Assembly (NCBI RefSeq): GCF_017357105.1
Contig: NZ_CP071596.1
Span: forward strand, 434,001 to 498,000
Source of the DNA: Natronosalvus caseinilyticus
GTDB lineage: Archaea > Halobacteriota > Halobacteria > Halobacteriales > Natrialbaceae
Length of the DNA: 64,000 bases
Reading direction: 5' to 3'
Part shown: piece after piece, positions 1 to 64,000 of the stretch
Layout: every line of letters starts with the position of its first letter
How positions within the stretch are numbered: the first letter of the stretch is position 1
Notes under the pieces: model-generated
Database searches by the model: none
Told to the model about the DNA's origin: nothing
What the model saw: only the letters and a program-made list of their open reading frames with translations
Position numbers and translations under genes: made by a program

Positions 1-255
1 TACAGTCAGGACGGAAGCACCGACGAACTGTTCGTCCCGTTCCGGGACAAGACGACGGGACAGCAGAGTTACCGCGGCGGCCGGTACATGGAACTCGAGG
101 TCGACGGCGACCTCGAGGACGGCCAGGACCTCGTCGTCGACTTCAACCTCGCGTACTCACCGTTCTGTGCGTTCAGCGAGACGTTCGACTGCCCGCTCCC
201 GCCCGAGGAGAACTGGCTCGAGGTGGCGATTCCGGCGGGAGAGAAGGCGTACTGA
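1..255 (+). CDS. DUF1684 domain protein, C-terminal part
   Basis: The frame is open from base 1 to the TGA at 253-255, giving 84 residues, so the 5' end lies outside the window. The peptide has the C-terminal hallmarks I associate with DUF1684: an aromatic YRGGRYMEL stretch, VVDFNLAYSPFCAF, and the Cys-containing DCPLPPEENWLEVAIPAGE segment near the end. The family is cytoplasmic and widespread in bacteria and haloarchaea with no established reaction. The next gene is convergent, 60 bp away. Confidence 0.85.
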   Translation, partial: YSQDGSTDELFVPFRDKTTGQQSYRGGRYMELEVDGDLEDGQDLVVDFNLAYSPFCAFSETFDCPLPPEENWLEVAIPAGEKAY

Positions 256-315
256 GGGGCCAGGAGAAAGCATCCTGAGCAGCGAGGAAACCGTACTGAG
301 CGGGAATCGAGAGCG

Positions 316-996
316 TCAGGGCGCGACGCCCACCGTCAGGAGCGTCCCGTACTCCCGGTACCGTTCGACCATAGCCTCGCGCGTCTCCCAGTCGTCGGTG
401 GGGAAGGCGCTCTCGTCCGGGATCTCGGTCTCGCGATCCGGAATCGAATCCTGCTCGGCGACGTACAACCCCGCCTCTTGGAAGGCCTCCCGGTACTGGT
501 CGCGACTCCAGCGGGTCATCTCGACCGAGATGGTGTCCTGCCAGCCGTGTGAGTGGACGTTCTCCTCGTAGTAGTTGACGGCGCAGTAGAAGGTCCCGCC
601 CGGGCGAAGCACCCGGGCGACTTCCGCGAGCGCCTCGTGGGGGTCGGCGGCGTAGTAGAACGCCTCCATCGTCCAGACGTGGTCGACGCTGTCGTCGGCG
701 AACGGGAGAGAGCCGAAGTCGCCGACGACGTAGCCGACGCGCGAATCGTCGGTGTAGCTCGCGGCGTTGCGGGCCATCTCGGGCGCCCCGTCGAGCCCGT
801 AGACGGCTCCAGCGTCGTTCGTCTCCCGGAGGGCGCGTCCGGCGTAGCCGCTGCCACACCCCAGGTCGAGTACTGTGTCGCCCGCTTCGACCGGCATCCG
901 CGCGAGCGCGTGTTTCGCCGTGTGCCAGTGGCGCGCCTCCATCCCCTTATCGCGGCCGTCGGCCGCCCACTCGTCGAACTCCTCGCGAACGCTCAT
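316..996 (-). CDS. Class I SAM-dependent methyltransferase
   Basis: 226 residues, a usual size for the UbiE/Methyltransf_11 group. Motif I, VLDLGCGSG, sits at residues 42-50. An acidic residue follows (GLDGAPEM), then the GDFGSLPFADDSVDHV motif and the RVLRPGGTFYCAV strand. The substrate cannot be told from sequence. The ATG at 994-996 is the first in frame. An A/T-rich TATA-like stretch lies on the minus strand at 1024-1031, and a strong palindrome lies at 1065-1086. AdoHcy, its by-product, would be removed by the adenosylhomocysteinase encoded 2 kb away, but that link is only inferred. Confidence 0.9.
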   Translation of the reverse strand: MSVREEFDEWAADGRDKGMEARHWHTAKHALARMPVEAGDTVLDLGCGSGYAGRALRETNDAGAVYGLDGAPEMARNAASYTDDSRVGYVVGDFGSLPFADDSVDHVWTMEAFYYAADPHEALAEVARVLRPGGTFYCAVNYYEENVHSHGWQDTISVEMTRWSRDQYREAFQEAGLYVAEQDSIPDRETEIPDESAFPTDDWETREAMVERYREYGTLLTVGVAP

Positions 997-1064
997 GCGC
1001 CTACTCGAGCGCGAGTGTGGGAAGAATTTTCGTTTCGCGACGGGCGCGAGGCGCGACCAACACG

Positions 1065-1086
1065 TTTTTTAGGACGGCCTAAAAAA
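1065..1086. promoter_or_regulatory. Perfect palindrome, possible DtxR-family operator
   Basis: Two 9-nt arms, TTTTTTAGG and CCTAAAAAA, are perfectly complementary around a 4-nt centre (ACGG). The core TTAGG-N3-GCCTAA resembles half of the known DtxR/IdeR iron-box pattern, and haloarchaea carry DtxR-type metal regulators. It lies 70-90 nt before the methyltransferase start and about 160 nt before the TATA box of the next plus-strand gene. The assignment to a regulator is inference; the palindrome itself is seen directly. The G+C-poor outer arms make a terminator less likely. Confidence 0.5.
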
Positions 1087-1280
1087 GAACTGGTGGAGGG
1101 ACCCAGTACAGCCGAACCCGTGGGCATCGGGTGCGCGTCGGCCGTCCATCGAAGCCCTCCGTTCTGTCCCATTTCGTCCAACGGAGACCACCGGGTACGT
1201 CGGACCGGTCGGAAGTCGGAAACCGACCGCCGACGCACATCCGCATCCTTAAGTCAATCCCGGAACTTGTTCACGCCAGT

Positions 1281-1859
1281 ATGGAGTACGCGCTCGAAAT
1301 CGAGGGGACGCCAGAGACCGTACCAGGGGGGACGGGGATTCTCCTCCTGCACCCGAGCACCGGCGAAACCGACCGCATCGACACCGACTTCCTGAAGACC
1401 GACACCGATTCGTTCCTCGTCATCTCGACGCGAACCACCGCTCGTGAGGTCACCCAGAAACTCGAGTACTACGACGTCGACGAGTCCCGCGCCGTCATCC
1501 TCGACACGCTGAGCATCGAGCGAGGCTACTCCCGGCGCTCGAGCGACGACGTCCACTACGTCGCCGCCCCCGACGACGTCGACGGCATCGTTCGCCAGGT
1601 CGAGCGCTTCCTCGAGGAAAACGACGGAAAGGTACGGCTGAGTTTCGACTCGGTTACCGAACTCGCCTACTACGCCGGCGAAGACGCCGCCCTCGAGACC
1701 GTCGAACGGCTGGTGGGATTGCTCGAGGAACACGACGCCGTCGGCCTGTTTCACCTCTCCGAGGAGGTCCACGACGCCGACGTCGTCGATCAGTTCCGAG
1801 AGCTGTTCGCCGGGATCGTCGACCTGGACGAGGACGGGACCGTCACGGCGGAGTTCTGA
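1281..1859 (+). CDS. Haloarchaeal RecA/KaiC-like protein without P-loop (DUF7090-like)
   Basis: 192 residues from the ATG at 1281. A TATA-like CCTTAAG at 1248-1253 is 28-33 nt before it, which fits a leaderless transcript and rejects longer in-frame extensions. The protein begins with ALEIEGTPETVPGGTGILLL, which aligns with the start of a KaiC/RadA-type domain, but the glycine-rich loop lacks the GKT/GKS of a Walker A. Later strands (FLVISTRTTAREVTQKL, VILDTLS, VRLSFDSVTELAYYAG) follow a RecA-like order. I recognise it as a conserved haloarchaeal family usually labelled DUF7090/HTR-like; the family number is from memory. It probably does not bind ATP normally. Confidence 0.75.
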   Translation: MEYALEIEGTPETVPGGTGILLLHPSTGETDRIDTDFLKTDTDSFLVISTRTTAREVTQKLEYYDVDESRAVILDTLSIERGYSRRSSDDVHYVAAPDDVDGIVRQVERFLEENDGKVRLSFDSVTELAYYAGEDAALETVERLVGLLEEHDAVGLFHLSEEVHDADVVDQFRELFAGIVDLDEDGTVTAEF

Positions 1860-1917
1860 ACGGCGGTTCGCGAGCGCGGGTCTGTATTCGAACTTCGAAC
1901 ACTCACAACTCGAGGAG

Positions 1918-2718
1918 TTACGCTCCCTCGAGCGCCGCGAACGTCTTCTCGGCCCACCGGACCGCGTAGGACGGGCCGTGGTCGCGGTAGGCGCTCGTGT
2001 CGAGGGCCGCGAACGGTGCCGGTAACTCGAGGCCGTGTTTGATCGCCGCACACGCGAGTTCCGTCGCGTCAGCGAGGTCCGTCTCGCCGCGGGCGACGGC
2101 CCCCGGAAGTTCGGCGACCCGCCCCTCGAGTCGCGTCCCGGCGTCTTTCCACGCCTCCGCCAGTTCGGGGTGGGTGTCCGCGTCCGTCCAGGACCGAAAG
2201 ACCTCACGCGTTTGGAGCCCTGTCCAGCCGTCGTACAGCGCCGCGGCGATCTGGTAGGTGGCGTTGGGCTCGAGCGGGACGGCCGCGTCGAGGTCTCGAT
2301 ACGTCTCCTCGAAGAACCCCAGGAAGTGCTCGGGCACCTCGAGGCCGAGCTCGACGAGCGCCTCCGCGAGTAAAAAGTCCAGAAACGGTTCCGGAGTGCC
2401 CTGAACGCGGCTCTTGACCAGCACGACCGGCGGCCTGGTTTGGCGCGTCCAGACGATGCTCCCGTCGCCGGGCATCCCGATTGTGAAGTCGCGGCCGGCG
2501 TAGCGAGCGAGCAGTCGCGGGGCGTCCTCGGGGAGCCACTCGGCGGGGTAGGTCGACGGCTCGAGGGATTCGACCAGCAAGCCGAGGTCCTCCGCCTGGG
2601 CCGGCGGGAGCGTCTCGAAGTCCCTCCCTGCGTCAAGGACGAGTGCGTCGGGGACGTGTTCCTCGCGAACGGCGTCGACGGCCGGTGAGAGGCGGCGCTC
2701 CTCGAACATCGCGTTCAC
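1918..2718 (-). CDS. Conserved haloarchaeal protein (DUF7089-like)
   Basis: 266 residues from a GTG at 2716-2718, or 263 from the ATG at 2707-2709. The GTG overlaps the TGA of the upstream 30-codon ORF as GTGA, a common translational-coupling arrangement, so I prefer it. The protein is soluble, acidic and alpha-helical, with many Leu/Ala-rich helices and aromatic patches (HFLGFFEETYRDL, YDGWTGLQT). No catalytic motif or membrane segment is visible. The DUF number is from memory and no function is known to me. Confidence 0.7.
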   Translation of the reverse strand: MNAMFEERRLSPAVDAVREEHVPDALVLDAGRDFETLPPAQAEDLGLLVESLEPSTYPAEWLPEDAPRLLARYAGRDFTIGMPGDGSIVWTRQTRPPVVLVKSRVQGTPEPFLDFLLAEALVELGLEVPEHFLGFFEETYRDLDAAVPLEPNATYQIAAALYDGWTGLQTREVFRSWTDADTHPELAEAWKDAGTRLEGRVAELPGAVARGETDLADATELACAAIKHGLELPAPFAALDTSAYRDHGPSYAVRWAEKTFAALEGA

Positions 2719-2807
2719 GCGGCGACGATCGACTGGGCGACGAACAGCAGCGCCAACAGGGTAGAGGCGGCGATCGTGGTGACGACGACCTTCGTTGCAG
2801 TGCTCAT
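2715..2807 (-). CDS. Small single-span membrane protein, 30 aa
   Basis: ATG at 2805-2807 (minus) opens a 30-residue peptide, MSTATKVVVTTIAASTLL followed by ALLFVAQSIVAA, nearly all of it one hydrophobic helix. The TGA at 2715-2717 overlaps the GTG of the downstream DUF gene (GTGA). A good TATA box, TTTTAAG, lies at 2833-2839, 26-32 nt before the ATG, as expected of a leaderless haloarchaeal gene. Promoter, coupling and hydrophobic composition together support a real gene, although it is shorter than usual annotation cut-offs. Function unknown; it may anchor or regulate the downstream protein. Confidence 0.6.
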   Translation of the reverse strand: MSTATKVVVTTIAASTLLALLFVAQSIVAA

Positions 2808-2927
2808 GGCGCCAACTCGGCGAGCGATTCGCTTAAAACCATCTGTCTGGTCTTCGATCCCGCTCGAGCAGCGACTCGAGCGTTCGGTCCGACGACCGAT
2901 ACATCGGCCGCCACCGGCAACGGGCGT

Positions 2928-4244
2928 CTATGTCCCGTGGTCCCACGAACCCATGTACTCGCGCTGGACGTCCGTCAGGTCGTCGAACGCGACGCCGTCG
3001 GCGGCGAGTTTGATCTCGGCGATCTCCCTGTCGAGTTCGTCCGGAACGTCGTGGACGCCCGGCCCGTACGCATCGCCGTTCTCGACCATCTCGCGGACGC
3101 AGGCAGCTTGGATGCCGAAGCTCTGGTCCATGACCTCGACCGGGTGGCCGAGCGCGATGGGGGCTGCGAGGTTGACCAGTCGTCCCTCTGCGATCACGTT
3201 CAGGCGGCGGCCGTCCGCGAGTTCGTAGGCCTGTACGCCGTCACGGGCCTCGTAGGTGTCGACGGCGAGGTCAGCGAGCCCATCGAGGTCGACCTCGATG
3301 TCGAAGTGGCCCGCGTTGGCCAGCAAGACGCCGTCCTGCATGACCTCGAAGTGCTCCTCGACGATGACGTCTCGGTTGCCCGTCGTCGTGAGGAAGACGT
3401 CGCCGACCTCGGCGGCCTCGGCCATCGGCATCACGTCGTAGCCCTCCATGTGGGCCTCGAGTGCCCGGCGGGGCTCGACTTCGGTGACGATCACGTTCGC
3501 GTTCTGGCCGGCGGCCTTCTTCGCGACGCCCTTCCCGCAGTAGCCGTAGCCGGCCACGACGACGTTCTTGCCGGCCCAGGAGAGGTTCGTGGTCATCGCG
3601 ATGGACGCGAGGGAGGACTCGCCGGTGCCGTGGACGTTATCGAACAGCCGCTTCATCGGCGTGTCGTTGACCGCGAAGACGGGATACTCGAGCGCGCCGT
3701 CTTCGTCCATTGCGCGCAGGCGGTGAACGCCCGTGGTCGTCTCCTCGGCGCCGCCGACGATGCCGTCGATGAGTTCGGGGTAGTCTTCGTGGACGGCCGC
3801 GACGAGGTCCATCCCGTCGTCGACGGTGATCGTCGGCTCGAGGTCGAGGGTCGCGTGGATCGCGTCGTAGTATTCGTCGCCGTCGACGCCGCGTTTCGCG
3901 TAGCTCGTAATGTGCTCGTGGGTGTCGAGCGCCGCGCTCACGTCGTCGTGGGTCGACAGGGGATTACAGCCGGTGATGGCGATTTCGGCGCCGCCGTCGG
4001 CCAGCACCTCGACGAGGTTCGCCGTCTTGGCCTCGACGTGCATCGCCATCGCGATGCGCTCGCCCTCGAGGGGTCGGTCGGCCTCGAACTCCTCCCGGAG
4101 CGCGGTGAGGATCGGCATGTGCTGGGCGGCCCAGTCCATCTTGCGACGGCCCTCCTTGCGCGCGGACTCGAGGTCCTGGACGTCCGAGTCGGGGTCCGCG
4201 GCGGCGGCCGATAGCTGGTCGCTGATCGGTGGATAGTCGGTCAT
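2928..4244 (-). CDS. ahcY: Adenosylhomocysteinase
   Basis: 438 residues from the ATG at 4242-4244. An in-frame ATG 27 nt further upstream would extend it, but a TTTTGAG element at 4269-4279 sits 25-35 nt before 4244 and favours the shorter form. The enzyme reversibly splits S-adenosylhomocysteine to adenosine and homocysteine using bound NAD+. The NAD-binding loop VVAGYGYCGKGVAKKA is clear in the middle, and the substrate domain has NPLSTHDDVSAAL and the HGTGESSL segment. The C-terminus, YMGSWDHGT, is short, as in archaeal members. It works with the methyltransferase and the MTA/SAH-type deaminase nearby in the methyl cycle (inference from context). Confidence 0.96.
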   Translation of the reverse strand: MTDYPPISDQLSAAAADPDSDVQDLESARKEGRRKMDWAAQHMPILTALREEFEADRPLEGERIAMAMHVEAKTANLVEVLADGGAEIAITGCNPLSTHDDVSAALDTHEHITSYAKRGVDGDEYYDAIHATLDLEPTITVDDGMDLVAAVHEDYPELIDGIVGGAEETTTGVHRLRAMDEDGALEYPVFAVNDTPMKRLFDNVHGTGESSLASIAMTTNLSWAGKNVVVAGYGYCGKGVAKKAAGQNANVIVTEVEPRRALEAHMEGYDVMPMAEAAEVGDVFLTTTGNRDVIVEEHFEVMQDGVLLANAGHFDIEVDLDGLADLAVDTYEARDGVQAYELADGRRLNVIAEGRLVNLAAPIALGHPVEVMDQSFGIQAACVREMVENGDAYGPGVHDVPDELDREIAEIKLAADGVAFDDLTDVQREYMGSWDHGT

Positions 4245-4578
4245 GTTCCGATAGAGACGGAGGGCGCTCAAAACCCTACCGAAGGCGGGTCGGGTTGCGA
4301 GGGAGTCGGCGTTTCGACGGCGTAATCGGACCTCGAACGACGACGAGTCCGAAGAAACCTGTCGGTTTGGGTGTGGAGTAGACGGCTCGAGGAGGTCGCA
4401 ATTCGCGGGGGAGTTCAGAGCAGGGTATCCGGCGAGGAGCGTAGTGGGTGCCTCTGACAGCGACCGCGTCCGGTACGCTCCCCCAGCAGCGCGTTCGACC
4501 CGAAGCCGGTTGGGGGGGTTAGTCCGGGTTCGGGTGCTGGTTCGGGCTCGATTCGGGTTCGATCGTGGTAGAGCGGGG
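4245..4578. other. Intergenic stretch with ahcY promoter
   Basis: No supported gene. The left edge holds the ahcY TATA region near 4269-4279. Around 4518-4562 there is a low-complexity run of GGTTCGGG/GGTTCGAT-like words, just downstream of the acidic secreted protein gene. Frames crossing the run have no gene-like composition. Confidence 0.5.
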
Positions 4579-5400
4579 TTAGCTGTCGTCGCCGTCCTCG
4601 TCTTCGTCTACGTCTTCGCCGTCGTCACTGTCTTCATCGTCATTGTCGTCGTCTTCGTCAGCTTCGTCGATCCCGTCAACTTCTTCCCCATCGTCGTCCG
4701 CATCGCTGTCAGGACCCGCGTGGGCTGGCGGGCCGCGCTTGTCGTCTTCGTCTCTGTCCGGCGAGCCGCGACGGTCGTCATCAGCGTCATCGCCTTCGTC
4801 GTCGGCGTCACCATCGTCGTCTGCATCGCCGTCAGGACCCGCGTGGGCTGGCGGGCCGCGCTCGTCGTCGCTCGGTGGACCGGCGTGATCCGGGGCGTTC
4901 CCGGGGTTGTTCTGGACGACGAAGTTCGCGACGGCGATTCCGAACGGACCGTCCGTGTCGTTACGGTTTTCCTCGATGAACTGCGAGACGAGGGCACCGA
5001 AGGAGTCAGCCGACTCGTCGTCGTCACCGTCTTCGTCGTCGGCCGCCTCGAGCGTCACGCTCGTGGTGGCCGTCACGTTGTCGGCGGACGCCGTGAGATC
5101 GACGGAGACGTTCTCCTCGGGGGTCGGCAACGCGACGGTCCCGTTCTCGTCGGCCGTGTACGTTCCGTTACCCGCGTAGGAGTCGTTCTCGTCACTCGGG
5201 GCGACCTCGAGCGTGGCGTTGTCGGCTGCCGTTCCGTTTCGTTCGATCGTCACGACGACGTCGTCGGTCTGGTCGACGTCGATCGTGAGCAGCGATTCAG
5301 TCGTGTCCTCGCTGGCCATGGCCGCCGCACCGAGCGGGGCCAGCACCGAGAGGATCATCGCCGCAGCCAGTACCGCTGCGGTGAGTGTGTAGCGTCTCAT
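4579..5400 (-). CDS. Secreted acidic protein with Asp-rich repeats
   Basis: 273 residues. A Sec-type signal peptide is evident (MRRYTLTAAVLAAAMILSVL, cleavage near AAAMASED). Residues 30-120 look like one beta-sandwich domain with several N-x-T/S sequons (NGT, NAT, NDS, NVS, NVT). A short conserved-looking helix, SFGALVSQFIEENRND, follows. The last 110 residues are almost pure Asp/Glu/Gly and contain two copies of RGPPAHAGPD with a DADDDG follow-on. It is probably a cell-surface or exported protein whose acidic tail is disordered or cation binding. A TATA-like TTTATC at 5428-5433 is 28-33 nt before the ATG. No family recognised. Confidence 0.75.
   Translation of the reverse strand: MRRYTLTAAVLAAAMILSVLAPLGAAAMASEDTTESLLTIDVDQTDDVVVTIERNGTAADNATLEVAPSDENDSYAGNGTYTADENGTVALPTPEENVSVDLTASADNVTATTSVTLEAADDEDGDDDESADSFGALVSQFIEENRNDTDGPFGIAVANFVVQNNPGNAPDHAGPPSDDERGPPAHAGPDGDADDDGDADDEGDDADDDRRGSPDRDEDDKRGPPAHAGPDSDADDDGEEVDGIDEADEDDDNDDEDSDDGEDVDEDEDGDDS
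4690..4869. repeat. In-frame 57-bp direct repeat
   Basis: Copies at 4690-4746 and 4813-4869 differ at only three positions, all synonymous or nearly so. They encode the two RGPPAHAGPD-containing units of the acidic secreted protein. The spacing of 123 nt keeps the reading frame, which suggests recent tandem duplication with divergence of the linker. Confidence 0.85.
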
Positions 5401-5587
5401 CCCGGCTGGACCACCCTCGAGAGTACTGATAAACCCCGTCAGCAGTTCGGATCCGTTGATGGTCGTTTTAGCCGTCCGAGAATCGTTTATAGCGTTTATA
5501 GAATAAGCTGAGTGTTCAACGTACGTTCACGACTAGGACGGACCTGGGCCGACCGTTCGTTCCGTTGAACAGTACGACCGACCCCGG

Positions 5588-6877
5588 TCAGGCCACCCGC
5601 TCGAGGACGGCCGCAGCGTGCTCGGTCGCTCGTCGTCGAACGGCGGCCTCGTCGAGCGTCTGGACGACCCGGTCGCGCATCAGCACCTGCCCGTCACAGA
5701 CCGTGTGACGGACGTCGTTCGCGGCGGCCGCGTACGTCAGGTGGCTCACGAGGTCGTGACGGGGCGTCAGGTGGGGCGCCTCGAGGTCGATCACGGCGAG
5801 GTCGGCCGCGCCCCCGACCTCGAGGCGGCCACTCTCGAGACCGATGGCGTCGGCGCTCCCCCGGGTGAGCATCTCGACGACAGCCTCGGCGGGGACCGCG
5901 CTGGCGTCGTTCGCGGCGAGTTTGCCGAGCATCGCGGCGTCGCGGGCCTCGTCGAGCATCGAGAGGTCGTTGTTCGAGGCGGCGCCGTCCGTTCCGAGGC
6001 CGACCGTGGCCCCCGCGTCGAGGAGTTCCTGGACCGGCGCCATGCCACTGGCGAGTTTCATGTTCGACGCCGGGCAGTGGATCACGCCGGTCCCGGTCTC
6101 GGCGAGCAACTCGATCTCGCGCTCGTTCAGGTGAACGCCGTGGGCGACGAAGTCCTCGGACTCGAGCATCCCGACGTCGTCCGCGTACTCGAGCGGGCGA
6201 ACGCCCTGTTCCTCGACGATGGGGTGGACCTCGTCGGTGGTCTCGTTCGCGTGGTAGTGAATCGGGACGTCCGCGGAACGGGCCTTCGGGATGAATTCCT
6301 CGAGAATCTCCTGAGAGACGGTCGTCAGCGAGTGGGGCATGAACGCCGTCGAGATGCGGCCGTCGGCCGCGCCGTCGAACTCCCGGGCCACGTCGAGGCT
6401 CTCCTGGGCGTCCGCTCGCGCGTCGGCTTCGTCCTTGCCGACGGTGACGATGCCGTGGCCGAGTCGCGCCCGGAGGCCGGCCTCCTCGACCGCGGCGGCG
6501 ACCTCGGGCATCTCGAAGTACATGTCGGCGAAGCCGGTGACGCCGCCCTTGATGAACTCGAGCAACCCTAGCTCGGTGCCTGCCCGGACGTCCTCGGCGG
6601 AGAGGGCGGCCTCGGCGGGCCAGATGTCCTCCTGCAGCCAGGCGTCGAGGGGTTTGTCGTCGGCGTACCCCCGCAGGAGCGTCATCGCGACGTGGGTGTG
6701 GCCGTTCACGAAGCCCGGCGTCACCAGACAGTCGGTCGCCTCGAGCGTCTCGTCGGCCGTGAGACCTTCGCCGATCTCGAGGATCTCGCCGGTCGATTGA
6801 TCGATCAGTACGTCCGCGCGGTCGACGGTTCCATCGGGGCGGAGGCAGTCCCCGCCGACGATTGCCAGCGTGGTCAT
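5588..6877 (-). CDS. 5-methylthioadenosine/S-adenosylhomocysteine deaminase-type amidohydrolase
   Basis: 429 residues, typical of the MtaD/SAH deaminase/5'-deoxyadenosine deaminase branch of the amidohydrolase superfamily. Metal ligands are visible: H60 and H62 in FVNGHTH, the HYHANE histidine near residue 209, HGVHL, and the Asp of GTDGAASNND. The family deaminates adenosine-type nucleosides such as SAH, MTA or 5'-deoxyadenosine to the inosyl form. The location near ahcY supports a role in nucleoside salvage from the SAM cycle; the exact substrate is not decided by sequence. The ATTAAC element overlapping the stop codon of the upstream kinase gene (near 6904-6909) can serve as a leaderless TATA box. 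Confidence 0.9.
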   Translation of the reverse strand: MTTLAIVGGDCLRPDGTVDRADVLIDQSTGEILEIGEGLTADETLEATDCLVTPGFVNGHTHVAMTLLRGYADDKPLDAWLQEDIWPAEAALSAEDVRAGTELGLLEFIKGGVTGFADMYFEMPEVAAAVEEAGLRARLGHGIVTVGKDEADARADAQESLDVAREFDGAADGRISTAFMPHSLTTVSQEILEEFIPKARSADVPIHYHANETTDEVHPIVEEQGVRPLEYADDVGMLESEDFVAHGVHLNEREIELLAETGTGVIHCPASNMKLASGMAPVQELLDAGATVGLGTDGAASNNDLSMLDEARDAAMLGKLAANDASAVPAEAVVEMLTRGSADAIGLESGRLEVGGAADLAVIDLEAPHLTPRHDLVSHLTYAAAANDVRHTVCDGQVLMRDRVVQTLDEAAVRRRATEHAAAVLERVA

Positions 6878-6903
6878 TACGCGACGTTTCGGTGGGGGAG
6901 GTG

Positions 6904-8055
6904 TTAATCTGCCGTCTCCGATTTCGACGCCGCCTCGCTCTCCGCCGATTCGTCGGCCAGCGGAAGCGTGAACACGAACGTCGACCCCTCCCCAGGATCG
7001 GACTCGACCCAGATACGCCCGTCGTGGCGGTCGACGATGCGCTTACACAGCGCCAGTCCGATCCCCGTCCCCGGATGTTCGTCGCGGGTATGCAGTCGCT
7101 CGAACACGTCGAAAATCCGATTCTGGTTCTCCGGGCTGATCCCGAGTCCGTCGTCCGTCACGCTCACCCGGCACCGCTCTCCGTCCCGTTCCGCGTCGAT
7201 ACGAACGGTCGGCGACTCCTCGTCGGTGTACTCCAGGGCGTTGCTCAACAGGTTCTGGAAGAGCTGTCGGAGTTGCTCGGCGTCGCCACGAACCGTCGGA
7301 AGCGAGCCGACCGTGAGCTCCGCCTGTGACGCTCCGATCTTCATCCGCAGGTCCGAACGCACGTTCTCGACGACCGTCTCGAGGTCCACCGGGTCGAACG
7401 ACCCCGACTCGGTGTCGACCCGCGAGTACTCGAGGAGCGCCTTGATCATCCGATGCATGCGTTCGGCGCCGTCGACGGCGAACGCGAGGAACTCCTCGGC
7501 GTCCTCGTCGAGGTCGTCGCCGTATCGATTCTCGAGCAACTGGAGGTAACTCGAGACCATCCGCAGGGGTTCTTGCAGGTCGTGACTGGCGGCGTAAGCG
7601 AACTGCTCGAGTGCGCGGTTGGACTCCTCGAGTCGGGTGACGTTGTGCATCAACTCGAGGGACTGCTGACGGCGGGCGAGCAAGGAGTTGAGCTGTCGAA
7701 CCAGCGGCTCGCGTTCGATCGGCGCGGTGACGATCTCGTCGACCAGGAGCGAGCCGTCGTTCTCGTCCGGGTCGGGGAGGACGATCCGGGGGTTCGTCCG
7801 TTCCCGCCGAACGAGGACGACTGGACAGAACGCCGGATCGCTCTCCTCGACGCGCTCCTCGAGGGCCGCGTGGTAGTCGGGAAACGAGAAGTCGTCGACC
7901 AGATAGGCGTCGGCCTCGACGACCGACTCGTCGGTGACGACCTCGTAACGGTCCTCGAGCAGGCGCCGGACGGCGGCTCGATTCCGCTCCTGGGAGATCA
8001 GGAGCTGAACGCGGCTTTCGGACCGTCGTCGCTCGACGCGGTTCGAGTCACTCAT
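6904..8055 (-). CDS. Histidine kinase with degenerate receiver-like N-terminus
   Basis: 383 residues, soluble. Residues 15-125 resemble a receiver/response domain (VQLLISQERNRAAVRRLLED) that lacks the usual phospho-acceptor Asp pattern. The H-box AYAASHDLQEPLRMVSSYL places the phospho-His at about residue 158 in the style of phytochrome-like kinases. The HATPase domain follows with the N box (LFQNLLSNALEY), G1 (VTDDGLGI), F box and G2 (GTGIGLAL). It lies 73 nt downstream of the kaiC-like gene on the same strand, so the two probably form one operon and one signalling unit. No separate receiver target is encoded nearby. Confidence 0.9.
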   Translation of the reverse strand: MSDSNRVERRRSESRVQLLISQERNRAAVRRLLEDRYEVVTDESVVEADAYLVDDFSFPDYHAALEERVEESDPAFCPVVLVRRERTNPRIVLPDPDENDGSLLVDEIVTAPIEREPLVRQLNSLLARRQQSLELMHNVTRLEESNRALEQFAYAASHDLQEPLRMVSSYLQLLENRYGDDLDEDAEEFLAFAVDGAERMHRMIKALLEYSRVDTESGSFDPVDLETVVENVRSDLRMKIGASQAELTVGSLPTVRGDAEQLRQLFQNLLSNALEYTDEESPTVRIDAERDGERCRVSVTDDGLGISPENQNRIFDVFERLHTRDEHPGTGIGLALCKRIVDRHDGRIWVESDPGEGSTFVFTLPLADESAESEAASKSETAD

Positions 8056-8128
8056 TGGTCAGGGGTATCGGTTGGAGGGGCATCGATCGACTCGAGCGTC
8101 GGTGGTCGTCGATCGACTCGAGTGCCGG

Positions 8129-9601
8129 TCACTCATCCTGTGCGAGGTCGCGAATGTCGCTCATGCGTGGGTTGCCCTGGAGCACGCCGTGGAGTCCCGA
8201 CAGGGGGTCACCGACCCGGATACCGTCGTCGGTGATCTCGAACTCACGGAGACTGTGCTCGAACCCGCCGGTTCGTTTCTTCAGGACGCCGATGACCTTC
8301 CGCAGTCGACCGTCCAGCTCGACGTAGCTCATGAACGTGAGGTTGTCAGCCAGGTAGCTGATGTTCGGGCTCGTCGCCGTCGAGATGCCGGTGATTTCGG
8401 AGATCTCGTTCGTGAAGATGACCGTCACGCCCTCGTTCTTGAGGTAGCGAGTCAGGCCGTGAAGTTTTCGAATCAGTTCCGACTCCTCGCCCTGAACCGA
8501 AATCGTGTAGCCGTCGATGCCGTCGATGAACACGACGTCGGTTCCCTGGGTTTCGACCTGTTCGATGATCCGGTGGGCGAACTCCTCGTTCGAGAGCGTC
8601 AGCGGTTCGACCTGCTCGATCGTGAGCGTCCCAGATTCGCGCAGCTCGTCGATGGGAAACCCGATCGACCTCGTTCGATGGCAGTAGGTCTCGAGGCCCT
8701 CCTCGAAGAGGTAGGCCGCACACGTCATCCCCTCCTCGATCGCCTGGACCATGAACTGCGTGCCGAGGGTCGTCTTTCCGACGCCGGAGGGGCCGCTGAT
8801 GAACGTGACCGTCCGTTGCTCGAATCCGCCCTCGAGCAGGTCGTCGAGTTCGCCGACTCCCGACCGAAGCGGGGTCGGGTCGAACGTCGTCTCTTCGTGC
8901 ACGGGAACGACGTCCGGGTAGACCTCGATCCCGTTCTGCCGAATCTCGAGGCCGTGTTCTCCCTCCATCTGTCCGAGCGCGCGGTGTTTCGCGGGGGTGA
9001 TGCGTCGTCCATCGACTCCGCGAGTGAGTTCGATGATCCCGTCGCTCAGCGAACGAACTTCGGCGTCGGACTTCTCGTCGTAGGCCGTGGGCGCCGTGGC
9101 GACGACCGTGATGTCGCGCTGTTTGAGGAACCGCATGAACGCGAGCATCCGCTTGCGGAACTGATAGCCACTCGACTCGACGTACCGGAGCTGGGTGATC
9201 GGGTCGAGGACGACGCGCGTCGGATCGATCTCCTTGATCGCGTCGTGAACGTCGCGGGTGTACTGCTCCTGTTCGAGGTCGCTCGGGTGGACCAGGTCGT
9301 AGGCCTCGTCCTGGGTGAAGAAGTCTGATTCGGGCCCCAGGTCGAGGAACTCGGCATCGCTGACGTCGATTCCGACGGCCAGCCCGTTCGAGACGATTTC
9401 CTCCTGGGACTCCTCGCCGTGGATACAGAGCACGGTCTCTCCCTCCCCGAGTCCCGCCTCGAGGAAGTGCATACCGAGAAGCGTCTTCCCCGTTCCCGGT
9501 TCACCCTGGACGAGATACATACGGCCACGGACGAGTCCGCCGTTCAGAAGAGTATCGAGGCCATCAATTCCCGATCGGATCGTAGAGATGGATGCCGACA
9601 T
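8129..9601 (-). CDS. KaiC-like double-domain RecA ATPase
   Basis: 490 residues with two KaiC domains. Walker A motifs are GEPGTGKT at 33-40 and GPSGVGKT at 270-277. Walker B strands are RVVLDPI at about 128 and VVFIDGIDG at about 353. The catalytic Glu pair follows the first P-loop strand (HGEESQEE). Haloarchaeal KaiC homologues act in signalling rather than as a proven circadian oscillator; no kaiA or kaiB is present here. The C-terminal tail lacks an obvious Ser-Thr phosphorylation pair. A TATA-like TTTTATC at 9629-9637 is 28-36 nt before the ATG, and the histidine kinase gene follows. Confidence 0.93.
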   Translation of the reverse strand: MSASISTIRSGIDGLDTLLNGGLVRGRMYLVQGEPGTGKTLLGMHFLEAGLGEGETVLCIHGEESQEEIVSNGLAVGIDVSDAEFLDLGPESDFFTQDEAYDLVHPSDLEQEQYTRDVHDAIKEIDPTRVVLDPITQLRYVESSGYQFRKRMLAFMRFLKQRDITVVATAPTAYDEKSDAEVRSLSDGIIELTRGVDGRRITPAKHRALGQMEGEHGLEIRQNGIEVYPDVVPVHEETTFDPTPLRSGVGELDDLLEGGFEQRTVTFISGPSGVGKTTLGTQFMVQAIEEGMTCAAYLFEEGLETYCHRTRSIGFPIDELRESGTLTIEQVEPLTLSNEEFAHRIIEQVETQGTDVVFIDGIDGYTISVQGEESELIRKLHGLTRYLKNEGVTVIFTNEISEITGISTATSPNISYLADNLTFMSYVELDGRLRKVIGVLKKRTGGFEHSLREFEITDDGIRVGDPLSGLHGVLQGNPRMSDIRDLAQDE

Positions 9602-9908
9602 AGACGGCGAGACACTACGGGAGGGGTGAGATAAAAGCTGAGTACTCCGTAGCCTGAAAATCGCAACAGACGACGATTGTCACCGGTATTCGGTACAATC
9701 GGTCGGGAATCGGTGCAATATAACGGACCGCCACCATCGGCCGAGCCACCGTCGACCGTCCGATGGCGAACTCGAGTCCGGGTATCGCCGCCCACCCGGT
9801 TTAGCCACCCCCTCCCCCCCCCACCCAACCCCACCTCCTCAGTCCAATGTCGCCCACCCTCGCTGTCGTGGTCGGCGGATTTATCGCTTTGCTAACCGAA
9901 CGTGGCAT
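9602..9908. other. Divergent promoter region
   Basis: This 307-bp stretch separates kaiC (minus) from the SpoIIM-like gene (plus). It holds the TATA-like sites for both, at 9629-9637 and 9880-9885. Between them, 9690-9725 has imperfect short direct repeats (CGGTACAAT and CGGTGCAAT, 20-odd nt apart), possibly a regulator site. Small open frames here are proline/glycine-rich and unconvincing. Confidence 0.5.
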
Positions 9909-10736
9909 ATGGCGACACGTTCGCGACCGGCGACGGACTCGAGACGGAGTCGACGGACACTCGTACTCGTGCTCGCGCTGGCGGCCCTGTCGCTCCTGAC
10001 CGCGCTGTATCTCCTGATCACGGAATCGTCGGTTCGCCCGGCCGTTGGCGCGTCACTCCTGGCGGGCGGGTTCGCCGCGTTCGCTGCCGTCGACCGGCTG
10101 AGCGAGCGGCGAGTGCTCGCGTCCCTCGAGGCCGCGTGGCGCGAGCACCGACCCTACGTCGGCTTCGCTGCCGCGACCTTCGCCGTCGGTATCCTCCTGG
10201 GCGTTCTCCTCTACGCGCTCGGGGTCGACCTGCTCGAGTTCGTGCTCGAGGCCCTCGGGGAGGAGTTTACAGGAGAGGAACTCGAGCCCGGTGGCGAACC
10301 GGGGTCCGGAGGCGCGTCGATCGAACTGACGGCTGGACTGTTCGTCGTCAACAACTCGGGCCCCTACGTGCTCGCCATTCTCGGCGCCGTCTCGCTCGGG
10401 GCGTTCACGCTCCTCATCATGGTTTTCAACGGCATCCTCATCGGTAATCTCGGTGCCGGCCTCGGCGGCCAGATGGGGTACGCCGAGTTCGTCGCCCTGC
10501 TCGTCCCCCACGGCGTGTTCGAACTCACGGCGCTCTTCGTCGCCGCCGGCATCGGCTTCCGACTCGTCCACCGCTTCGGTCAGCGCCTTCGCGGAAGCCG
10601 TGACTCGTTTCTCACGAAGCGGTACCTCTATCGGACCGGGCTCCTGACGTGCTTCGGCTGGTTCCTGCTGGTGCTGGCGGCGTTCGTCGAGGCGTACGTG
10701 ACCATCACCATTGTCGAGGCGCTCTTCGAGATCTGA
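9909..10736 (+). CDS. SpoIIM-family (stage II sporulation protein M) membrane protein
   Basis: 275 residues with about six hydrophobic helices. The family signature is the FNGILIGNLGAGLGG turn followed by LLVPHGVFELTALFVAAGIG, shared by SpoIIM homologues across non-sporulating bacteria and archaea. The protein is integral to the membrane. An archaeal role is not established; a transport or membrane-remodelling function is usually guessed. A Gly/Glu-rich extracellular or cytoplasmic loop lies at residues 118-135. The TATA box TTTATC at 9880-9885 is 24-29 nt before the ATG. Confidence 0.9.
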   Translation: MATRSRPATDSRRSRRTLVLVLALAALSLLTALYLLITESSVRPAVGASLLAGGFAAFAAVDRLSERRVLASLEAAWREHRPYVGFAAATFAVGILLGVLLYALGVDLLEFVLEALGEEFTGEELEPGGEPGSGGASIELTAGLFVVNNSGPYVLAILGAVSLGAFTLLIMVFNGILIGNLGAGLGGQMGYAEFVALLVPHGVFELTALFVAAGIGFRLVHRFGQRLRGSRDSFLTKRYLYRTGLLTCFGWFLLVLAAFVEAYVTITIVEALFEI

Positions 10737-10797
10737 TCGGCTATCGACGGGACGGAGTCGGGGGAGACGGCGTCAGCTATCGATACAGCCGAACCGA

Positions 10798-11241
10798 TCA
10801 GTCTCGAGGCGAATCGTCCACCGGCACCTCCCTGTCGTACGTCGTCACCGGCACGACCACCGAGCCCGGCGGCGCGTCGGTCACCGTCGCCGCCACCGTC
10901 GTCTCCTCGAGGTCGGTGTCCGACTCGAGCATCTCGAAACCGTCGTCCGTCTCGACGGCGACCGCGACGTCGGTCGGACTGGCCCCCGGCGGTAGTTCCG
11001 AGGGGTCGTACGGGAGTTCGACGCGGCAGGCCACGAGCCCCTCGACCTCGTCGACGGCGTACAGTTCGACGGGGTCGCCCAGCGCGCCTGGCGGGACCTC
11101 GACGTCGGATTCAGCCTCGACGATCTCGACGGCGTCGGGGACCGAGGAGGCGACCAGTTCGAGACGCGCGGATGTTCCGGGAGCAGTCCGCTCGAGCGTC
11201 CGTTCGGTGATATCCTGTGGATCGTAGCCGGGAATGGGCAT
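10798..11241 (-). CDS. Acidic protein of unknown function
   Basis: 147 residues, strongly acidic, no membrane span. It begins MPIPGYDPQDITERTLERTA and is mostly alternating beta-type sequence (LELVASSVPDAVEIVE, VACRVELPYDPSEL, TTVAATVTDAPPGSVVVPVT). This suggests a small all-beta domain. I do not recognise a family. It lies 72 nt downstream of a universal stress protein gene on the same strand and may share its transcript. Its coding bias matches its neighbours. Confidence 0.6.
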   Translation of the reverse strand: MPIPGYDPQDITERTLERTAPGTSARLELVASSVPDAVEIVEAESDVEVPPGALGDPVELYAVDEVEGLVACRVELPYDPSELPPGASPTDVAVAVETDDGFEMLESDTDLEETTVAATVTDAPPGSVVVPVTTYDREVPVDDSPRD

Positions 11242-11313
11242 GGGCTATCGTTCGAGCGTCATCGCCGTAGTTCCTCGGCGTGCTATCGCGTGGTCGGCCG
11301 TCCGCGACCGTGG

Positions 11314-11772
11314 TCAGACAGACAACACCGGCTGGCTCGCGTACGAGAGAACGTACTCGGCGGCCTTCTCGAGGACCTCCGTCGGCGCGTCGGTCACGGA
11401 CTCGCGCGGGAGCACGATGAAGTCGGCGTCGACGGCTTCGGCGGCGTCGAGGACGACACTTCCGGGGTGGCGCGTCTTGATCGACGGCGAGAAGCCGTGC
11501 GCCGTCGACGTCGAGAACTTGACGTCGTAGGCGTCGGTCACGCCCGCAACCTCCTCGAGGAAGCCCTGGGTGTTCTCGGCGACGTCGGTCTCGGAGACGA
11601 CGCCCGAATCCATGCCGTGAACGACCTCCCGGCCGAGGACGAACAGGACGTGGACGGTCGCGTCGTATCGGTCGGCGATGGCGACGGCGTACTCGACGGC
11701 GGTGGCGGAGTCCTCGCTGCCGTCGACCGGGGCGAGCACGGTGTCGACGGTGAGCGGATCGCTGACGTCCAT
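11314..11772 (-). CDS. Universal stress protein, non-canonical (no ATP loop)
   Basis: 152 residues with the UspA fold order: strand TVLAPVDGSEDSATAVEYA, then TVHVLFVLG, a variable middle, DADFIVLPRES and final VLSYASQPVLSV. The G-2x-G-9x-G-S/T nucleotide loop of ATP-binding Usps is missing; LPRESVTDAPTEVLEKA stands in its place. It probably belongs to the non-ATP-binding class. It is transcribed away from a second, canonical usp gene 240 bp away. Confidence 0.85.
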   Translation of the reverse strand: MDVSDPLTVDTVLAPVDGSEDSATAVEYAVAIADRYDATVHVLFVLGREVVHGMDSGVVSETDVAENTQGFLEEVAGVTDAYDVKFSTSTAHGFSPSIKTRHPGSVVLDAAEAVDADFIVLPRESVTDAPTEVLEKAAEYVLSYASQPVLSV

Positions 11773-12010
11773 ACGGCCAGTGGGCGTGCCGGTGGCAAAA
11801 AACCAACCGTCTCCACGCTCGGGCGGGCGTCCGTCGGCCGGGGTGTCGAGACGCGCCCACGGTCACCGGATATCAAGATGCGCCGTCCATCTCGGAAATA
11901 TCGAGACGCGCCGTTCGCTCGAGGCATCAGTTCTGACCGATCGGTTCCGACTGACACCGCACCAGCGACGTTCGAATGCGTTTATAGGTCCGGAGGGGAA
12001 ACGTACGACC

Positions 12011-12481
12011 ATGTTCGACACGGTCGTCGTCGCGACGGACGGGTCCGAGAGCGTCGAGCGCGCCGTCGAGGTCGGTATCGACCTCGCCGCCCGATTCGGC
12101 GCCGACGTACACGCCCTCTCGGTCGTCGACGCCAGCGAAGTCGACGCCTCGCCCGAACAGCTCCGCGAGGAGTTCCGAACCGCCCTCGAGACCCACGCCG
12201 AAGGCGCTCTCTCGAGCGTTCGCGACGAGGCCGGTCCCGGAATCACGACCGCAGTCCGGGAGGGTCGTCCGGCCCCCGAGGTCGTCGCGTACGCGCGCGA
12301 ACAGGACGCGGACCTGATCGTCACCGGCACGCGCGGTCGCCATGGGGAGAACCGCCTCCTGCTGGGGAGCGTCGCCGAGCGCGTCGTCCGCACGTCGCCG
12401 ATTCCGGTCCTGACGGTCAGACAACTCCCCGACGCGGAAGGCGAGGAGACGGCCGCCGGGAGCAGTCAGGCGACGACCTGA
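12011..12481 (+). CDS. Universal stress protein, ATP-binding type
   Basis: 156 residues. The start MFDTVVVATDGSESVERAVE is the classic first strand and loop of UspA. The full G-2x-G-9x-G-S motif is present (GTRGRHGENRLLLGS), so nucleotide binding is expected. A TATA box TTTATA at 11981-11986 is 25-30 nt before the ATG. The C-terminal 15 residues are Glu/Ser/Thr-rich and probably flexible. Haloarchaea carry many such paralogues; the specific stress is unknown. Confidence 0.93.
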   Translation: MFDTVVVATDGSESVERAVEVGIDLAARFGADVHALSVVDASEVDASPEQLREEFRTALETHAEGALSSVRDEAGPGITTAVREGRPAPEVVAYAREQDADLIVTGTRGRHGENRLLLGSVAERVVRTSPIPVLTVRQLPDAEGEETAAGSSQATT

Positions 12482-12535
12482 CCGGACTCGAGCGACATCC
12501 GGCGGTTACTTCCCTCTCGCCCCCACAGCAGGAGT

Positions 12536-13759
12536 ATGGACGCCGATCTCATCTCGAGTTCCGATCTCCCACTGGCTCGCAAATCCGTACTCCCGGGCAC
12601 CGGCTTCTTCCTACCCGACGACGTCGAGGACGGCCTCGAGGAGCAGAAAGCACGGGCCGCCCTCGAGGGTGCCGACGTCGCCGTCGTCGCGGACCCGGAC
12701 GCCGACGGGCTGGCCTGCGTGGCCATGATTCGCGAGGCGTACGACGACGTGCAGGTGGTTCCGGAGCCGCCGACGGACGACCAGGACGAGGAAGACGGTG
12801 CCGGGGTTGGTGAAGACCTTGAGCCCGATGCCGACCCCCTCGAGGAACCCGAACCGACTCCCCACCGCGTCGCCCTGCTCCCCGCGAGCCCCCACAACGT
12901 CGAGGAGGCCCTCGAGCGCGTCGCCGCCTACGCCGACCCCGGCATCGACTGCTACGTTTGCGACCTCTGCCCGGATCGTTACGAGTACGTCGAGGACGAA
13001 CTCGCAGCGCTGCTCGAGGTCGCCGGCGACGTCTCGTGGTTCGACCACCACCAGTGGGACGACGCCGTCGCCTCGGCGGTTCGCGAGGCGGGCGTCGACC
13101 TCGTCGTCGGCGACTCCGAGGAGGAGTGTACCGCCGACGTGACCCTCCGGTCGCTCGCCTACGACTTCGACGACAAGTACGAGACCCTCGCGGCGGTCAC
13201 TCGCGACCACGACCTCTGGCTCCGCGAGGACCCGCGAAGCGACGACCTGGCCGACTACGCCTACTGGACGAACCCCGCGGAGTACGTCGAGGTCGTCAGG
13301 GAGTACGGCGTCGACTTCCCCGCGTGGGTGCGCGAGTTCATCACCGAGCGCCGCGTCGAGAAGGAGGCCCTAATCGAGCAGGCAGTTGGCCGCGCGAAGT
13401 TCCACGACGTCGGCGGCTACACCGTCGGCGTCACCTACGGCCGCTGTTCGCAAAACGAAGTCGCCGAGGCCATGCGCGAGGAAGGCGCCGACGCCTCCGT
13501 CGTCGTCAAACCCGCCGGGTCGGCCTCGATTCGCGGCACCGACGAATTCGACCGCTGCCACGAGGTCGCGGGACGGGTCAACGGCGGCGGCCACCCGAAA
13601 GCCGCGGGCTGTAAGCCCGACATCTACGACGACATGCTCGATTACGCCCACCACTGGACGACCCGCGGTGCGGTCACGAAGCAGGTCATCCTCGAGGCGT
13701 TCGAGGACGTCGTCGAGAGTTCGAGTGCGGAGACCGCAGAGACGGAACTCGAGGAGTGA
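12536..13759 (+). CDS. DHH-family phosphoesterase (RecJ/NrnA-like)
   Basis: 407 residues. DHH motifs are clear: VADPDADGLA at residues 51-60, the metal-binding DHHQWDD at about 170-176, and the DHHA1 signature GGGHPKAAG near the end. These enzymes hydrolyse phosphodiesters (5' exonuclease, oligoribonuclease or cyclic dinucleotide hydrolysis) with Mn2+ or Mg2+. Residues 76-109 form an acidic, Glu/Asp/Pro insertion between motif I and the next strand, probably a haloarchaeal loop. The exact nucleic acid substrate cannot be assigned. It starts 54 nt after the usp gene and could be read from the same promoter. Confidence 0.9.
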   Translation: MDADLISSSDLPLARKSVLPGTGFFLPDDVEDGLEEQKARAALEGADVAVVADPDADGLACVAMIREAYDDVQVVPEPPTDDQDEEDGAGVGEDLEPDADPLEEPEPTPHRVALLPASPHNVEEALERVAAYADPGIDCYVCDLCPDRYEYVEDELAALLEVAGDVSWFDHHQWDDAVASAVREAGVDLVVGDSEEECTADVTLRSLAYDFDDKYETLAAVTRDHDLWLREDPRSDDLADYAYWTNPAEYVEVVREYGVDFPAWVREFITERRVEKEALIEQAVGRAKFHDVGGYTVGVTYGRCSQNEVAEAMREEGADASVVVKPAGSASIRGTDEFDRCHEVAGRVNGGGHPKAAGCKPDIYDDMLDYAHHWTTRGAVTKQVILEAFEDVVESSSAETAETELEE

Positions 13760-13823
13760 GACGACTGCGGATCGACCTTCTCTCCGCCGACCAGGTGGAC
13801 GGCCACCCGTCGTTCGTCGTTTC

Positions 13824-13863
13824 GTTCACGGGTTCACGGGTTTACGAGTTTACGAGTTCACGG
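13824..13863. repeat. Short degenerate tandem repeat
   Basis: About five copies of an 8-9-nt word related to TTCACGGG/TTTACGAG lie end to end between two convergent genes. The right edge runs into the stop end of the Tat protein gene. It looks like replication slippage; no coding or regulatory role is visible. Confidence 0.7.
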
Positions 13864-14305
13864 AAGCAGGCGCAGATTCCTCGTCGAACTCGAGCTCGAC
13901 GTCGATCACGTTTCTGGCGGCTGTCGAGCCGGAACGACGAGGCGAGCCGAGCGTGATCGTTCGGTCTCGCCGAGGCAGGTCGGAGTCGGTAAAGAGAAAG
14001 GCGCGAAACGACCGGGAGCCGTGGAACGTGACGACGTTCGTTACGTAGGTCTGCTCGAGCGCTCGCGGTCGCCAGTCGAGCTCGCGTTCGACGAGCGAGC
14101 AGCGCGATCCGGGCGCGTACTGGTACGAGAACATCGCACCGTGCGCGGGGACGGGGTCCGACCGAGGCGGCCCGCGTTCGGTCGCCGTCTCGGATTCGTC
14201 CGCGCTCTCGACCCGTCCGATCAGCCCGCTGGCCGCCCCAACGGTTCCGGATTGTAGCACTCGCCGTCTCGTCGTCGTTCGCTCGTCGAGGGTGTTGGAA
14301 GTCAT
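13850..14305 (-). CDS. Tat-exported protein of unknown function
   Basis: 151 residues from the ATG at 14303-14305. The N-terminus carries a twin-arginine type signal, TTRRRVLQSGTVGAASGL, with a short hydrophobic core and a cut near VESADES. The mature part has single-domain beta-rich sequence (GAMFSYQYAPGSRCSLVE, VTNVVTFHGSRSFRAFLF, RNVIDVELEFDEES). One Cys is present, not in a lipobox. An open frame continues upstream but has frame-shadow composition, so the internal ATG is chosen. No family recognised. Confidence 0.6.
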   Translation of the reverse strand: MTSNTLDERTTTRRRVLQSGTVGAASGLIGRVESADESETATERGPPRSDPVPAHGAMFSYQYAPGSRCSLVERELDWRPRALEQTYVTNVVTFHGSRSFRAFLFTDSDLPRRDRTITLGSPRRSGSTAARNVIDVELEFDEESAPASVNS

Positions 14306-14485
14306 AGAAACTCGAGCCACCGCACGGACCACGGGCGCCGAGAAAAAGGAGTGTTGCCGACGGTGCTGACGTTCCGCCGACGCTGTATCTCTCTCACGTC
14401 GGTCTCTCGGACACCATATAATTACAATATCCACTACGTATGAAATATTTATCCCGGGTGATGGTGTCGAGGGAGTTGAGAAACG

Positions 14486-15307
14486 ATGTTCTTTCAAGAA
14501 CCAACACTTCAGTACGAGGTCATCGTCGAAGAACCGGACCCGCACTTCGCCAAACTGCTCCAACAGGCGATCGGCGGGCAAGAGGGTGAGATGCGCGTCG
14601 CCCTCCAGTACATGTTCCAGGCGTGGGCGCTGCCCGAGGAGTACGAAGCCTACCGGAATCTCCTGATGGAAACCGCCGCCGAGGAACTCGGCCACATCGA
14701 GATGCTCGCCACGGCCGTCACGAAGAACCTCCGCGGCTCGCCCAAACAGATGCGCGAGGAGAGCGAAAACGCCGCGGCGGCCGCGGCGGCGATGACCGGC
14801 CAGAATCCGCGCCAGTTCCTCTCGGCCGGGCTCTCGGCGATGCCCGTCGACAGTAACGGCGTTCCCTTCACGGGCGGCTATATCGCCGCCTCGGGTAACC
14901 TCGCGGGCGACCTGTACGCGAACGTGATGGCCGAGGCGACCGGACGCACGCTCGCGACGCGCCTCTGGGAGTACACCGACGACCCCGGGATGAAGGACAT
15001 GCTCTCGTACCTCATCGCCCGCGACACCATGCACCAGAACCAGTGGCTCGAGGCCTTGGAGTCGCTCGAGGACCCGGTTCCGGTTCCCGCGAGCTTTCCG
15101 CAGGAAGAGGAGAATCAGGAGTTCAACTACGCGTTCATGTCGACTCGAAGAGAGCCCCAGGAGGACCCCGGCTACCCGTGGACGGAAGGTGACTCGCCCG
15201 ACGGAAAAGGCGAGTTCTCCTACCTCGCGGAACAACCCGGAGACGGCGAGGTCGTCGCTCCGGAGCCCGATCCGAAGACGCACAACGATCCTAACGAATC
15301 GAAGTGA
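14486..15307 (+). CDS. Manganese catalase
   Basis: 273 residues, the usual size. The ferritin-like dimanganese site is complete: E35 (GGQEGEM), E67 and H70 (EELGH), E150 (AEATG) and H183 (TMHQNQW). It dismutates hydrogen peroxide in the cytoplasm without haem. The C-terminal 80 residues are acidic, with PGYPWTEGDSPDGKGEFSY, as in other haloarchaeal members. The upstream region is AT-rich with a TATTTATCC element at 14447-14454, followed by a modest Shine-Dalgarno (GGAG) 10 nt before the ATG; a short 5' leader is therefore likely. Confidence 0.96.
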   Translation: MFFQEPTLQYEVIVEEPDPHFAKLLQQAIGGQEGEMRVALQYMFQAWALPEEYEAYRNLLMETAAEELGHIEMLATAVTKNLRGSPKQMREESENAAAAAAAMTGQNPRQFLSAGLSAMPVDSNGVPFTGGYIAASGNLAGDLYANVMAEATGRTLATRLWEYTDDPGMKDMLSYLIARDTMHQNQWLEALESLEDPVPVPASFPQEEENQEFNYAFMSTRREPQEDPGYPWTEGDSPDGKGEFSYLAEQPGDGEVVAPEPDPKTHNDPNESK

Positions 15308-15508
15308 GTTCGTCGCGCAGCCACGCGCCAGCCCTCCAATCGGCGATGAACGCGCGGTAAAGAACAAAAACGCCGTCCGTGCTCCGGGCGGCCTGCTGCG
15401 AGTGTGGACGCGGTAACCCGAACTTACGTCCGCAAGTTTTCGTCGTCCCGACGGGTGCAAGCACCGCCGTTATTCTTGACTGGGCTACAGGTCCGAACGG
15501 AGTTCATC

Positions 15509-15946
15509 ATGAGCGATACACCAACAGACACCGAACCGACCGGTCGCCGCGAAACCACGCGAAATACGATAAACACGGACGTCATGCAATGGCTGAGCGC
15601 CCTGGTTGCGCTGATCGGCCTGTACGTCGTCGCGTCGCCGTTCATCTTCGAAGCCACGGAGACGGCGATCTGGAACGACACGCTCATCGGAACGGCGATT
15701 TTCCTGCTCGCCGGGTACAACTTCTACCGGCTCTCGAGGGATCGGCTGGCGAGCGTCGGCGCCGCATCGCTGACCGTCCTGCTCGGCTTGTGGTTGTTGA
15801 TCGCGCCCTCGTTCATCGAGATGGGGAGTGATCAACTCGCGACCGGTACCGCCATCTCAGGCGCGCTCGTGGCCCTCCTCTCGGCGTACAACGCGTACGC
15901 CAACAACAAGGCCGACGCGCCCGACCGTGCTCGCGTTCGCGCCTGA
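15509..15946 (+). CDS. SPW-repeat-like membrane protein
   Basis: 145 residues from the ATG at 15509; an earlier in-frame ATG would add an Arg-rich stretch with no supporting promoter. Four hydrophobic helices are arranged as two similar halves: LYVVASPFIFEATETAIWND and LLIAPSFIEM occupy equivalent positions. This is the pattern of the SPW repeat family of small membrane proteins. The N-terminus is Thr/Arg-rich and cytoplasmic. A TTATTCTT element at 15470-15477 may be the TATA box. Function unknown. Confidence 0.75.
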   Translation: MSDTPTDTEPTGRRETTRNTINTDVMQWLSALVALIGLYVVASPFIFEATETAIWNDTLIGTAIFLLAGYNFYRLSRDRLASVGAASLTVLLGLWLLIAPSFIEMGSDQLATGTAISGALVALLSAYNAYANNKADAPDRARVRA

Positions 15947-16176
15947 GACGATCGGTCTTCCGTTTGTAGTGAACGAGCAACGATTCCGACCGCGAGCGGG
16001 CGATTCGCACATCGAGACGTCCAAGAAGCAGGTTGAAACAGTGGAGAGTTCGAGCATGCTATAGTTTCTATAGCGCTTCTCGAGTCAACTCAGCTCGCTC
16101 GAGGAGGGCGTCGAAATCACGCAACGAGCGAAAGAATAGCGACCGCGAAACGAGTCGGGAAGCAGAGTCGAACCGA

Positions 16177-16758
16177 CTACGGCGCTTCGTTCGTCTCAAT
16201 CGAGAACTCCCCGCGCGGGTAGCCGACGCACGTGAGGACGTACCCCTCACCCATCTCGTTCTCGTCGAGCATCTGCTGGTTGTCGTGTTCGATGAGTTCG
16301 TTCGCGTCACCCGAGATCTTGGCCGAACAGGAGACGCAACTCCCCTCGCGGCAGGCGTAGGGCAGGTCCCAGCCCTGGTCTTCACCCTGGTCGAGCAGCG
16401 GTTCGTTGTTGGCGACCTCGATCGTCTCGCCTTCCTTGACCCACTCGACCTCGTAGTACTCGATTTCGTCCTCGGGGATGTCGCCCGGGCCCGAGGCGGC
16501 CTCGCTCTCGCCCTCACCGCCCTCGAGTTCGCCACCGGCTTCGCCGCCGCCGACGGCCGCGACGGCGCCACCACCGCCGATGGCCCGGTTCATCGGCTCC
16601 GGGAAGTCCGTCTCGGGGACGCTCTTCGCACGATGTTCGAGGACGTCCTGGGAGATGTCCTCGGTCGGGCGCCACGGGGTCCCGCGGGCGAAGTGAAGCA
16701 CGGTCGCCCCGAGGGTCAGGGTGAGCCCGATGATGAGCCCCATCTGGCTGTAGTCCAT
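16177..16758 (-). CDS. Membrane-anchored 2Fe-2S ferredoxin
   Basis: 193 residues. Residues 5-22 are a single hydrophobic helix, followed by a Gly/Glu-rich linker (60-95) and a plant-type ferredoxin domain. Cluster ligands are C136, C141, C144 and C177 (C-x4-C-x2-C-x32-C). The canonical haloarchaeal ferredoxins are soluble, so the N-terminal anchor suggests an electron carrier held at the cytoplasmic membrane face. The TATA-like ATAAAT at 16783-16788 is 25-30 nt before the ATG, so the transcript is probably leaderless. The electron partner is not indicated by neighbours. Confidence 0.9.
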   Translation of the reverse strand: MDYSQMGLIIGLTLTLGATVLHFARGTPWRPTEDISQDVLEHRAKSVPETDFPEPMNRAIGGGGAVAAVGGGEAGGELEGGEGESEAASGPGDIPEDEIEYYEVEWVKEGETIEVANNEPLLDQGEDQGWDLPYACREGSCVSCSAKISGDANELIEHDNQQMLDENEMGEGYVLTCVGYPRGEFSIETNEAP

Positions 16759-16840
16759 ATGCGTGGGATTTGGGTGCAGTGATTTATGTGTGTTGCTCTT
16801 TCCTCGAACGGCGTTTCGAGGGCGGTCTGGACGCCGACGA

Positions 16841-18328
16841 TCAGCGCGGCGAGCGATCGGTCGTCAGGTCCAGACACCGCACGTCCTCGGGCACCGACTC
16901 GAGGACGCTCGCCGGCCAGTGGCGGTGGCCCAGCGTGAACTCGCTGTCGGGATTGGCATCGACCAGGCGGGCGATCCCTGCAACCGCCGCCTCGAGGGCC
17001 GCCCGATCCCGACGGTCGGGCACCTCGGCCGCGAGGGGGTAGGTTCGCGAGAGCGCCCGCGGGAACGGGCCGAACGGCGGCAAGACGCGCCAGGAGGCGT
17101 CGTATCGGTCCTCGCTCGAGGCGTCGCCCTCGGTGAGGAAGACAGCGTCGGGTACGGAAAGGCGCTCGAGGCGCCGGTGGTGGCGCAGGACCTCGGGTCG
17201 GCGAGCGCTCTCGTGAGAGGTGTAGAAGAACGTCCCTTTCGAGATGGGGTCGGTCCGCTCGAGTTGTGCGGCGTGATCCAGGAGGGCGCGGTAGCCGTCG
17301 AGCATCGTTGGATGTGAACGAGCGCGCTGTTCGACCAGCTCGAGGAGGCGACCCGCGCGGATCGCGTCCCTGATTCGCCGGATCTCGGCGAAACTGACGT
17401 GGAGGTTGTGTTCGGCGAGGGCGGTCTCGCGGGCGTCATCGCCGAGCGCGGCCAGGCTGTCGGGATCGTGGCTCGTACAGACGGGGCAGGGACAGGGCAA
17501 GTGCGTGAGATCGTCGAGGTGGCGCGTCCCCCGGACGGTGAGGTACCGATCGTCCCGCGCGTAGAGGGCGTAGGCGGCGGAGTCGAAGAGGTCGCAGCCC
17601 ACGGCGGCCGCGAGGGCGAACATCATGGGATGGCCCGCCCCGAAGAGGTGGACCGGTGCATCGGCGCCCAACCCCCGCTTCGCGGCGGCCACGACGTCGA
17701 CCATGTCGTCGTAGCGATAGTCGTTCATCAGCGGGACGACCGCGCCCACGGGAAACACGTCGAGGTCGGTCCCGTCGGCGTGTCTGCCCGCCCGCTCGCG
17801 CAGGTCGGGATAGGTCGAGCCCTGGACGGGCGCGTTGACGAGCATCTCGCCGGTGTCGACGGCTTCGGCGGCCTCGAGGCGCTCCTGGGTGGTCTCGAGG
17901 TCCGTCTCGGCACGCTCGCGGGAGACGTCCGGCGGAGTCGGAATGTCCACGGGCGTCCCGATGTCCGAGCCAATCGCGCGCTGGAACTCGAGGATTTCCT
18001 CGGTCGTGACGGAGATGTCGCCGTATTCGGACAGCTGGAAGGAGCCGGAGTCGGTCATGATCGCGCCGTCGAAATCCAGGAGGTCGTGGAGGCCGTCCTC
18101 GAGCGCCCGCTCGCGGACGTCCTGGCTGTTGTGGATGATGTAGGCGTTGGTGATCAGGATCTCCGCGCCGAAGTCCTCGCGCAGGCGGCCCGGCTCGACG
18201 GTGTCGAGGTGGGGGTTGATGACGGGGAGAAGGGCAGGCGTCTCGACTACGGTGTCGGCCCGCGGGACCGTCAACTCGCCGAGGCGGCCGCCGGCGTCCG
18301 TCGCCCGGATTTCGAAGCACTCGCGCAT
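16841..18328 (-). CDS. tgtA: tRNA-guanine(15) transglycosylase (archaeosine pathway)
   Basis: 495 residues from the ATG at 18326-18328; a longer in-frame extension is rejected because a TATA-like TTTACC at 18353-18358 lies 25-30 nt before this ATG. The enzyme replaces guanine-15 in the D-loop of archaeal tRNAs with preQ0. Key residues are D93 in MTDSGSFQ, D249 in LFDSAAY (nucleophile position) and the zinc site C279, C281, C284 and H307; these agree in spacing with the characterised Pyrococcus enzyme. It is shorter than that enzyme and appears to lack the C-terminal PUA domain, which in many archaea lies on a separate protein. Confidence 0.95.
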
Positions 18329-18466
18329 CGACCGAGTGTTGGCGAGCGCGCCGGTAAACGTTCCGTTCCGAAGCGCTGGGACCGGGTGGTCAGCGTATGC
18401 AAGCGATGCGCCAATACTGCCGCCGCCCCATTGAACCCCAGCGAAGCCAATCGAAGACGACGCTAT

Positions 18467-18486
18467 CGATAAAATCACCATTATCG
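18467..18486. promoter_or_regulatory. Inverted repeat in tgtA/secreted-protein divergent region
   Basis: CGATAA and TTATCG arms flank an 8-nt A/T-rich centre. It sits between the divergent promoters of tgtA and the acidic secreted protein, about 60 nt before the latter's TATA box (TTTTAC at 18545-18550). It could be a regulator site; no regulator is suggested. Confidence 0.35.
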
Positions 18487-18577
18487 ACCGTTTCGAGGGT
18501 ACAACGCTGGTTTCGCGCGAAGAAACCCCGTAACGGTCTCTTCGTTTTACTCCCACCGTCGCCGTCAGTCGGATCGC

Positions 18578-20140
18578 ATGGTTTCACGAGCACAAAAGCT
18601 GACCGTCATCCTCGTCACTGCCCTGGTCGCCGTCGCGATCGGCGGCGGTCCTGCACTGGCCGCGGCGGCCACAGGGTCGACGAGTGCGAATGATGACGCG
18701 ACGACGGGAGACACGAGCGTATCGATCGAGAACGTCCAGGTCGGCACCCTGGAACTGGAGAACGTCACCCTCGAGAACGTGACGATCGAAGAGTTGAACG
18801 TCGAGACGCTGAACGTCGAGGACGAGGAACTCGAGCAGGCACTCGATGAGGACAACGAAACGGACGATGCGGGGGCGAACGACACCGATACAGAGACGGA
18901 GACTGACACCGAGAATGACACGGACGTCGGGACGGACGACGGCGACGACGAAAACGAAACCGACGTCGGCACCGACGCAGGCGACGGTGACGAGCTCGGT
19001 ACGGATTCCCAGGAGATCACCATCTCGGATGTCGAGATCGAATCGCTCGAACTCGAGAACGTCTCGATGAGCGATCTTAGCTTCGAGGAAGAAGAGATGG
19101 GCGACGACAACGAGACGGATACCGACGTTGGGGCCGACGATGGCAACGGCAACGAGACTGACGTCGGCATGGACGACGAAGACAACGAGACTGACGTTGG
19201 TACCGACGACGAAGACAACGAAACTGACGTCGGTACGGACGACGACAACGAAACCACTGGAGAGAACGTCATCGAGGAGGATACCGACGAGCTCGTCGTC
19301 CAGAACGTCACGATCGAGGAGATGAACGTCGAAGAGCTCACCATCGAGGAACTCATCGTCGAAGAAGACGAGGAGGGCATCCTCGAGCAACTCGGTGGCT
19401 TCTTCGAGGGGCTGTTAGACGGTGACGACGACAATGAGACGGATACTGACGTTGGGACCGACGATGAGGACGGCAACGAGACTGACGTCGGTACGGACGA
19501 CGACAACGAGACCGACGTTGGGACCGACGACGAAGACAACGAGACTGATGTCGGCATGGACGACGACAACGAAACGGACGAACAAAACACGCAGGAGATC
19601 GAGGAACTCACCATCGAAACCTTCGAAATCGAGGAACTCACCTTCGAGTCGATGACCATCCAGTCGCTCGAGAGTAGCGACGAAGCGGGCGTCGACGCCG
19701 AGGACGATAACGAGACCGAGACGGACGTCGGAACCGACGACGGTGACGACAACGAAACCGACGTTGGGGCCGACGATGGCGAAGACAACGAGACCGATAT
19801 CGGAACCGACGATGGCGAAGACAACGAGACTGACATCGGGACCGACGGCGAAGATAACGAGACTGACGTCGGCACCGACGATGAGATGAACGACACCGGT
19901 GAGACCATCGAGTTCGTCTCCGCCAGCGAGGTAACCGTCGAGAACTCCACCGCGGAAACGGTCACGCTCGGCGACACCAGCGAACTCGAGGAGGCACTCG
20001 GTGAGGACGATGCCAACGAGACGGACACCGGTACTGACACTGACGACAACGAGACTGGAAACGACACAGACGACACGGACACCGAGAACGACACCACCGA
20101 CACCGAAACCGACCAGCGTTCACTGTCGTTCCTCGGCTGA
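18578..20140 (+). CDS. Secreted acidic repeat protein with alternating beta-solenoid-like and sequon-rich blocks
   Basis: 520 residues. A Sec signal peptide ([20 protein letters not shown]) is followed by an entirely acidic mature protein. Two block types alternate. Type 1 has strict five-residue periodicity with L/I/V at regular positions ([20 protein letters not shown]), near residues 48-85, 145-172, 232-258, 338-365 and 440-465. Type 2 is tandem [11 protein letters not shown]-like units. About 30 N-x-S/T sequons occur, mostly NET, so heavy N-glycosylation is possible. It is probably a surface or matrix protein with cation binding. The TATA box is TTTTAC at 18545-18550 and a terminator follows. 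No known family is certain. Confidence 0.8.
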
Positions 20141-20153
20141 GAAGCCGCGATCG

Positions 20154-20187
20154 GTGGACGCAGTCCACGTGATCTTTCGTTTTTTCG
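20154..20187 (+). terminator. Hairpin plus T-tract terminator
   Basis: GTGGAC and GTCCAC form a 6-bp stem with a 3-nt loop (20154-20168), followed by a T-rich run with TTTTTT ending near 20187. It is 14 nt after the stop of the secreted repeat protein and fits a terminator for that transcript. Confidence 0.6.
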
Positions 20188-20316
20188 CACACTCGAGTGC
20201 CGGCGAGCAACAGCGTTCGACGGACAGTGCTCGTCGACCGACGCCGCCGAGCGCCTCCACACCCAGCCGAAACCAGCCGGCCCGACCTTGATACCGCCCC
20301 ACCCCGTAGCGACCGT

Positions 20317-20604
20317 ATGGTCGATCACTCCCTCGACGAGATCGAGGCAGCCCTCGAGCGCGCGACCGACCTCGAGGACGAGGCGGCGCTCGCGGTCCTC
20401 GAAGACGCGCGACGAACGCTAGCGGACCTCGACGATTCGGAACTCCAGGAGGCGGACCTGGACGTCGACCTCGAGGCCCACGCATCGCCTCGGGAAGCCC
20501 TGAAGACGCGAATCGAGCAGCGAATCCGCGAAATCGAGGAACGTGACGCTTACGACGGCGGTCTCGGGTCGGCGATGAACCCGGAAGACGACGACGCGCC
20601 ATGA
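20317..20604 (+). CDS. Small acidic helical protein, 95 aa
   Basis: 95 residues from the ATG at 20317. It is almost fully helical with heptad-like Leu/Ala spacing (HSLDEIEAALERATDLEDEA, ALAVLEDARRTLADL, LKTRIEQRIREIEER) and strongly charged, suggesting a small coiled-coil protein. I recall similar short haloarchaeal hypothetical proteins but cannot name a family. A TTGATA element near 20289 is a weak TATA candidate. The stop codon lies in a short-repeat region. Confidence 0.65.
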   Translation: MVDHSLDEIEAALERATDLEDEAALAVLEDARRTLADLDDSELQEADLDVDLEAHASPREALKTRIEQRIREIEERDAYDGGLGSAMNPEDDDAP

Positions 20605-20672
20605 GCCATGAACCCCGGGGCCGCCATGAGCCATGAACCCTGGGACGTGAACCATGAACCGTGAACCGTGAG
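20598..20672. repeat. Degenerate tandem repeat of CCATGAGCCATGAACC type
   Basis: Two 15-nt copies of GCCATGAGCCATGAA are followed by shorter GTGAACC/ATGAACC words up to 20672. The run begins at the stop of the small helical protein and ends before the F420 reductase promoter. It resembles the TTCACGGG run at 13824-13863 read on the other strand (GTGAACC versus GGTTCAC), which suggests related slippage-type repeats. Confidence 0.7.
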
Positions 20673-20782
20673 GCGGACACCCGTCTTCGGCCCTTTTTCG
20701 TTCTCGAGTGAACGCGCACCGAAACCGGCAGGGCCGGCCGAACACCTAGCGATTAATCACCCTGCCGATCCCAGAATCGGAT

Positions 20783-21457
20783 ATGCGAATCGCACTCCTC
20801 GGTGGGACCGGCGACATCGGCGAAGGACTGGCGCTGCGCTTTGCTCGAGACACCGACCACGAGATTCTGATCGGGTCTCGCGACCCGGAGAAGGCTCGAG
20901 ACGCCGCCGAAACCTACGTCGACGCGATCGAATCCCAGTCCCGCGGCGGGGAGCCGACGGTCAAGGGCTTCGCCAACGAGATGGCGGCCGACCGCGCGGA
21001 CGTCGTCGTGCTCGCGGTGCCGCCGTACCACGTCGGCGACACGGTCGAAGCGGTCGCCGAAAAACTCGACGGAGACTCGATCCTGGTCAGCCCCGCAGTC
21101 GGGATGAAAGGCGACGAGGACGGCCTGCACTATCACCCGCCCGGGACCGGGAGCGTCACGGCGCTCGTCGCCCAGCGCGCCCCCGACGACGTACCGGTCG
21201 TCGGCGCGTTCCACAACCTCGCCGCCGCGAAACTGTCGAACCTCGAGGCCGACCTGGACGTCGATACCCTCGTCGTTGGCGACGACGCCTCGGCGAAGGA
21301 GACGGTGCGACGACTGGCGACGGAGATCGACGGCCTCCGGGCGCTCGACGCCGGCCCAATCGCCAACGCACCCGAAGTCGAGAGCGTGACGCCGCTCGTG
21401 ATCAACGTCGCCCGGTACAACGACGACATGCGCGACGTCGGCGTTCGATTCCACTGA
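20783..21457 (+). CDS. npdG: F420:NADPH oxidoreductase
   Basis: 224 residues. The NADP-binding loop MRIALLGGTGDIGEGLA opens the protein, followed by IGSRDPEKA, which carries the Arg expected for the NADP phosphate. The AVPPYHVGDTVEAV and GAFHNLAAAKL segments match the archaeal Fno/NpdG family. The enzyme moves hydride between reduced F420 and NADP+ in the cytoplasm; haloarchaea make F420. The ATTAATC element at 20750-20757 is 26-33 nt before the ATG, giving a leaderless message. Confidence 0.92.
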   Translation: MRIALLGGTGDIGEGLALRFARDTDHEILIGSRDPEKARDAAETYVDAIESQSRGGEPTVKGFANEMAADRADVVVLAVPPYHVGDTVEAVAEKLDGDSILVSPAVGMKGDEDGLHYHPPGTGSVTALVAQRAPDDVPVVGAFHNLAAAKLSNLEADLDVDTLVVGDDASAKETVRRLATEIDGLRALDAGPIANAPEVESVTPLVINVARYNDDMRDVGVRFH

Positions 21458-21636
21458 CCAGCCTCAGAACGAGCACGTCGTCACCCTGCAACGGGAGGAA
21501 GATACGACGGCGTCACGACGCTGATTCTCGACAACTCCCTCTCCCGGGCGCGAACGTAGCACTCGTCGATGGATCGACCTCGAGCCTCGAGAAGGAAGGC
21601 GAAACGATCGCTCGGGCCTACGCTCGGTCGCGGCCC

Positions 21637-21906
21637 TTACGCGCCGGCCGATTCGAGGGCGTCCTCGATGTCCTCGCGCTGGGTAACGCCGACGAAGCGT
21701 TCGACCACGCCGTCGTCGTTCTCGATGATGAGCGTCGGCAACGAGCGAACCTGATACTCGTTTGCGACGTCCTGTTCCTCGTCGACGTTGACCTTCTCCA
21801 CTTCGAATCGGCCGTCCCAGTCGTCCTCGAGTTCCTCGAGGATCGGGTCCTGGGTCTTACAGGGGCCACACCAGTCCGCGTAGAAGTCCTTGAGCGTAAC
21901 AGTCAT
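21637..21906 (-). CDS. Thioredoxin-family protein
   Basis: 89 residues from the ATG at 21904-21906; ATGs at 21915 or 21939 are possible. The active site WCGPC is at residues 12-16 of MTVTLKDFYADWCGPCK, and the cis-Pro loop is SLPTLII. At about 90 residues it is slightly shorter than Escherichia coli thioredoxin and lacks the first strand-helix. It would act as a cytoplasmic disulfide reductant. A TTATGC TATA-like element lies at 21936-21941, which puts the transcript start close to 21912, between the two nearest ATGs. Confidence 0.92.
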   Translation of the reverse strand: MTVTLKDFYADWCGPCKTQDPILEELEDDWDGRFEVEKVNVDEEQDVANEYQVRSLPTLIIENDDGVVERFVGVTQREDIEDALESAGA

Positions 21907-22137
21907 GCCGTTCATCGGATCTTTCCGCCCGCCGCGCATAAGGGTTTCCCACCTGTGTATGCTTGCCGGAAGTGCGGGTGTTAGCTGTGTAAGAGGTCCA
22001 TATGCGGTAGTGAGGAAGCGGTCGATCGTGTTCGGAGACCACCGAAATCATCGACGGCCACCGGAAACAGCGGCGAGCGACAGCGGCAATCGGTCGAAAT
22101 CACCATCACCATAGGAACGGTGAGACGAACGACCAGT

Positions 22138-22848
22138 ATGGAGAAAGACGCGATCCGCGAACGAATCTGGGACGACCTGGAGTCCTCCGGAACGGCCCGA
22201 TTTCCCTACCCGCCACACGGCCGAATTCCGAATTTCGAGGGGGCGAAAGAGGCCGCGGCGGTGCTGGCCGACCAACCGGAGTGGCGGGCCGCAGCAACGA
22301 TCAAGGCCAATCCGGACGCGCCACAGCTACCCGTGCGGCGGCGAGCGCTTCGAGACGGAAAGACGGTCTTCATGGCAGTGCCGCGCCTTCGAGACGAGCG
22401 GTGCTTCCTGGAACTCGATCCAGAGACGCTCGAGGACTACGACGCGGCGACGACGGTCTCCGGATCGTCGGCTCACGGCACCGCGGTTCGGCCCGAAGCC
22501 GTCCCCGACATCGACCTGATCGTCTCCGGGAGCGTCGCCGTCGACGAAACGGGAACCCGGATCGGCAAAGGCGAGGGCTACAGCGACCTCGAGTACGCTA
22601 TCCTTCGCGAACTCAGTCTGGTCGACGACGAGACAGTCGTCGCGACGACCGTCCACGAACGACAGCTGGTCTCGGGTCTCGAGGCGGACGCCCACGACGT
22701 CCCGATGGATCTGATCGTCACGCCCGAACGCGTTCTCCGACCGGACCCGGCGGACAGACCGACGGGTATCGACTGGAACGCGCTCGCTGACGAACGGCTC
22801 GACGAGATGCCGATACTGCGGGCACTTCGAGGCGACATCGACGGATAG
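22138..22848 (+). CDS. 5-formyltetrahydrofolate cyclo-ligase-like protein
   Basis: 236 residues from the ATG at 22138, chosen over an ATG 18 nt upstream because MEKDAIRERIWDDLE is the normal N-terminus. The conserved active-site loop GKGEGYSDLEYAIL and the start of the fold (KEAAAVLADQPEWRAAATI) are present. The family converts 5-formyl-THF to 5,10-methenyl-THF with ATP. Haloarchaea use folate-type C1 carriers, but this branch resembles the MTHFSD group, whose activity is less certain. The protein is soluble. Confidence 0.82.
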   Translation: MEKDAIRERIWDDLESSGTARFPYPPHGRIPNFEGAKEAAAVLADQPEWRAAATIKANPDAPQLPVRRRALRDGKTVFMAVPRLRDERCFLELDPETLEDYDAATTVSGSSAHGTAVRPEAVPDIDLIVSGSVAVDETGTRIGKGEGYSDLEYAILRELSLVDDETVVATTVHERQLVSGLEADAHDVPMDLIVTPERVLRPDPADRPTGIDWNALADERLDEMPILRALRGDIDG

Positions 22849-23287
22849 AGATCGGTCAGAGATCGGTCTCGAGGGTGGAAAATTGCAGGGACGAAGGAGG
22901 CCGGTGCAGAGCCTCCATCGTCGACAGCCACGAACCGGCCGGAGGAGGTGCAGGCCTCCGTCCGCGAACGTGGCGCGGCAATGGTGGGGAAGGGTGCTGT
23001 GGTGGGTTGCTGGAAGTCACGGGATCGACTAAGGCTTGGGGTGCCTCTTGTGGTGGGATTCGCCCGTCGACCTCCATTGAGGACAACGAGTGGTAGTTAC
23101 TTCAACGCCGGTGTCGGTCCACCCGATTCGGTCGGATTCTACCACACTTTACCCGGATTTAATCGGCCGAATTCGAGGGGTGGAAAGTTCATTAGCGGCA
23201 TATTTCGAATCGACACGATCAATTGCAACGAATTTATTCCAGTTGCAGGCAAAATGTGCCAATCCCGGGGGAACTAGCGACGAGTGG
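22849..23287. other. Intergenic region, no supported gene
   Basis: 439 bp between two convergent genes. 22860-23095 is GC-rich with short open frames on both strands (up to about 75 codons) that have Pro/Arg/Gly shadow composition and no promoter. 23100-23270 is distinctly AT-richer than its flanks. It may be a decayed gene; I cannot recognise one. Confidence 0.4.
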
Positions 23288-23620
23288 TCACGACGACGGC
23301 TCCCGGACGAGTTCACTTGCGAGCACGTCGGGAGCGATCAGGGCCGGGTCAACCGCGAGGTCGAGCTGGCCGCGTACGAATTCCGGAACCGTGTTTCGGT
23401 CGTAGACGACTGTCCGAACGTCGTCGGTGAGATCACACACGATCGGGATCGTCGTCGACTCGCCGACGTCAGTCAGGACGTACAATTCAGCGTCGACGAT
23501 GCCTGCTTCCTCCAGTATCGGCCGGGTCAGGGGGCCCTCGAGCCGCTTCACGTCGGCACCGACGGCCTCGAGCGCGTCGGCGATACCGTCCTCGTCGGGA
23601 GCAGTGACAATCGCGTTCAT
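23288..23620 (-). CDS. Small Rossmann-like haloarchaeal protein (DUF7126-like)
   Basis: 110 residues: MNAIVTAPDEDGIADALEAV, then DAELYVLTDVGESTTIPIV and VRTVVYDRNTVPEFVRGQLD. The alternation of strands and helices resembles a minimal TrkA-N/Rossmann domain lacking the GxGxxG loop. Haloarchaeal homologues are, as I recall, often mislabelled CTP synthetase; there is no synthetase or amidotransferase domain here. Function unknown. Confidence 0.7.
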   Translation of the reverse strand: MNAIVTAPDEDGIADALEAVGADVKRLEGPLTRPILEEAGIVDAELYVLTDVGESTTIPIVCDLTDDVRTVVYDRNTVPEFVRGQLDLAVDPALIAPDVLASELVREPSS

Positions 23621-23698
23621 CGTGGCTGAGGCAACGGGCCCCGGGGGTTTGTGTGTATCGAAGCGGCGTGAAATCGAGCGAGGGAAGCCGTGACTCGA

Positions 23699-24196
23699 TC
23701 AGGGACGGATCAGGGCGTAGACTGTGCCAAGAACGAGGCCGTACACGGCGTGCCCCACGAGGCTGAGTTCGCTGACGTTCGGAAGCGGCGGGGCGCCCGG
23801 GAAGCCGACCGCGTCGAGCCAGACCGGCATGACGAGGACCGCCAGGGTGGCCCACACGACGACGCCGTACAGCAGTCCGGTCAGCGCGGTCTTGAGACTC
23901 GAGTCCGTCCAGGTAGCGATCGGTCCGCGGTGGACCAGCGCAACGAAGACGACGCCGATAACGGCGCCGTGTGAGAGGTGGATCACCCAGCCTGCGAGTT
24001 CCGCAGGGTTCGCGGGCGTGGCCTCGATGCCGTACATATTCGGAATCGCGACCTCGAGGACGGGGTCCGGGATCATCGTCATCATGAGCGCGCCGAAGAC
24101 GACGGAGCCGAGTACCCCGCCGACGGCCCCGGCTTGCCAGGGCTGGATCGACGTACGATTCGCGACGGCTGTCTGTGATGTGGTATCAGATGCCAT
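23699..24196 (-). CDS. Four-helix membrane protein, conserved haloarchaeal type
   Basis: 165 residues. Four hydrophobic helices are visible: AGAVGGVLGSVVFGALMMTM, WVIHLSHGAVIGVVFVALVH, LLYGVVVWATLAVLVMPVWL and VGHAVYGLVLGTVYALI. Each of the last three carries a His or Gly/Tyr at the same depth (HLSHG, LLYG, VGHAVYG), hinting at an ancient duplication. I know similar haloarchaeal proteins only as DUFs. It is 78 nt upstream of the DUF7126-like gene on the same strand. Confidence 0.72.
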   Translation of the reverse strand: MASDTTSQTAVANRTSIQPWQAGAVGGVLGSVVFGALMMTMIPDPVLEVAIPNMYGIEATPANPAELAGWVIHLSHGAVIGVVFVALVHRGPIATWTDSSLKTALTGLLYGVVVWATLAVLVMPVWLDAVGFPGAPPLPNVSELSLVGHAVYGLVLGTVYALIRP

Positions 24197-24335
24197 GCGA
24201 GAGGACGTACAGTTCTCGAGGAACTACGTCTATCCCGGTGTGGACTCGCCCACACACGACCGCGCGTGTGCGACGACGGGAGGATGGGGTGACGGAGAGA
24301 AACCGTTTTTCCCGTGGTCCTCGAACTGCGGACGA

Positions 24336-24641
24336 ATGACGACGCCGTTGCGAATCGCGGCCGGGGAGCATCCGCCCGAAACGATTCTCGAGGCGCTTCG
24401 AGACGGACGCCGGGTCGTGATCACCACCCGGGCGCTCGGCGAGAGCCACGACGTCACGCTCCGCGTCGTCGACGGCACGTACTACTGCGATACGCCGACC
24501 CGCCTTCACCGTCACGAGACGCTCGCAGAGATGCGCGCCTGCATTCGAAAGATGGGGTACGCGAAATCGGATACCACGGATTCAGTCGGCTCGAGCGGCG
24601 ACGCGGAATCGACGGACCTGGACAGCGACGACGAAGACTGA
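24336..24641 (+). CDS. Small haloarchaeal protein (DUF7855-like)
   Basis: 101 residues from the ATG at 24336. A GTTTTTCCC element near 24305 fits a leaderless promoter. The sequence RIAAGEHPPETILEALRDGR, then VTLRVVDGTYYCDTPTRLHR and MRACIRKMGYA, is a compact conserved haloarchaeal family that I recall as a DUF (number uncertain). The last 20 residues are Ser/Asp-rich and disordered. No enzyme motif is seen. A TrmB-like regulator gene follows 74 nt downstream. Confidence 0.7.
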   Translation: MTTPLRIAAGEHPPETILEALRDGRRVVITTRALGESHDVTLRVVDGTYYCDTPTRLHRHETLAEMRACIRKMGYAKSDTTDSVGSSGDAESTDLDSDDED

Positions 24642-24715
24642 TCCCCGGCCGCGAGCCCGCACAACCCCGCACGACCGGGCGAGCGTTTTTGGCGCCACCG
24701 CCCGCACGTAAGCGC

Positions 24716-25102
24716 ATGTCGAACGATCCACGCCATCGACTCGAGGAGTTGATGGAGCAGTCGGATCCGCAATTCCACACCGTGATGAGTTGCGTATTCG
24801 GCATCGAAACCCACGAAACGCGGACCTACCTGACGCTCCTCGAGCATCCCGGGAGTACGATCGCGGAACTGGCGTCGGTGCTCGATCGAGATCGAAGCAC
24901 GGTCAACCGGTCGCTGTCGGCGCTCGTCGAGCGCGGACTCGCACAGCGAGACCGGCGACTCCTCGACGGCGGTGGATACGTCTACCAGTACACCGCCGTC
25001 CCCCTCCCCCAGGCGAAAGAAGCGCTCCACGAGGCGCTCGATACCTGGACCGCGGGCGTTCACGAGGTCATCGACGGGTTTTCTCGGGAATCGACTCCGT
25101 GA
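24716..25102 (+). CDS. Winged-helix transcription regulator (TrmB/MarR-like)
   Basis: 128 residues from the ATG at 24716. The first 30 residues contain an amphipathic helix and the segment MSCVFGIETHETRTYLTLLE typical of TrmB-type regulators. The helix-turn-helix is STIAELASVLDRDRSTVNRS and the wing is RRLLDGGGYVYQYTAVPL. A C-terminal helix (AKEALHEALDTWTAGVHEVI) is probably for dimerisation. There is no ligand domain, so it may sense redox or protein partners, or act constitutively. A GCGTTTTTGG element at about 24684 is a TATA candidate. Confidence 0.85.
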   Translation: MSNDPRHRLEELMEQSDPQFHTVMSCVFGIETHETRTYLTLLEHPGSTIAELASVLDRDRSTVNRSLSALVERGLAQRDRRLLDGGGYVYQYTAVPLPQAKEALHEALDTWTAGVHEVIDGFSRESTP

Positions 25103-25177
25103 TCGACGAACTGCGATCCGACGGCAGCATCCGCAGCAACCCACCCACTTTTCCCCATCCCCTCCCTTCCGCCGGTA

Positions 25178-26458
25178 ATGACCGACAGCCACGATGCTTC
25201 GCACACTCTCTCTCTCACGGCCGACTGGGAGTCACCCGAAGCCACGGTCGACGGACGCTGGCTCGAGTGCGTCGCCTGCGGCGAGACGTTCGCCCCGTTC
25301 GAGGCGATCCGCTACACCTGCGACGCCTGCGACGGACTGCTCGAGGTACGCTCCGACGACCTCCCGACATTCGATGACTTCTCCGGAACCGGGGTCTGGC
25401 GATACGCCGAATCGCTCCCGCTCGACGCGGGCGTCACGATCCAGGAGGGGAACACGCCGCTCTACCGGGTTCCCCGACTCGAGGCCGACGTCGGCATCGA
25501 GACCCTCCGGATCAAACACGAGGGGATGAACCCGACCGGGAGCTTCAAAGATCGGGGAATGACCGTCGGCGTCGCCGTCGCCCGCGAACTCGGCGTCGAC
25601 CGCCTCGCCTGCGCCTCCACGGGCAACACCAGCGCCGCCCTCGCGGCGTACGGGTCTCGCGGCGGCATGGAGACGCTCGTCCTCCTCCCCGCGGGCAAGG
25701 TCGCCGCCGGCAAGATCGCCCAGGCCAGCCTCCACGGGGCGCGCATCCTCGAGGTCGACGGCAACTTCGACCGGTGTCTCGACATCGTCCAGGAGCTGGC
25801 AAGCCGTGGCGAAACCTACCTCCTCAACTCGCTGAACCCGTTCCGCCTCGAGGGCCAGAAGACGATTGGGCTGGAGATCCTCGAGGGGTTCCAGGCCGAC
25901 TACGGGACCTGGCCCGACCGGATCGTCCTCCCCGTCGGCAACGCGGGAAACACCGCGGCGCTGTACAAGGTCTTCCGCGAACTGGTGCAGGCGGGCGAAC
26001 TCGCGGTCGAGGACGTGCCGAAACTGACGGGCGTGCAGGCCGAGGGGGCCGCGCCGATGGTCGAAGCGATCGAAAACGACGCGGAGACGGTGCGCCGCTG
26101 GGACGAAGTCGAGACGCGCGCGACGGCGATCCGGATCGGCAATCCCGTGAACGCGCCGAAGGCCCTCCCCGGGATCAGGGAGACCGGCGGGACCGCTGTC
26201 GCCGTCAGTGACGAGGCGATCACTGCGGCCCAGCGCGACCTGGCCGAGGAAGGGATTGGCGTCGAACCCGCCTCGGCCGCGTCGGTCGCTGGCCTTCGAA
26301 AACTCCGTGCACAGGGCGTCGTCGCCGCGGACGAACGCGTCGCCTGCCTCACCACCGGACACTTGCTCAAGGATCCCGACGCGGCCGCCGCGGCCGGTCG
26401 CGAGCCGGAGCCGGTTCCCGCCGATACCGCGGGCGTCCTCGAGGTTCTCGAGTCCTGA
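25178..26458 (+). CDS. thrC: Threonine synthase
   Basis: 426 residues. An N-terminal zinc-ribbon-like pair, C31-x2-C34 and C48-x2-C51, precedes the fold-type II PLP domain. The PLP lysine is K124 in NPTGSFKDRGM and the phosphate loop is near PVGNAGNTAALYK. It converts O-phosphohomoserine to threonine in the cytoplasm. N-terminal Cys pairs are common in archaeal ThrC. It starts 75 nt after the TrmB-like regulator gene; the two may be co-transcribed. Confidence 0.93.
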   Translation: MTDSHDASHTLSLTADWESPEATVDGRWLECVACGETFAPFEAIRYTCDACDGLLEVRSDDLPTFDDFSGTGVWRYAESLPLDAGVTIQEGNTPLYRVPRLEADVGIETLRIKHEGMNPTGSFKDRGMTVGVAVARELGVDRLACASTGNTSAALAAYGSRGGMETLVLLPAGKVAAGKIAQASLHGARILEVDGNFDRCLDIVQELASRGETYLLNSLNPFRLEGQKTIGLEILEGFQADYGTWPDRIVLPVGNAGNTAALYKVFRELVQAGELAVEDVPKLTGVQAEGAAPMVEAIENDAETVRRWDEVETRATAIRIGNPVNAPKALPGIRETGGTAVAVSDEAITAAQRDLAEEGIGVEPASAASVAGLRKLRAQGVVAADERVACLTTGHLLKDPDAAAAAGREPEPVPADTAGVLEVLES

Positions 26459-26486
26459 CTCGCTAGTCGCCGAAAGGGAGGCCGAC

Positions 26487-26957
26487 TTAGAGCAACGAGA
26501 CGGCAATCGCCGCCGTCAGTCCGCTGATGACGAACCACCCCAGAAAGTTCCACCACGGAACCCCGCGGCGACGGGGTCCGGGGAGATTGTCGGTGTAGGT
26601 CCAGTACCCCTCCTCGACGCCCTGGTGATCGACTAACAGATCGTACCCGGTCGCGAGCGCGGCCGCGAGGACGACGGCACTCCAGCCGTCGACCGTGAAA
26701 AACGCGAGCCGAAGCGCGACGTAGATTACGCCGGTCCAGCCGAACAGCACGTAGAGCGGCACGCCCGCGACTTTCGGGCCGACGTGGTGCTCGAGCCAGC
26801 CGATGCCGATGACGAGTGCTTCCGCGACGAACGCGATCAGCGCGCCGCCGACGAAGAACGCGATCGTCGCGCGTGTTGGCCACGTGAACGTGGCGTGTAA
26901 GAGGGCAATGACACCGACGAATACCGTCGTGAGTGCGAACTGGCGACTACCTGGCAT
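26487..26957 (-). CDS. Membrane protein related to CruF/DUF422 carotenoid hydratases
   Basis: 156 residues with four or five hydrophobic helices. The conserved half near the end, GYDLLVDHQGVEEGYWTYTD then GVPWWNFLGWFVISG, resembles the D..V..G.W/NF.GW signature of the CruF family, which hydrates bacterioruberin precursors in haloarchaea. It is clearly shorter than the roughly 280-residue CruF proteins, so it may be a small relative rather than the enzyme. No other carotenoid gene is in the window. Confidence 0.55.
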   Translation of the reverse strand: MPGSRQFALTTVFVGVIALLHATFTWPTRATIAFFVGGALIAFVAEALVIGIGWLEHHVGPKVAGVPLYVLFGWTGVIYVALRLAFFTVDGWSAVVLAAALATGYDLLVDHQGVEEGYWTYTDNLPGPRRRGVPWWNFLGWFVISGLTAAIAVSLL

Positions 26958-27297
26958 ACGTCGTTCGTTTCACGCCAGGAACAAATACGTGCTCTCTCTA
27001 CTGGAGCGGGTGAGGGCACACGGTTCCGTCGAGAGAAACCCACGAACTGTGATCAATCCGGATTAACTAACCCAGTTCACATACTTAGCGCCCGTTCGAG
27101 CGGCCGATCGACGAATTCACTGGTCCGAACGGAGTTAGTTGGCGAGTAACCCATTGACCCCCTCGCGTGCGTGAATGTCGTTTCTGGGGGAGCGTTATTG
27201 GTTCGAATAATTGCAACTCTATTATTTTATTCCTGAAATTCAAGCGTGAAACTTTACAGAGCCTATAGCCAAATAGTCACTGTTCTGAGGGCCTCCC
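26958..27297. other. AT-rich divergent intergenic region
   Basis: 340 bp between the CruF-like gene (minus) and the beta-helix gene (plus). 27200-27290 is markedly AT-rich (AATAATTGCAACTCTATTAT region) and probably contains the promoter of the beta-helix gene. No ORF is supported. Confidence 0.5.
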
Positions 27298-28797
27298 GTG
27301 AGTTCCAACGAACCACAGTCGGCTCGATTCGGTCGGAGATCGTATCTGAAAGGCTGTCTCGTCGGCGCCGGTTCTGCGCTCGCTCTTTCGGGGGTGACGT
27401 CCGCGTCTGACGATACACTCGAGGACCAGTACCGGACGGTTATCGACGTCACGGAGGAGGGGGCGGACGACACCGGGAACGAATCGGTGACACCCGTTAT
27501 ACAGCGGCTCGTCGACGACGACACGCTGCTGAAGTTCCCCGAGGGGCGGTACTACATGGACGAGCAGGTCCGGTTCACCAGCTTCGAGAACGTCGGACTC
27601 GTCGGTGACAGAGCGACGTTGGTACCGGCGAATTACCACAATTTCCAGGGCCCGCAGTATCGGCTGTTTCGATTCGGGACCGCGAAAAACCCCGGACGTG
27701 ACCTGCACTTCGAGAAATTTACCGTCGACCAGCGTGCCAAAGACACGGGCATCCGCGTGATCAACGCGGAGGTCGAAGACGGACTTTACGTCGGCAGAAT
27801 CGGTATTTACGGCCTGCACGACAGCGGCACGTGGGGTCCCGGACTATTCAACGTCCTCGAGCCCAGTGGGACGGGGCTCGTCGAGTGTTTCCGTGCGTAC
27901 GGCGGGGGAATCCACGTCGACGAGACGCCCAACAGCGGAAACATGTGGCGCGGACCCACCGGGATCCACGTCAACAACCATCACGGGTCGCTCGTCCTTC
28001 GGGACTGTACGCTCGGGGGCTTCCCCGGAACCGGACTGTACGAGTCCACTGAGAACGGCGCACTCGACATCCAGGGCGGATACTTCGAGAACAGCGCCAC
28101 GGCGTCGATCCGGCTCGCCGGGGCGCGAGCGTCCATCAACGACGCGGTCATCGTCGTCGACGATAATCCATCGTATGCAGCCGGGCAACACCCGATTCGA
28201 GTCGACAAGGGGGGAACCTTCGAGATCGACGGCGTCGAGATCAGGATGCCCAAGCCCAACGGCGACGCGATCAGAATCATGGACGGCGTCAACTCGACAT
28301 CGATCGCGAACACCAGCATCTCGATCGGGAATCGAGAGAATTCGGGAATACGGCTCGATTCCGGTGGGGGTCCGATGTCCGCAGAGAACGTAGATATCGA
28401 CATTGACGGCAGTGGCTACGCCTTCCGCCTCCTCGGCGACGACGAAGACGTAGTCACCCTTCGAGACGTGGCGATTACCGGCGACGCGAGCGGTTCGCCG
28501 CTCCGACACACGGTCTTCTGCGAGCGGAGTAACTGCCGGTTCCACAACCTCTCGATCGACCAGCCCGGCGAAGACCGCGGCGGACTCGAGCTCCGCGGTG
28601 ACAACTACCAGATCACCGAGAGTGAGTTCCGGACCGATCACATCCCGGTCGTCGTCAACGGCTCCGACGACGTGGTGATCGAAGACAGTTACAGCGAATC
28701 CTACGGGGATCGCGCCTCCTTGCTCATCCTCGACGGTTCGAGTAACGTCTCGCTTCAGAACAACGACTTCCCCGGCGGCGTGAAAGACAAACGGTAA
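27298..28797 (+). CDS. Tat-exported right-handed beta-helix protein
   Basis: 499 residues from a GTG start. The twin-arginine signal FGRRSYLKGCLVGAGSALAL is followed by a cut near TSASDD. The first 130 residues resemble a pectate-lyase-like N-cap (RYYMDEQVRFTSFENVGLVG). The rest repeats a beta-helix rung pattern: SLVLRDCTLGGFPGTGLYES, LDIQGGYFENSATASIRLAG, FEIDGVEIRMPKPNGDAIRI. Such proteins bind or cleave polysaccharides; no catalytic Asp/His set can be named with confidence. It is probably released or surface-exposed. Composition is slightly less GC-rich than its neighbours. Confidence 0.82.
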   Translation: MSSNEPQSARFGRRSYLKGCLVGAGSALALSGVTSASDDTLEDQYRTVIDVTEEGADDTGNESVTPVIQRLVDDDTLLKFPEGRYYMDEQVRFTSFENVGLVGDRATLVPANYHNFQGPQYRLFRFGTAKNPGRDLHFEKFTVDQRAKDTGIRVINAEVEDGLYVGRIGIYGLHDSGTWGPGLFNVLEPSGTGLVECFRAYGGGIHVDETPNSGNMWRGPTGIHVNNHHGSLVLRDCTLGGFPGTGLYESTENGALDIQGGYFENSATASIRLAGARASINDAVIVVDDNPSYAAGQHPIRVDKGGTFEIDGVEIRMPKPNGDAIRIMDGVNSTSIANTSISIGNRENSGIRLDSGGGPMSAENVDIDIDGSGYAFRLLGDDEDVVTLRDVAITGDASGSPLRHTVFCERSNCRFHNLSIDQPGEDRGGLELRGDNYQITESEFRTDHIPVVVNGSDDVVIEDSYSESYGDRASLLILDGSSNVSLQNNDFPGGVKDKR

Positions 28798-28882
28798 CGG
28801 CGGTTGGATCGCTGTCGGCCTGCGTTTTTTGGAGGGCTCGTAGAGAGTGATGGGTCTTTCGCTCGAGAGTCACATCTAAGAG

Positions 28883-29038
28883 CGTCCTGACGGAGTCTTT
28901 CGCGAGCGAAGCGGGCGAAAGGCACGTCAGGACCGAACCCGCAGCGAGCGTCCTGACGGAGATTTGAACGCGCCGAGACGGTCCGGGTCGCTCACGGCGT
29001 TCGCTTCCCGGGCTGCGACTCGTCTGCTCAAATCTCCG
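28883..29038. repeat. Inverted and direct copies of the tRNA-Arg 3' end
   Basis: The 21 nt at 28949-28969 are identical to 29098-29118, the 3' end of the neighbouring tRNA-Arg gene (T-arm to discriminator). A shorter copy is at 28883-28896, and inverted copies at 28926-28935 and 29028-29038. They form long hairpins: GTCCTGACG...CGTCAGGAC with an inner CTTTCGC...GCGAAAG (28884-28934), and an 11-bp pair at 28958-28968/29028-29038. A third hairpin, GTCGACACC...GGTGTCGAC, lies at about 29051-29092 against the tRNA end. Confidence 0.85.
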
Positions 29039-29097
29039 TGTGTGAGTTTCGTCGACACCGGCCGCTCGCTCCGCTCGCGGGTTGGTGTCGACAGAAA

Positions 29098-29170
29098 CGT
29101 CCTGACGGAGATTTGAACTCCGGTCCCTGGCTCCGCAAGCCAAGAGGATAGTCCACTACCCTACCAGGAC
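29098..29170 (-). tRNA. tRNA-Arg (anticodon GCG)
   Basis: 73 nt on the minus strand. The acceptor stem GTCCTGG pairs with TCAGGAC (one G-U), discriminator G. The D-loop has GGA, with A20 as expected for arginine identity. The anticodon loop TTGCGGA sits in stem TTGGC/GCCAG, reading GCG for codon CGC. The T-arm is CGGAG-TTCAAAT-CTCCG. CCA is not encoded. There is no intron. Its 3' end is copied several times just downstream. Confidence 0.9.
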
Positions 29171-29387
29171 TCATCTCTTCGTTACCCGGAGTCGGTTAAA
29201 GCCCTTTCGAAAGGGAGGCGGGTCGTTGTCGATTCCGTGGGACGTGACCGTAACGCATAGCTCTCGAGACGCTTTCTCGGGACGCGAACTCGAGGCGGTT
29301 TTCCCGACGCCACCTCGAGCACCAGCGCACGCTCGACACACCGACGGCGGCCGACGATTTAAATACGATCCCGCGGCAGGTCCCGGT

Positions 29388-29459
29388 ATGAACGACCGAA
29401 TCCGGCGACGACCGCAAATGGACAATGCTTATGCGCGGGCTACCCATGCACGAGCATAG
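29388..29459 (+). CDS. Possible 23-residue leader peptide before rpa
   Basis: ATG at 29388 opens MNDRIRRRPQMDNAYARATH plus ARA, ending at TAG 29457-29459, one base before the rpa ATG (TAG-A-ATG). A TATA box TTTAAATA at 29358-29365 is 23-30 nt before this ATG. The peptide is Arg-rich in an acidic proteome. A second TATA-like element (GCTTATGC, about 29427-29434) inside it would give a leaderless rpa transcript. It may be a translated leader that tunes rpa; inference only. Confidence 0.4.
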   Translation: MNDRIRRRPQMDNAYARATHARA

Positions 29460-29460
29460 A

Positions 29461-30906
29461 ATGAGCGAGATCGAGGGTATCTACGAGGACCTCGAGGCCG
29501 ACGTCTCCCTCGAGGAGTTTCGCGAGGCCGTCGAGGCCAAAGTCGAGCAGATGGGAGGACTCGCCGACGAGGAAACGGCGGCGATGCTCATCGCACACGA
29601 ACTCGGCGAGAGCGAGGTCACCGGCGTCGCGGACATCGAACCGGGGATGGAGGAGGCGAAGTTCACCGCCAAGGTCGTGAAAATCGGCGACCTCCGCACG
29701 TTCGAACGCGACGGCGAGGACGAGGACGGCCGCGTCGTCAACGTCGAAGTCGCCGACGAGACCGGGAGCGTCCGGGCCGCCTTCTGGGACGAACACGCCC
29801 AGGCGGCCGTCGACGAACTCGAGGAGGGCCAGGTGCTGAAGGTCAAAGGCCGCCCGAAGGAGGGATTCAGCGGCGTCGAAGTGAGCGTCGACGACGTCGA
29901 GCCGGACGACGACACCGAAATCGACGTCCAGATCTCCGACACCTACACCGTCGAGGCGCTCTCGCTCGGCCTCTCGGACGTGAACCTCGTCGGCGTCGTC
30001 CTGGATACCGACGCCGTCCGAACCTTCGACCGAGACGACGGCTCCGAGGGGAAGGTGGCCAACCTCACGCTCGGCGACTCGACCGGACGCGTTCGGGTCA
30101 CCCTCTGGGACGAGCGAGCGGACCTCGCCGAGGAGTTCGCCCCCGGCGACACCGTCGAGGTCGTCGACGGCTACGTGCGCGACCGCGACGGCTCGCTCGA
30201 GCTCCACGTCGGCAACCGCGGCGCCGTCGAGGAAGTCGAGGCGGACGTCGAGTACGTCCCCGAGAGCACGCCGATCGAGTCCCTCGAGATCGGCGACACG
30301 GTCGACATCGCGGGCGTCGTTCGATCCGCGGACCCGAAACGAACGTTCGACAGGGACGACGGCTCGGAGGGGCAGGTTCGAAACATTCGCGTCCAGGACG
30401 CGACGGGCGACATTCGCGTCGCCATGTGGAGTGAGAAGGCCGACGTCGACGTCGGCCCTGGCGACGAGGTTGCCCTGGCGGACGTCGAGATCAAGGACGG
30501 CTGGCAGGACGACCTCGAGGCCTCCGCCGGGTGGCGCTCGACCGTGACGGTACTCGGCGAGGGTGGCGGTGGTGCCAGCGCCGACTCGAGTTCAGCCGAC
30601 GGCGGGAGCGAGTCAGCCGGACTCTCGGCGTTCGCTGATGGAGCTGCCGGCGATAGTGCTACCGACGACGCGGAAACTGTCGACGGCGAGGAGGACAGCG
30701 ACGATGCCGACGACGCCGACGACCCCGAAGACGGCGAACAGATCGAGTTCACCGGCGTCGTCGTCCAGGCCGGCGACCCGGTCGTCCTCGACGACGGCGA
30801 GACCACGATGAGCGTCGAGACGAGCGCCGACGTCGGCCTCGGGAAAGAAGTGACGGCACGCGGACAGGTCATCGACGGGCGACTCGAGGCCGACGAGGTC
30901 TTCTGA
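29461..30906 (+). CDS. Replication protein A-type single-stranded DNA-binding protein
   Basis: 481 residues from the ATG at 29461. An N-terminal helical segment (1-60) precedes three OB folds that each carry a similar core: DLRTFERDGEDEDGRVVNVE, VRTFDRDDGSEGKVANLTLG and KRTFDRDDGSEGQVRNIRVQ, each followed by ...VRVTLWDE-type strands. An Asp/Ser-rich linker (about 375-430) leads to a short C-terminal beta domain (ETTMSVETSADVGLGKEVTA). No zinc finger is seen. It resembles haloarchaeal Rpa2. It coats ssDNA in replication and repair. The histone gene starts 60 nt downstream, and the cluster rpa-histone-deacetylase appears to be one unit. Confidence 0.9.
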   Translation: MSEIEGIYEDLEADVSLEEFREAVEAKVEQMGGLADEETAAMLIAHELGESEVTGVADIEPGMEEAKFTAKVVKIGDLRTFERDGEDEDGRVVNVEVADETGSVRAAFWDEHAQAAVDELEEGQVLKVKGRPKEGFSGVEVSVDDVEPDDDTEIDVQISDTYTVEALSLGLSDVNLVGVVLDTDAVRTFDRDDGSEGKVANLTLGDSTGRVRVTLWDERADLAEEFAPGDTVEVVDGYVRDRDGSLELHVGNRGAVEEVEADVEYVPESTPIESLEIGDTVDIAGVVRSADPKRTFDRDDGSEGQVRNIRVQDATGDIRVAMWSEKADVDVGPGDEVALADVEIKDGWQDDLEASAGWRSTVTVLGEGGGGASADSSSADGGSESAGLSAFADGAAGDSATDDAETVDGEEDSDDADDADDPEDGEQIEFTGVVVQAGDPVVLDDGETTMSVETSADVGLGKEVTARGQVIDGRLEADEVF

Positions 30907-30966
30907 GCGGGCACGCCCGTAGCCTGTACGAAAAGCGTTAAGAAGGTCAACTTCGGCTATCTGTGT

Positions 30967-31398
30967 ATGAACGTCGAACTCCCGTTCGCTCCGGTGGACA
31001 CGATAATTCGACGGAACGCGGGGGACCTTCGGGTGAGCGCCGGTGCAGCAGAGGAACTGGCCAGGGAGATTCAGGCCCACGGCGCCCGGCTGGCGATCGA
31101 CGCGGCCGAACGAGCGACCGCGGACGGCCGGAAGACGCTGATGGCCGAGGACTTCGAGGTCGAAACCGTCGTCGACAAGGACGACCTCGAGTTGCCGGTC
31201 GCCCCGGTCGACCGAATCGCGCGCATCGACATCGACGACCACTATCGCGTCTCCATGGACGCCCGCATCGCGCTCGCAGACATTCTCGAGGACTACGCCG
31301 ACAACGTCGCCCGCGCGGCGGCGACGCTCGCCCACCACGCCGACCGACGGACGATCACGGCCGACGACATCGAGACGTACTTCGCGCTCTTCCAGTAA
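30967..31398 (+). CDS. Archaeal histone, fused doublet
   Basis: 143 residues containing two histone folds in one chain: residues 1-68 (LPFAPVDTIIRRNAGDLRVS, MAEDFEVE) and 72-143 (LPVAPVDRIARIDIDDHYRV, ITADDIETYFALF). Each half has the three-helix histone fold with the RT/AxD pair near its end. Fused doublets are characteristic of haloarchaea and behave like a preassembled dimer. There are no N-terminal tails. It starts 60 nt after rpa and 4 nt before the deacetylase-family gene. Confidence 0.94.
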   Translation: MNVELPFAPVDTIIRRNAGDLRVSAGAAEELAREIQAHGARLAIDAAERATADGRKTLMAEDFEVETVVDKDDLELPVAPVDRIARIDIDDHYRVSMDARIALADILEDYADNVARAAATLAHHADRRTITADDIETYFALFQ

Positions 31399-31402
31399 TC
31401 AC

Positions 31403-32416
31403 ATGCGCTTTGGGTACAGCACCACCTGCCTCGAACACGACCCCGGCCCGCGCCACCCGGAGACGCCGGACCGTCTTCGGGCGATTCGCGAGGGGCTGAA
31501 GCGGAAACACGGCGTCGAGTACGTCGACGTCGAGCCGCTGTCGATAGACACCATCGCCGCGATTCACGACCGCTCGTATCTCGAGGAGGTTCGCGAGTTC
31601 TGTGCCGATGGCGGCGGCAACTGGGACCCGGACACGAGCGCCGTCGAGGAGACGTGGGACGCGGTCCGAACCAGCGCCGGCCTCGCGTGCTGGGCCGCCG
31701 AACGCGCGCTTGAGGGCGACGACGGTCGAAAGACACCGTTCTCGCTGGGTCGGCCACCAGGGCACCACGCCGTCTACGACGACGCGATGGGGTTCTGTTT
31801 CGTCAACAACGTCGCAGTCGCGGCCCAGTACGCCATCGACGAGTACGGCGTCGACCGCGTCGCGATCATCGACTGGGACGTCCACCACGGCAACGGAACC
31901 CAGGACCTGTTCTACGAGCGCGACGACGTGTTCTTCGTTTCGCTCCACGAGAAGGGGCTGTATCCGGGGACGGGCGACGTCGACGAGATCGGGACCGACG
32001 CGGGCGAGGGGACGACCATGAACGTCCCGATGCCCGCCGGCGCCCACGATGGTGACTACCTCAAGGCACTCGACGGCGTCATCGCCCCGGTGCTCGAGGC
32101 CTACGATCCCGGACTCGTGCTCACGAGTGCCGGCTTCGACGCCCACCGCCACGACCCCATTTCGCGCGTTCGCCTGTCGACCGAAGCGTACGCACTCATG
32201 ACCAATCGGCTCCGCACGCTGACCGAAGACGTCGACGCAGCGCTCGCGTTCGTCCTCGAAGGAGGCTACGGACTGGAGGTGCTCGCCGACAGCGTCGCGC
32301 TGGTCCACGAGACGTTCGACGGGCGCGACCCGCTCGGCCCGGACGATCCGGTGAGCGACGACGTCGCCGCGGTGCTCGAGGAGGTACGCGAGGCACACGA
32401 CCTCGAGCTCAAGTAG
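31403..32416 (+). CDS. Histone deacetylase family protein
   Basis: 337 residues. The zinc-hydrolase site is complete: H121-H122 in RPPGHHA, D159 and H161 in DWDVHHGNG, D246 in SAGFDAH and Y289 in EGGYG. The family removes acetyl groups from lysines or polyamines. Its start lies 4 nt after the histone stop, so the two are almost certainly co-transcribed. That context makes chromatin-related protein deacetylation an attractive guess, though archaeal histones lack acetylated tails and the true substrate is unknown. Confidence 0.94.
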   Translation: MRFGYSTTCLEHDPGPRHPETPDRLRAIREGLKRKHGVEYVDVEPLSIDTIAAIHDRSYLEEVREFCADGGGNWDPDTSAVEETWDAVRTSAGLACWAAERALEGDDGRKTPFSLGRPPGHHAVYDDAMGFCFVNNVAVAAQYAIDEYGVDRVAIIDWDVHHGNGTQDLFYERDDVFFVSLHEKGLYPGTGDVDEIGTDAGEGTTMNVPMPAGAHDGDYLKALDGVIAPVLEAYDPGLVLTSAGFDAHRHDPISRVRLSTEAYALMTNRLRTLTEDVDAALAFVLEGGYGLEVLADSVALVHETFDGRDPLGPDDPVSDDVAAVLEEVREAHDLELK

Positions 32417-32522
32417 CGCCACGGGAACAGATCGGTTCGCCGGTGAGAGTCGGATCGTGCCACTCGAGCGACTGGATAGAAGCCAACACACTCATTAGAA
32501 CTGACTCGCCAGGTAGTACACG

Positions 32523-33176
32523 ATGAATCGTAGAGACGTGCTCGCGGGGACCGGTGTCGTCGGTCTCGCGAGTCTCTCGGGGTGTCTGGGTGTACTGGGA
32601 CTCGACGAACACGAATCGGCGCCGGCCGGCGTCGACCAGTCGGTGCTCGAGGAGACTGGCTACCAGGAGATCAGGACCGAACCGTTGGGTGTCGACGAGA
32701 AGGTCGACCTGCTCCTCTACAGCGAAACGGTGACCGTGACGAACTACCTGACGGAGTACGACAAGAGCGTCGACCTCGGCCCCCTGGGGAGTCTGCGCGC
32801 AGCCGTCTTCAACGTGGTAACGACGCCGCAAGTCGACGTCCTCGGGCAGGAACTCAACCCGATCGAGGAGATGTCGACGGAGGAGGTCATGGAGCTCGTC
32901 AAGAACAACTACGACGGGTTCGGTGACGTCACCCACGAAGCCGACGAGTCGGTGTCGGTGCTCGGACAGGAGACGACGATGTCACGCTTCAGTGCGAGCG
33001 CCAGGTTCGACGGCGTCGACCTCGACGTGTTCATCCACGTCACCGAAGCGATCCAGACCAGCGAGGATCACCTCGTGGCGATCGGCGTCTACCCGGAACA
33101 GACCCAGGGGCGAGAGGAGGCAAACGTGTTCTCACTCATCGAGGGCGTCGTCGAGGACGCGAGCGGCGACAAGTGA
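32523..33176 (+). CDS. Lipoprotein of the DUF6517 type
   Basis: 217 residues. The signal MNRRDVLAGTGVVGLASLSG ends in a lipobox (LSGC), with the RR pair suggesting Tat export. The Cys after SG would carry a lipid. The mature domain is soluble and acidic, with VDLLLYSETVTVTNYLTEYD and MSRFSASARFDGVDLDVFIH, which I associate with DUF6517, a haloarchaeal surface lipoprotein group of unknown function. A CATTAGAAC stretch near 32493 may be the promoter. Confidence 0.82.
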   Translation: MNRRDVLAGTGVVGLASLSGCLGVLGLDEHESAPAGVDQSVLEETGYQEIRTEPLGVDEKVDLLLYSETVTVTNYLTEYDKSVDLGPLGSLRAAVFNVVTTPQVDVLGQELNPIEEMSTEEVMELVKNNYDGFGDVTHEADESVSVLGQETTMSRFSASARFDGVDLDVFIHVTEAIQTSEDHLVAIGVYPEQTQGREEANVFSLIEGVVEDASGDK

Positions 33177-33222
33177 GGTGGCGCCGGTTGAGACGACACC
33201 GAGTAAGTCGACGCCGAATCGA

Positions 33223-34653
33223 TCACGGTGTCGGTTCGAAGTACGTTCGTAACGCCGTCCCGAACTCCTCGAGCAACGCGCTCACGTCGGGTCCGACCAG
33301 CACTTCGTACTCGCCCTCGAGTGCCGTCTCGACGTGGGCGCCGAGGCCGACGTCCAGCAGTCGGTCGCTCTCGAGGAACGAAACGGCGTCGGTGAACTCC
33401 CGGTCGCGTTCGACGACGTACCGGGCACCGTCGATGAACGGGCCGTACACCGTCTGGTCGTCCGCGTAGGCGTCGTGAAACCCCTCCGCGTGTTCCCTGA
33501 CGTGAACCGGCGGCCCCTCGTGGCGCTCGACGGCGGGGCGCTCGGCGACGGCAAGTTCGACGAGGAGAACGGCGCTCACGTCGGCGAACGCCTCGGCTCT
33601 GAGGACGTCGAACTCGCGACGCTCGAGACCGCTTGCGATGCCGTCGAGGGACTTCTGGAGTTGCGGATAGAGCTGATCGTCGACGAGAGCAGGGGCATCG
33701 AATCGGATCGCGACGGGCATCGTTTCGCGTCGGTCGAGGTGGGCCGCGAGTTCGGCGGGTTCGAGCGGCTCCGGTTCGTCCGGTTCGAACAGTTCGATTC
33801 GGGGCGACTCGAGCAACGCGCGCGCGTAGTGCTGGAACCGGGCGACGTTCGCCGCCGAGCACACCGCGGCGACGTTGCGTTCGGGATCGGTCGGGTCGAT
33901 GACGACAAGCGGGTCGTCGAACGTCGCTCGGCCGTGGTCTTCGGGATCGAGTTCGACGGGGGGGTGCCAGTCGGCTGCCGCCTCGAGCAGCGGGCGAAAG
34001 CCGCCGTACTCGACGACGAGCAACTCGGTCAGGTAGCCGCTGAATCCCTCCGTCCGGAGGTTCGATCCGTACGCACCGATCGCCTTGAGGAACTGCTTGG
34101 CGAGGCGAACGTCGTCGACGGTCGCCTCGTCGAGTCGGGCCTCGAGATACCGGTTGTGAAAAGGGGTCCGGTCGACCGCCGAGCGAATGTCGGTGGCGGC
34201 CTCGAGTCGAAAACAGGGGACGACGTCCACGTCGAATCCGTCGTACTCGCCTTTGACGTAGGGGTGTTCGGCGTACTCTTCGTGGCCCTCCGGGAGCGTC
34301 TCGTGGCCGACCTCGAGGCCGTAGGTCTCGAGTGTCTCGCGGTCGAGCGTCGGCGGAAATCGGACGAACACGTCGATGTCTCGGTCGCCGCTGATCCACG
34401 TATCGCGTGCCGTGGAGCCGACCTGGACGACGTCGGCGTCCGGACAGCGGTCGGTTGCCGCGGCGCTCGCCCGAGCGAGGAGTTCCTCGGCGACCGCGCG
34501 CATGGTCGCTCGTTCGTCGTCGTCGGGGCAGATTCGCTCGAGGACGCGCTCGGTGACGGTCTCGAGTTTCGCGCTACCCGCCTCGTCGGGCTTTCCGCCA
34601 GCCCCGTGTTCGGGTTCGGGTTCGGGTTCGCCCTCCCCCGTATCGTCGCTCAT
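33223..34653 (-). CDS. cca: Archaeal CCA-adding enzyme
   Basis: 476 residues from the ATG at 34651-34653. A Glu/Pro-rich N-terminal extension (encoded by GTTCGG repeats at 34610-34630) precedes the class I nucleotidyltransferase core: GSTARDTWISGDRDIDVFV with catalytic D92 and D94, and a third Asp in GEYDGFDVDVVPCF. C-terminal body and tail domains follow. It adds or repairs the 3' CCA of tRNAs; none of the three tRNA genes here encodes CCA, so it is needed. A tRNA-Asn gene lies divergently upstream. Confidence 0.95.
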   Translation of the reverse strand: MSDDTGEGEPEPEPEHGAGGKPDEAGSAKLETVTERVLERICPDDDERATMRAVAEELLARASAAATDRCPDADVVQVGSTARDTWISGDRDIDVFVRFPPTLDRETLETYGLEVGHETLPEGHEEYAEHPYVKGEYDGFDVDVVPCFRLEAATDIRSAVDRTPFHNRYLEARLDEATVDDVRLAKQFLKAIGAYGSNLRTEGFSGYLTELLVVEYGGFRPLLEAAADWHPPVELDPEDHGRATFDDPLVVIDPTDPERNVAAVCSAANVARFQHYARALLESPRIELFEPDEPEPLEPAELAAHLDRRETMPVAIRFDAPALVDDQLYPQLQKSLDGIASGLERREFDVLRAEAFADVSAVLLVELAVAERPAVERHEGPPVHVREHAEGFHDAYADDQTVYGPFIDGARYVVERDREFTDAVSFLESDRLLDVGLGAHVETALEGEYEVLVGPDVSALLEEFGTALRTYFEPTP

Positions 34654-34706
34654 ACGGGAGACGTACTCGAGCGACGGCCGAAAGGGTATCGAACGACGAC
34701 GCGCGC

Positions 34707-34796
34707 TCACTGGAGCTGGAGGGTGACGACGAGGGTGAGCGCGCCTGCGACAGCGAACGCGAGGGTGAGGAGAGGACGGGGTGGAGTGCCGAACAC
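34707..34796 (-). CDS. Possible 29-aa membrane peptide
   Basis: GTG at 34794-34796 opens 29 codons ending at TGA 34707-34709. The peptide is MFGTPPRPLLTLAFAVAGAL then TLVVTLQLQ, one clean hydrophobic helix with a short polar start. It lies between cca and the divergent tRNA-Asn. No convincing TATA box is placed for it, so support rests on composition only. Confidence 0.3.
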   Translation of the reverse strand: MFGTPPRPLLTLAFAVAGALTLVVTLQLQ

Positions 34797-34895
34797 AACG
34801 ACGGAAGCAAACCCGTGTGCGACGTGAACTCGAGGCACGACCCGGCGAAAAGCGAAAGCCCTATCAAATCAACCCGACAACCAGCAGATGCCTAA

Positions 34896-34968
34896 GCCGA
34901 AGTAGCTCAGTTGGTAGAGCACCTCGCTGTTAACGAGGCGGTCCCAGGTTCGAGTCCTGGCTTCGGCG
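34896..34968 (+). tRNA. tRNA-Asn (anticodon GTT)
   Basis: 73 nt. The acceptor stem GCCGAAG pairs with CTTCGGC, discriminator G. The D-arm is GCTC-AGTTGGTA-GAGC. The anticodon loop is CTGTTAA with anticodon GTT. The T-arm is CCAGG-TTCGAGT-CCTGG. No intron, CCA not encoded. A TATA-like CTATCAAATC lies about 30 nt upstream. Confidence 0.95.
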
Positions 34969-35097
34969 CCTTCTCTCGAATTCTCGCTCGAGGAGCACCC
35001 ACGCCGTAATTCGAGGACGCGACAGTCGCTTCGAACGGCGAGCGTACTATCGGTCTCGAGGAGTGGCTATTAGTTTCCGCCCACCGGAGAGACGTCC

Positions 35098-35685
35098 ATG
35101 TCGACACCCGCCGACAGACGAACGACCGACGACGACGGACACGACGTCATCGATCCACTGCACGTGGGAATCGTCACCGTCTCGTCCTCGAGAGCCGCGA
35201 GCGACGACCCCGATCCGGACGACCCCGGCGGCGACACCATCCAGGAGTGCTTCGAGGCCGAGGGTCACGAGGTCCGGGCCCGCGAACTCGTCCGCGACGA
35301 CTACGCGGCGATCCGGACGGCCGTCAGGAGTCTGGTCGTCCAGCCCGGGATCGACGTCGTGCTCACGACCGGCGGCACGGGCGTCACCGCCGACGACGTC
35401 TCCCCGGACGCGGCTTCGGCGCTCTTCGAACGCGACCTGCCCGGATTCGGGGAGCTCTTCCGGTCGCTCTCGTGGGACGAGGTCGGCACGCGAGCGATGG
35501 CCTCGCGAGCGACGGCGGGGATCGCCGCGGATACCCCCGTGTTCTGCCTTCCGGGGAGTACGAACGCCTGCCGAACGGCCTGCGAGCAGTTGATCGTCCC
35601 CGAGGCGCCCCACCTCGCGGGACTGGCGACGAAACACCGCGCCGGGACGGACACGCAGATGCTCGCGGATTTCGACGGGGAATGA
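35098..35685 (+). CDS. MoaB/MogA-type molybdenum cofactor biosynthesis protein
   Basis: 195 residues. The MoCF-binding signature is TTGGTGVTADDVSPDA, preceded by HVGIVTVSSSRAA and followed by GFGELFRSLSW and the VFCLPGSTNACRTA strand. The family binds molybdopterin and adenylates it before metal insertion. The first 20 residues are a flexible acidic tail, with a slightly longer N-terminus than usual. A CTATTAG element at 35068 lies about 28 nt before the ATG. No other moco gene is in the window. Confidence 0.9.
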   Translation: MSTPADRRTTDDDGHDVIDPLHVGIVTVSSSRAASDDPDPDDPGGDTIQECFEAEGHEVRARELVRDDYAAIRTAVRSLVVQPGIDVVLTTGGTGVTADDVSPDAASALFERDLPGFGELFRSLSWDEVGTRAMASRATAGIAADTPVFCLPGSTNACRTACEQLIVPEAPHLAGLATKHRAGTDTQMLADFDGE

Positions 35686-35759
35686 GACGTCACCCGAAGC
35701 TCGAGGCAACCCCGGACAACAAGCGTTAATTAGCCTGCCCGTTTTCCCCCGATTGAAAG

Positions 35760-35834
35760 GGGCCCTTAGCTCAGTCTGGTTAGAGCGCTCGGCTCATAAC
35801 CGAGTGGTCGATGGTTCGAATCCGTCAGGGCCCA
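35760..35834 (+). tRNA. tRNA with CAT anticodon (elongator Met or Ile2)
   Basis: 75 nt. The acceptor stem GGGCCCT pairs perfectly with AGGGCCC, discriminator A. The D-arm is GCTC-AGTCTGGTTA-GAGC, the anticodon stem CTCGG/CCGAG with loop CTCATAA, and the T-arm GATGG-TTCGAAT-CCGTC. The G1-C72 pair excludes the archaeal initiator. CAT can be Met or an Ile2 tRNA with agmatidine-modified C34; the sequence alone does not settle it for me. Promoter-like GTTAATTAG lies at about 35723. Its 3' end is repeated 100 nt downstream. Confidence 0.9.
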
Positions 35835-35912
35835 TGGTGTGCTGCGAGCAGAGGCGAGCAGCACGGAATAACCCCTGCGGATTCGAAGCAGGGAGGAGCT
35901 TGCTCCGACCGA

Positions 35913-35932
35913 GGTTCGAATCCGTCAGGGCC
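35913..35932 (+). repeat. 20-nt copy of tRNA 3' end (att-like)
   Basis: Bases 35913-35932 are identical to 35813-35832 of the CAT-anticodon tRNA (T-arm to acceptor), exactly 100 nt downstream. Such copies arise when an element integrates into a tRNA gene with its own att core. The segment to the right has lower GC, an integrase fragment and pilin genes. Confidence 0.8.
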
Positions 35933-36080
35933 TCCTCGGATAGGCCGATTCGTGGCCGATAGCGATTCAGCCGGTAGTCGTATTCTCACCAACCCGAAAA
36001 GCGAAAATTCGTTCTCGAGTTGAGCGAGTTCGAAACTGGAACCGAACTAATCACTGGTTCCGAGTCAACTCTGTCGTGCG

Positions 36081-36335
36081 ATGTTCGTAGCCGAAACGGT
36101 GGTCCGCGTGGCAATAAGCCACTGGTCACCCGAGAGCAGTTCGACCTGTGACCACTGCGGCGGCCACGTCAGCGAGCAGTTCCGTCGAGTATACGGTGAC
36201 TCGTCGAACCGCGCCCACCGATGCGGCGAGTGCGATTCGTTCCGTCGCCTGAGCCGGGGAACCGGCGCCGGTGTCGACGTCGCGATTCCCGATCCCGAGC
36301 TCGCGCCCGGTCGCCACGGAGGTGACTGTGCGTGA
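36081..36335 (+). CDS. Small zinc-finger protein (DUF7563-like)
   Basis: 84 residues. The zinc site is CDHCGGHVSEQFRRVYGD then HRCGECDS (two C-x2-C knuckles about 25 residues apart). This is the pattern of the short haloarchaeal DUF7563 proteins often found with integrases and plasmid genes. The first 20 residues are less conserved-looking, and an internal start cannot be excluded. The TGA overlaps the GTG of the next frame (GTGA). Confidence 0.65.
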   Translation: MFVAETVVRVAISHWSPESSSTCDHCGGHVSEQFRRVYGDSSNRAHRCGECDSFRRLSRGTGAGVDVAIPDPELAPGRHGGDCA

Positions 36336-36727
36336 GCACTAGAAAGGGCCTCGAGCGCTTCGGCGTCGTCGCACCGACGATCGTCCGTGAACCGGCTCGA
36401 GACGCGCAGAAAATCCCGATCTGTGCGGAGTGCGGCCATCCGGTCGCGAACTCGAAGGGATCACAGTCCATCGAGCGACAGACGCTCGTCGACGACGTCC
36501 TCGGGCGAGACGTCGAGAATTTCGTGCGACCGGCGCCCACAACACGCGCCCAAAGAGTAAGCGAGTCGCTGCTGGGTGTTAGTGGCGGCCTCGAAGAGCT
36601 GTGCAGCTTCGGCCTGGCTGAGCCAGACTTTCATGTCGTCGCGGTTGCGATGTTGCTGGAGATCCACGTCCGGGTTGCGAATAAGGTGGACGGCAACCCG
36701 GTGGATAGTGAGTGGTCTGGTGGGTGA
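36332..36727 (+). CDS. ORF of doubtful status with one CxxC
   Basis: 131 codons from a GTG overlapping the stop of the DUF7563-like gene. The first 50 residues contain KIPICAECGHPVANSKG, one plausible half of a zinc site. The second half is antisense to the integrase-like fragment at 36461-36634, whose composition is more gene-like. It may be a fusion of a real small ORF with decayed sequence. Confidence 0.3.
   Translation: MSTRKGLERFGVVAPTIVREPARDAQKIPICAECGHPVANSKGSQSIERQTLVDDVLGRDVENFVRPAPTTRAQRVSESLLGVSGGLEELCSFGLAEPDFHVVAVAMLLEIHVRVANKVDGNPVDSEWSGG
36461..36634 (-). pseudogene. Truncated tyrosine recombinase/integrase, N-terminal 57 aa
   Basis: Minus-strand ATG at 36632-36634 opens MKVWLSQAEAAQLFEAATNT then QQRLAYSLGACCGRRSHEIL and DVSPEDVVD, ending at a stop after 57 residues. 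This matches the N-terminal part of haloarchaeal XerC/D-like integrases, including the Arg/Glu-rich RRSHEIL that carries the first catalytic Arg. The rest (Box II with H-x-x-R and Tyr) is missing downstream in any frame. It is a remnant near a tRNA att-like repeat. Confidence 0.6.
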
Positions 36728-36881
36728 CCGTCCGGATTTGGCCGATTCACGTCTAAGATTCAGCTGTTATTTGACAGTTGCTTTGAGTTGCATTACAGTA
36801 TCAACTGTTCTCAGACAATGTCATTTGTGATTCTCTCGGTGAAGAGTAGAATAATAGAAACAGAGGAAGTAAGTAGATGGA

Positions 36882-37370
36882 CTATGGAGAGTTGTCGACC
36901 GTAACCTCAATAGTGTACGTGTTGGATGAAACTACGTTCTCATCATCTCCAGAGACTGCTACAGCAGTTACTGCGATTTCAACTTCTTCGGAATTAGAAA
37001 CATCGGTTGCGTCATCACTACCAGCCTTGATAGTGATACTATCACCAGTAGATGAGAGTGTACCACTGCTTGGTTCTGCAGTGATAGTGCCTGACGCCGA
37101 GCCGGAATCTTCGACCTCGGCTCTAATTTCGACACCATCTTCAGCGTTCCCGCTGTCGGTTAGCTGGATTCCAACATCCTCAGAAGAGGCATCCACCGAT
37201 ACACCAGCGTTAACGTTCGCACCCTGGCTTTGACCAAGGTCAAGAACGAACGCCGCAATAACGGCAGCAAGAATTACTGTAATTGCGACCATCAATATAA
37301 CCCCTATAACCGGGGATACACCACGGCTAGTTGACTTGTCTTCAGTTGGGAGTTTGCTCTCCATTTTCAT
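36882..37370 (-). CDS. Type IV pilin (archaeal Pilin_N)
   Basis: 162 residues. The pilin signal is [20 protein letters not shown], with the PibD cut expected after RG, followed by a hydrophobic helix to FVLDLGQ. The mature part is a Ser/Asp/Thr-rich beta domain without cysteines. A Shine-Dalgarno-like GAGGG precedes the ATG and the gene starts 2 nt after its paralogue ends, so they are co-transcribed. Base composition is visibly lower in GC than the neighbourhood, suggesting transfer. It would be exported and assembled by a PilB/PilC machine such as the one encoded at 41928-47764. Confidence 0.9.
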   Translation of the reverse strand: MKMESKLPTEDKSTSRGVSPVIGVILMVAITVILAAVIAAFVLDLGQSQGANVNAGVSVDASSEDVGIQLTDSGNAEDGVEIRAEVEDSGSASGTITAEPSSGTLSSTGDSITIKAGSDDATDVSNSEEVEIAVTAVAVSGDDENVVSSNTYTIEVTVDNSP

Positions 37371-37372
37371 GG

Positions 37373-37792
37373 TTATCCCTCGTGATTGCCGACGACGTTT
37401 TCATCGTCACCAGAAACGGCGACAGCAGTTGCATCAAATGATTCGTCGAACGTTGCTCTGTCTCCGGTACTCGACAATTCACATTCTTGGTCGCTACCTG
37501 AAGCAGTCCAGCTTCCACCGGAACAAGTGTTAACGTCGTCGGCACTTGCGCCTTTAACGGTCACTACCACTTTGTCAGAGTTCCCTTTATCAGTCAGCTG
37601 AATCTCTCCGTCAGAAATCGAAACACCTGCATTGGCGGTTCCACTTTGGCCTTGACCAAGATCGAGCACAAACGCTGCAATCACTGCAGCCAGAATAACG
37701 GTAATTGCGACCATCAGGATAACCCCAATAACCGGCGATACCGCCCGGCTGGACGATTCGTTGTCGGTTTGAATTTTGCTTTCCATTTGCAT
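37373..37792 (-). CDS. Type IV pilin, paralogue
   Basis: 139 residues. [20 protein letters not shown] and the helix through FVLDLGQ are nearly identical to the downstream pilin, while the mature domains differ. This one has two cysteines (NTCSGGSW and QECELS) that could form a disulfide. The shared ending [12 protein letters not shown] shows common descent. Promoter: an AATAAATC element at 37825-37832 with a palindrome just upstream. Low-GC codon use, as in its partner. Confidence 0.9.
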
Positions 37793-37837
37793 GTCGAATC
37801 ACAGCACCGTGTGAACGATGGGAAGATTTATTGACAG

Positions 37838-37850
37838 GGGAATAATTCCC
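37838..37850. promoter_or_regulatory. Perfect 13-nt palindrome before pilin promoter
   Basis: GGGAAT-A-ATTCCC sits about 6 nt upstream of the TATA-like element of the pilin pair. Its position over the BRE region is suited to a repressor or activator. No regulator is encoded next to it. Confidence 0.45.
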
Positions 37851-38341
37851 ACAATCGACGGACGGGTTAGGGGGTATACACCGCGTCAACCACTCCGTCA
37901 GCTTCTCATCGTTTCGTCGGATGCTGATAGTGGAACCTCAACCATCCCTAATAAACACATCGGCCAGTTCTGAATAAATGACTCTCAACCTCGATTAATC
38001 GTTTTCAAAACTGATAATCAGCGACCCATAGAACCCTTTCAGCACCCCCTTGAAGTACCACCGTCTGGCGATTTCAAACTAACAGTCCCAGAACTGAAAT
38101 CTACACGATTCCGTACTGCTGTCACTCACACAATGATCGAGCCGGTGTTCGTCACCCTCGAAACCCTCGCGCGCACCTTCGACGGCAGTAGCTACGCCGG
38201 CGCCTGAGACGCTGTCGAGCATCACCTCGAGGACGTCGTCGCCTGGATACAGCGTTTGTATCCCGTATTTCTGCTACTAACTAGCGATCGCCCCTCGAGC
38301 CGTCGCTAGATTCCCCGGAACCGCCTGATGAGTCGGTCCGT
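37851..38341. other. AT-rich intergenic region with a possible ORF remnant
   Basis: 37860-38110 is AT-rich with no ORF. From 38133 the composition becomes GC-rich: ATG opens MIEPVFVTLETLARTFDGSS YAGA, stops at TGA 38205-38207, and then continues in frame with DAVEHHLEDVVAWIQRLYP. This looks like one damaged gene with an in-frame stop, but I cannot name it. It marks the right edge of the low-GC segment. Confidence 0.4.
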
Positions 38342-39595
38342 TCAGACTTTGCTGCCGATCGGCAGCTCGTCGACGCCGCGGACGATTCGCTCGCGCTCTC
38401 GTTTGGCTTCCTCCCAGTCGTCGACCAGTTGGCGACCGATTGCGCGCAGTTCGTCGTTGTCCAGTTGTTCGTCTTCGTCGCCCGGTAGTGCGTGGAGGAG
38501 TTCCTCGCCGTCGTGTCGTCTGCCGAACTTCCAGTTCTTCCCGCGGATGCAGGTCGTCGGGTTTCTGTTCCGCGTGACCACCCACGGCTCCGTTAGCGCT
38601 TCGTAGTCCCCACCCGCCGCCAGCGTCGAGACGAGTTCCGGGAGGCGTCGCAAGGAGAACGGCTCCGTCACGGTGTCGTTCGGCCCGTTGCCGACGACCA
38701 GCGGAACGTGAGCCAGTTCCTCGTGGGGATACCCGCCGTGGCCGTATCGTCCGTGTTCGCCGAACAGTTCGCCGTGGTCTGCGTGAACGACGAGCAACGG
38801 GTCGTCGTCCATCTCCTCGAGGTCGTCCAAGAGCCGCGAGAGGAACGCGTCGGTGTGTCGCACGGTGTCTTCGTACGCGTCCAGAAGCGCCGCGCGGAAC
38901 CGCTCGTCGAACCAGTCCGGCCGCCCGGCGTACATCCACATGTTCGCCAGGTACGTCATCGGTCGCGACCGCGAGCGATACTCGTCGCCTGGAATGTACG
39001 GGAGGTGGGGGTCTACCAGAAACGCCCACGCGAAGTACGGGTCGTCGGCGCCCTCGAGCCACGTGGCGATTTCGTCGTAGTAGTTCTCCCACGACATGAA
39101 CATGTCCTGGCCCTGCCACCAGTTGAGCGCCTGGACGAGCGCGTAGCGAACGGTGTTGTCCGGCCGCCCGCCCTCGATGAGTCCCTTCGAGAGGTCCTCG
39201 TCCATGAAGTCCTCGAAGTAGTCGAACCCGGCATCGAACCCGAAGTGGCGCGAGGTCCACGGGTTCGCAGTGAATCCCGCGGTCTCGTAGCCGGCCGCCG
39301 ACATCCGTTCGGCGAGCGTTCGCTGTGATCGGAGATGCGCCCGGATGTGCTCTCGCATCTGAGATTTGGTGATCTCGGTGCTCCCCGGTCGCTCGACCGC
39401 GTGTTCGCCGGTCATGAACGTCGTCGCCGATTCGTGAGTTGCAGGTCCCGTCGCGATCGCGTTCTCGAACGCGAGACCGTCGTCCGCGAGGCGCTTCAAC
39501 GTCGGCATCGCGTCCGACAGGTCGTCTGCATAGCTACAGTAGTCGAGTCGAAGACTGTCGATCGTGACGAGTATGACGTTCCGTTGATCTCCCAT
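38342..39595 (-). CDS. Sulfatase/alkaline-phosphatase superfamily protein
   Basis: 417 residues, cytoplasmic by sequence (no signal). NVILVTIDSLRLDYCSY holds the first metal Asp; VVHADHGELFGEHGRYGHGG holds the second metal site. The nucleophile region is GPATHESATTFMTG, so the Cys/Ser-x-Pro-x-Arg formylglycine motif is absent; a Thr or Ser would act instead, as in many haloarchaeal members. It might be a phosphotransferase or phosphodiesterase rather than a true sulfatase. It is divergent from a small RHH-like gene. Confidence 0.85.
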   Translation of the reverse strand: MGDQRNVILVTIDSLRLDYCSYADDLSDAMPTLKRLADDGLAFENAIATGPATHESATTFMTGEHAVERPGSTEITKSQMREHIRAHLRSQRTLAERMSAAGYETAGFTANPWTSRHFGFDAGFDYFEDFMDEDLSKGLIEGGRPDNTVRYALVQALNWWQGQDMFMSWENYYDEIATWLEGADDPYFAWAFLVDPHLPYIPGDEYRSRSRPMTYLANMWMYAGRPDWFDERFRAALLDAYEDTVRHTDAFLSRLLDDLEEMDDDPLLVVHADHGELFGEHGRYGHGGYPHEELAHVPLVVGNGPNDTVTEPFSLRRLPELVSTLAAGGDYEALTEPWVVTRNRNPTTCIRGKNWKFGRRHDGEELLHALPGDEDEQLDNDELRAIGRQLVDDWEEAKRERERIVRGVDELPIGSKV

Positions 39596-39705
39596 TACTG
39601 TCGCTACGGTCTATGGTCTCCCCAATCAACGTTTGGTATTCTACGAAGGCGCTATGATGGCTTATACACCCGATAATAATACGCTTCGCGGTCTAACTCA
39701 CGCTA

Positions 39706-39951
39706 ATGAGTTCGGACCACGCTGCGCTAGAACGTGACGAACGCGAATCAATTGCACTTCCACCGGAACTCGTCTCGAGGATCGAAGCTCGCCTCCCCAG
39801 AAGCGACTTCGACTCAGCCGACGAGTACGTCGCGTTCGTCATGCAGGAAGTACTCACTGCCGTCGAAGCCGAAACCGAGACGGACGACTACGAGGGGGCG
39901 GCCCAGGACGAAGTCGAAGCGCGTCTCGAGTCGCTGGGTTACCTCGAGTAA
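39706..39951 (+). CDS. Small ribbon-helix-helix-like protein
   Basis: 81 residues. The core SIALPPELVSRIEARLPRSD, then SADEYVAFVMQEVL, has the strand-helix-helix order of CopG/MetJ-type proteins. The C-terminal 25 residues are acidic (EVEARLESLGYLE). It may be a DNA-binding regulator; its own divergent neighbour, the sulfatase-like gene, is a candidate target. A GATAATAATACG element at about 39672 is a TATA candidate. Confidence 0.7.
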   Translation: MSSDHAALERDERESIALPPELVSRIEARLPRSDFDSADEYVAFVMQEVLTAVEAETETDDYEGAAQDEVEARLESLGYLE

Positions 39952-40091
39952 CGTTCCGGTCGCCGCCCTTATCGGGAACTCGATTCGCCCACTCGTTTGC
40001 GGGCGACGAAACCATCGACGAACAGGCAATCCCCGTTCGTCTGGAATTGCCGACACAGAGATGGCTCTCGAGAGAGACTCTCGAAGTACGA

Positions 40092-40580
40092 ATGAGAGAG
40101 ACGTCGAGACGTGCGGCTTTGCTGGCCGGTGGGAGTGCACTCGCCGTTGCGCTGACAGGATGCCTGAGCGATGGAACTGACGGGTGGGAGACGGACGAGG
40201 CGATTCCGGTGACCGCCGCGACGATGTACAAGGGACCGAATTGCAATTGCTGTGACGGCTACGCGGAGTATCTCGACGACTCACTCACGACTGACCTGGA
40301 GACGGTCGTTCCCGACGACCTCGAGGCCGTCAAGGCTGACCGCGGAATCGAACCCGACCTTCGAAGCTGTCACACCCTCGAGTTGGACGGCTACCTCGTC
40401 GAAGGTCACGTTCCAGCCGAAACCATCGCCGCGCTGTTCGAAGACGAACCCGACATCGCTGGAATCGCATTACCGGGAATGCCGCCCGGGTCGCCGGGAA
40501 TGGGCGGGAAGAAAGACGAGACGTGGTCGGTTTACGAAATCCGGGTCGGAGGGGACTCGGCAGTATATACCGAGCGGTGA
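40092..40580 (+). CDS. DUF411 metal-binding lipoprotein
   Basis: 162 residues from the ATG at 40092; an ATG 45 nt upstream lacks signal-peptide logic. The signal RRAALLAGGSALAVALTGC ends in a lipobox. The DUF411 core is complete: YKGPNCNCCDGYAEYL with its C-x-C-C cluster, SCHTLELDGYLVEGHVPAE, and a Met-rich MPPGSPGMGGKK segment, which suggests copper or another soft metal. It is expected at the outer face of the membrane. Confidence 0.9.
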   Translation: MRETSRRAALLAGGSALAVALTGCLSDGTDGWETDEAIPVTAATMYKGPNCNCCDGYAEYLDDSLTTDLETVVPDDLEAVKADRGIEPDLRSCHTLELDGYLVEGHVPAETIAALFEDEPDIAGIALPGMPPGSPGMGGKKDETWSVYEIRVGGDSAVYTER

Positions 40581-40785
40581 GGGGCCAGCAGTCCAGTCCC
40601 TCGAACGAGCGGCTGCAAAACGGCGAAATCGACGGAGACGTATGTGACGCGGGAGTCCACGTTTCGACGGTGTCCGGACTACACCAACGCGAAGACGACG
40701 CTCGAGCAGCGACCGGGTCGGTTCTAGCGTCCAGGGTACGAACCTGGAGCGACCAGACGATAGCAGAGCCCTCGAGCGGGATTCG

Positions 40786-40941
40786 TCACTCCATTATCTC
40801 GAAGTCGCGACTGCCACAGGGACACGCGTCCGTCCCGATTGGGCGAATCCGTCCGCCCTCACAGACGATTGCCGCGTGGGAGGATCCACACTCGACGCAG
40901 ATCGCGACCACCCTGTTCGAGTCCTCATCCCTTCGAGCCAT
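40786..40941 (-). CDS. 51-aa zinc-ribbon protein
   Basis: Minus-strand ATG at 40939-40941 opens 51 residues: MARRDEDSNRVVAICVECGS, then a middle segment with SHAAIVCEGGRIRPIG, then DACPCGSRDFEIME. Cys pairs C-x2-C and C-x-C, plus one more Cys, make a compact zinc ribbon. A TATA-like GAATATGC lies at 40962-40971, 21-30 nt before the ATG. Promoter and motif support it as a real gene despite its size. Function unknown; small ribbons of this kind often bind nucleic acid or protein partners. Confidence 0.7.
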   Translation of the reverse strand: MARRDEDSNRVVAICVECGSSHAAIVCEGGRIRPIGTDACPCGSRDFEIME

Positions 40942-41190
40942 AGCCTATCATACACTGGCGCGCATATTCAAACCCATTTATCAGGAATTCGAAAATCATC
41001 GGGAGAGAACGGCAGCCTCGTCGGATGCCGGGTCCCGGAGCCTGCAGGGTCGAAGGTCGCCTCAAGGAAGTCACACGTACCGATCGCTGCTTCGCGTCGA
41101 GTGCGTCGGACGTGCGTTCGATCACCCGACCAGAACGAGTCCGATCAGTCAGCCCGTGACGCGTATCACTCGTGTACGAGAATCGTTCGA

Positions 41191-41436
41191 CTACCTGCTC
41201 TTCGACCGACTTGACCAGTAGAGCGGGATCAAGAGGACGAGAAACACCGACCCCATCGCCGCGATCGAAATCCAGATGACGCCGATGATCTGCTCGTCGA
41301 GGTAGCCCGCGATCTCGAGCAACCAGAGGAGGCTGTAGACGGTGGTCACGATCACGATGGTGATATAGACGCGGAGGAAGAGCCCAGCGGCGTGGTAGAG
41401 GGCCGTTTTCGAGGGGATGAGGGAAGTGTGCTGCAT
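41191..41436 (-). CDS. Two-helix membrane protein, 81 aa
   Basis: 81 residues from the ATG at 41434-41436. Two long hydrophobic helices (FLRVYITIVIVTTVYSLLWL and IIGVIWISIAAMGSVFLVLL) are joined by a short acidic loop, with a basic C-terminus SSRSKSR. It starts 5 nt after the stop of a 43-aa membrane protein, so the two form an operon divergent from the pilus genes. No family recognised. Confidence 0.6.
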   Translation of the reverse strand: MQHTSLIPSKTALYHAAGLFLRVYITIVIVTTVYSLLWLLEIAGYLDEQIIGVIWISIAAMGSVFLVLLIPLYWSSRSKSR

Positions 41437-41441
41437 GGGTG

Positions 41442-41573
41442 TTAGAAGATGGCTCCGAACTCGGCGGCGAGGATGATCGTCCCGACGAGCGCGATCCCGA
41501 CGGCGATCGTCGAGAGGACGAGTATCCACCACGCGAGCGGACTGAGTTCGTCGCGCAGACGAGGAAGTGCCAT
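41442..41573 (-). CDS. Single-span membrane protein, 43 aa
   Basis: 43 residues: MALPRLRDELSPLAWWILVL then STIAVGIALVGTIILAAEF and GAIF. One hydrophobic helix follows an amphipathic basic start. The minus-strand TATA-rich element TTATTTTATTATTGG at about 41609-41624 would start transcription close to the ATG. Together with the next gene it could form a small membrane complex. No known homologue comes to mind. Confidence 0.6.
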   Translation of the reverse strand: MALPRLRDELSPLAWWILVLSTIAVGIALVGTIILAAEFGAIF

Positions 41574-41927
41574 AGTGCCTGTTCTGGTGAGAGAGGGCCG
41601 CATCCAATAATAAAATAAGCGGTTTGTTCAGCCGATGAACGTGTTCGGTGATCAGAACTCGTGACACTGGGCGAACGGGACCGTAGGCCCCACTCCCTGA
41701 CGAATCGTCGACTGTCGGTCGCAAGTGATAGTATTTTAACGTTAACCACAAGACAAAAATAAACGGGGTCGAAACGGGCGGTAGATACAGTGGAGGTGCT
41801 GACATGCGCGTGAGACCGAGACAATCGACGGGGCGAGAGACAGTGACACGGACGGCATCGCTCGAGATTATCAGAAGTGGTAATTTCTGGATGAAACTTT
41901 TGATGGATGAGAGATTGGAGGACGTCA
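41574..41927. other. Divergent control region of the pilus operon
   Basis: 354 bp between the small membrane genes (minus) and the pilB-type gene (plus). It is AT-rich at 41605-41630 and 41725-41765, includes the palindrome TTAACGTTAA at 41736-41745, and ends with a strong Shine-Dalgarno, GGAGG at 41917-41921, 6 nt before the pilB ATG. The message is thus leadered, unlike most genes here. No other ORF is supported. Confidence 0.6.
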
Positions 41928-44900
41928 ATGGCTACTGAGGACGTCGACCAGACCGATCCGGGTGCGGTCACTGAGGGTGGTGACTCGGGATCGGCGTCGG
42001 GGTCGAATACACAGACGACACACGAACCGACTCGAGGCGCCGACGTTCGGGTCGGAGCGTACACGTGGGCCGATTTCATGACGGAGTACGGATACGAGGA
42101 CGAAATCTCGATTCTCTATCCCCACGGGGTGAACGGCCCCGACGATCAGCTCGGGCTCGAGACCGACGGCTCGACAGAGTCGACCGCGCCCTACGGTGCC
42201 GACTGGGAGCGCGTCGAGTTCGAGCCGGAGCCGCACCTGGGCTACGACCCGGACGAACTGCCGGACCTGATCGGTGAGGTGTTTCAGCCGAACGGGGACC
42301 GTCTCCAGGATATCTTTCTCACCTACGTCGACCCCGAAACCACCCCGGTTCTGAAGGATTTCTACACCTGGGAACACTACAAGTGGGAGTACTACTACGA
42401 CGAGGACGGCAGCCGCCCCCGCGACGGGTCTGGCGAAATCGAGTCGTTCGACGAGGAAGAGGCACTCGGGTTCGACCCGGACGACATCCGCCGGAAGCTC
42501 CACCAGGGCGGGCAGGCCGCGATGGAACTCGACGACGTCGTCGAGGAGCGGACGGTCAACGTCAGCGAGGACCTCGACGAGGACAAGTTCTTCTCGACGG
42601 AGATCGGCGACACGACGGTCGTCAACCGGTACGACCTCGAGAAGGCGGTTCCGTTCGCCAAGAAGCGCCACTACCGCGAGGTCGAACGCTACTGGGTCAA
42701 CAAACCCTACGCGTTCGTCATCATCTTCCACTCAGAGAAGGAAAACGAGAAGAAGTACTACGCCGTCGAGCCCCACCTGAATCCGATCGAAGAGGAGCTA
42801 CGGGACTTCCTCGGCGGGAAGTTGCGAACGGCGATCAAGTACTCCGACGACGGGATCAAACACACCGCCGACCTGGACGGCCGCCGCGAGGTCATCGAGG
42901 AGGAAACCCGTCGGCTGCTGAAACGCTACGACCTGTTCGAGAAGTCGAGCGGGAAGACCACGAAGGGCATCATCGAATCCCTGCGAACGCTGCTCGAGGA
43001 CGAGGACGAGACCCCGACAACGGCCGACCTCTACCTCGAGGGCACGGCGGCCAGGCCGGAGCCGGCGATCCTCGAGGACGACCCGGACACGCTGACCGAG
43101 TATCAGGTCGAGAAGCTGCTCTACCTCCTGAAGCGAAACTTCCTCGGCTACGAGCGGATCGACCCGATCAAACACGACATCAACGTCGAGGACATCTCCT
43201 GTGACGGCTACAACTCGCCGGTGTTCGTCTACCACTCGGGGTACGAGCAGGTCATCTCGAACATCTACCACGGCGAGAGCGAACTCGACGACTTCGTCGT
43301 CAAACTCGCCCAGCGCTCGGGCAAGGGGATCAGCAAGCGACTGCCACAGGTCGACACCACCCTCCCCGACGGCTCGCGCGCCCAGTTGACCCTCGGCAAG
43401 GAGGTCTCCGACCACGGGACCAACTACACGATCCGACAGTTCAAGGACGTCCCGTTCACCCCGGTCGACCTGATCAACTGGAACACCTTCAGCCTCGACG
43501 AGATGGCCTACCTCTGGCTCGCCATCGAGAACCACAAGAGCCTGATCTTCGCCGGTGGGACGGCGTCCGGGAAGACGACCAGCCTGAACGCGGTCTCGCT
43601 GTTCATTCCCAGCAACACGAAGATCGTCTCCATCGAGGACACCCGCGAGGTCGAACTCCCGCAGCGAAACTGGATCGCCTCCGTCACCCGCCCGTCGTTC
43701 GCCGACGACGACCAGGGCGACGTCGACGAGTTCGACCTGCTACGCGCCGCACTGCGTCAACGTCCCGACTACCTCGTGATGGGTGAGATTCGAGGCGAGG
43801 AAGGGCGAACCCTGTTCCAGGTCATGTCGACGGGGCACACGACGTACACGACCTTCCACGCCGACTCCGTCGACGAGGTGCTCAAGCGGTTCACGACGGA
43901 CCCGATTAACGTCTCGAAGACGATGTTCACGGCGCTGGACCTGGTCTCGATTCAGACCCAGACCCGGGTGCAGGGCAAGAAGGTCCGCCGAAACAAATCG
44001 CTCACCGAGATCAACCACTACGAGGCCGAACACGACGAGATCAACGTTCAGGACGTCTACCAGTGGCAGGCCGAGACCGACGAGTACCTCAAGATGGGGG
44101 ACTCGAACACGTTAGAGGAGATCAAGTTCGACCGCGGCTGGAACGACGAGAAGCTCCGGACCGAACTGTTCAAGCGCCAGGTCATCCTCGCGTACCTGAT
44201 CAAGAACGGCCTCAACACGTACTCGGAGGTCGCCGCGACCGTCCAGGCGTTCATCAACGACCAGGAGACCATCCTGACGCTGATCGCCAACGGCCAGCTC
44301 GAGAACAGCCTCGAAGACCTCCAGGAGATGGAGAGCGTCCTGATCGACGTCGACCCCGAGAAGGAGGAACTGGTCCCGCGGCCGGACTCGACCACCGAGA
44401 CGTACAACCTCTCGACGGACATCCTCGAGCGGGCCGAGGAGTCGCTCTTCGAGGAGTACCGGGGACAGGTTCCGAGCGGCCTCGCGAGCGCGCTCGGCGA
44501 CGTCGAGCAGGCAGACCCGATCGAGGTCGACCGGGCCGACGTCGACGAGTTCGACTTCGGTGGCGAGGTCGACGAGGACGTCCCGGACGACGAGTGGGAC
44601 CTCGGCGACGGCTCGACCGAGTTCGCCTTCGACTCGAGCGATGGCCCCGCGTGGCTCGACGACGACGAGGACTTCGCCACCGGCGACGCGAGCGATCAGA
44701 GTCAGACGGCGACGGCGGACGCGTCGTCGACACCCGCCGATTCGACGAGCGGGACGCCGACGGCTTCGGCGTCCGCGCCAGAACTCGAGGCCGGGCCGGC
44801 GGAGGCATCGACGACTGCGCCGGCGGAATCGACGTCCAGTCGATCCACCGACGAGGTCCAGCCAGCGACCAGGTCCGACGCGGCGGGGAGCCAGGCGAGT

Positions 44901-45713
44901 CAGTCGGCGTCCGGTCCCGGCCCAGAAGACGAAAGCGAGGAAGTAACGGCTCAGCAGGCAGACACAGGGACGGCTTCGAGCGCTGATCACGGTACGGCAG
45001 GGACGTCGAGCACCACAGCCGACACGTCCGCCAAATCCGATGCGTCAGCCGCGACCGATACGTCCACCACAGCTAACACATCCACCACGACCGATACGTC
45101 AGCTACAGCCGATACGTCCGCCACGAGCAGCACTTCGACCACGACTACCCAGGAAACGACCGAGGAGGGAGACGGCACCCTCGAGGGACTGTTCTCCGAC
45201 ATGGGGTCGACACTCGAGCGCCTCGAGGAAGGGCCGAGCACGGAGACACGGACGGAAACGCACTCCAAGCCGGGCCCCGACACGTCGGGATTCGACGCGA
45301 TGTTCCCGGACCGGGATCTGGACTCGATCTTCGGGTCCGGCCCGACGACCGGCGACGACAGCCCGAGCGACGACGCTGACACCGATACTGACGGCTCGAG
45401 CGACGACACCCCGGCGGAAGCCCCCCAGGGGTCGATCTTCGATGAGGACGACGGGTCGATCTTCGACGACGAGAATCAGACCACCGACGCTGGCGCGGAT
45501 GACGGTCCCGCTGACTCGAGCGGCGAGACAGATCCCGCCGACTCGACCGATGGAAGCGGGTCGATCTTCGATGACGACGGTGGCGATTCGATATTCTCGG
45601 ACGATGACGACGACGCCAACGATGGGAGCGACGGGAGCATGTCGAGCTCAATCTTCTCCGAGGACGCAGACGACGAGGCGGCTGACGACGACGCGGAGGC
45701 AGACGACGCATGA
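41928..45713 (+). CDS. pilB3: PilB-type pilus assembly ATPase with long disordered tail
   Basis: 1261 residues from the ATG at 41928, preceded by GGAGG. A 500-residue N-terminal domain precedes the secretion ATPase: Walker A GGTASGKT near residue 545, the Asp box IVSIEDTREVELP, Walker B LVMGEIRGEE near 616 and the His box TGHTTYTTFHA. It powers assembly of type IV pili from pilins. After residue 858 comes a 400-residue Asp/Ser/Thr tail with Thr-Ala-Asp repeats (about 1030-1080) and six S-I-F motifs in the last 140 residues. Such a tail is unusual for PilB. The stop overlaps the pilC start (ATGA). Confidence 0.93.
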   Translation: MATEDVDQTDPGAVTEGGDSGSASGSNTQTTHEPTRGADVRVGAYTWADFMTEYGYEDEISILYPHGVNGPDDQLGLETDGSTESTAPYGADWERVEFEPEPHLGYDPDELPDLIGEVFQPNGDRLQDIFLTYVDPETTPVLKDFYTWEHYKWEYYYDEDGSRPRDGSGEIESFDEEEALGFDPDDIRRKLHQGGQAAMELDDVVEERTVNVSEDLDEDKFFSTEIGDTTVVNRYDLEKAVPFAKKRHYREVERYWVNKPYAFVIIFHSEKENEKKYYAVEPHLNPIEEELRDFLGGKLRTAIKYSDDGIKHTADLDGRREVIEEETRRLLKRYDLFEKSSGKTTKGIIESLRTLLEDEDETPTTADLYLEGTAARPEPAILEDDPDTLTEYQVEKLLYLLKRNFLGYERIDPIKHDINVEDISCDGYNSPVFVYHSGYEQVISNIYHGESELDDFVVKLAQRSGKGISKRLPQVDTTLPDGSRAQLTLGKEVSDHGTNYTIRQFKDVPFTPVDLINWNTFSLDEMAYLWLAIENHKSLIFAGGTASGKTTSLNAVSLFIPSNTKIVSIEDTREVELPQRNWIASVTRPSFADDDQGDVDEFDLLRAALRQRPDYLVMGEIRGEEGRTLFQVMSTGHTTYTTFHADSVDEVLKRFTTDPINVSKTMFTALDLVSIQTQTRVQGKKVRRNKSLTEINHYEAEHDEINVQDVYQWQAETDEYLKMGDSNTLEEIKFDRGWNDEKLRTELFKRQVILAYLIKNGLNTYSEVAATVQAFINDQETILTLIANGQLENSLEDLQEMESVLIDVDPEKEELVPRPDSTTETYNLSTDILERAEESLFEEYRGQVPSGLASALGDVEQADPIEVDRADVDEFDFGGEVDEDVPDDEWDLGDGSTEFAFDSSDGPAWLDDDEDFATGDASDQSQTATADASSTPADSTSGTPTASASAPELEAGPAEASTTAPAESTSSRSTDEVQPATRSDAAGSQASQSASGPGPEDESEEVTAQQADTGTASSADHGTAGTSSTTADTSAKSDASAATDTSTTANTSTTTDTSATADTSATSSTSTTTTQETTEEGDGTLEGLFSDMGSTLERLEEGPSTETRTETHSKPGPDTSGFDAMFPDRDLDSIFGSGPTTGDDSPSDDADTDTDGSSDDTPAEAPQGSIFDEDDGSIFDDENQTTDAGADDGPADSSGETDPADSTDGSGSIFDDDGGDSIFSDDDDDANDGSDGSMSSSIFSEDADDEAADDDAEADDA

Positions 45714-47764
45714 GCCTCCAGTCGAGCGACGGACCGGGCGGCATCGCGAGCAGTTCCGACCTTCTCGGCGAGACGTTCTACCCGCTCTACGACTGGCTGT
45801 TCAGCGAGGACAGCCAGTTCGTCTCCGACCTCGAGACGAAACTCGCCCAGGCACGGATGACCGACACCGTCGAGATGTACCTCTCGCGGTCGCTCGGCAT
45901 CGGGTTCATCGCCGGTCTCGTGCTCTGGCTCATGGGACTGATGCTGGGGTACGGCCTGTTCGCCACCGGGGTGATCCAGGTCGATACGATCATCGGATTC
46001 CCCGTCAGCAGCGAAACAATCCTCGCGATCATCGACACGCTGCGGATTCCGACACTGATCGTCACGACGGGCCTGTTCTTCGGAAGCCTCGGGTTCGCCT
46101 TCGGCTTCGGTTCGCTCGTCGCGATTCCGTACTCGCGAGCGTCGACACGCAAACGCGAGATCAACATGCTCCTGACGGACGCCGTCTCCTACATGTACGC
46201 CCTCTCGGTCGGCGGACTGAACCAGCTCGAGATCCTCGAAGCGATGGCCGAGGCCGACGACACCTACGGCGAGGTCTCGAAGGAGTTCCAGAGCATCGTC
46301 CAGGAGACCGAGTACTTCGACGTAGACTACCGGACGGCCATCCGAAAGCAGGCGATCGAGACTCCGAGCGACGACCTCTCGCAGTTCCTGACCGACATGC
46401 TCTCGATCGTCAACAGCGGCGGCGACATGGAGAGCTTCCTCGAGGACAAGAAGGAAAAACACATGCGAACCGCCAAGCAGGAGCAGGAACTCACCCTCGA
46501 GACGCTCGAGCTGTTCGGCGAGATGTACATGACGCTCTCGCTGTTTCCGCTCCTGTTGATCATCATTCTGGTGATCATGCAGATGGTGCCGGACGCGGAC
46601 GTCGATCCCAACCTGCTGTACATGTCCGTCTACGGACTGATCCCGCTCACGGGAGCGGGCTTCATCGTCCTCGTCTCGACGGTCAAACACGACGAACCCG
46701 GCGACGGGTACCTCGGGACCTCGAGCGGGGACAGCCGGATCAAGCACGAGCAGGACAGCGGCCTCCTCAACCTGGGTCTCGTCGAGCAGTACACCGGCGC
46801 CCACCGCGTCTTCGACCGGATCAAGAACCGTGAGGGCACCCACGAGACCGTCAAGGTTCTGCAGGCACCGCACCTCTTCTTCCGGGACAACCCGCTGTAC
46901 ACGCTCGCACTGACTGTGCCGGCCGCCCTCGTCGTCGTGACGACGGCGATGGTCAACGGGAGTGCACCGACCTCGTGGGACGGGATGAAAGCACGGCCCG
47001 TCTGGGGTACGTTCATCTACCTCTACGCGCCGCTTTACATCACGATGGTCCCGCTCTCGGTCTTCCGGGAGTGGAACGTCATCTCCCGGAACGCCGTCGT
47101 CAAGACGCTCTCGGAAGACTTGCGAAAACTCGCGAGCGCGAACGACACCGGCCTCACGCTCCTCGAGTCGCTCAAGTCCGTCTCCGAAACGACCTCGGGG
47201 CGGCTGGCTCGCGAACTCGAGTTGATGCACACCAAGGTCAACTACGGGATGAGCCTCTCGGAGGCGCTCGTCGAGTTCAACAACAAGTACCACATTCCGC
47301 GACTGGCCCGGACAGTCAAGCTCATCACGAAGTCCCAGGAGGCGTCGAACCAGATTTCGGCGGTGTTGCGGACGGCCGCCCGTTCGAGCGAGAACCACGA
47401 CGACATCGAACGGGAGCGAAAATCCCGGACGCGGATGCAGGTCGTCATCATCATCATGACGTTCATGACGTTGCTCGCGGTGATCGCCATCCTCCAGACC
47501 CAGTTCATCGGGACGATGGCGGGGCTCGAGACCGGCGGCAGCGACGTCGACGCCGGGGCGAACAGCCAGCTCGCGGACGCCAACTTCAGCGAGAACGTCG
47601 ACATCGATCAGCTGTCGCTGCTGTTCTTCCACGCGGTGACCTTACAAGCCGTCCTCTCGGGGTTCATCAGCGGCTACATCCGCGATGCCGACCTGCTGAG
47701 CGGGTTGAAGTACGTGATCATCCTCTCGACGATTGCCCTGGTCGCCTGGGCGCTGGTGACCTGA
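45710..47764 (+). CDS. pilC3: PilC-type pilus membrane platform protein
   Basis: 684 residues. Two T2SSF-type domains are visible, each with a cytoplasmic helical bundle (SYMYALSVGGLNQLEILEAM, RKLASANDTGLTLLESLKS) and hydrophobic segments near residues 60-85, 105-130, 270-295, 305-330, 400-420, 435-455, 580-600, 645-665. It anchors the ATPase to the pilus in the membrane. The ATG overlaps the PilB stop (ATGA). Names follow the Haloferax PilB3-PilC3 system by similarity. Confidence 0.93.
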   Translation: MSLQSSDGPGGIASSSDLLGETFYPLYDWLFSEDSQFVSDLETKLAQARMTDTVEMYLSRSLGIGFIAGLVLWLMGLMLGYGLFATGVIQVDTIIGFPVSSETILAIIDTLRIPTLIVTTGLFFGSLGFAFGFGSLVAIPYSRASTRKREINMLLTDAVSYMYALSVGGLNQLEILEAMAEADDTYGEVSKEFQSIVQETEYFDVDYRTAIRKQAIETPSDDLSQFLTDMLSIVNSGGDMESFLEDKKEKHMRTAKQEQELTLETLELFGEMYMTLSLFPLLLIIILVIMQMVPDADVDPNLLYMSVYGLIPLTGAGFIVLVSTVKHDEPGDGYLGTSSGDSRIKHEQDSGLLNLGLVEQYTGAHRVFDRIKNREGTHETVKVLQAPHLFFRDNPLYTLALTVPAALVVVTTAMVNGSAPTSWDGMKARPVWGTFIYLYAPLYITMVPLSVFREWNVISRNAVVKTLSEDLRKLASANDTGLTLLESLKSVSETTSGRLARELELMHTKVNYGMSLSEALVEFNNKYHIPRLARTVKLITKSQEASNQISAVLRTAARSSENHDDIERERKSRTRMQVVIIIMTFMTLLAVIAILQTQFIGTMAGLETGGSDVDAGANSQLADANFSENVDIDQLSLLFFHAVTLQAVLSGFISGYIRDADLLSGLKYVIILSTIALVAWALVT

Positions 47765-47765
47765 G

Positions 47766-48263
47766 ATGACGCGTCGACGCCCCCGTACCGTCTCGGTTTC
47801 GATCTCACGCGACTCGAGAGGCCAGACCACCCAGGACTTCGCGGTCGGGATCGGGGTGTTCCTGCTCGCGGTCGCGTTCGTGTTCTCGTTCGTCCCGTCG
47901 CTGATCACGCCGTTTTCGGCGTCGACGGCGCCGGAGTCGGCTCAGGCCGACCGGATCGCCGGCGAGATTGTCACAGAGTACTCGAGTGGAGAGCCGAACG
48001 ACCTCGATCTGGCGGCGCTCGAGGACGATGATCCCGACGAGTTGGAGAAACTGGGACTGCGAGACACCGGGTCGGTTCGGATCGACCGGATCAACGTGAC
48101 GGTCGTGAACGCCACTCGAGATCCCCAGTTTGGCGTTGGAGACGAGTACCGGGGCCAGTCTGCCGGCAGCGCGACGCGAATCGTGACGGTTTCGAATACG
48201 TCGGCGATGCCCGGCGGCGTCGACTGCGACCCCGCCTGTCGACTCGTCGTGAGGGTGTGGTAA
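47766..48263 (+). CDS. Pilin-like protein 1 (DUF7287-like)
   Basis: 165 residues. The N-terminus has a basic leader then SRGQTTQDFAVGIGVFLLAV and a hydrophobic helix (AFVFSFVPSLITPF), a class III-type prepilin pattern with cleavage likely near RG. The mature domain is beta-rich and includes a C-terminal pair VDCDPACRLVVRVW. It starts one nt after pilC. It may be a minor pilin or pilus accessory. Confidence 0.75.
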   Translation: MTRRRPRTVSVSISRDSRGQTTQDFAVGIGVFLLAVAFVFSFVPSLITPFSASTAPESAQADRIAGEIVTEYSSGEPNDLDLAALEDDDPDELEKLGLRDTGSVRIDRINVTVVNATRDPQFGVGDEYRGQSAGSATRIVTVSNTSAMPGGVDCDPACRLVVRVW

Positions 48264-48265
48264 TC

Positions 48266-48904
48266 ATGAGACGGAATACACCGAATTCGAGAACGACCGA
48301 TCGTGGCCAGGCGTACACGCTCGAAGGGTTCATCGCGGCGTTCATCCTGTTGATCGCCGTCCTCTTCGCAGTGCAGTCGGTGGTCATCACCCCGTCTTCG
48401 GGCGGTGCGGTCGACCGGACGGCACAGGCCCAGCAACAACAACAGGTCCAGGACGCGCTGATCGTCGCCCAGCGGGAGAACGACCTCTCGCAAACCGTTC
48501 GGTACGTCGACCTGGACTCGAGCGACGAGTTCGAGGAGTTCCACAACCACTCGAGCAGCGTCCAGGGGGTTTACTCGACAGCGGCGTTCGAGAACGTATC
48601 GACGCTGGGTGCGATTTTGAATCAACACCTCGACGCCGGACAGAGTTACAACGTGGAGTTACACTACGAAAACGAGTCCGGAGAGGCAGCGTCGCCGATC
48701 AAACTCGTCAACCAGGGACCGCCCTCGAGTACGGCTGTGACGGCGAGTTATACGGTCGTCTTGCACGACGATCAGAATCTGACCTCGCCCGATCACGACG
48801 ATCGAACCCTCGGGAAAATCCAGGGTACGGAGGGATACATCCCCGATATCGACGACGATAGCGGCCTCTACAACGTCGTAGAGGTACGGGTGGTCGTATG
48901 GTGA
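48266..48904 (+). CDS. Pilin-like protein 2 (DUF7288-like)
   Basis: 212 residues from the ATG at 48266, 2 nt after the previous stop; a GTG nine bases earlier would overlap it. DRGQAYTLEGFIAAFILLIA is the prepilin-type start, followed by a QQQQQ-containing helix and several N-x-S/T sequons. The last bases overlap the next start (TGATG). Minor pilin-like role inferred from position and N-terminus. Confidence 0.75.
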   Translation: MRRNTPNSRTTDRGQAYTLEGFIAAFILLIAVLFAVQSVVITPSSGGAVDRTAQAQQQQQVQDALIVAQRENDLSQTVRYVDLDSSDEFEEFHNHSSSVQGVYSTAAFENVSTLGAILNQHLDAGQSYNVELHYENESGEAASPIKLVNQGPPSSTAVTASYTVVLHDDQNLTSPDHDDRTLGKIQGTEGYIPDIDDDSGLYNVVEVRVVVW

Positions 48905-49752
48905 TGGCTCAGGAGACGAGAGACCGCGAACGCGGTCAACTCGTCCTCATCTCCGCGGTTACCATCGCGTTCATCCTCCTCGGCGTCGTCGTCGTGTTCA
49001 ACGGCGTCCTCTACACGCAGACGCTCTCCTCGAGCGCGTCGGGGCAGACCGTCTCGGACGCCGAACGGACGGCGGCGGAGGTGACCCAGGGTGTGCTGAC
49101 GGTCGCCGAACAGCGAGACCAGGTGGCCGTCAACTCGAGTAACAGCGGCCCGCTCCTCGACGACGTCGAGGCGTTCCTGGACCAGTATCAGAACCGGACG
49201 GCGACAAATCGACCGGCGATCATCTCGAGTAATACGTCGACAGTAGATGGAACGTACGCGACCGCGAATCTCTCTGCCGAGCGAAACGTGTCGGGCGCCG
49301 ATATCTACGGGGTAGCGGTTACGCTGGAGAGCGGGGATCTCAACGGCAGTGACCTCACCGTCGAACTGGACCGGAGCGCGGACGTCACGATATCGGAGGA
49401 TGGCGGTGGCATGCTCAAGATCCAGCGAAACGGAACTAGCTGTGCAATAGAAACCGGCGGAGAACCGACGACGATCGACTTCGTCACGGGAACGATCCAC
49501 GGCGCCGAACGGACGACGTGTTCGGCGAGCAAGCTCCCGGTAACGACGGACGCCGATCTTGCCGTTACGCCCAGTCCGGGCGCGGACGGCATTCAGCTCG
49601 AGGTGTTCATGGACGGGTCGGCGTCCGACGACTGGGAAACCGATGAAGACGCCGTCGTCGCAATCAAAATTGGTCTCGAGTACACCACGAACGACCTCAC
49701 GCAGTCTCGAACGCTCGAGGTGCCGCTACCGCTGGGGGTGTCCGATTCGTGA
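48904..49752 (+). CDS. Pilin-like protein 3 (DUF7261-like)
   Basis: 282 residues from the ATG at 48904, which overlaps the previous TGA as TGATG; an ATG at 48898 is also possible. DRERGQLVLISAVTIAFILL then GVVVVFNGVLY is the prepilin-like helix. The long mature region is beta-rich with many sequons (NVS, NGS, NGT) and two Cys pairs. Its stop overlaps the next GTG as GTGA. Confidence 0.75.
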   Translation: MAQETRDRERGQLVLISAVTIAFILLGVVVVFNGVLYTQTLSSSASGQTVSDAERTAAEVTQGVLTVAEQRDQVAVNSSNSGPLLDDVEAFLDQYQNRTATNRPAIISSNTSTVDGTYATANLSAERNVSGADIYGVAVTLESGDLNGSDLTVELDRSADVTISEDGGGMLKIQRNGTSCAIETGGEPTTIDFVTGTIHGAERTTCSASKLPVTTDADLAVTPSPGADGIQLEVFMDGSASDDWETDEDAVVAIKIGLEYTTNDLTQSRTLEVPLPLGVSDS

Positions 49753-50225
49753 TTGGGCCCGAATCGAACGACCGCGGCGTCTCCATCGCTATCACCCACG
49801 TCCTCACCCTCGGCATCACGACCGTCCTAGTCGCCGGACTCCTCATCTCCGCCGGGACACTTCTCGAGTCCCAGACCGATCGTAGCGCCCAGCAATCGCT
49901 CGAGACCATCGGGGAACGGCTCTCGGGCGAGATATCGGCTGTCGATCGAATGGCGGCCGGGAACGGGACGACCAACCTGACCGTGGACCATCCGTCGATG
50001 GTCGCCTCGAATCGGTATACGGTGACGTTACTGGATAACGAAACCTGTGCGGATCAGCCGTTGCTCACGAACGCGACGAATTGTATGCGACTGAGCGCTC
50101 AGAGCGCGGACATAGACGTCTACGTGCCAGTGACCGCCCCCGTCAACGATGGGAGTTCGGTTTCGGGCGGCACCATCCGGATCGTCCACGACGGCGACAA
50201 AGTCACACTCGAGCGTGATCGCTAA
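49749..50225 (+). CDS. Pilin-like protein 4 (DUF7266-like)
   Basis: 158 residues from a GTG overlapping the previous stop (GTGA). NDRGVSIAITHVLTLGITTV then LVAGLLISAG is the membrane/prepilin helix. Sequons NGT and NLT and one Cys pair (ETCADQPLLTNATNC) are present. Its TAA overlaps the next ATG (TAATG). Confidence 0.75.
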   Translation: MIGPESNDRGVSIAITHVLTLGITTVLVAGLLISAGTLLESQTDRSAQQSLETIGERLSGEISAVDRMAAGNGTTNLTVDHPSMVASNRYTVTLLDNETCADQPLLTNATNCMRLSAQSADIDVYVPVTAPVNDGSSVSGGTIRIVHDGDKVTLERDR

Positions 50226-50971
50226 TGTTCGACCGCACCACAACTCACGACCGCGAGGATCGCGCCGTCTCCGAGGTCCTGGCGTTCATCCTCGTGTTTA
50301 CCATCATCATCGGCTCGGTGACGATGGTGTCGGTCTTCGGGATGCAGTCGCTGACGAGCTACCAGGAGGGTGAGCAACTTCGAAACGCCGAGCGGGCGAT
50401 GGACGCCCTAAGCGACAACTTCAACGACGTGGTCCGGTACGACGGCGTGACGGCTCGAGCGGGGGAACTCAACCTTCGCGGTGGGTCGGTGTCGACGGCG
50501 CATCAGGGGACAGAGCTGACTATCGAGATCAAACGCAGTGGATCTCCAGACGCGGAGTATGACGTGACGACCGGCGGCCTCGTCTACGAAGCCGGCAGCG
50601 GCACCGACACCATCGCCTACGAGGGCGGCGCCATCTTCCGTGGCGACCACACCGGAAACGTCGCCCTCGAGGAGCCCATGCTCCGCTGTCGGGACGATAC
50701 CGCTGTCGTCTCATTGCTCGTCATCGAGGCCGAACCGCGGACCCTCCAGAGCAGCGAGATCAACCAACTTCGGCTCACGGAGAACACGTCGAAGACGACC
50801 CGACGGACCTACACCGGCGTCGACGAGGTGACGGTTGACGTCGTCGAATCCGATTACGAGATGGCCTGGGAGCGAACGCTCGAGGAGCGTGGGTTCGGCG
50901 AAGATGACTGCAGTCTCGGCGGCGACGGCCGCGTCACGATTCACGTCGTCTACGCCGACCTCGAGTACTGA
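50225..50971 (+). CDS. Pilin-like protein 5 (DUF7289-like)
   Basis: 248 residues. EDRAVSEVLAFILVFTIIIG then SVTMVSVFGMQSL is a canonical archaeal prepilin helix, with cut after RA and a Glu at position 5 of the mature helix. The mature domain is long, with an outward beta region. It ends the operon; the next gene is convergent, 49 bp away. The operon pilB-pilC plus five pilin-like proteins is therefore continuous from 41928 to 50971. Confidence 0.78.
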   Translation: MFDRTTTHDREDRAVSEVLAFILVFTIIIGSVTMVSVFGMQSLTSYQEGEQLRNAERAMDALSDNFNDVVRYDGVTARAGELNLRGGSVSTAHQGTELTIEIKRSGSPDAEYDVTTGGLVYEAGSGTDTIAYEGGAIFRGDHTGNVALEEPMLRCRDDTAVVSLLVIEAEPRTLQSSEINQLRLTENTSKTTRRTYTGVDEVTVDVVESDYEMAWERTLEERGFGEDDCSLGGDGRVTIHVVYADLEY

Positions 50972-51020
50972 ACGTTACATCAAACTGAGTACTGATCATC
51001 ACGCCCACCTCGAGTACTGC

Positions 51021-52286
51021 TCACTTCCAGTCGCCCGTCAACATCACCCGATACCCCGCTCGAGCGCCCAGCGCCTCGACTCGAGCGGCGTGGTCGGTCG
51101 GAGAACCCGCGGTATTGAGGTGGTAGCCGTTCGAGAGTTCCCGGCTCCGTGAGAGGCGCGATGCACCATCCCGGTCGACGAGAACCGGGAGGTCCAGGGT
51201 GCCGCCGGCCTCGTGGGCCTCGGGTTCCGATTCGGGCCACGGAACGCGGACGCCCGAGAGCCCCCGCTCGAGGAGGAACTCGGCGGCGTGGACGAGCGCT
51301 CCCGTCGACGAACCGTGACCGATAGCGCCGATCGAGCCGTGGTCGGCGAAGAACCGGGCGACGTACTCGCCGCCCGATCGTGTCGTCGGTCCGTTTCGGT
51401 CGGTGGATGGGGTGGTGTTGCTGGGAGTGTCATCGCCAGCGTCGCCGTCACCGGAGTCGTCAGCGTCGGGTCGTTCGTCGGGAGGACCGTCCAGCGACCG
51501 CTCGCGGTACTGGACGCGGTCTCGAGTCGGTTTCTCGAGGGGGTCGCTCTCGCTTCCGCTCTGGTCCTCGACCTCGATCTGGCTCCCGCTCTCGTCCTCG
51601 CCAACCTCGCTCTCGAACGTCGGGGTCCCGCCGTCGGCGTTCCCGGACGTGGACGGAGACGCGGACGCGGCGTCGGTCCCCGAGAACGAACCGACCAGAT
51701 GATCGAGGAGTCGGCCGACGGCAGCCTCGAGTTCGTCGGTGTAGGCCGACCCGGTGACCGCCTCGAGGTCGTCGACGAGCGTCTCTCGCACCGCGGCTCG
51801 CTCGACGGCCAGCCGACGAGCGACGGTCGCTCTGGAGTGGCGCCCAAGCCGCCGCTCGAGCGCCCGTCGCTGGTAGTGCTCGAGCAGCGGCTCGAGCGTC
51901 TCCAGGCGACGGAGATCGCAGCGGTGGGTGTCAATCGAGCCCGTTCCGGCGAGCAACACCGCCTCGCGGCCGTCGGTGTAAATCGCTCGATCGATTCCGG
52001 TTTCGGTGAGGCACGTCCCGAGTGCCGAGAGGCGATCGCTCGAGGGGAACGCGCTCGCCGGATCGACGGCCACGAACAGCGCGGGGGTCGTCTCGATCGA
52101 ACAGACGTACTCGAGTGTAGTTCCCGCCACCGGGACGTTTCGCCGGCAGTCTTGGACGGTGTTCCAGCCGAGGGCGCTCAACAGCATGTCGACGATCGGC
52201 GTGGTTTCGGCCAGCGTCTCCGGCGGCGCGGCTTCACACAGGAGCCGCGTCCGGGTAACGAACGTCTCGAGGGGATGGGGAGACAT
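51021..52286 (-). CDS. Haloarchaeal protein with restriction-endonuclease-like N-terminal domain
   Basis: 421 residues. Residues 1-100 (TPIVDMLLSALGWNTVQDCR, TLEYVCSIETTPALFVAVDP) recall the HsdR_N/PD-(D/E)xK-like domains of type I restriction R proteins, but the active-site set is not certain. A helical middle, an acidic Ser/Asp-rich linker (about 200-290) and a C-terminal domain (YVARFFADHGSIGAIGHGSS, VLVDRDGASRLSRSRELSNG) follow. It is convergent to the pilus operon. I cannot assign function. Confidence 0.6.
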   Translation of the reverse strand: MSPHPLETFVTRTRLLCEAAPPETLAETTPIVDMLLSALGWNTVQDCRRNVPVAGTTLEYVCSIETTPALFVAVDPASAFPSSDRLSALGTCLTETGIDRAIYTDGREAVLLAGTGSIDTHRCDLRRLETLEPLLEHYQRRALERRLGRHSRATVARRLAVERAAVRETLVDDLEAVTGSAYTDELEAAVGRLLDHLVGSFSGTDAASASPSTSGNADGGTPTFESEVGEDESGSQIEVEDQSGSESDPLEKPTRDRVQYRERSLDGPPDERPDADDSGDGDAGDDTPSNTTPSTDRNGPTTRSGGEYVARFFADHGSIGAIGHGSSTGALVHAAEFLLERGLSGVRVPWPESEPEAHEAGGTLDLPVLVDRDGASRLSRSRELSNGYHLNTAGSPTDHAARVEALGARAGYRVMLTGDWK

Positions 52287-52420
52287 GTGCGCTCAGTGGC
52301 GGATACTCGGGTAGGTATCCCGGGCCGATAACTTAAACGACACTGTTCGGCAGAGACCTGTTCTCAGTCGTGATAATCACGGGAGAGGATTTATTGTGAG
52401 TGATACCTGTCTATGACCGT

Positions 52421-55129
52421 ATGTTAGGACCGGTCCGGAAAGTCATCCCCAAATTCATCAGACAGCGATACGCACTCAAGTTCGCTATCGTGCTTCTCGT
52501 CATCGGTCTGTCTGTGGGGGCTATGGGGTATCTAGGGACGAATCAAATCGCGAGTGAAGTACAATCGCAGGTGCAGAACGATTCCGCAGAGTTGGCACAG
52601 CAGGAGGCCCGGAACGTCGACAAGTGGAATCAACTGAACATACAGGAACACCAGTCACTGGAGTCCTCGGTGGGAACGGGCGAACAGGTACGGCTGGTCG
52701 CCGCCCGGAATTCCATCTCCGGCGGCCATAGCGTCCACTACGTCAACCTCAACGAGAACGTGACGAACAGTACGGTGGAGGAACTTCACGGGAAGGCGCC
52801 GGCAGAGATCGCCCGAGACCACAGTTCCGAGGACGGGGTAATCGCCTGGGCAGCAGAGTTAGGCAAAATCGAACCCGAGTACGAGAGCAATCGTGATACG
52901 CTGCAATCAGGCGGTACGGTCTTCGGAGAGCCAGTGTCGAACTTCGATACCAGAACGGCGATCGTACCACACGTCGCCGCCGACGGGACGCCGGTGTTGA
53001 GCTACGTCTCGAGCGTCGACGGGAAAAACGAGTTCCTGGTAGTGTCGCTCGAGATCGGCGCGTACACCGACGAGATGATCCACAACGAAAACGAGGGTCG
53101 AATCTCGTTCATCGTCATGGAGACCGGCGGCGGCGACGCCCAGGTCGTCATGGACCCGAGTGAAAACGTCTACCTCGAGGAGTACTCGACGAAGGATTCG
53201 ACGGAGGACTTTAACCTCAGTGCAGTCGGCCTCGAGGGTCAGCACTTCTCGATCGAGAAACCGAACGACGCACTCGCGTCCGCCGTTGGCGGCAATTACG
53301 GAAACGAACCGTACATCGGCGCGGCGGCTCGCGTCACCGAGGATAGTCCGTTCCTCGTCGTCATCCACACGCCCGAGTCCGAGGCCTTCGGCTTCGTACA
53401 GGACGTTCAGCAGTACGGCATCTACGCCTCCATCGGCGGCATCCTGTTCGTGATGCTCATCGGCGGCGTCATCGGGCGCAACACCTCGCGCTCGATCGAC
53501 CGACTCACGACGAAAGCCGAGCGGATGGAAGAAGGCGACCTCGACGTCGAGTTCGAAACCCAGCGTGTCGACAGCATCGGTCGACTCTACGCCGGGTTCG
53601 CTACTATGCGCGACTCGCTGAAGAACCAGATCCAGAACGCCCAGAACGCCCGCGAAGAGGCCGAACAGGCCCGCGCGGAGACCGAAGCGATCAACCGCCA
53701 CCTCGAGGCGAAAGCCGACGAGTACCGCGCGGTCATGCAAGAGACTGCCGAGGGCGACCTCACCGCCCGGATGGACGCCGACACCGACAACGAGGCGATG
53801 CAAGAGATTGCACTGGAGTTCAACGCGATGGTCGCCGAACTCGAGGAGACCACCGCCGGCGTCAAGGCCTTCGCGACCGACGTCGCAACGGCGAGCGAAC
53901 AGGTCACCGCCTCGAGCGAGGAGGTTCGCTCCGCCAGCGAACAGGTCACCGAATCCGTCCAGGAGATTTCCGACGGTGCCGAGCGCCAGAACCAGAGCCT
54001 CCAGTCGGTCAACCACGAGATGAACGGCCTCTCGACGACGATCGAGCAGATCGCAGCCTCCTCGAACCAGGTGGCCGACATCGCCGAGCGCACAGCCCAG
54101 ACGGGCAAGCGCGGACGCGACGCCGCCGAGGACGCCATCGAGGGCATGGCCGAGATCGAATCCGAGTCCCAGTCCGCAGTCGAGGAGATCGAACGGCTCG
54201 AGGCGGAGATGGAACAGATCGACGAACTCATCGAGTTCATCACCGAGGTCGCCGAGCAGACCAACATGCTGGCGCTGAACGCCAACATCGAGGCCGCTCG
54301 CTCGGGCGACTCCGGCGAAGGGTTCTCCGTGGTCGCCGGCGAGGTCAAGGAACTGGCCGAGGAGACGAAGACCGCGGCCGAAGACATCGAGGAGCGGCTC
54401 GAGGCAATCCAGCACCAGACCGAGCAGACGGCGACCGAGGTGCAGTTGACCAGTGACCGGGTGGCCGAACACACCGACTCGGTGCAGCGGGCGGCCACTG
54501 CACTGGACGAGATTGCCGACTACGCCGGCGAGACCAACGTGGGCGTCCAGGAGATTTCGGCGGCGAGTGAAGAACAGGCGGCGTCGACCCAGGAGGTCGT
54601 CTCGATGGTCGACGAGGCCGCGACGATTTCCGAGGAGACTACCGCCGAGAGCGAGAACGTCGCCGCTGCGGCCGAAGAGCAGACCACGGCCCTGACCGAG
54701 GTCTCCCGCAGCGCGAGCGACCTCGCGAACCAGGCGGCACAGCTCTCGGAGGCGCTCGACCGGTTCGACACCAACGCCCAGCCGGCGCTCGAATCTGGGG
54801 ACGTTGACGACCTCGAGAGCGAGGGAATCGCGTTCGACGACGCGACCCCGTCGGTGACGGAGGCGCCAACTACCGACCAGTCTGAGCAACAGACCGAAGA
54901 ATCGAACCCCGTCGAGATCGGGACCGGAAGCGAGACCGGAATGGGCGAAGATGGAGCGAGCGACGACGGCGAGTCCAATGACATCGATGCCGTCGATACC
55001 GTCGACACAGCAGGCGCAAACGAGTCGACGCTGGCTCTCGAGTCGGAAGTCGAAGCCGACGACGGCGACGACGAATCCGACGACAGCGACGACAGTGACG
55101 ACATGTTCACGTTCGGCAACAGCTCCTGA
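52421..55129 (+). CDS. Methyl-accepting chemotaxis transducer (Htr) A
   Basis: 902 residues from the ATG at 52421; a TATA box (GATTTATTG, 52388-52396) lies 25-33 nt before it, and an in-frame GTG 21 nt upstream is rejected. Order: TM1 about 20-42, extracellular dCache-like sensor to 330, TM2 335-358, two HAMP-type segments, coiled coil, and the signalling hairpin tip [18 protein letters not shown] near 608. Methylation helices flank the tip. From about 780 the tail is acidic and disordered and ends DMFTFGNSS. The ligand is unknown. It shares a 133-nt identical block with the next gene. Confidence 0.93.
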
Positions 55130-55322
55130 GCGGCTCGATCAGCGGATCCGTATCGAATTCGGCGTTTTTCTGTGTCGTTCTCCCGTGTTTCGCCAGTTCG
55201 AGTAGTAACACCGTTCTCGAGCCTGGCATTCGTCCGATTCTTTCGACGTCTCGAATTCGACCCATATTCGTGATGAACTTTCACAGCAAACATTTATTAC
55301 GGATAGCTGATCTATAGGTCGT

Positions 55323-57884
55323 ATGGTGAGTATCGTCCGCAGACTGGTTCCACGAGTGATACGACGAAGCTACGCGCTGAAGTTCGCCATCGTGTTGCTC
55401 GTTCTGGGGTGTGCCGTCGGGGCAATCGGACTGGTCGCGACCGAGGAAGTACAGACGGAGGTGCAATCGATCGTGCACGAGGACCACGGGACGCTCGCGG
55501 TTCAGCAGGCACAGGGCATCAGAAACTGGAATGCGAACAACGAAGAGACCGTCGAGGCGATGGCTCGCTCGAGTGCGATCGAGAGTGGAGACGCCGAAAC
55601 CATCCAGACGTATCTCGACGACGAAATCGCCGGTCGGTACAATTCGGGCGCCGGCCGGACGTACCCACACATCCACTACATCGACGCCGACTCCGGCGAC
55701 ATCGTCGCCAGCACGAAGACGGACCAGGATCTGAACCCCGTCTCGGAACTCGAGGGCGAGTGGTTCGACGACCTCGAGTCGATCAGCGGAACGGTGACGA
55801 CCGGCGCCTACCAGAGTGGGACGTTCGGCGGGAACGAAGAGCGGGTCGCGTACGTGACCGACGCCGGCGACCTCCAGGACGGCTACCTGCTGGCGTACAC
55901 CGTCCCGCTCTCGTTTTACGAACAACAGATGCGAGACGGCGACTCCGGCGTCGTGATGCTCGTCGACGGCCAGGATCGCGTCATCGCCTCGAGTCCGACC
56001 GGAGCGAAGTGGGCGAACTACGACGAATCCACTCGGCCACTCGAGACAGCGCGCTCGCTGTCGGCTGGACAGGGCGAGGGGATGCTCGTCGAGGACGGCG
56101 CCCAGGGCGTCCTGACCAGCCGATCCAGTTACAGCATCGGTGCCGGCGAGGAGTACGTCGTCGGCGCCGCGCCGGTTCCGGGGACCGACTGGGTCGCCCT
56201 CGTCCACACGCCGTCGAACAGCGCGTACGGCTTCGTACAGAACATCCAGCAGTACGGGATCTACGCGACCCTCGGCATCGTCCTGCTGGTCGTCCTGGTT
56301 GGCACGGCCCTGGGGTTCAACACCTCGCGCTCGATCGACCGGCTCACGACGAAAGCCGAGCGGATGGAGGAAGGCGACCTCGACGTCGAACTCGAGTCGC
56401 CCCGGATCGACAGTATCGGTCGGCTCTACGCCGGATTCGATAGCATGCGCAACTCGCTGAAGAACCAGATCCAGAACGCCCAGAACGCCCGCGAAGAGGC
56501 CGAACAGGCCCGCGCGGAGACCGAAGCGATCAACCGCCACCTCGAGGCGAAAGCCGACGAGTACCGCGCGGTCATGCAAGAGACCGCCGAGGGCGACCTC
56601 ACCGCCCGGATGAACGCCGAAACCGAGAACGAGGCGATGGAGGACATCGCCCTCGAGTTCAACGCGATGGTCGCCAAACTCGAGGAGACCACCGCCGGCG
56701 TCAAGGCCTTCGCGACCGACGTCGCGACCGCCAGCGAACAGGTCACCGCCTCGAGCGAGGAAGTTCGTTCAGCTTCCGAGCAGGTGACCGGGTCGATCCA
56801 GGAAATCGCCGACGGCGCCGAGCGCCAGAACCAGAGCCTCCAGTCGGTCAACCACGAGATGAACGGCCTCTCGACGACCACCGAGGAAATCGCGGCCTCC
56901 TCGAACCAGGTGGCCGACATCGCCGAGCGAACGGCCCAGACGGGCAAGCGTGGGCGCGACGCCGCCCAAGACGCCATAGAGGGGATGGATGCCATCGAGA
57001 CCGAATCCGAGGCCGCAGTGGCCGACATCGAGGCGCTCGAGGCGGAGATGGAACAGATCGACGAACTCATCGAGTTCATCTCCGAGGTGGCGAAGGAGAC
57101 GAACATGCTGGCGCTGAACGCCAACATCGAGGCGTCGCGTTCGAACGCGGGGGAGGACGGCTTCTCGGTCGTCGCCGGCGAGGTCAAGAACCTGGCCGAG
57201 GAGACCAAAGACGCCGCCGAGGACATCGAGGAGCGACTCGAGGCGATCCAGGCCCGGACGGCCGACACCGCGGAGTCGGTGACGAACACGAGCGAGCGCG
57301 TCGAGGCGAACCGCGACGCCATCGAGGACGCCGTCGCCGCGCTGGACGAGATTGCCGACCACGCCGAGGAGACCAACGTGGGCGTCCAGGAGATCAGCGC
57401 AGCGACCGAGGAGCAGGCGGCGTCGACCCAGGAGGTCGTCTCGATGGTCGACGAGGCCGCGACGATTTCCGAGGAGACCACCGCCGAGAGCGAGAACGTC
57501 GCCGCCGCTGCCGAGGAACAGACCACGGCCCTGACCGAAGTCTCCCGAAGCGCGAGTAATCTGTCCGATCAGGCCACACGGCTCTCGGAGGCGCTCGACC
57601 GGTTCGATACTGATATCGGACCGAGGCAGGTTGTCGACGCCGAGACGGCGGTCCCCGTCGCGGGAACAAACGACCCGACACCGCTTCCCGAGACCGGATC
57701 GGATCCATCGCTCGAGGACGAAACGACGCCCGAATCGGTCGACGATACGTCCGAGTCCCTCGAAGACCAGCGAGTCGACGCCGACGAAACTGGCGACGTC
57801 GAACGAGCGGACGACACTGCGTCGGGCGATGACCAGGGCGATGACGACCCATCGGATGTCTTCACCTTTGGCGGGGAGAACTAG
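55323..57884 (+). CDS. Methyl-accepting chemotaxis transducer (Htr) B
   Basis: 853 residues. Same plan as the upstream paralogue: TM1 20-40, cache-like sensor to about 315, TM2 315-338, HAMP, and the tip [17 protein letters not shown]. Sensor sequences diverge while HAMP and signalling parts are near identical, implying duplication with sensor replacement or conversion. The acidic tail ends DVFTFGGEN. A TATA-like ATTTATTACGG at 55288-55298 is 25-35 nt before the ATG. The ligand is unknown. Confidence 0.93.
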   Translation: MVSIVRRLVPRVIRRSYALKFAIVLLVLGCAVGAIGLVATEEVQTEVQSIVHEDHGTLAVQQAQGIRNWNANNEETVEAMARSSAIESGDAETIQTYLDDEIAGRYNSGAGRTYPHIHYIDADSGDIVASTKTDQDLNPVSELEGEWFDDLESISGTVTTGAYQSGTFGGNEERVAYVTDAGDLQDGYLLAYTVPLSFYEQQMRDGDSGVVMLVDGQDRVIASSPTGAKWANYDESTRPLETARSLSAGQGEGMLVEDGAQGVLTSRSSYSIGAGEEYVVGAAPVPGTDWVALVHTPSNSAYGFVQNIQQYGIYATLGIVLLVVLVGTALGFNTSRSIDRLTTKAERMEEGDLDVELESPRIDSIGRLYAGFDSMRNSLKNQIQNAQNAREEAEQARAETEAINRHLEAKADEYRAVMQETAEGDLTARMNAETENEAMEDIALEFNAMVAKLEETTAGVKAFATDVATASEQVTASSEEVRSASEQVTGSIQEIADGAERQNQSLQSVNHEMNGLSTTTEEIAASSNQVADIAERTAQTGKRGRDAAQDAIEGMDAIETESEAAVADIEALEAEMEQIDELIEFISEVAKETNMLALNANIEASRSNAGEDGFSVVAGEVKNLAEETKDAAEDIEERLEAIQARTADTAESVTNTSERVEANRDAIEDAVAALDEIADHAEETNVGVQEISAATEEQAASTQEVVSMVDEAATISEETTAESENVAAAAEEQTTALTEVSRSASNLSDQATRLSEALDRFDTDIGPRQVVDAETAVPVAGTNDPTPLPETGSDPSLEDETTPESVDDTSESLEDQRVDADETGDVERADDTASGDDQGDDDPSDVFTFGGEN

Positions 57885-58143
57885 CGGAACGTCACGTTCG
57901 AAGCTCCGCTCGAGTATCGTGGCGATACAGTCGAGCACCGCGATGATGTGACCGGACCCATTAGTATAATTATTGTATTATTGAAGAAACGGGAAATAGC
58001 AGCCCCGTAGCCGTGTGACTGGGTGCGATTCCAGAACGAACTCCATATCTGTCTCCCCCGTCATCGACGACGTCGAGAGGTTTGTCGAGACGAACACGTC
58101 AGTCCGGACGTTGCTTCGGTAGTCAGCTCGACACCGGAAGAGG

Positions 58144-58992
58144 TCAGTTGGACGACTCGGAGTTCATCGAAACCCCTACCGAGCCCTCACGCTGGTAGAT
58201 CCGAAGTCTGCCGTCGGTAATCGCGAACGCGGACTTGAGCGTCGGCGGAATCGTCTCGGCCTTGCCGATAACGAGGTAGCCGTCGGCTCGAAGTGATCGG
58301 GCGATCGTCTCGAGCATCGACTGCTTGTACGCGTTGTCGATGTAGATGAACAGGTTCCGGCAGATCACGAGGTCGAAGCCAGACTTCGCCTCGCCGTTGA
58401 TGAGGTCGTGTCGCTCGAACGTGATCGGTCGGGCGATGGACTCGCGCACCCGGTAGGTTTCGTTCGCCGGGTCGTGGTCGACGTATTGCTCGTAGGCGTC
58501 CAGGAACTCGAGCTGGTCGCCGAGGTCGACCGTCCTGGATTCGGTGTACGTCCGTTCGCGCGCGGTTTCGAGGGCCGGTTCGCTAATGTCGGTCGCGAGA
58601 ATGTGGATCGATGATTCGTCGATCTGGACGTCGTCGTGGGCGAGCATCGACAGCGAGTACGGTTCGCGACCGTCGGCACACGCGGCACTCCAGACGTGGA
58701 CGCTCTCGTGGCGCTCGGTCAGCGTCCGGAGCACGTCGCGAATCCCCTCCCAGACGTCGGGGTTACGAAAGAAGCCCGTGACGTTGATGCTCAGCGAGTC
58801 GAGCAGCGCCCGCTGTTCGTCCGCCTCCGACTGCAGCAATTCGAAGTACTCCTCGTAGCTGTCACAGCCGGTTCGGCGCATCCGCGAGGAAACCCGCCGG
58901 TCGAGGTAACTCGTGTTGTAGTGGCTCGTCGCGAACGCCAGCTCCGCCTCGACGTACTCGAGGAGGCGTTCGAACGCCGGGTCGGTGCTCAC
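58144..58992 (-). CDS. cheR: Chemotaxis protein methyltransferase CheR
   Basis: 282 residues from a GTG that overlaps the cheD stop (GTGA). N-terminal helical domain (MSTDPAF... HYNTSYLDRRVSSRMRRTG), then the Rossmann SAM domain with VHVWSAACADGREPYSLSML, ILATDISEPALE and DLVICRNLFIYI. It methylates receptor glutamates in the cytoplasm. Both receptors encoded upstream on the other strand are plausible targets. A 259-bp AT-rich gap separates it from the receptor B gene. Confidence 0.95.
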   Translation of the reverse strand: MSTDPAFERLLEYVEAELAFATSHYNTSYLDRRVSSRMRRTGCDSYEEYFELLQSEADEQRALLDSLSINVTGFFRNPDVWEGIRDVLRTLTERHESVHVWSAACADGREPYSLSMLAHDDVQIDESSIHILATDISEPALETARERTYTESRTVDLGDQLEFLDAYEQYVDHDPANETYRVRESIARPITFERHDLINGEAKSGFDLVICRNLFIYIDNAYKQSMLETIARSLRADGYLVIGKAETIPPTLKSAFAITDGRLRIYQREGSVGVSMNSESSN

Positions 58993-59504
58993 AACTCGGT
59001 CACTCCGTGCTCACCGTTGGCCGTCCGAACGATAAGGGTACCGGTGCCGGGGGTGAATTCAACCGTCCGGCCGTGTTTTCCGCCGACGTCCTCGGCAATC
59101 AGCGGGACGCCGAGTTTCTCGAGTTCGGTCTTCGCGGCGTCGACGTTTCGCTGGCCGACGCCGTCGCCGAAGCTCTCGAACTGAAACATGTCGCTCCCGC
59201 CGGCGATCTTGGCTTCGACGGAGGTGTAGCTGGCGCCGCGTTCGACCATCCGCCGCAGGAGGGCCCGGATCGCCGTATCGGCGTACTTTCCGGGCTTGAC
59301 GTCGCTGTTGTCGGCGGCGTCGCCGTCCGGGAGCATGACGTGTGCGAGGCCGCCGATATCGGAGTCCGGGTCGTACAGCGCGACGGCGAGACACGAACCC
59401 AGCCCGTAGGACTTCAGCGTATCCTCGCCCTCGCTGACGACGAGTTCCGAGATTCCGACCTGCACCGGTTCGGGGACCCCCGGTTCGGTTCCGTACGTCT
59501 TCAT
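58989..59504 (-). CDS. cheD: Chemoreceptor glutamine deamidase CheD
   Basis: 171 residues. The catalytic Cys lies in KSYGLGSCLAVALYD, His in IGGLAHVMLPDG, and the Thr/Ser-rich loop in VEAKIAGGSDMF. CheD deamidates receptor Gln and binds CheC in bacteria and archaea. It overlaps the cheC stop by ATGA at its start and the cheR GTG at its end. Confidence 0.95.
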   Translation of the reverse strand: MKTYGTEPGVPEPVQVGISELVVSEGEDTLKSYGLGSCLAVALYDPDSDIGGLAHVMLPDGDAADNSDVKPGKYADTAIRALLRRMVERGASYTSVEAKIAGGSDMFQFESFGDGVGQRNVDAAKTELEKLGVPLIAEDVGGKHGRTVEFTPGTGTLIVRTANGEHGVTEL

Positions 59505-60733
59505 TCTACGTCTCCGAATTCGGCCGTCGTCGGCGTCTCCTCGATGCGGTCGACGTCGAGGTCGTTCAGCGCGCGTTCGAGGTCCCGCTCGTCGGGGATG
59601 GCGTAGATGTCACAGTCGAACTCGCGCCCGTCGGCCATCACCTGCGTGTCGAAAACGAACGCGAACTCCTGGTTCTCGCCCAGCTGGATGATGACGGGGT
59701 CGACGGCGGCGGTGCCGATGTCGTGGATGAATTCCGGCGGCGAGTGATCGATCGTCGTGTCGAGGACGTTCGCCCAGCCGTCGAGGAAGCCACTGGCCAT
59801 GATGTTCCCGAGTTCCGTGATGGCGCTTCGCTCCATCTCGCCGAATCCATCCCCATCGTCGGTTTCCATCGGCACCATCGCGTCGACGATTTCGTGTGCG
59901 GATTCCTCGTCGAACAGGAACAGGAGGTACCCACTCGGCGTGCCGTCGAACTCGAAGGCGACCCCGACGAGGCGTTCGTTCGGGACGGACGCGGGAATAG
60001 CCTCGAGCGAGACGAAGTTCAGGCGTCGAATCTCGACGCTCGTCTCGATGCCGGTGAGCGTCGTCGCCGTCTTCGCCACCTCCTCGGCGCCCTGCTCGGC
60101 CATCCGGTCGAAGCCGTCGAGTTTGTCGTACTCGATCCCGTCGCTGGTGCGCAGTCGCTCGAGCAGGCTCGCCATGGAGTCGCGCGCGGGGAACAGGTAG
60201 TGGCTGAAGCTGAGTTCGGTGCCGACGGCGTTGATGTGACTCTGGAAGAGCAGGGCCATGTCCCCCTCGCCAGGCGCTTCGTCGATGTCGCCGAAGAAGG
60301 GCTCGGCGGTCGTTCCCTCGATGAACTGCGGCGTCGAGACGTCGATCACGGTCTCGAGAACGTCGGCCCAGCCGTCGATGAACCCGCTGTTCATCACCTG
60401 GCCGACCTCGGTGGCGGCGCTCATGCTCATCTCGTCGAACTCCTCGACGTCGGCCTCGGCGATCAGCATCTCGACGATGCGGAGCGCGCTGTTGCGGTCG
60501 AAGACGACGACCGAGTGGCCGTCGAGACCGCCGCTGAGTTCGACGCGGATCCCGACCTTCTCGGTGCCGTCCTCGAAGTCGTGTCGAATCTCCTCGCCGC
60601 GCATGAAGTTGAGCTTCGTGACCCCGACCTGCGTCTCGACGCCGGTCATCTTCGTCAGCCGACCGGCCGCCAGCCCGGCGCCCTCGCGGGCCATCCGGTA
60701 GAACGTGCCGAGGGCGTTGACGTCGAGTTTCAT
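59501..60733 (-). CDS. cheC: CheC-type protein with two CheC domains
   Basis: 410 residues, twice the usual length. Each half carries the CheC/CheX/FliY phosphatase-like signature: MSMSAATEVGQVMNSGFIDG then WADVL (about 125-150), and MERSAITELGNIMASGFLDG then WANVL (about 310-335), with the Glu-x3-Asn pairs retained (E132-N136 area and its equivalent). It probably dephosphorylates CheY-P or binds CheD. Start ATG overlaps the upstream cheC stop (ATGA). Confidence 0.93.
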   Translation of the reverse strand: MKLDVNALGTFYRMAREGAGLAAGRLTKMTGVETQVGVTKLNFMRGEEIRHDFEDGTEKVGIRVELSGGLDGHSVVVFDRNSALRIVEMLIAEADVEEFDEMSMSAATEVGQVMNSGFIDGWADVLETVIDVSTPQFIEGTTAEPFFGDIDEAPGEGDMALLFQSHINAVGTELSFSHYLFPARDSMASLLERLRTSDGIEYDKLDGFDRMAEQGAEEVAKTATTLTGIETSVEIRRLNFVSLEAIPASVPNERLVGVAFEFDGTPSGYLLFLFDEESAHEIVDAMVPMETDDGDGFGEMERSAITELGNIMASGFLDGWANVLDTTIDHSPPEFIHDIGTAAVDPVIIQLGENQEFAFVFDTQVMADGREFDCDIYAIPDERDLERALNDLDVDRIEETPTTAEFGDVE

Positions 60734-61335
60734 GCGGGGTGCACGTCGATGCCGTTGACCATCTCGACGAACTCCTCGAGCTCCGGGAAGGCGTAGATTT
60801 CCGCTTCGATCTGATAGCTCGGCACCGAGAGGTCGGAGTCGAAGAAGAGCGCGAGGTCGTCGCCACCGAGCCCGGCCGTTCGAACGACGATGTCGCCGGC
60901 CGGCGCGTAGACGAGCTGTGGTGCGGCGATGTCGATCGCGCGCCCGAGCACGTCGGCCCAGCCGTCGATGAACCCGCTGGCCATCATGTTGCCCATCTCC
61001 TCGACGGCACTTCGGGCCATCTTCCCGGAGACGTTCGACATGTCGTCGACGACGTCCCGAAGCATGATCGCGGTGATCTTCTTCGCGCTCGCCTCGGGAA
61101 AGAGGATGAGGATGTGTCCGTGGGGCGGGTCGAGCAACCGGACTCGAACGCCGACGCGCTTGCCCGGCTCGAGCTGGCTCTGAATGTCGTCGACGTCGAT
61201 GAAGTTCGTCTTCGTGACCTCCATCTGGGCGTCTTCGCCAGTTAGTTTGCTCATGTTGTCGGCGACGCCGTTCGTCCCGACTTTCGCCATTTCGTTGATA
61301 AAGCTCAGCTTCCGAATGTCGACCATCATCGTCAT
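60730..61335 (-). CDS. cheC: Single-domain CheC
   Basis: 201 residues from ATG 61333-61335 (ATGs 6 and 9 nt later are possible). One CheC signature, MARSAVEEMGNMMASGFIDG then WADVL, with E and N in the phosphatase positions. It is a paralogue of the following double-domain gene. Starts 3 nt after the stop of the 40-codon ORF. Confidence 0.93.
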   Translation of the reverse strand: MTMMVDIRKLSFINEMAKVGTNGVADNMSKLTGEDAQMEVTKTNFIDVDDIQSQLEPGKRVGVRVRLLDPPHGHILILFPEASAKKITAIMLRDVVDDMSNVSGKMARSAVEEMGNMMASGFIDGWADVLGRAIDIAAPQLVYAPAGDIVVRTAGLGGDDLALFFDSDLSVPSYQIEAEIYAFPELEEFVEMVNGIDVHPA

Positions 61336-61338
61336 AGA

Positions 61339-61461
61339 TTAGGTACCTCCGTGTGCGTTGTCGAGTTCGTTCGTCGTGTCCGTAGCCGGTGTCTCCGTCG
61401 AGTGGGGGCTGGCGTTCGACCGTCCGTCGCTCTCGATGTAGGTGTGCATGCTCATGCTCAT
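61339..61461 (-). CDS. 40-aa ORF between cheA and cheC
   Basis: ATG at 61459-61461 overlaps the cheA TGA (ATGA), and the TAA at 61339-61341 is 3 nt before the cheC ATG. The peptide starts MSMSMHTYIESDGRSNASPH and is polar, Thr/Ser/Asn-rich, probably disordered. Its exact fit between two che genes, with coupling on both sides, suggests it is translated. No homologue known to me; it could be a small regulator or a translation relay. Confidence 0.55.
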   Translation of the reverse strand: MSMSMHTYIESDGRSNASPHSTETPATDTTNELDNAHGGT

Positions 61462-64000
61462 AGTGTATTGACGTCGAGGATCGTAACCACTTCCCCCCGG
61501 CCACGAACCGTCGCCCCGCTCAGGCCTGGAAGCCCGCTCATGAACCCTTCGAACGGTTTGATGACGACCTCCTGTTGGCCGTGGACGACGTCGCAGTGAA
61601 GGGCGACCGACCGGACGTCGTCACGGATTCGGATCACCATTCCGTCGTGGGGGTCGGACGACGCCGGCGTCTCGAGTCGCTCGGCGAGTTCCACGACGGG
61701 AACGGGCGAGTCGCTCGAGGGAATCACCGGGTCGCCGTCGACGGTCTCGACGATCCGCGCGTCGTCGATGTCCTGGACGGCCTTGATCGGGACGCCGAAC
61801 TCCTCGCCGCCGATTTCGAAGAACAGGACGTCGGCGATGGCGACCGTCACGGGGAGTTCCATCGTGATCGTCGTCCCCTCGCCGGGCTCGCTGTCGACCG
61901 AGACGGTGCCGTCGAGGTCCTCGATCGTCCGCTTGACGACGTCCATCCCGACACCGCGGCCGCTGACGTCGGTCACTTCCGTCGCCGTCGAGAGTCCGGG
62001 GTGGAACACCAGGTCGTAGACCGCCTCGTCGTCCAGGTCCGCGGCCTCCTCGGCCGTGAGAACGTTGGATTCGACCGCCGCCTCGCGTAACTCCTCGGCG
62101 TCGAGGCCGCGACCGTCGTCGTGAATCCGAATCTGCACGCGGTCGCGGGCCCGCTCGGCCGTGAGTCTGACCGTCCCCTCACGGGGTTTCCCGGCCTCCT
62201 CGCGGACCGACGGCGCTTCGATACCGTGATCGACGGCGTTCCGAACCAGGTGGATGAGCGGGTCGCCGATCCGGTCGAGGATACTGCGGTCGAGTTCGAC
62301 CGATTCGCCCTCGGTCTCGAAGGCGACCGTCTTCTCCTGGTCGCGCGCGATGTCCCGAACCGTCCGGGGCAATCGGTTGGCGACCGTCTCGAGGGGGACC
62401 AGTCGGACGTCCATCACCGTGTCCTGGAGTTCGGCGGTGATGTCGTCCAGGTCGTCGAGTTCTCGACGGAGCGTCTTCGGATCGTCGTCCTGCTCGATGG
62501 TGTGACGGAGGCGGACGCGGGCGGTGACCAGCCCCTCGACGAGGTTGAGGAGCGTGTCGACTTGATCGACGTCGACGCGGATCGACTGCGCCTGGTCGGC
62601 GTTCGATTCCGAATCCGCCTCCTCGTCCGTTTCGGGTGCGTCGACGTCCTGAATCGGCATCGGCGGAACGTCCTCGTAGACGCGATTCGATTCCGCGGCG
62701 GTCGCGTCCCCGCCGTCTCTGTTCTCTGCAGCGCCGAAGGCAGCGGTGTTCGACGCGTCCGCGCCGGCCGTGAAGCCGTCCTCTGGAGGAGAGGCAGAAG
62801 CGTCGACGTCGAGGTCGTCGAAGTCGTCGGGGTCGCCAAGGTCGTCGACAGTATCGAGGTCGTCGGACTCGTCGAAGCCCCCGAGGTCGTCGGTATCCAT
62901 CGCAGAGGCCTCGAGTCCGGCGTCGTCCTCGAACGCGAACGCGTCGTCGTCCGCGTCGACGTCGAACGCCGTCGGTGCCGGCTGGTCGTCGACAAATGCG
63001 GTATCGTCCGGCGTCTCGAGATCGAGGCCCTCGTCCAGATCGTGGGCGGGATCGGGGTCCTTATCGACGTCGGCGTCAGCCTCGAGCGCCGAGTCGTCGA
63101 ACGAGACGTCCTGCTCGTCCTCGAGTGCCAGGTCGTCGACCGGATCGAATCCGAAATCAACCGCGAAGTCGTCTTCGGCCTCGTCCCGATCGATCGACTC
63201 GAGTTCCAGGTCGTCCTTGAGGTCCAGATCTTCATCCTCCAGGCCCAGAGCATCATCTTCGAGGCGCAATTCCTCATCTTCGAGGGCCCGATCCTCGTCC
63301 TCGAGAGCAACACCTTCGACGTCGAATTCCGCTCCCAAATCGTCGACGACGGAATCGTCGCCGGAACTCGATTCGGACTCGGCCGCCTCGTCGTCGGTTT
63401 CACCGAAGTCGACACCATCGAGGGCAGCGACGTCGGCCTCCCCGAGTTCGTCGACCTCCTCGGCGTCCGTCGCTTGCGCCTCGAGCGAGTCGGCGTCGGA
63501 CGCCTCGACGGGTTGCTCTGCGGCACTGTCGTCCGTGTCCAGGTCGAGGTCCGCATCGTCGAACGCGAACGCCTCGAAGTCGTCGTCAGTCGGGACGATC
63601 GAATCGTCGGCGTCAGCCGGTGTCGAACCTGTCTCTGTCTCCGTCTCCGTCTCCGCATCTGACTGTGCTTCCGCATCCGATTCCACACCCACATCCGACG
63701 ACAGCTCCACCGGGACATCGTCCAGATCGGACGACTCAGTGGCCGTCACCTCGCTATCGACGTCCGTCCGTTCGACGCCCTCGTCACTGGTCTCCTCGGC
63801 ATCGCTCTCGAGGTCCACGTCGTCGAACTCGTCGGCAAGCTCTTCGCCGAACTCGTCTTCGACCTCGAGGAAACTGTTGTCGTCGACGTCGACGTCGTCG
63901 CCGAGCAATTCGTCCATGTCGACCTCGTCGTCGCTGTCGAACTCGTCGAACTCGAGTTCGTCGAGTTCGTCCTGGAGTTCGTCGAAGCCGACCATCTCGA
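61458..64000 (-). CDS. cheA: Chemotaxis histidine kinase CheA, 5' end outside window
   Basis: The frame is open to the window edge; 845 residues are countable from the Met at 63993-63995, which need not be the true start. No HPt domain with its His is inside, so it must lie further upstream. The visible part starts with a very long acidic linker of about 430 residues, with LEDE-type repeats at 63180-63320, in place of a recognisable CheY-binding P2 domain. P3 dimerisation, P4 kinase (HLVRNAVDHGIE, HDDGRGLD, GRGVGMDVV) and P5 CheW-like (VLFFEIGGEEFGVPIKAVQD) domains follow. It phosphorylates CheY and CheB. Confidence 0.93.
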   Translation of the reverse strand, partial: EMVGFDELQDELDELEFDEFDSDDEVDMDELLGDDVDVDDNSFLEVEDEFGEELADEFDDVDLESDAEETSDEGVERTDVDSEVTATESSDLDDVPVELSSDVGVESDAEAQSDAETETETETGSTPADADDSIVPTDDDFEAFAFDDADLDLDTDDSAAEQPVEASDADSLEAQATDAEEVDELGEADVAALDGVDFGETDDEAAESESSSGDDSVVDDLGAEFDVEGVALEDEDRALEDEELRLEDDALGLEDEDLDLKDDLELESIDRDEAEDDFAVDFGFDPVDDLALEDEQDVSFDDSALEADADVDKDPDPAHDLDEGLDLETPDDTAFVDDQPAPTAFDVDADDDAFAFEDDAGLEASAMDTDDLGGFDESDDLDTVDDLGDPDDFDDLDVDASASPPEDGFTAGADASNTAAFGAAENRDGGDATAAESNRVYEDVPPMPIQDVDAPETDEEADSESNADQAQSIRVDVDQVDTLLNLVEGLVTARVRLRHTIEQDDDPKTLRRELDDLDDITAELQDTVMDVRLVPLETVANRLPRTVRDIARDQEKTVAFETEGESVELDRSILDRIGDPLIHLVRNAVDHGIEAPSVREEAGKPREGTVRLTAERARDRVQIRIHDDGRGLDAEELREAAVESNVLTAEEAADLDDEAVYDLVFHPGLSTATEVTDVSGRGVGMDVVKRTIEDLDGTVSVDSEPGEGTTITMELPVTVAIADVLFFEIGGEEFGVPIKAVQDIDDARIVETVDGDPVIPSSDSPVPVVELAERLETPASSDPHDGMVIRIRDDVRSVALHCDVVHGQQEVVIKPFEGFMSGLPGLSGATVRGRGEVVTILDVNTL

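Follow-up and report, generated by a model that had tools for sequence, protein, structure and literature searches.

CheF couples CheY to the archaellum, and receptor-tail docking peptides for adaptation enzymes are, to our knowledge, thought to be almost absent from archaea. Nor do we know of bacterial CheY docking on receptor tails. The bacterial pentapeptide is defined as xZxxZ, where Z is F, W or Y, and its count in the Halobacteriales is 0 of 2,730 (PMC7390727). A longer beta-loop marks the CheR proteins that bind the pentapeptide and a short one those that are independent of it (PMC3062574); for CheB there is no sequence rule for pentapeptide binding (PMC7698151). On the output side, CheF contacts CheY close to the phosphorylation site in a solved archaeal complex, and in bacteria FliM occupies the alpha4-alpha5 groove (PMC9126983); in archaea, no equivalent CheY-binding peptide had been identified (PMC2666748). 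A 2016 census reported no evidence of chemotaxis systems regulating archaeal pili other than the archaellum (PMC4858521). In Natrialba magadii, a cheYBACCDR locus with a very long CheA is described, in the part of the published account drawn on here, as distinct from the fla/cheF locus (PMC3403918). The locus compared with these systems is in Natronosalvus caseinilyticus, within a window of 64,000 nucleotides (the whole stretch of DNA analysed, to which coordinates refer unless another locus is named).

A conserved peptide on disordered receptor tails

The window holds two chemoreceptor genes, MCP1 (52400-55129, +; 909 aa), with HAMP and MCPsignal domains, and MCP2 (55323-57884, +; 853 aa), with a weak dCache_1 domain, HAMP and MCPsignal. 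As originally predicted, both receptors close with D-[M/V]-F-T-F-G, and the trailing residues are three in each. The tag, contained in the peptide DDDVFTFGATDEE, reads DDMFTFG in MCP1 (55097-55117, +; residues 900-906) and DVFTFG in MCP2 (57855-57872, +; residues 845-850), whose C-terminal end, ...DDPSDVFTFGGEN, closes SDVFTFGGEN. About one third of the residues of both tails are D or E. The MCP1 tail (54776-55126, +; about residues 793-909) follows a helical hairpin and is predicted to be disordered from about residue 795 on, with an AlphaFold2 pLDDT of about 40 and a small local increase over residues 898-905, DSDDMFTF. Such peaks within disorder are common for short binding motifs. The original prediction gave both tails more than 100 acidic, low-complexity residues, which is right for MCP1 (~115) and slightly too many for MCP2, where about 93 residues extend past the helical stalk.

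Only three MCP-signal proteins are encoded in this genome, and each of them finishes with FTFG and three more residues; the third, whose gene is about 0.7 Mb from MCP1 and MCP2, ends TEGTFTFGDTK. The tag codons of MCP1 (GAC ATG TTC ACG TTC GGC) differ from those of MCP2 (GAT GTC TTC ACC TTT GGC), and the tag is therefore not a recent DNA copy. From tail composition, FTFG within the last 10 residues has an expectation of about 1e-4 per tail. Among the 16 sites in the genome that code for FTFG in any frame, none besides those of the three receptors is near the stop of a long reading frame.

The peptide was surveyed in the tails of 268 receptors from 44 haloarchaeal genomes, compiled one locus at a time, with more tails added from named loci and pattern matches. 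Tagged tails extend 93-379 residues past the signalling domain and cannot be aligned apart from the motif. With near copies removed, 38 tags give the logo D-D-[V/M]-F-[T/S]-F-[G/D/V/T]. From two residues before the first F (-2) to three after it (+3), the relative information is 1.6, 3.4, 5.0, 2.0, 5.0, and 1.5 bits, both F positions being fixed by the search. Outside these positions information is much lower, near background, so that conservation is bounded within a divergent, disordered segment, as in conserved short linear motifs. In long type-A tails (type A is defined in the next section), F-x-F was observed 36 times vs 6.3 expected in shuffles, a sixfold enrichment, and the other six F spacings in the range 0 to 6 are at or below shuffled expectation. 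The tag is also specific to a functional class. Across 155 genomes, [DE][VMI]F[TS]FG near the stop of a long frame occurs, among the matches fetched, only on receptor-like type-A tails. The prediction had named rarity in other receptor tails, or equal occurrence in unrelated proteins, as grounds for giving it up; the tag is instead common in one receptor clade, and none was found at the ends of other proteins in its own genome or among those matches.

The motif need not be terminal. In one genus (genomes G044 and G049) it is internal, as EDVFDFG and EDVFEFG, 84-89 residues before the C-terminus, and a free C-terminus or carboxylate is therefore dispensable. The receptors concerned (L361, L362, and L365) have a helix-hairpin-helix domain at the C-terminus after the tag (PF14520, E 9e-12 in L361), which is an odd end for a chemoreceptor. 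Other endings were seen as well. Tails L124, L099, L102, L139, L391, L063, and L064 have G-F-[ED]-W, F-D-W or M-E-W near their ends, which may represent a form of the tag with tryptophan, in family f2 and in part of the f1 receptors. Three tails of family f4 (L024, L026, and L027) carry tandem D-D-x-F-[RQ]-[PS] repeats, which are clear in L026 and L027.

Association with one type of chemosensory system

The original prediction placed cheR, cheD and cheC beside the receptors, and CheR, CheD and two CheC genes do adjoin them. These are a CheR methyltransferase with a short beta-loop (58144-58992, -; PF01739, E 1e-43), whose closest solved structure is B. subtilis CheR 5ftw; CheD (58989-59504, -; PF03975, E 4e-32); CheC2, with two CheC/CheX-like units and a start placed from the sequence (59501-60733, -; PF04509, PF13690); and CheC1 (60730-61335, -; PF04509). 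CheA (61458-64000, -), of 1248 aa and with a very long acidic linker, extends beyond the window edge and is followed outside it by CheB, CheY and CheW.

CheD is the marker by which genomes are assigned to type A. With the window CheD as query, identity across 155 genomes is bimodal, at 69-100% in most of family f1 (suggested by named loci to be the Natrialbaceae), in f7 and in genus g33 of family f10. All other genomes reach 54% at most, apart from two intermediates. In f1, the type-A gene order is fixed as cheW-Y-B-A-C1-C2-D-R. Several Natrialbaceae have a second cluster, type B, made up of cheW, three receptors, cheR, cheY and cheC, and type-B receptors have short tails and no tag. Matches to PilB3 in type-B loci are weak, about 37% identity, and are probably ArlI, which suggests that archaellum genes are near these loci. 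Of 34 type-A genomes, 25, that of the window (G000) among them, have no CheF, which was found in all ten tested genomes without an intact type-A cluster. Second CheD genes are present in seven of the nine type-A genomes that have CheF. A Fisher value for CheF was set aside, its grouping being circular.

The linkers of type-A CheA proteins span 525-869 aa, and in them F spacings of 0 and 1 are rare and those of 2 and 3 favored. In the same loci as the tagged tails, these equally acidic and F-containing linkers hold one FxF vs 24 expected. A reading of this deficit as FxF avoidance was dropped; FF is depleted there too. The linker, which has two FAF stretches in the window CheA, was also rejected as a second carrier of the motif, other type-A linkers being almost without FxF.

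Presence of the tag follows type A. With the criterion relaxed to F-[STADEQ]-F, one or more tagged tails are present in 18 of 18 type-A genomes with receptor inventories, one of which (G154) has the motif in relaxed form only (DSFQFDDEE), vs 0 of 7 completely inventoried genomes without an intact type-A cluster (p = 2e-6, the genomes not being independent). In a tree of signalling domains, 30 of 31 tagged receptors are in one clade made up of type-A genomes, and the tag changes 7 times vs 28.6 when shuffled. Because tagged receptors form one clade, the association is partly shared ancestry. The tag is retained across families f1, f7, and f10. Selective retention of the end peptide on flexible tails, as first claimed, is thus sustained; the peptide is also chemoreceptor-specific and goes together with a certain set of Che proteins, all of which a docking tag would lead one to expect.

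Type A does not account for everything, since relaxed FxF(G) also occurs in some tails from family f4 genomes that have no type A (10 of 92 non-A tails vs 2.3 expected, about four times), which points to a weaker version of the motif that is older or more widespread. Tagging is also incomplete in type-A genomes that lack CheF, with two of five receptors tagged in G004, for example; hence not every receptor needs the tag to signal. These untagged receptors rule out the tag as a strict address for the pathway.

Candidate partners and the neighboring pilus operon

We consider it probable that the tag is a short linear docking motif, carried on the flexible acidic tether of the main type-A receptors and recruiting a cytoplasmic protein of the same system to the array. 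The docking consensus would be D-[D/E]-[V/M]-F-[T/S]-F-G near the tether end, and the tag would most likely bring a cytoplasmic type-A protein to the receptor array. We infer that what it binds is a protein and that this protein is a Che component; CheY or CheC/CheD appears about as likely a partner as CheR/CheB. No earlier description of the motif was found in the open-licence literature. The tag would itself offer a way to find the partner.

One possible version of the docking explanation, with a likelihood that overlaps that of the general one, is that the motif docks type-A CheY (or a CheC/CheD partner) both on receptor tails and on a pilus ATPase, coupling the array to a type IV pilus in place of the archaellum. 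Upstream in the window is a PilB3-PilC-pilin operon (41907-50971). It encodes a PilB3-type pilus assembly ATPase (41907-45713, +; PF00437, PF23989, PF23990) with a ~400-residue acidic C-terminal tail; a PilC-type pilus membrane platform protein (T2SSF; 45710-47764, +; PF00482); and five small proteins (47766-50971, +; DUF7287, DUF7288, DUF7261, DUF7266, and DUF7289) that are probably pilin-like, judging by position and family neighborhood. Linkage of che and pilus genes, as in a pilus-controlling chemosensory system, was found in 31 named type-A loci, where PilC3 and usually also PilB3 (74-92% identical) are at most 10 kb from cheR. Conversely, in the five genomes of f7 and f10 that were examined, no pilus operon is within about 20 kb of the type-A cluster, which argues against a tie to the pilus.

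The acidic tails of PilB3 in type-A loci are 230-600 residues long, and an AlphaFold2 model of a PilB3 fragment, in which the ATPase core itself was unmodelled, has a mean pLDDT of 40 and is therefore uninformative about the motif. A similar acidic FxF, with consensus DEF[DE]F[AG], occupies a fixed position in 24 of 28 PilB3 tails; in the window it is DEFDFGG, F882-F884 (44550-44558, +). It is not identical to the receptor tag, however, and is absent in three loci that have CheD (L202, L203, and L214). The window PilB3 tail (44502-45710, +) also has repeated [SG]IF[DSE], such as GSIFDE and DSIFSD, and orthologues have similar repeats.

Properties of CheY and the distribution of CheF also bear on a CheY partner. 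Type-A CheY (for example, in locus L004 at 3433-3795, -) has a mean identity of 94%, 17 K+R and a net charge of about 0. Other haloarchaeal CheY are far more acidic, at -21 for type B and -14 for the rest. A charge near zero is unusual for a halophile, and a neutral CheY in an acidic proteome suggests, from sequence, a surface that may be constrained to meet acidic partners. Type-A-specific K or R residues are at CheY positions 40, 58, 63, 70, 86, 111, and 112, which by sequence are in or near the phosphorylation-site and alpha4-alpha5 regions, in a comparison where the non-A proteins differ in divergence from one Che protein to another. The near-reciprocal distribution of type A and CheF described above favors an output other than the archaellum, but G044 and G049 hold both.

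Decay of che genes offers further evidence. The Halostagnicola-like genomes G098 and G126 have lost cheW, Y, B, A, C1 and C2 beside the pilus operon and keep a relict CheD, with cheR broken in G098; in a Halostagnicola-like locus (L209), only CheD and CheR are kept of the che genes. PilB3 in these three has lost its acidic tail and ends 72-102 residues past a reference point, vs 273-640 in others, and the tag was found on 0 of 23 receptors read in G098 and G126. These natural losses, which through recent shared ancestry count as about one event, fit a model in which the receptor tag and the PilB3 tail both serve type A. Across the Halostagnicola-like loci L462-L465 and L209, CheD is an orphan, cheR is broken, missing or isolated, and the pilus operon is intact but has a shortened PilB3.

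More tentatively, a CheF-independent haloarchaeal Che system may control a type IV pilus, with the acidic FxF on receptors and PilB3 read by neutral CheY or another shared Che protein. The array and the pilus motor would then be on one docking code. With a motif that accompanies a Che system located beside pilus genes and mostly without CheF, the point raised by the 2016 census, Che control of pili other than the archaellum, becomes testable (PMC4858521).

Another possible version, whose likelihood again overlaps that of docking in general, is that the tag tethers CheR and/or CheB and raises the rates of methylation and demethylation of tagged and neighboring receptors. The architecture is that of E. 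coli Tar and Tsr, with a tether, an aromatic peptide ending in T-F and only a subset of receptors bearing it; cheR is the che gene nearest to the receptors; and the relaxed tags found without type-A CheD and CheC would need a universal partner such as CheR/CheB. Yet the beta-loop of type-A CheR is short. It counts 21 residues in 38 of the 42 proteins and 23 in that of the window; the pentapeptide-binding Salmonella enzyme (1bc5) has 25 and that of B. subtilis (5ftw) 22. Type-B CheR, whose receptors are untagged, is 64-69% identical to the window CheR, and the comparison of type-A-specific residues, subject to the same differences in divergence, marks few CheR positions. A CheR tree does not cleanly separate the two types. 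The flexible, unstructured linker of the bacterial pentapeptide is present (pLDDT about 40 in MCP1 and unalignable tails), but xZxxZ ends 0 of 268 haloarchaeal receptor tails. The tag can be internal, and a similar motif in the neighboring pilus ATPase is not predicted by docking of CheR. Hence, of the docking tag first proposed, docking stands and is well supported, and an NWETF-type peptide for CheR/CheB is unsupported, given the short beta-loop and the internal tag; tethering of CheR/CheB is nonetheless one of the two foremost candidates, with CheY a serious rival. The original prediction had asked whether the tag follows CheR, CheD or CheB variants. Tagged genomes are told from untagged ones by CheD, CheC and CheY, and not by CheR.

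It is rather unlikely that the tag is a placement signal, one that keeps arrays close to a scaffold at the pole or associated with the pilus and does not bind a signalling enzyme. Receptors and PilB3 have the motif type in common, and we also count in its favor that haloarchaeal arrays and motors are positioned within the cell (PMC6509185). None of the genes beside the cluster emerged as a scaffold candidate, except that of a conserved protein without a Pfam family between the pilus operon and the che and receptor genes (51021-52286, -), which has homologues in most type-A loci. A C-terminal degradation signal for a protease would fit hydrophobic residues close to a disordered C-terminus, but is very improbable when, among termini of long frames in its own genome, the tag is on receptors only and, in one genus, is internal and followed by a folded helix-hairpin-helix domain. 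Acidic tails are common in haloarchaea, but least credible of all is a motif without function, left by acidic low-complexity sequence or by recent copying of genes; against it stand enrichment specific to F-x-F spacing, a bounded logo, equally acidic CheA linkers almost without the motif, differing tag codons and a motif kept across f1, f7, and f10.

Comparison with described systems

The N. magadii cheYBACCDR locus shares its gene order and very long CheA with type A and is very probably a type-A cluster; in the part of the account drawn on here, the pilus neighborhood and a receptor tail motif go unmentioned (PMC3403918). The archaellum-linked system of Halobacterium salinarum, which has CheF and corresponds to type B here, uses the same Che protein families, whereas type A is mostly without CheF and has a neutral CheY, a very long CheA linker and, often, a pilus operon beside it. 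The N-terminal EIDALL of FliM and FliY, which binds CheY, is a short motif on an output device and would be paralleled by the FxF of PilB3. It is unlike FxF in sequence and is not known on receptors, and binding of CheY by the PilB3 motif is putative.

If tethering is what the tag does, a conserved motif of another sequence throughout one clade of haloarchaeal receptors would imply more than one origin of tethering, or an origin earlier than supposed. Compared with the NWETF-type pentapeptide, which binds CheR and CheB in E. coli Tar and Tsr and in P. aeruginosa McpB, the haloarchaeal tag has F-x-F spacing rather than xZxxZ, is not at the extreme C-terminus, and comes with a strongly acidic context, a longer tether and a CheR with a short beta-loop. 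Both are short aromatic peptides ending an unstructured tether on only a subset of receptors, and the final T-F of NWETF recurs in F-T-F.
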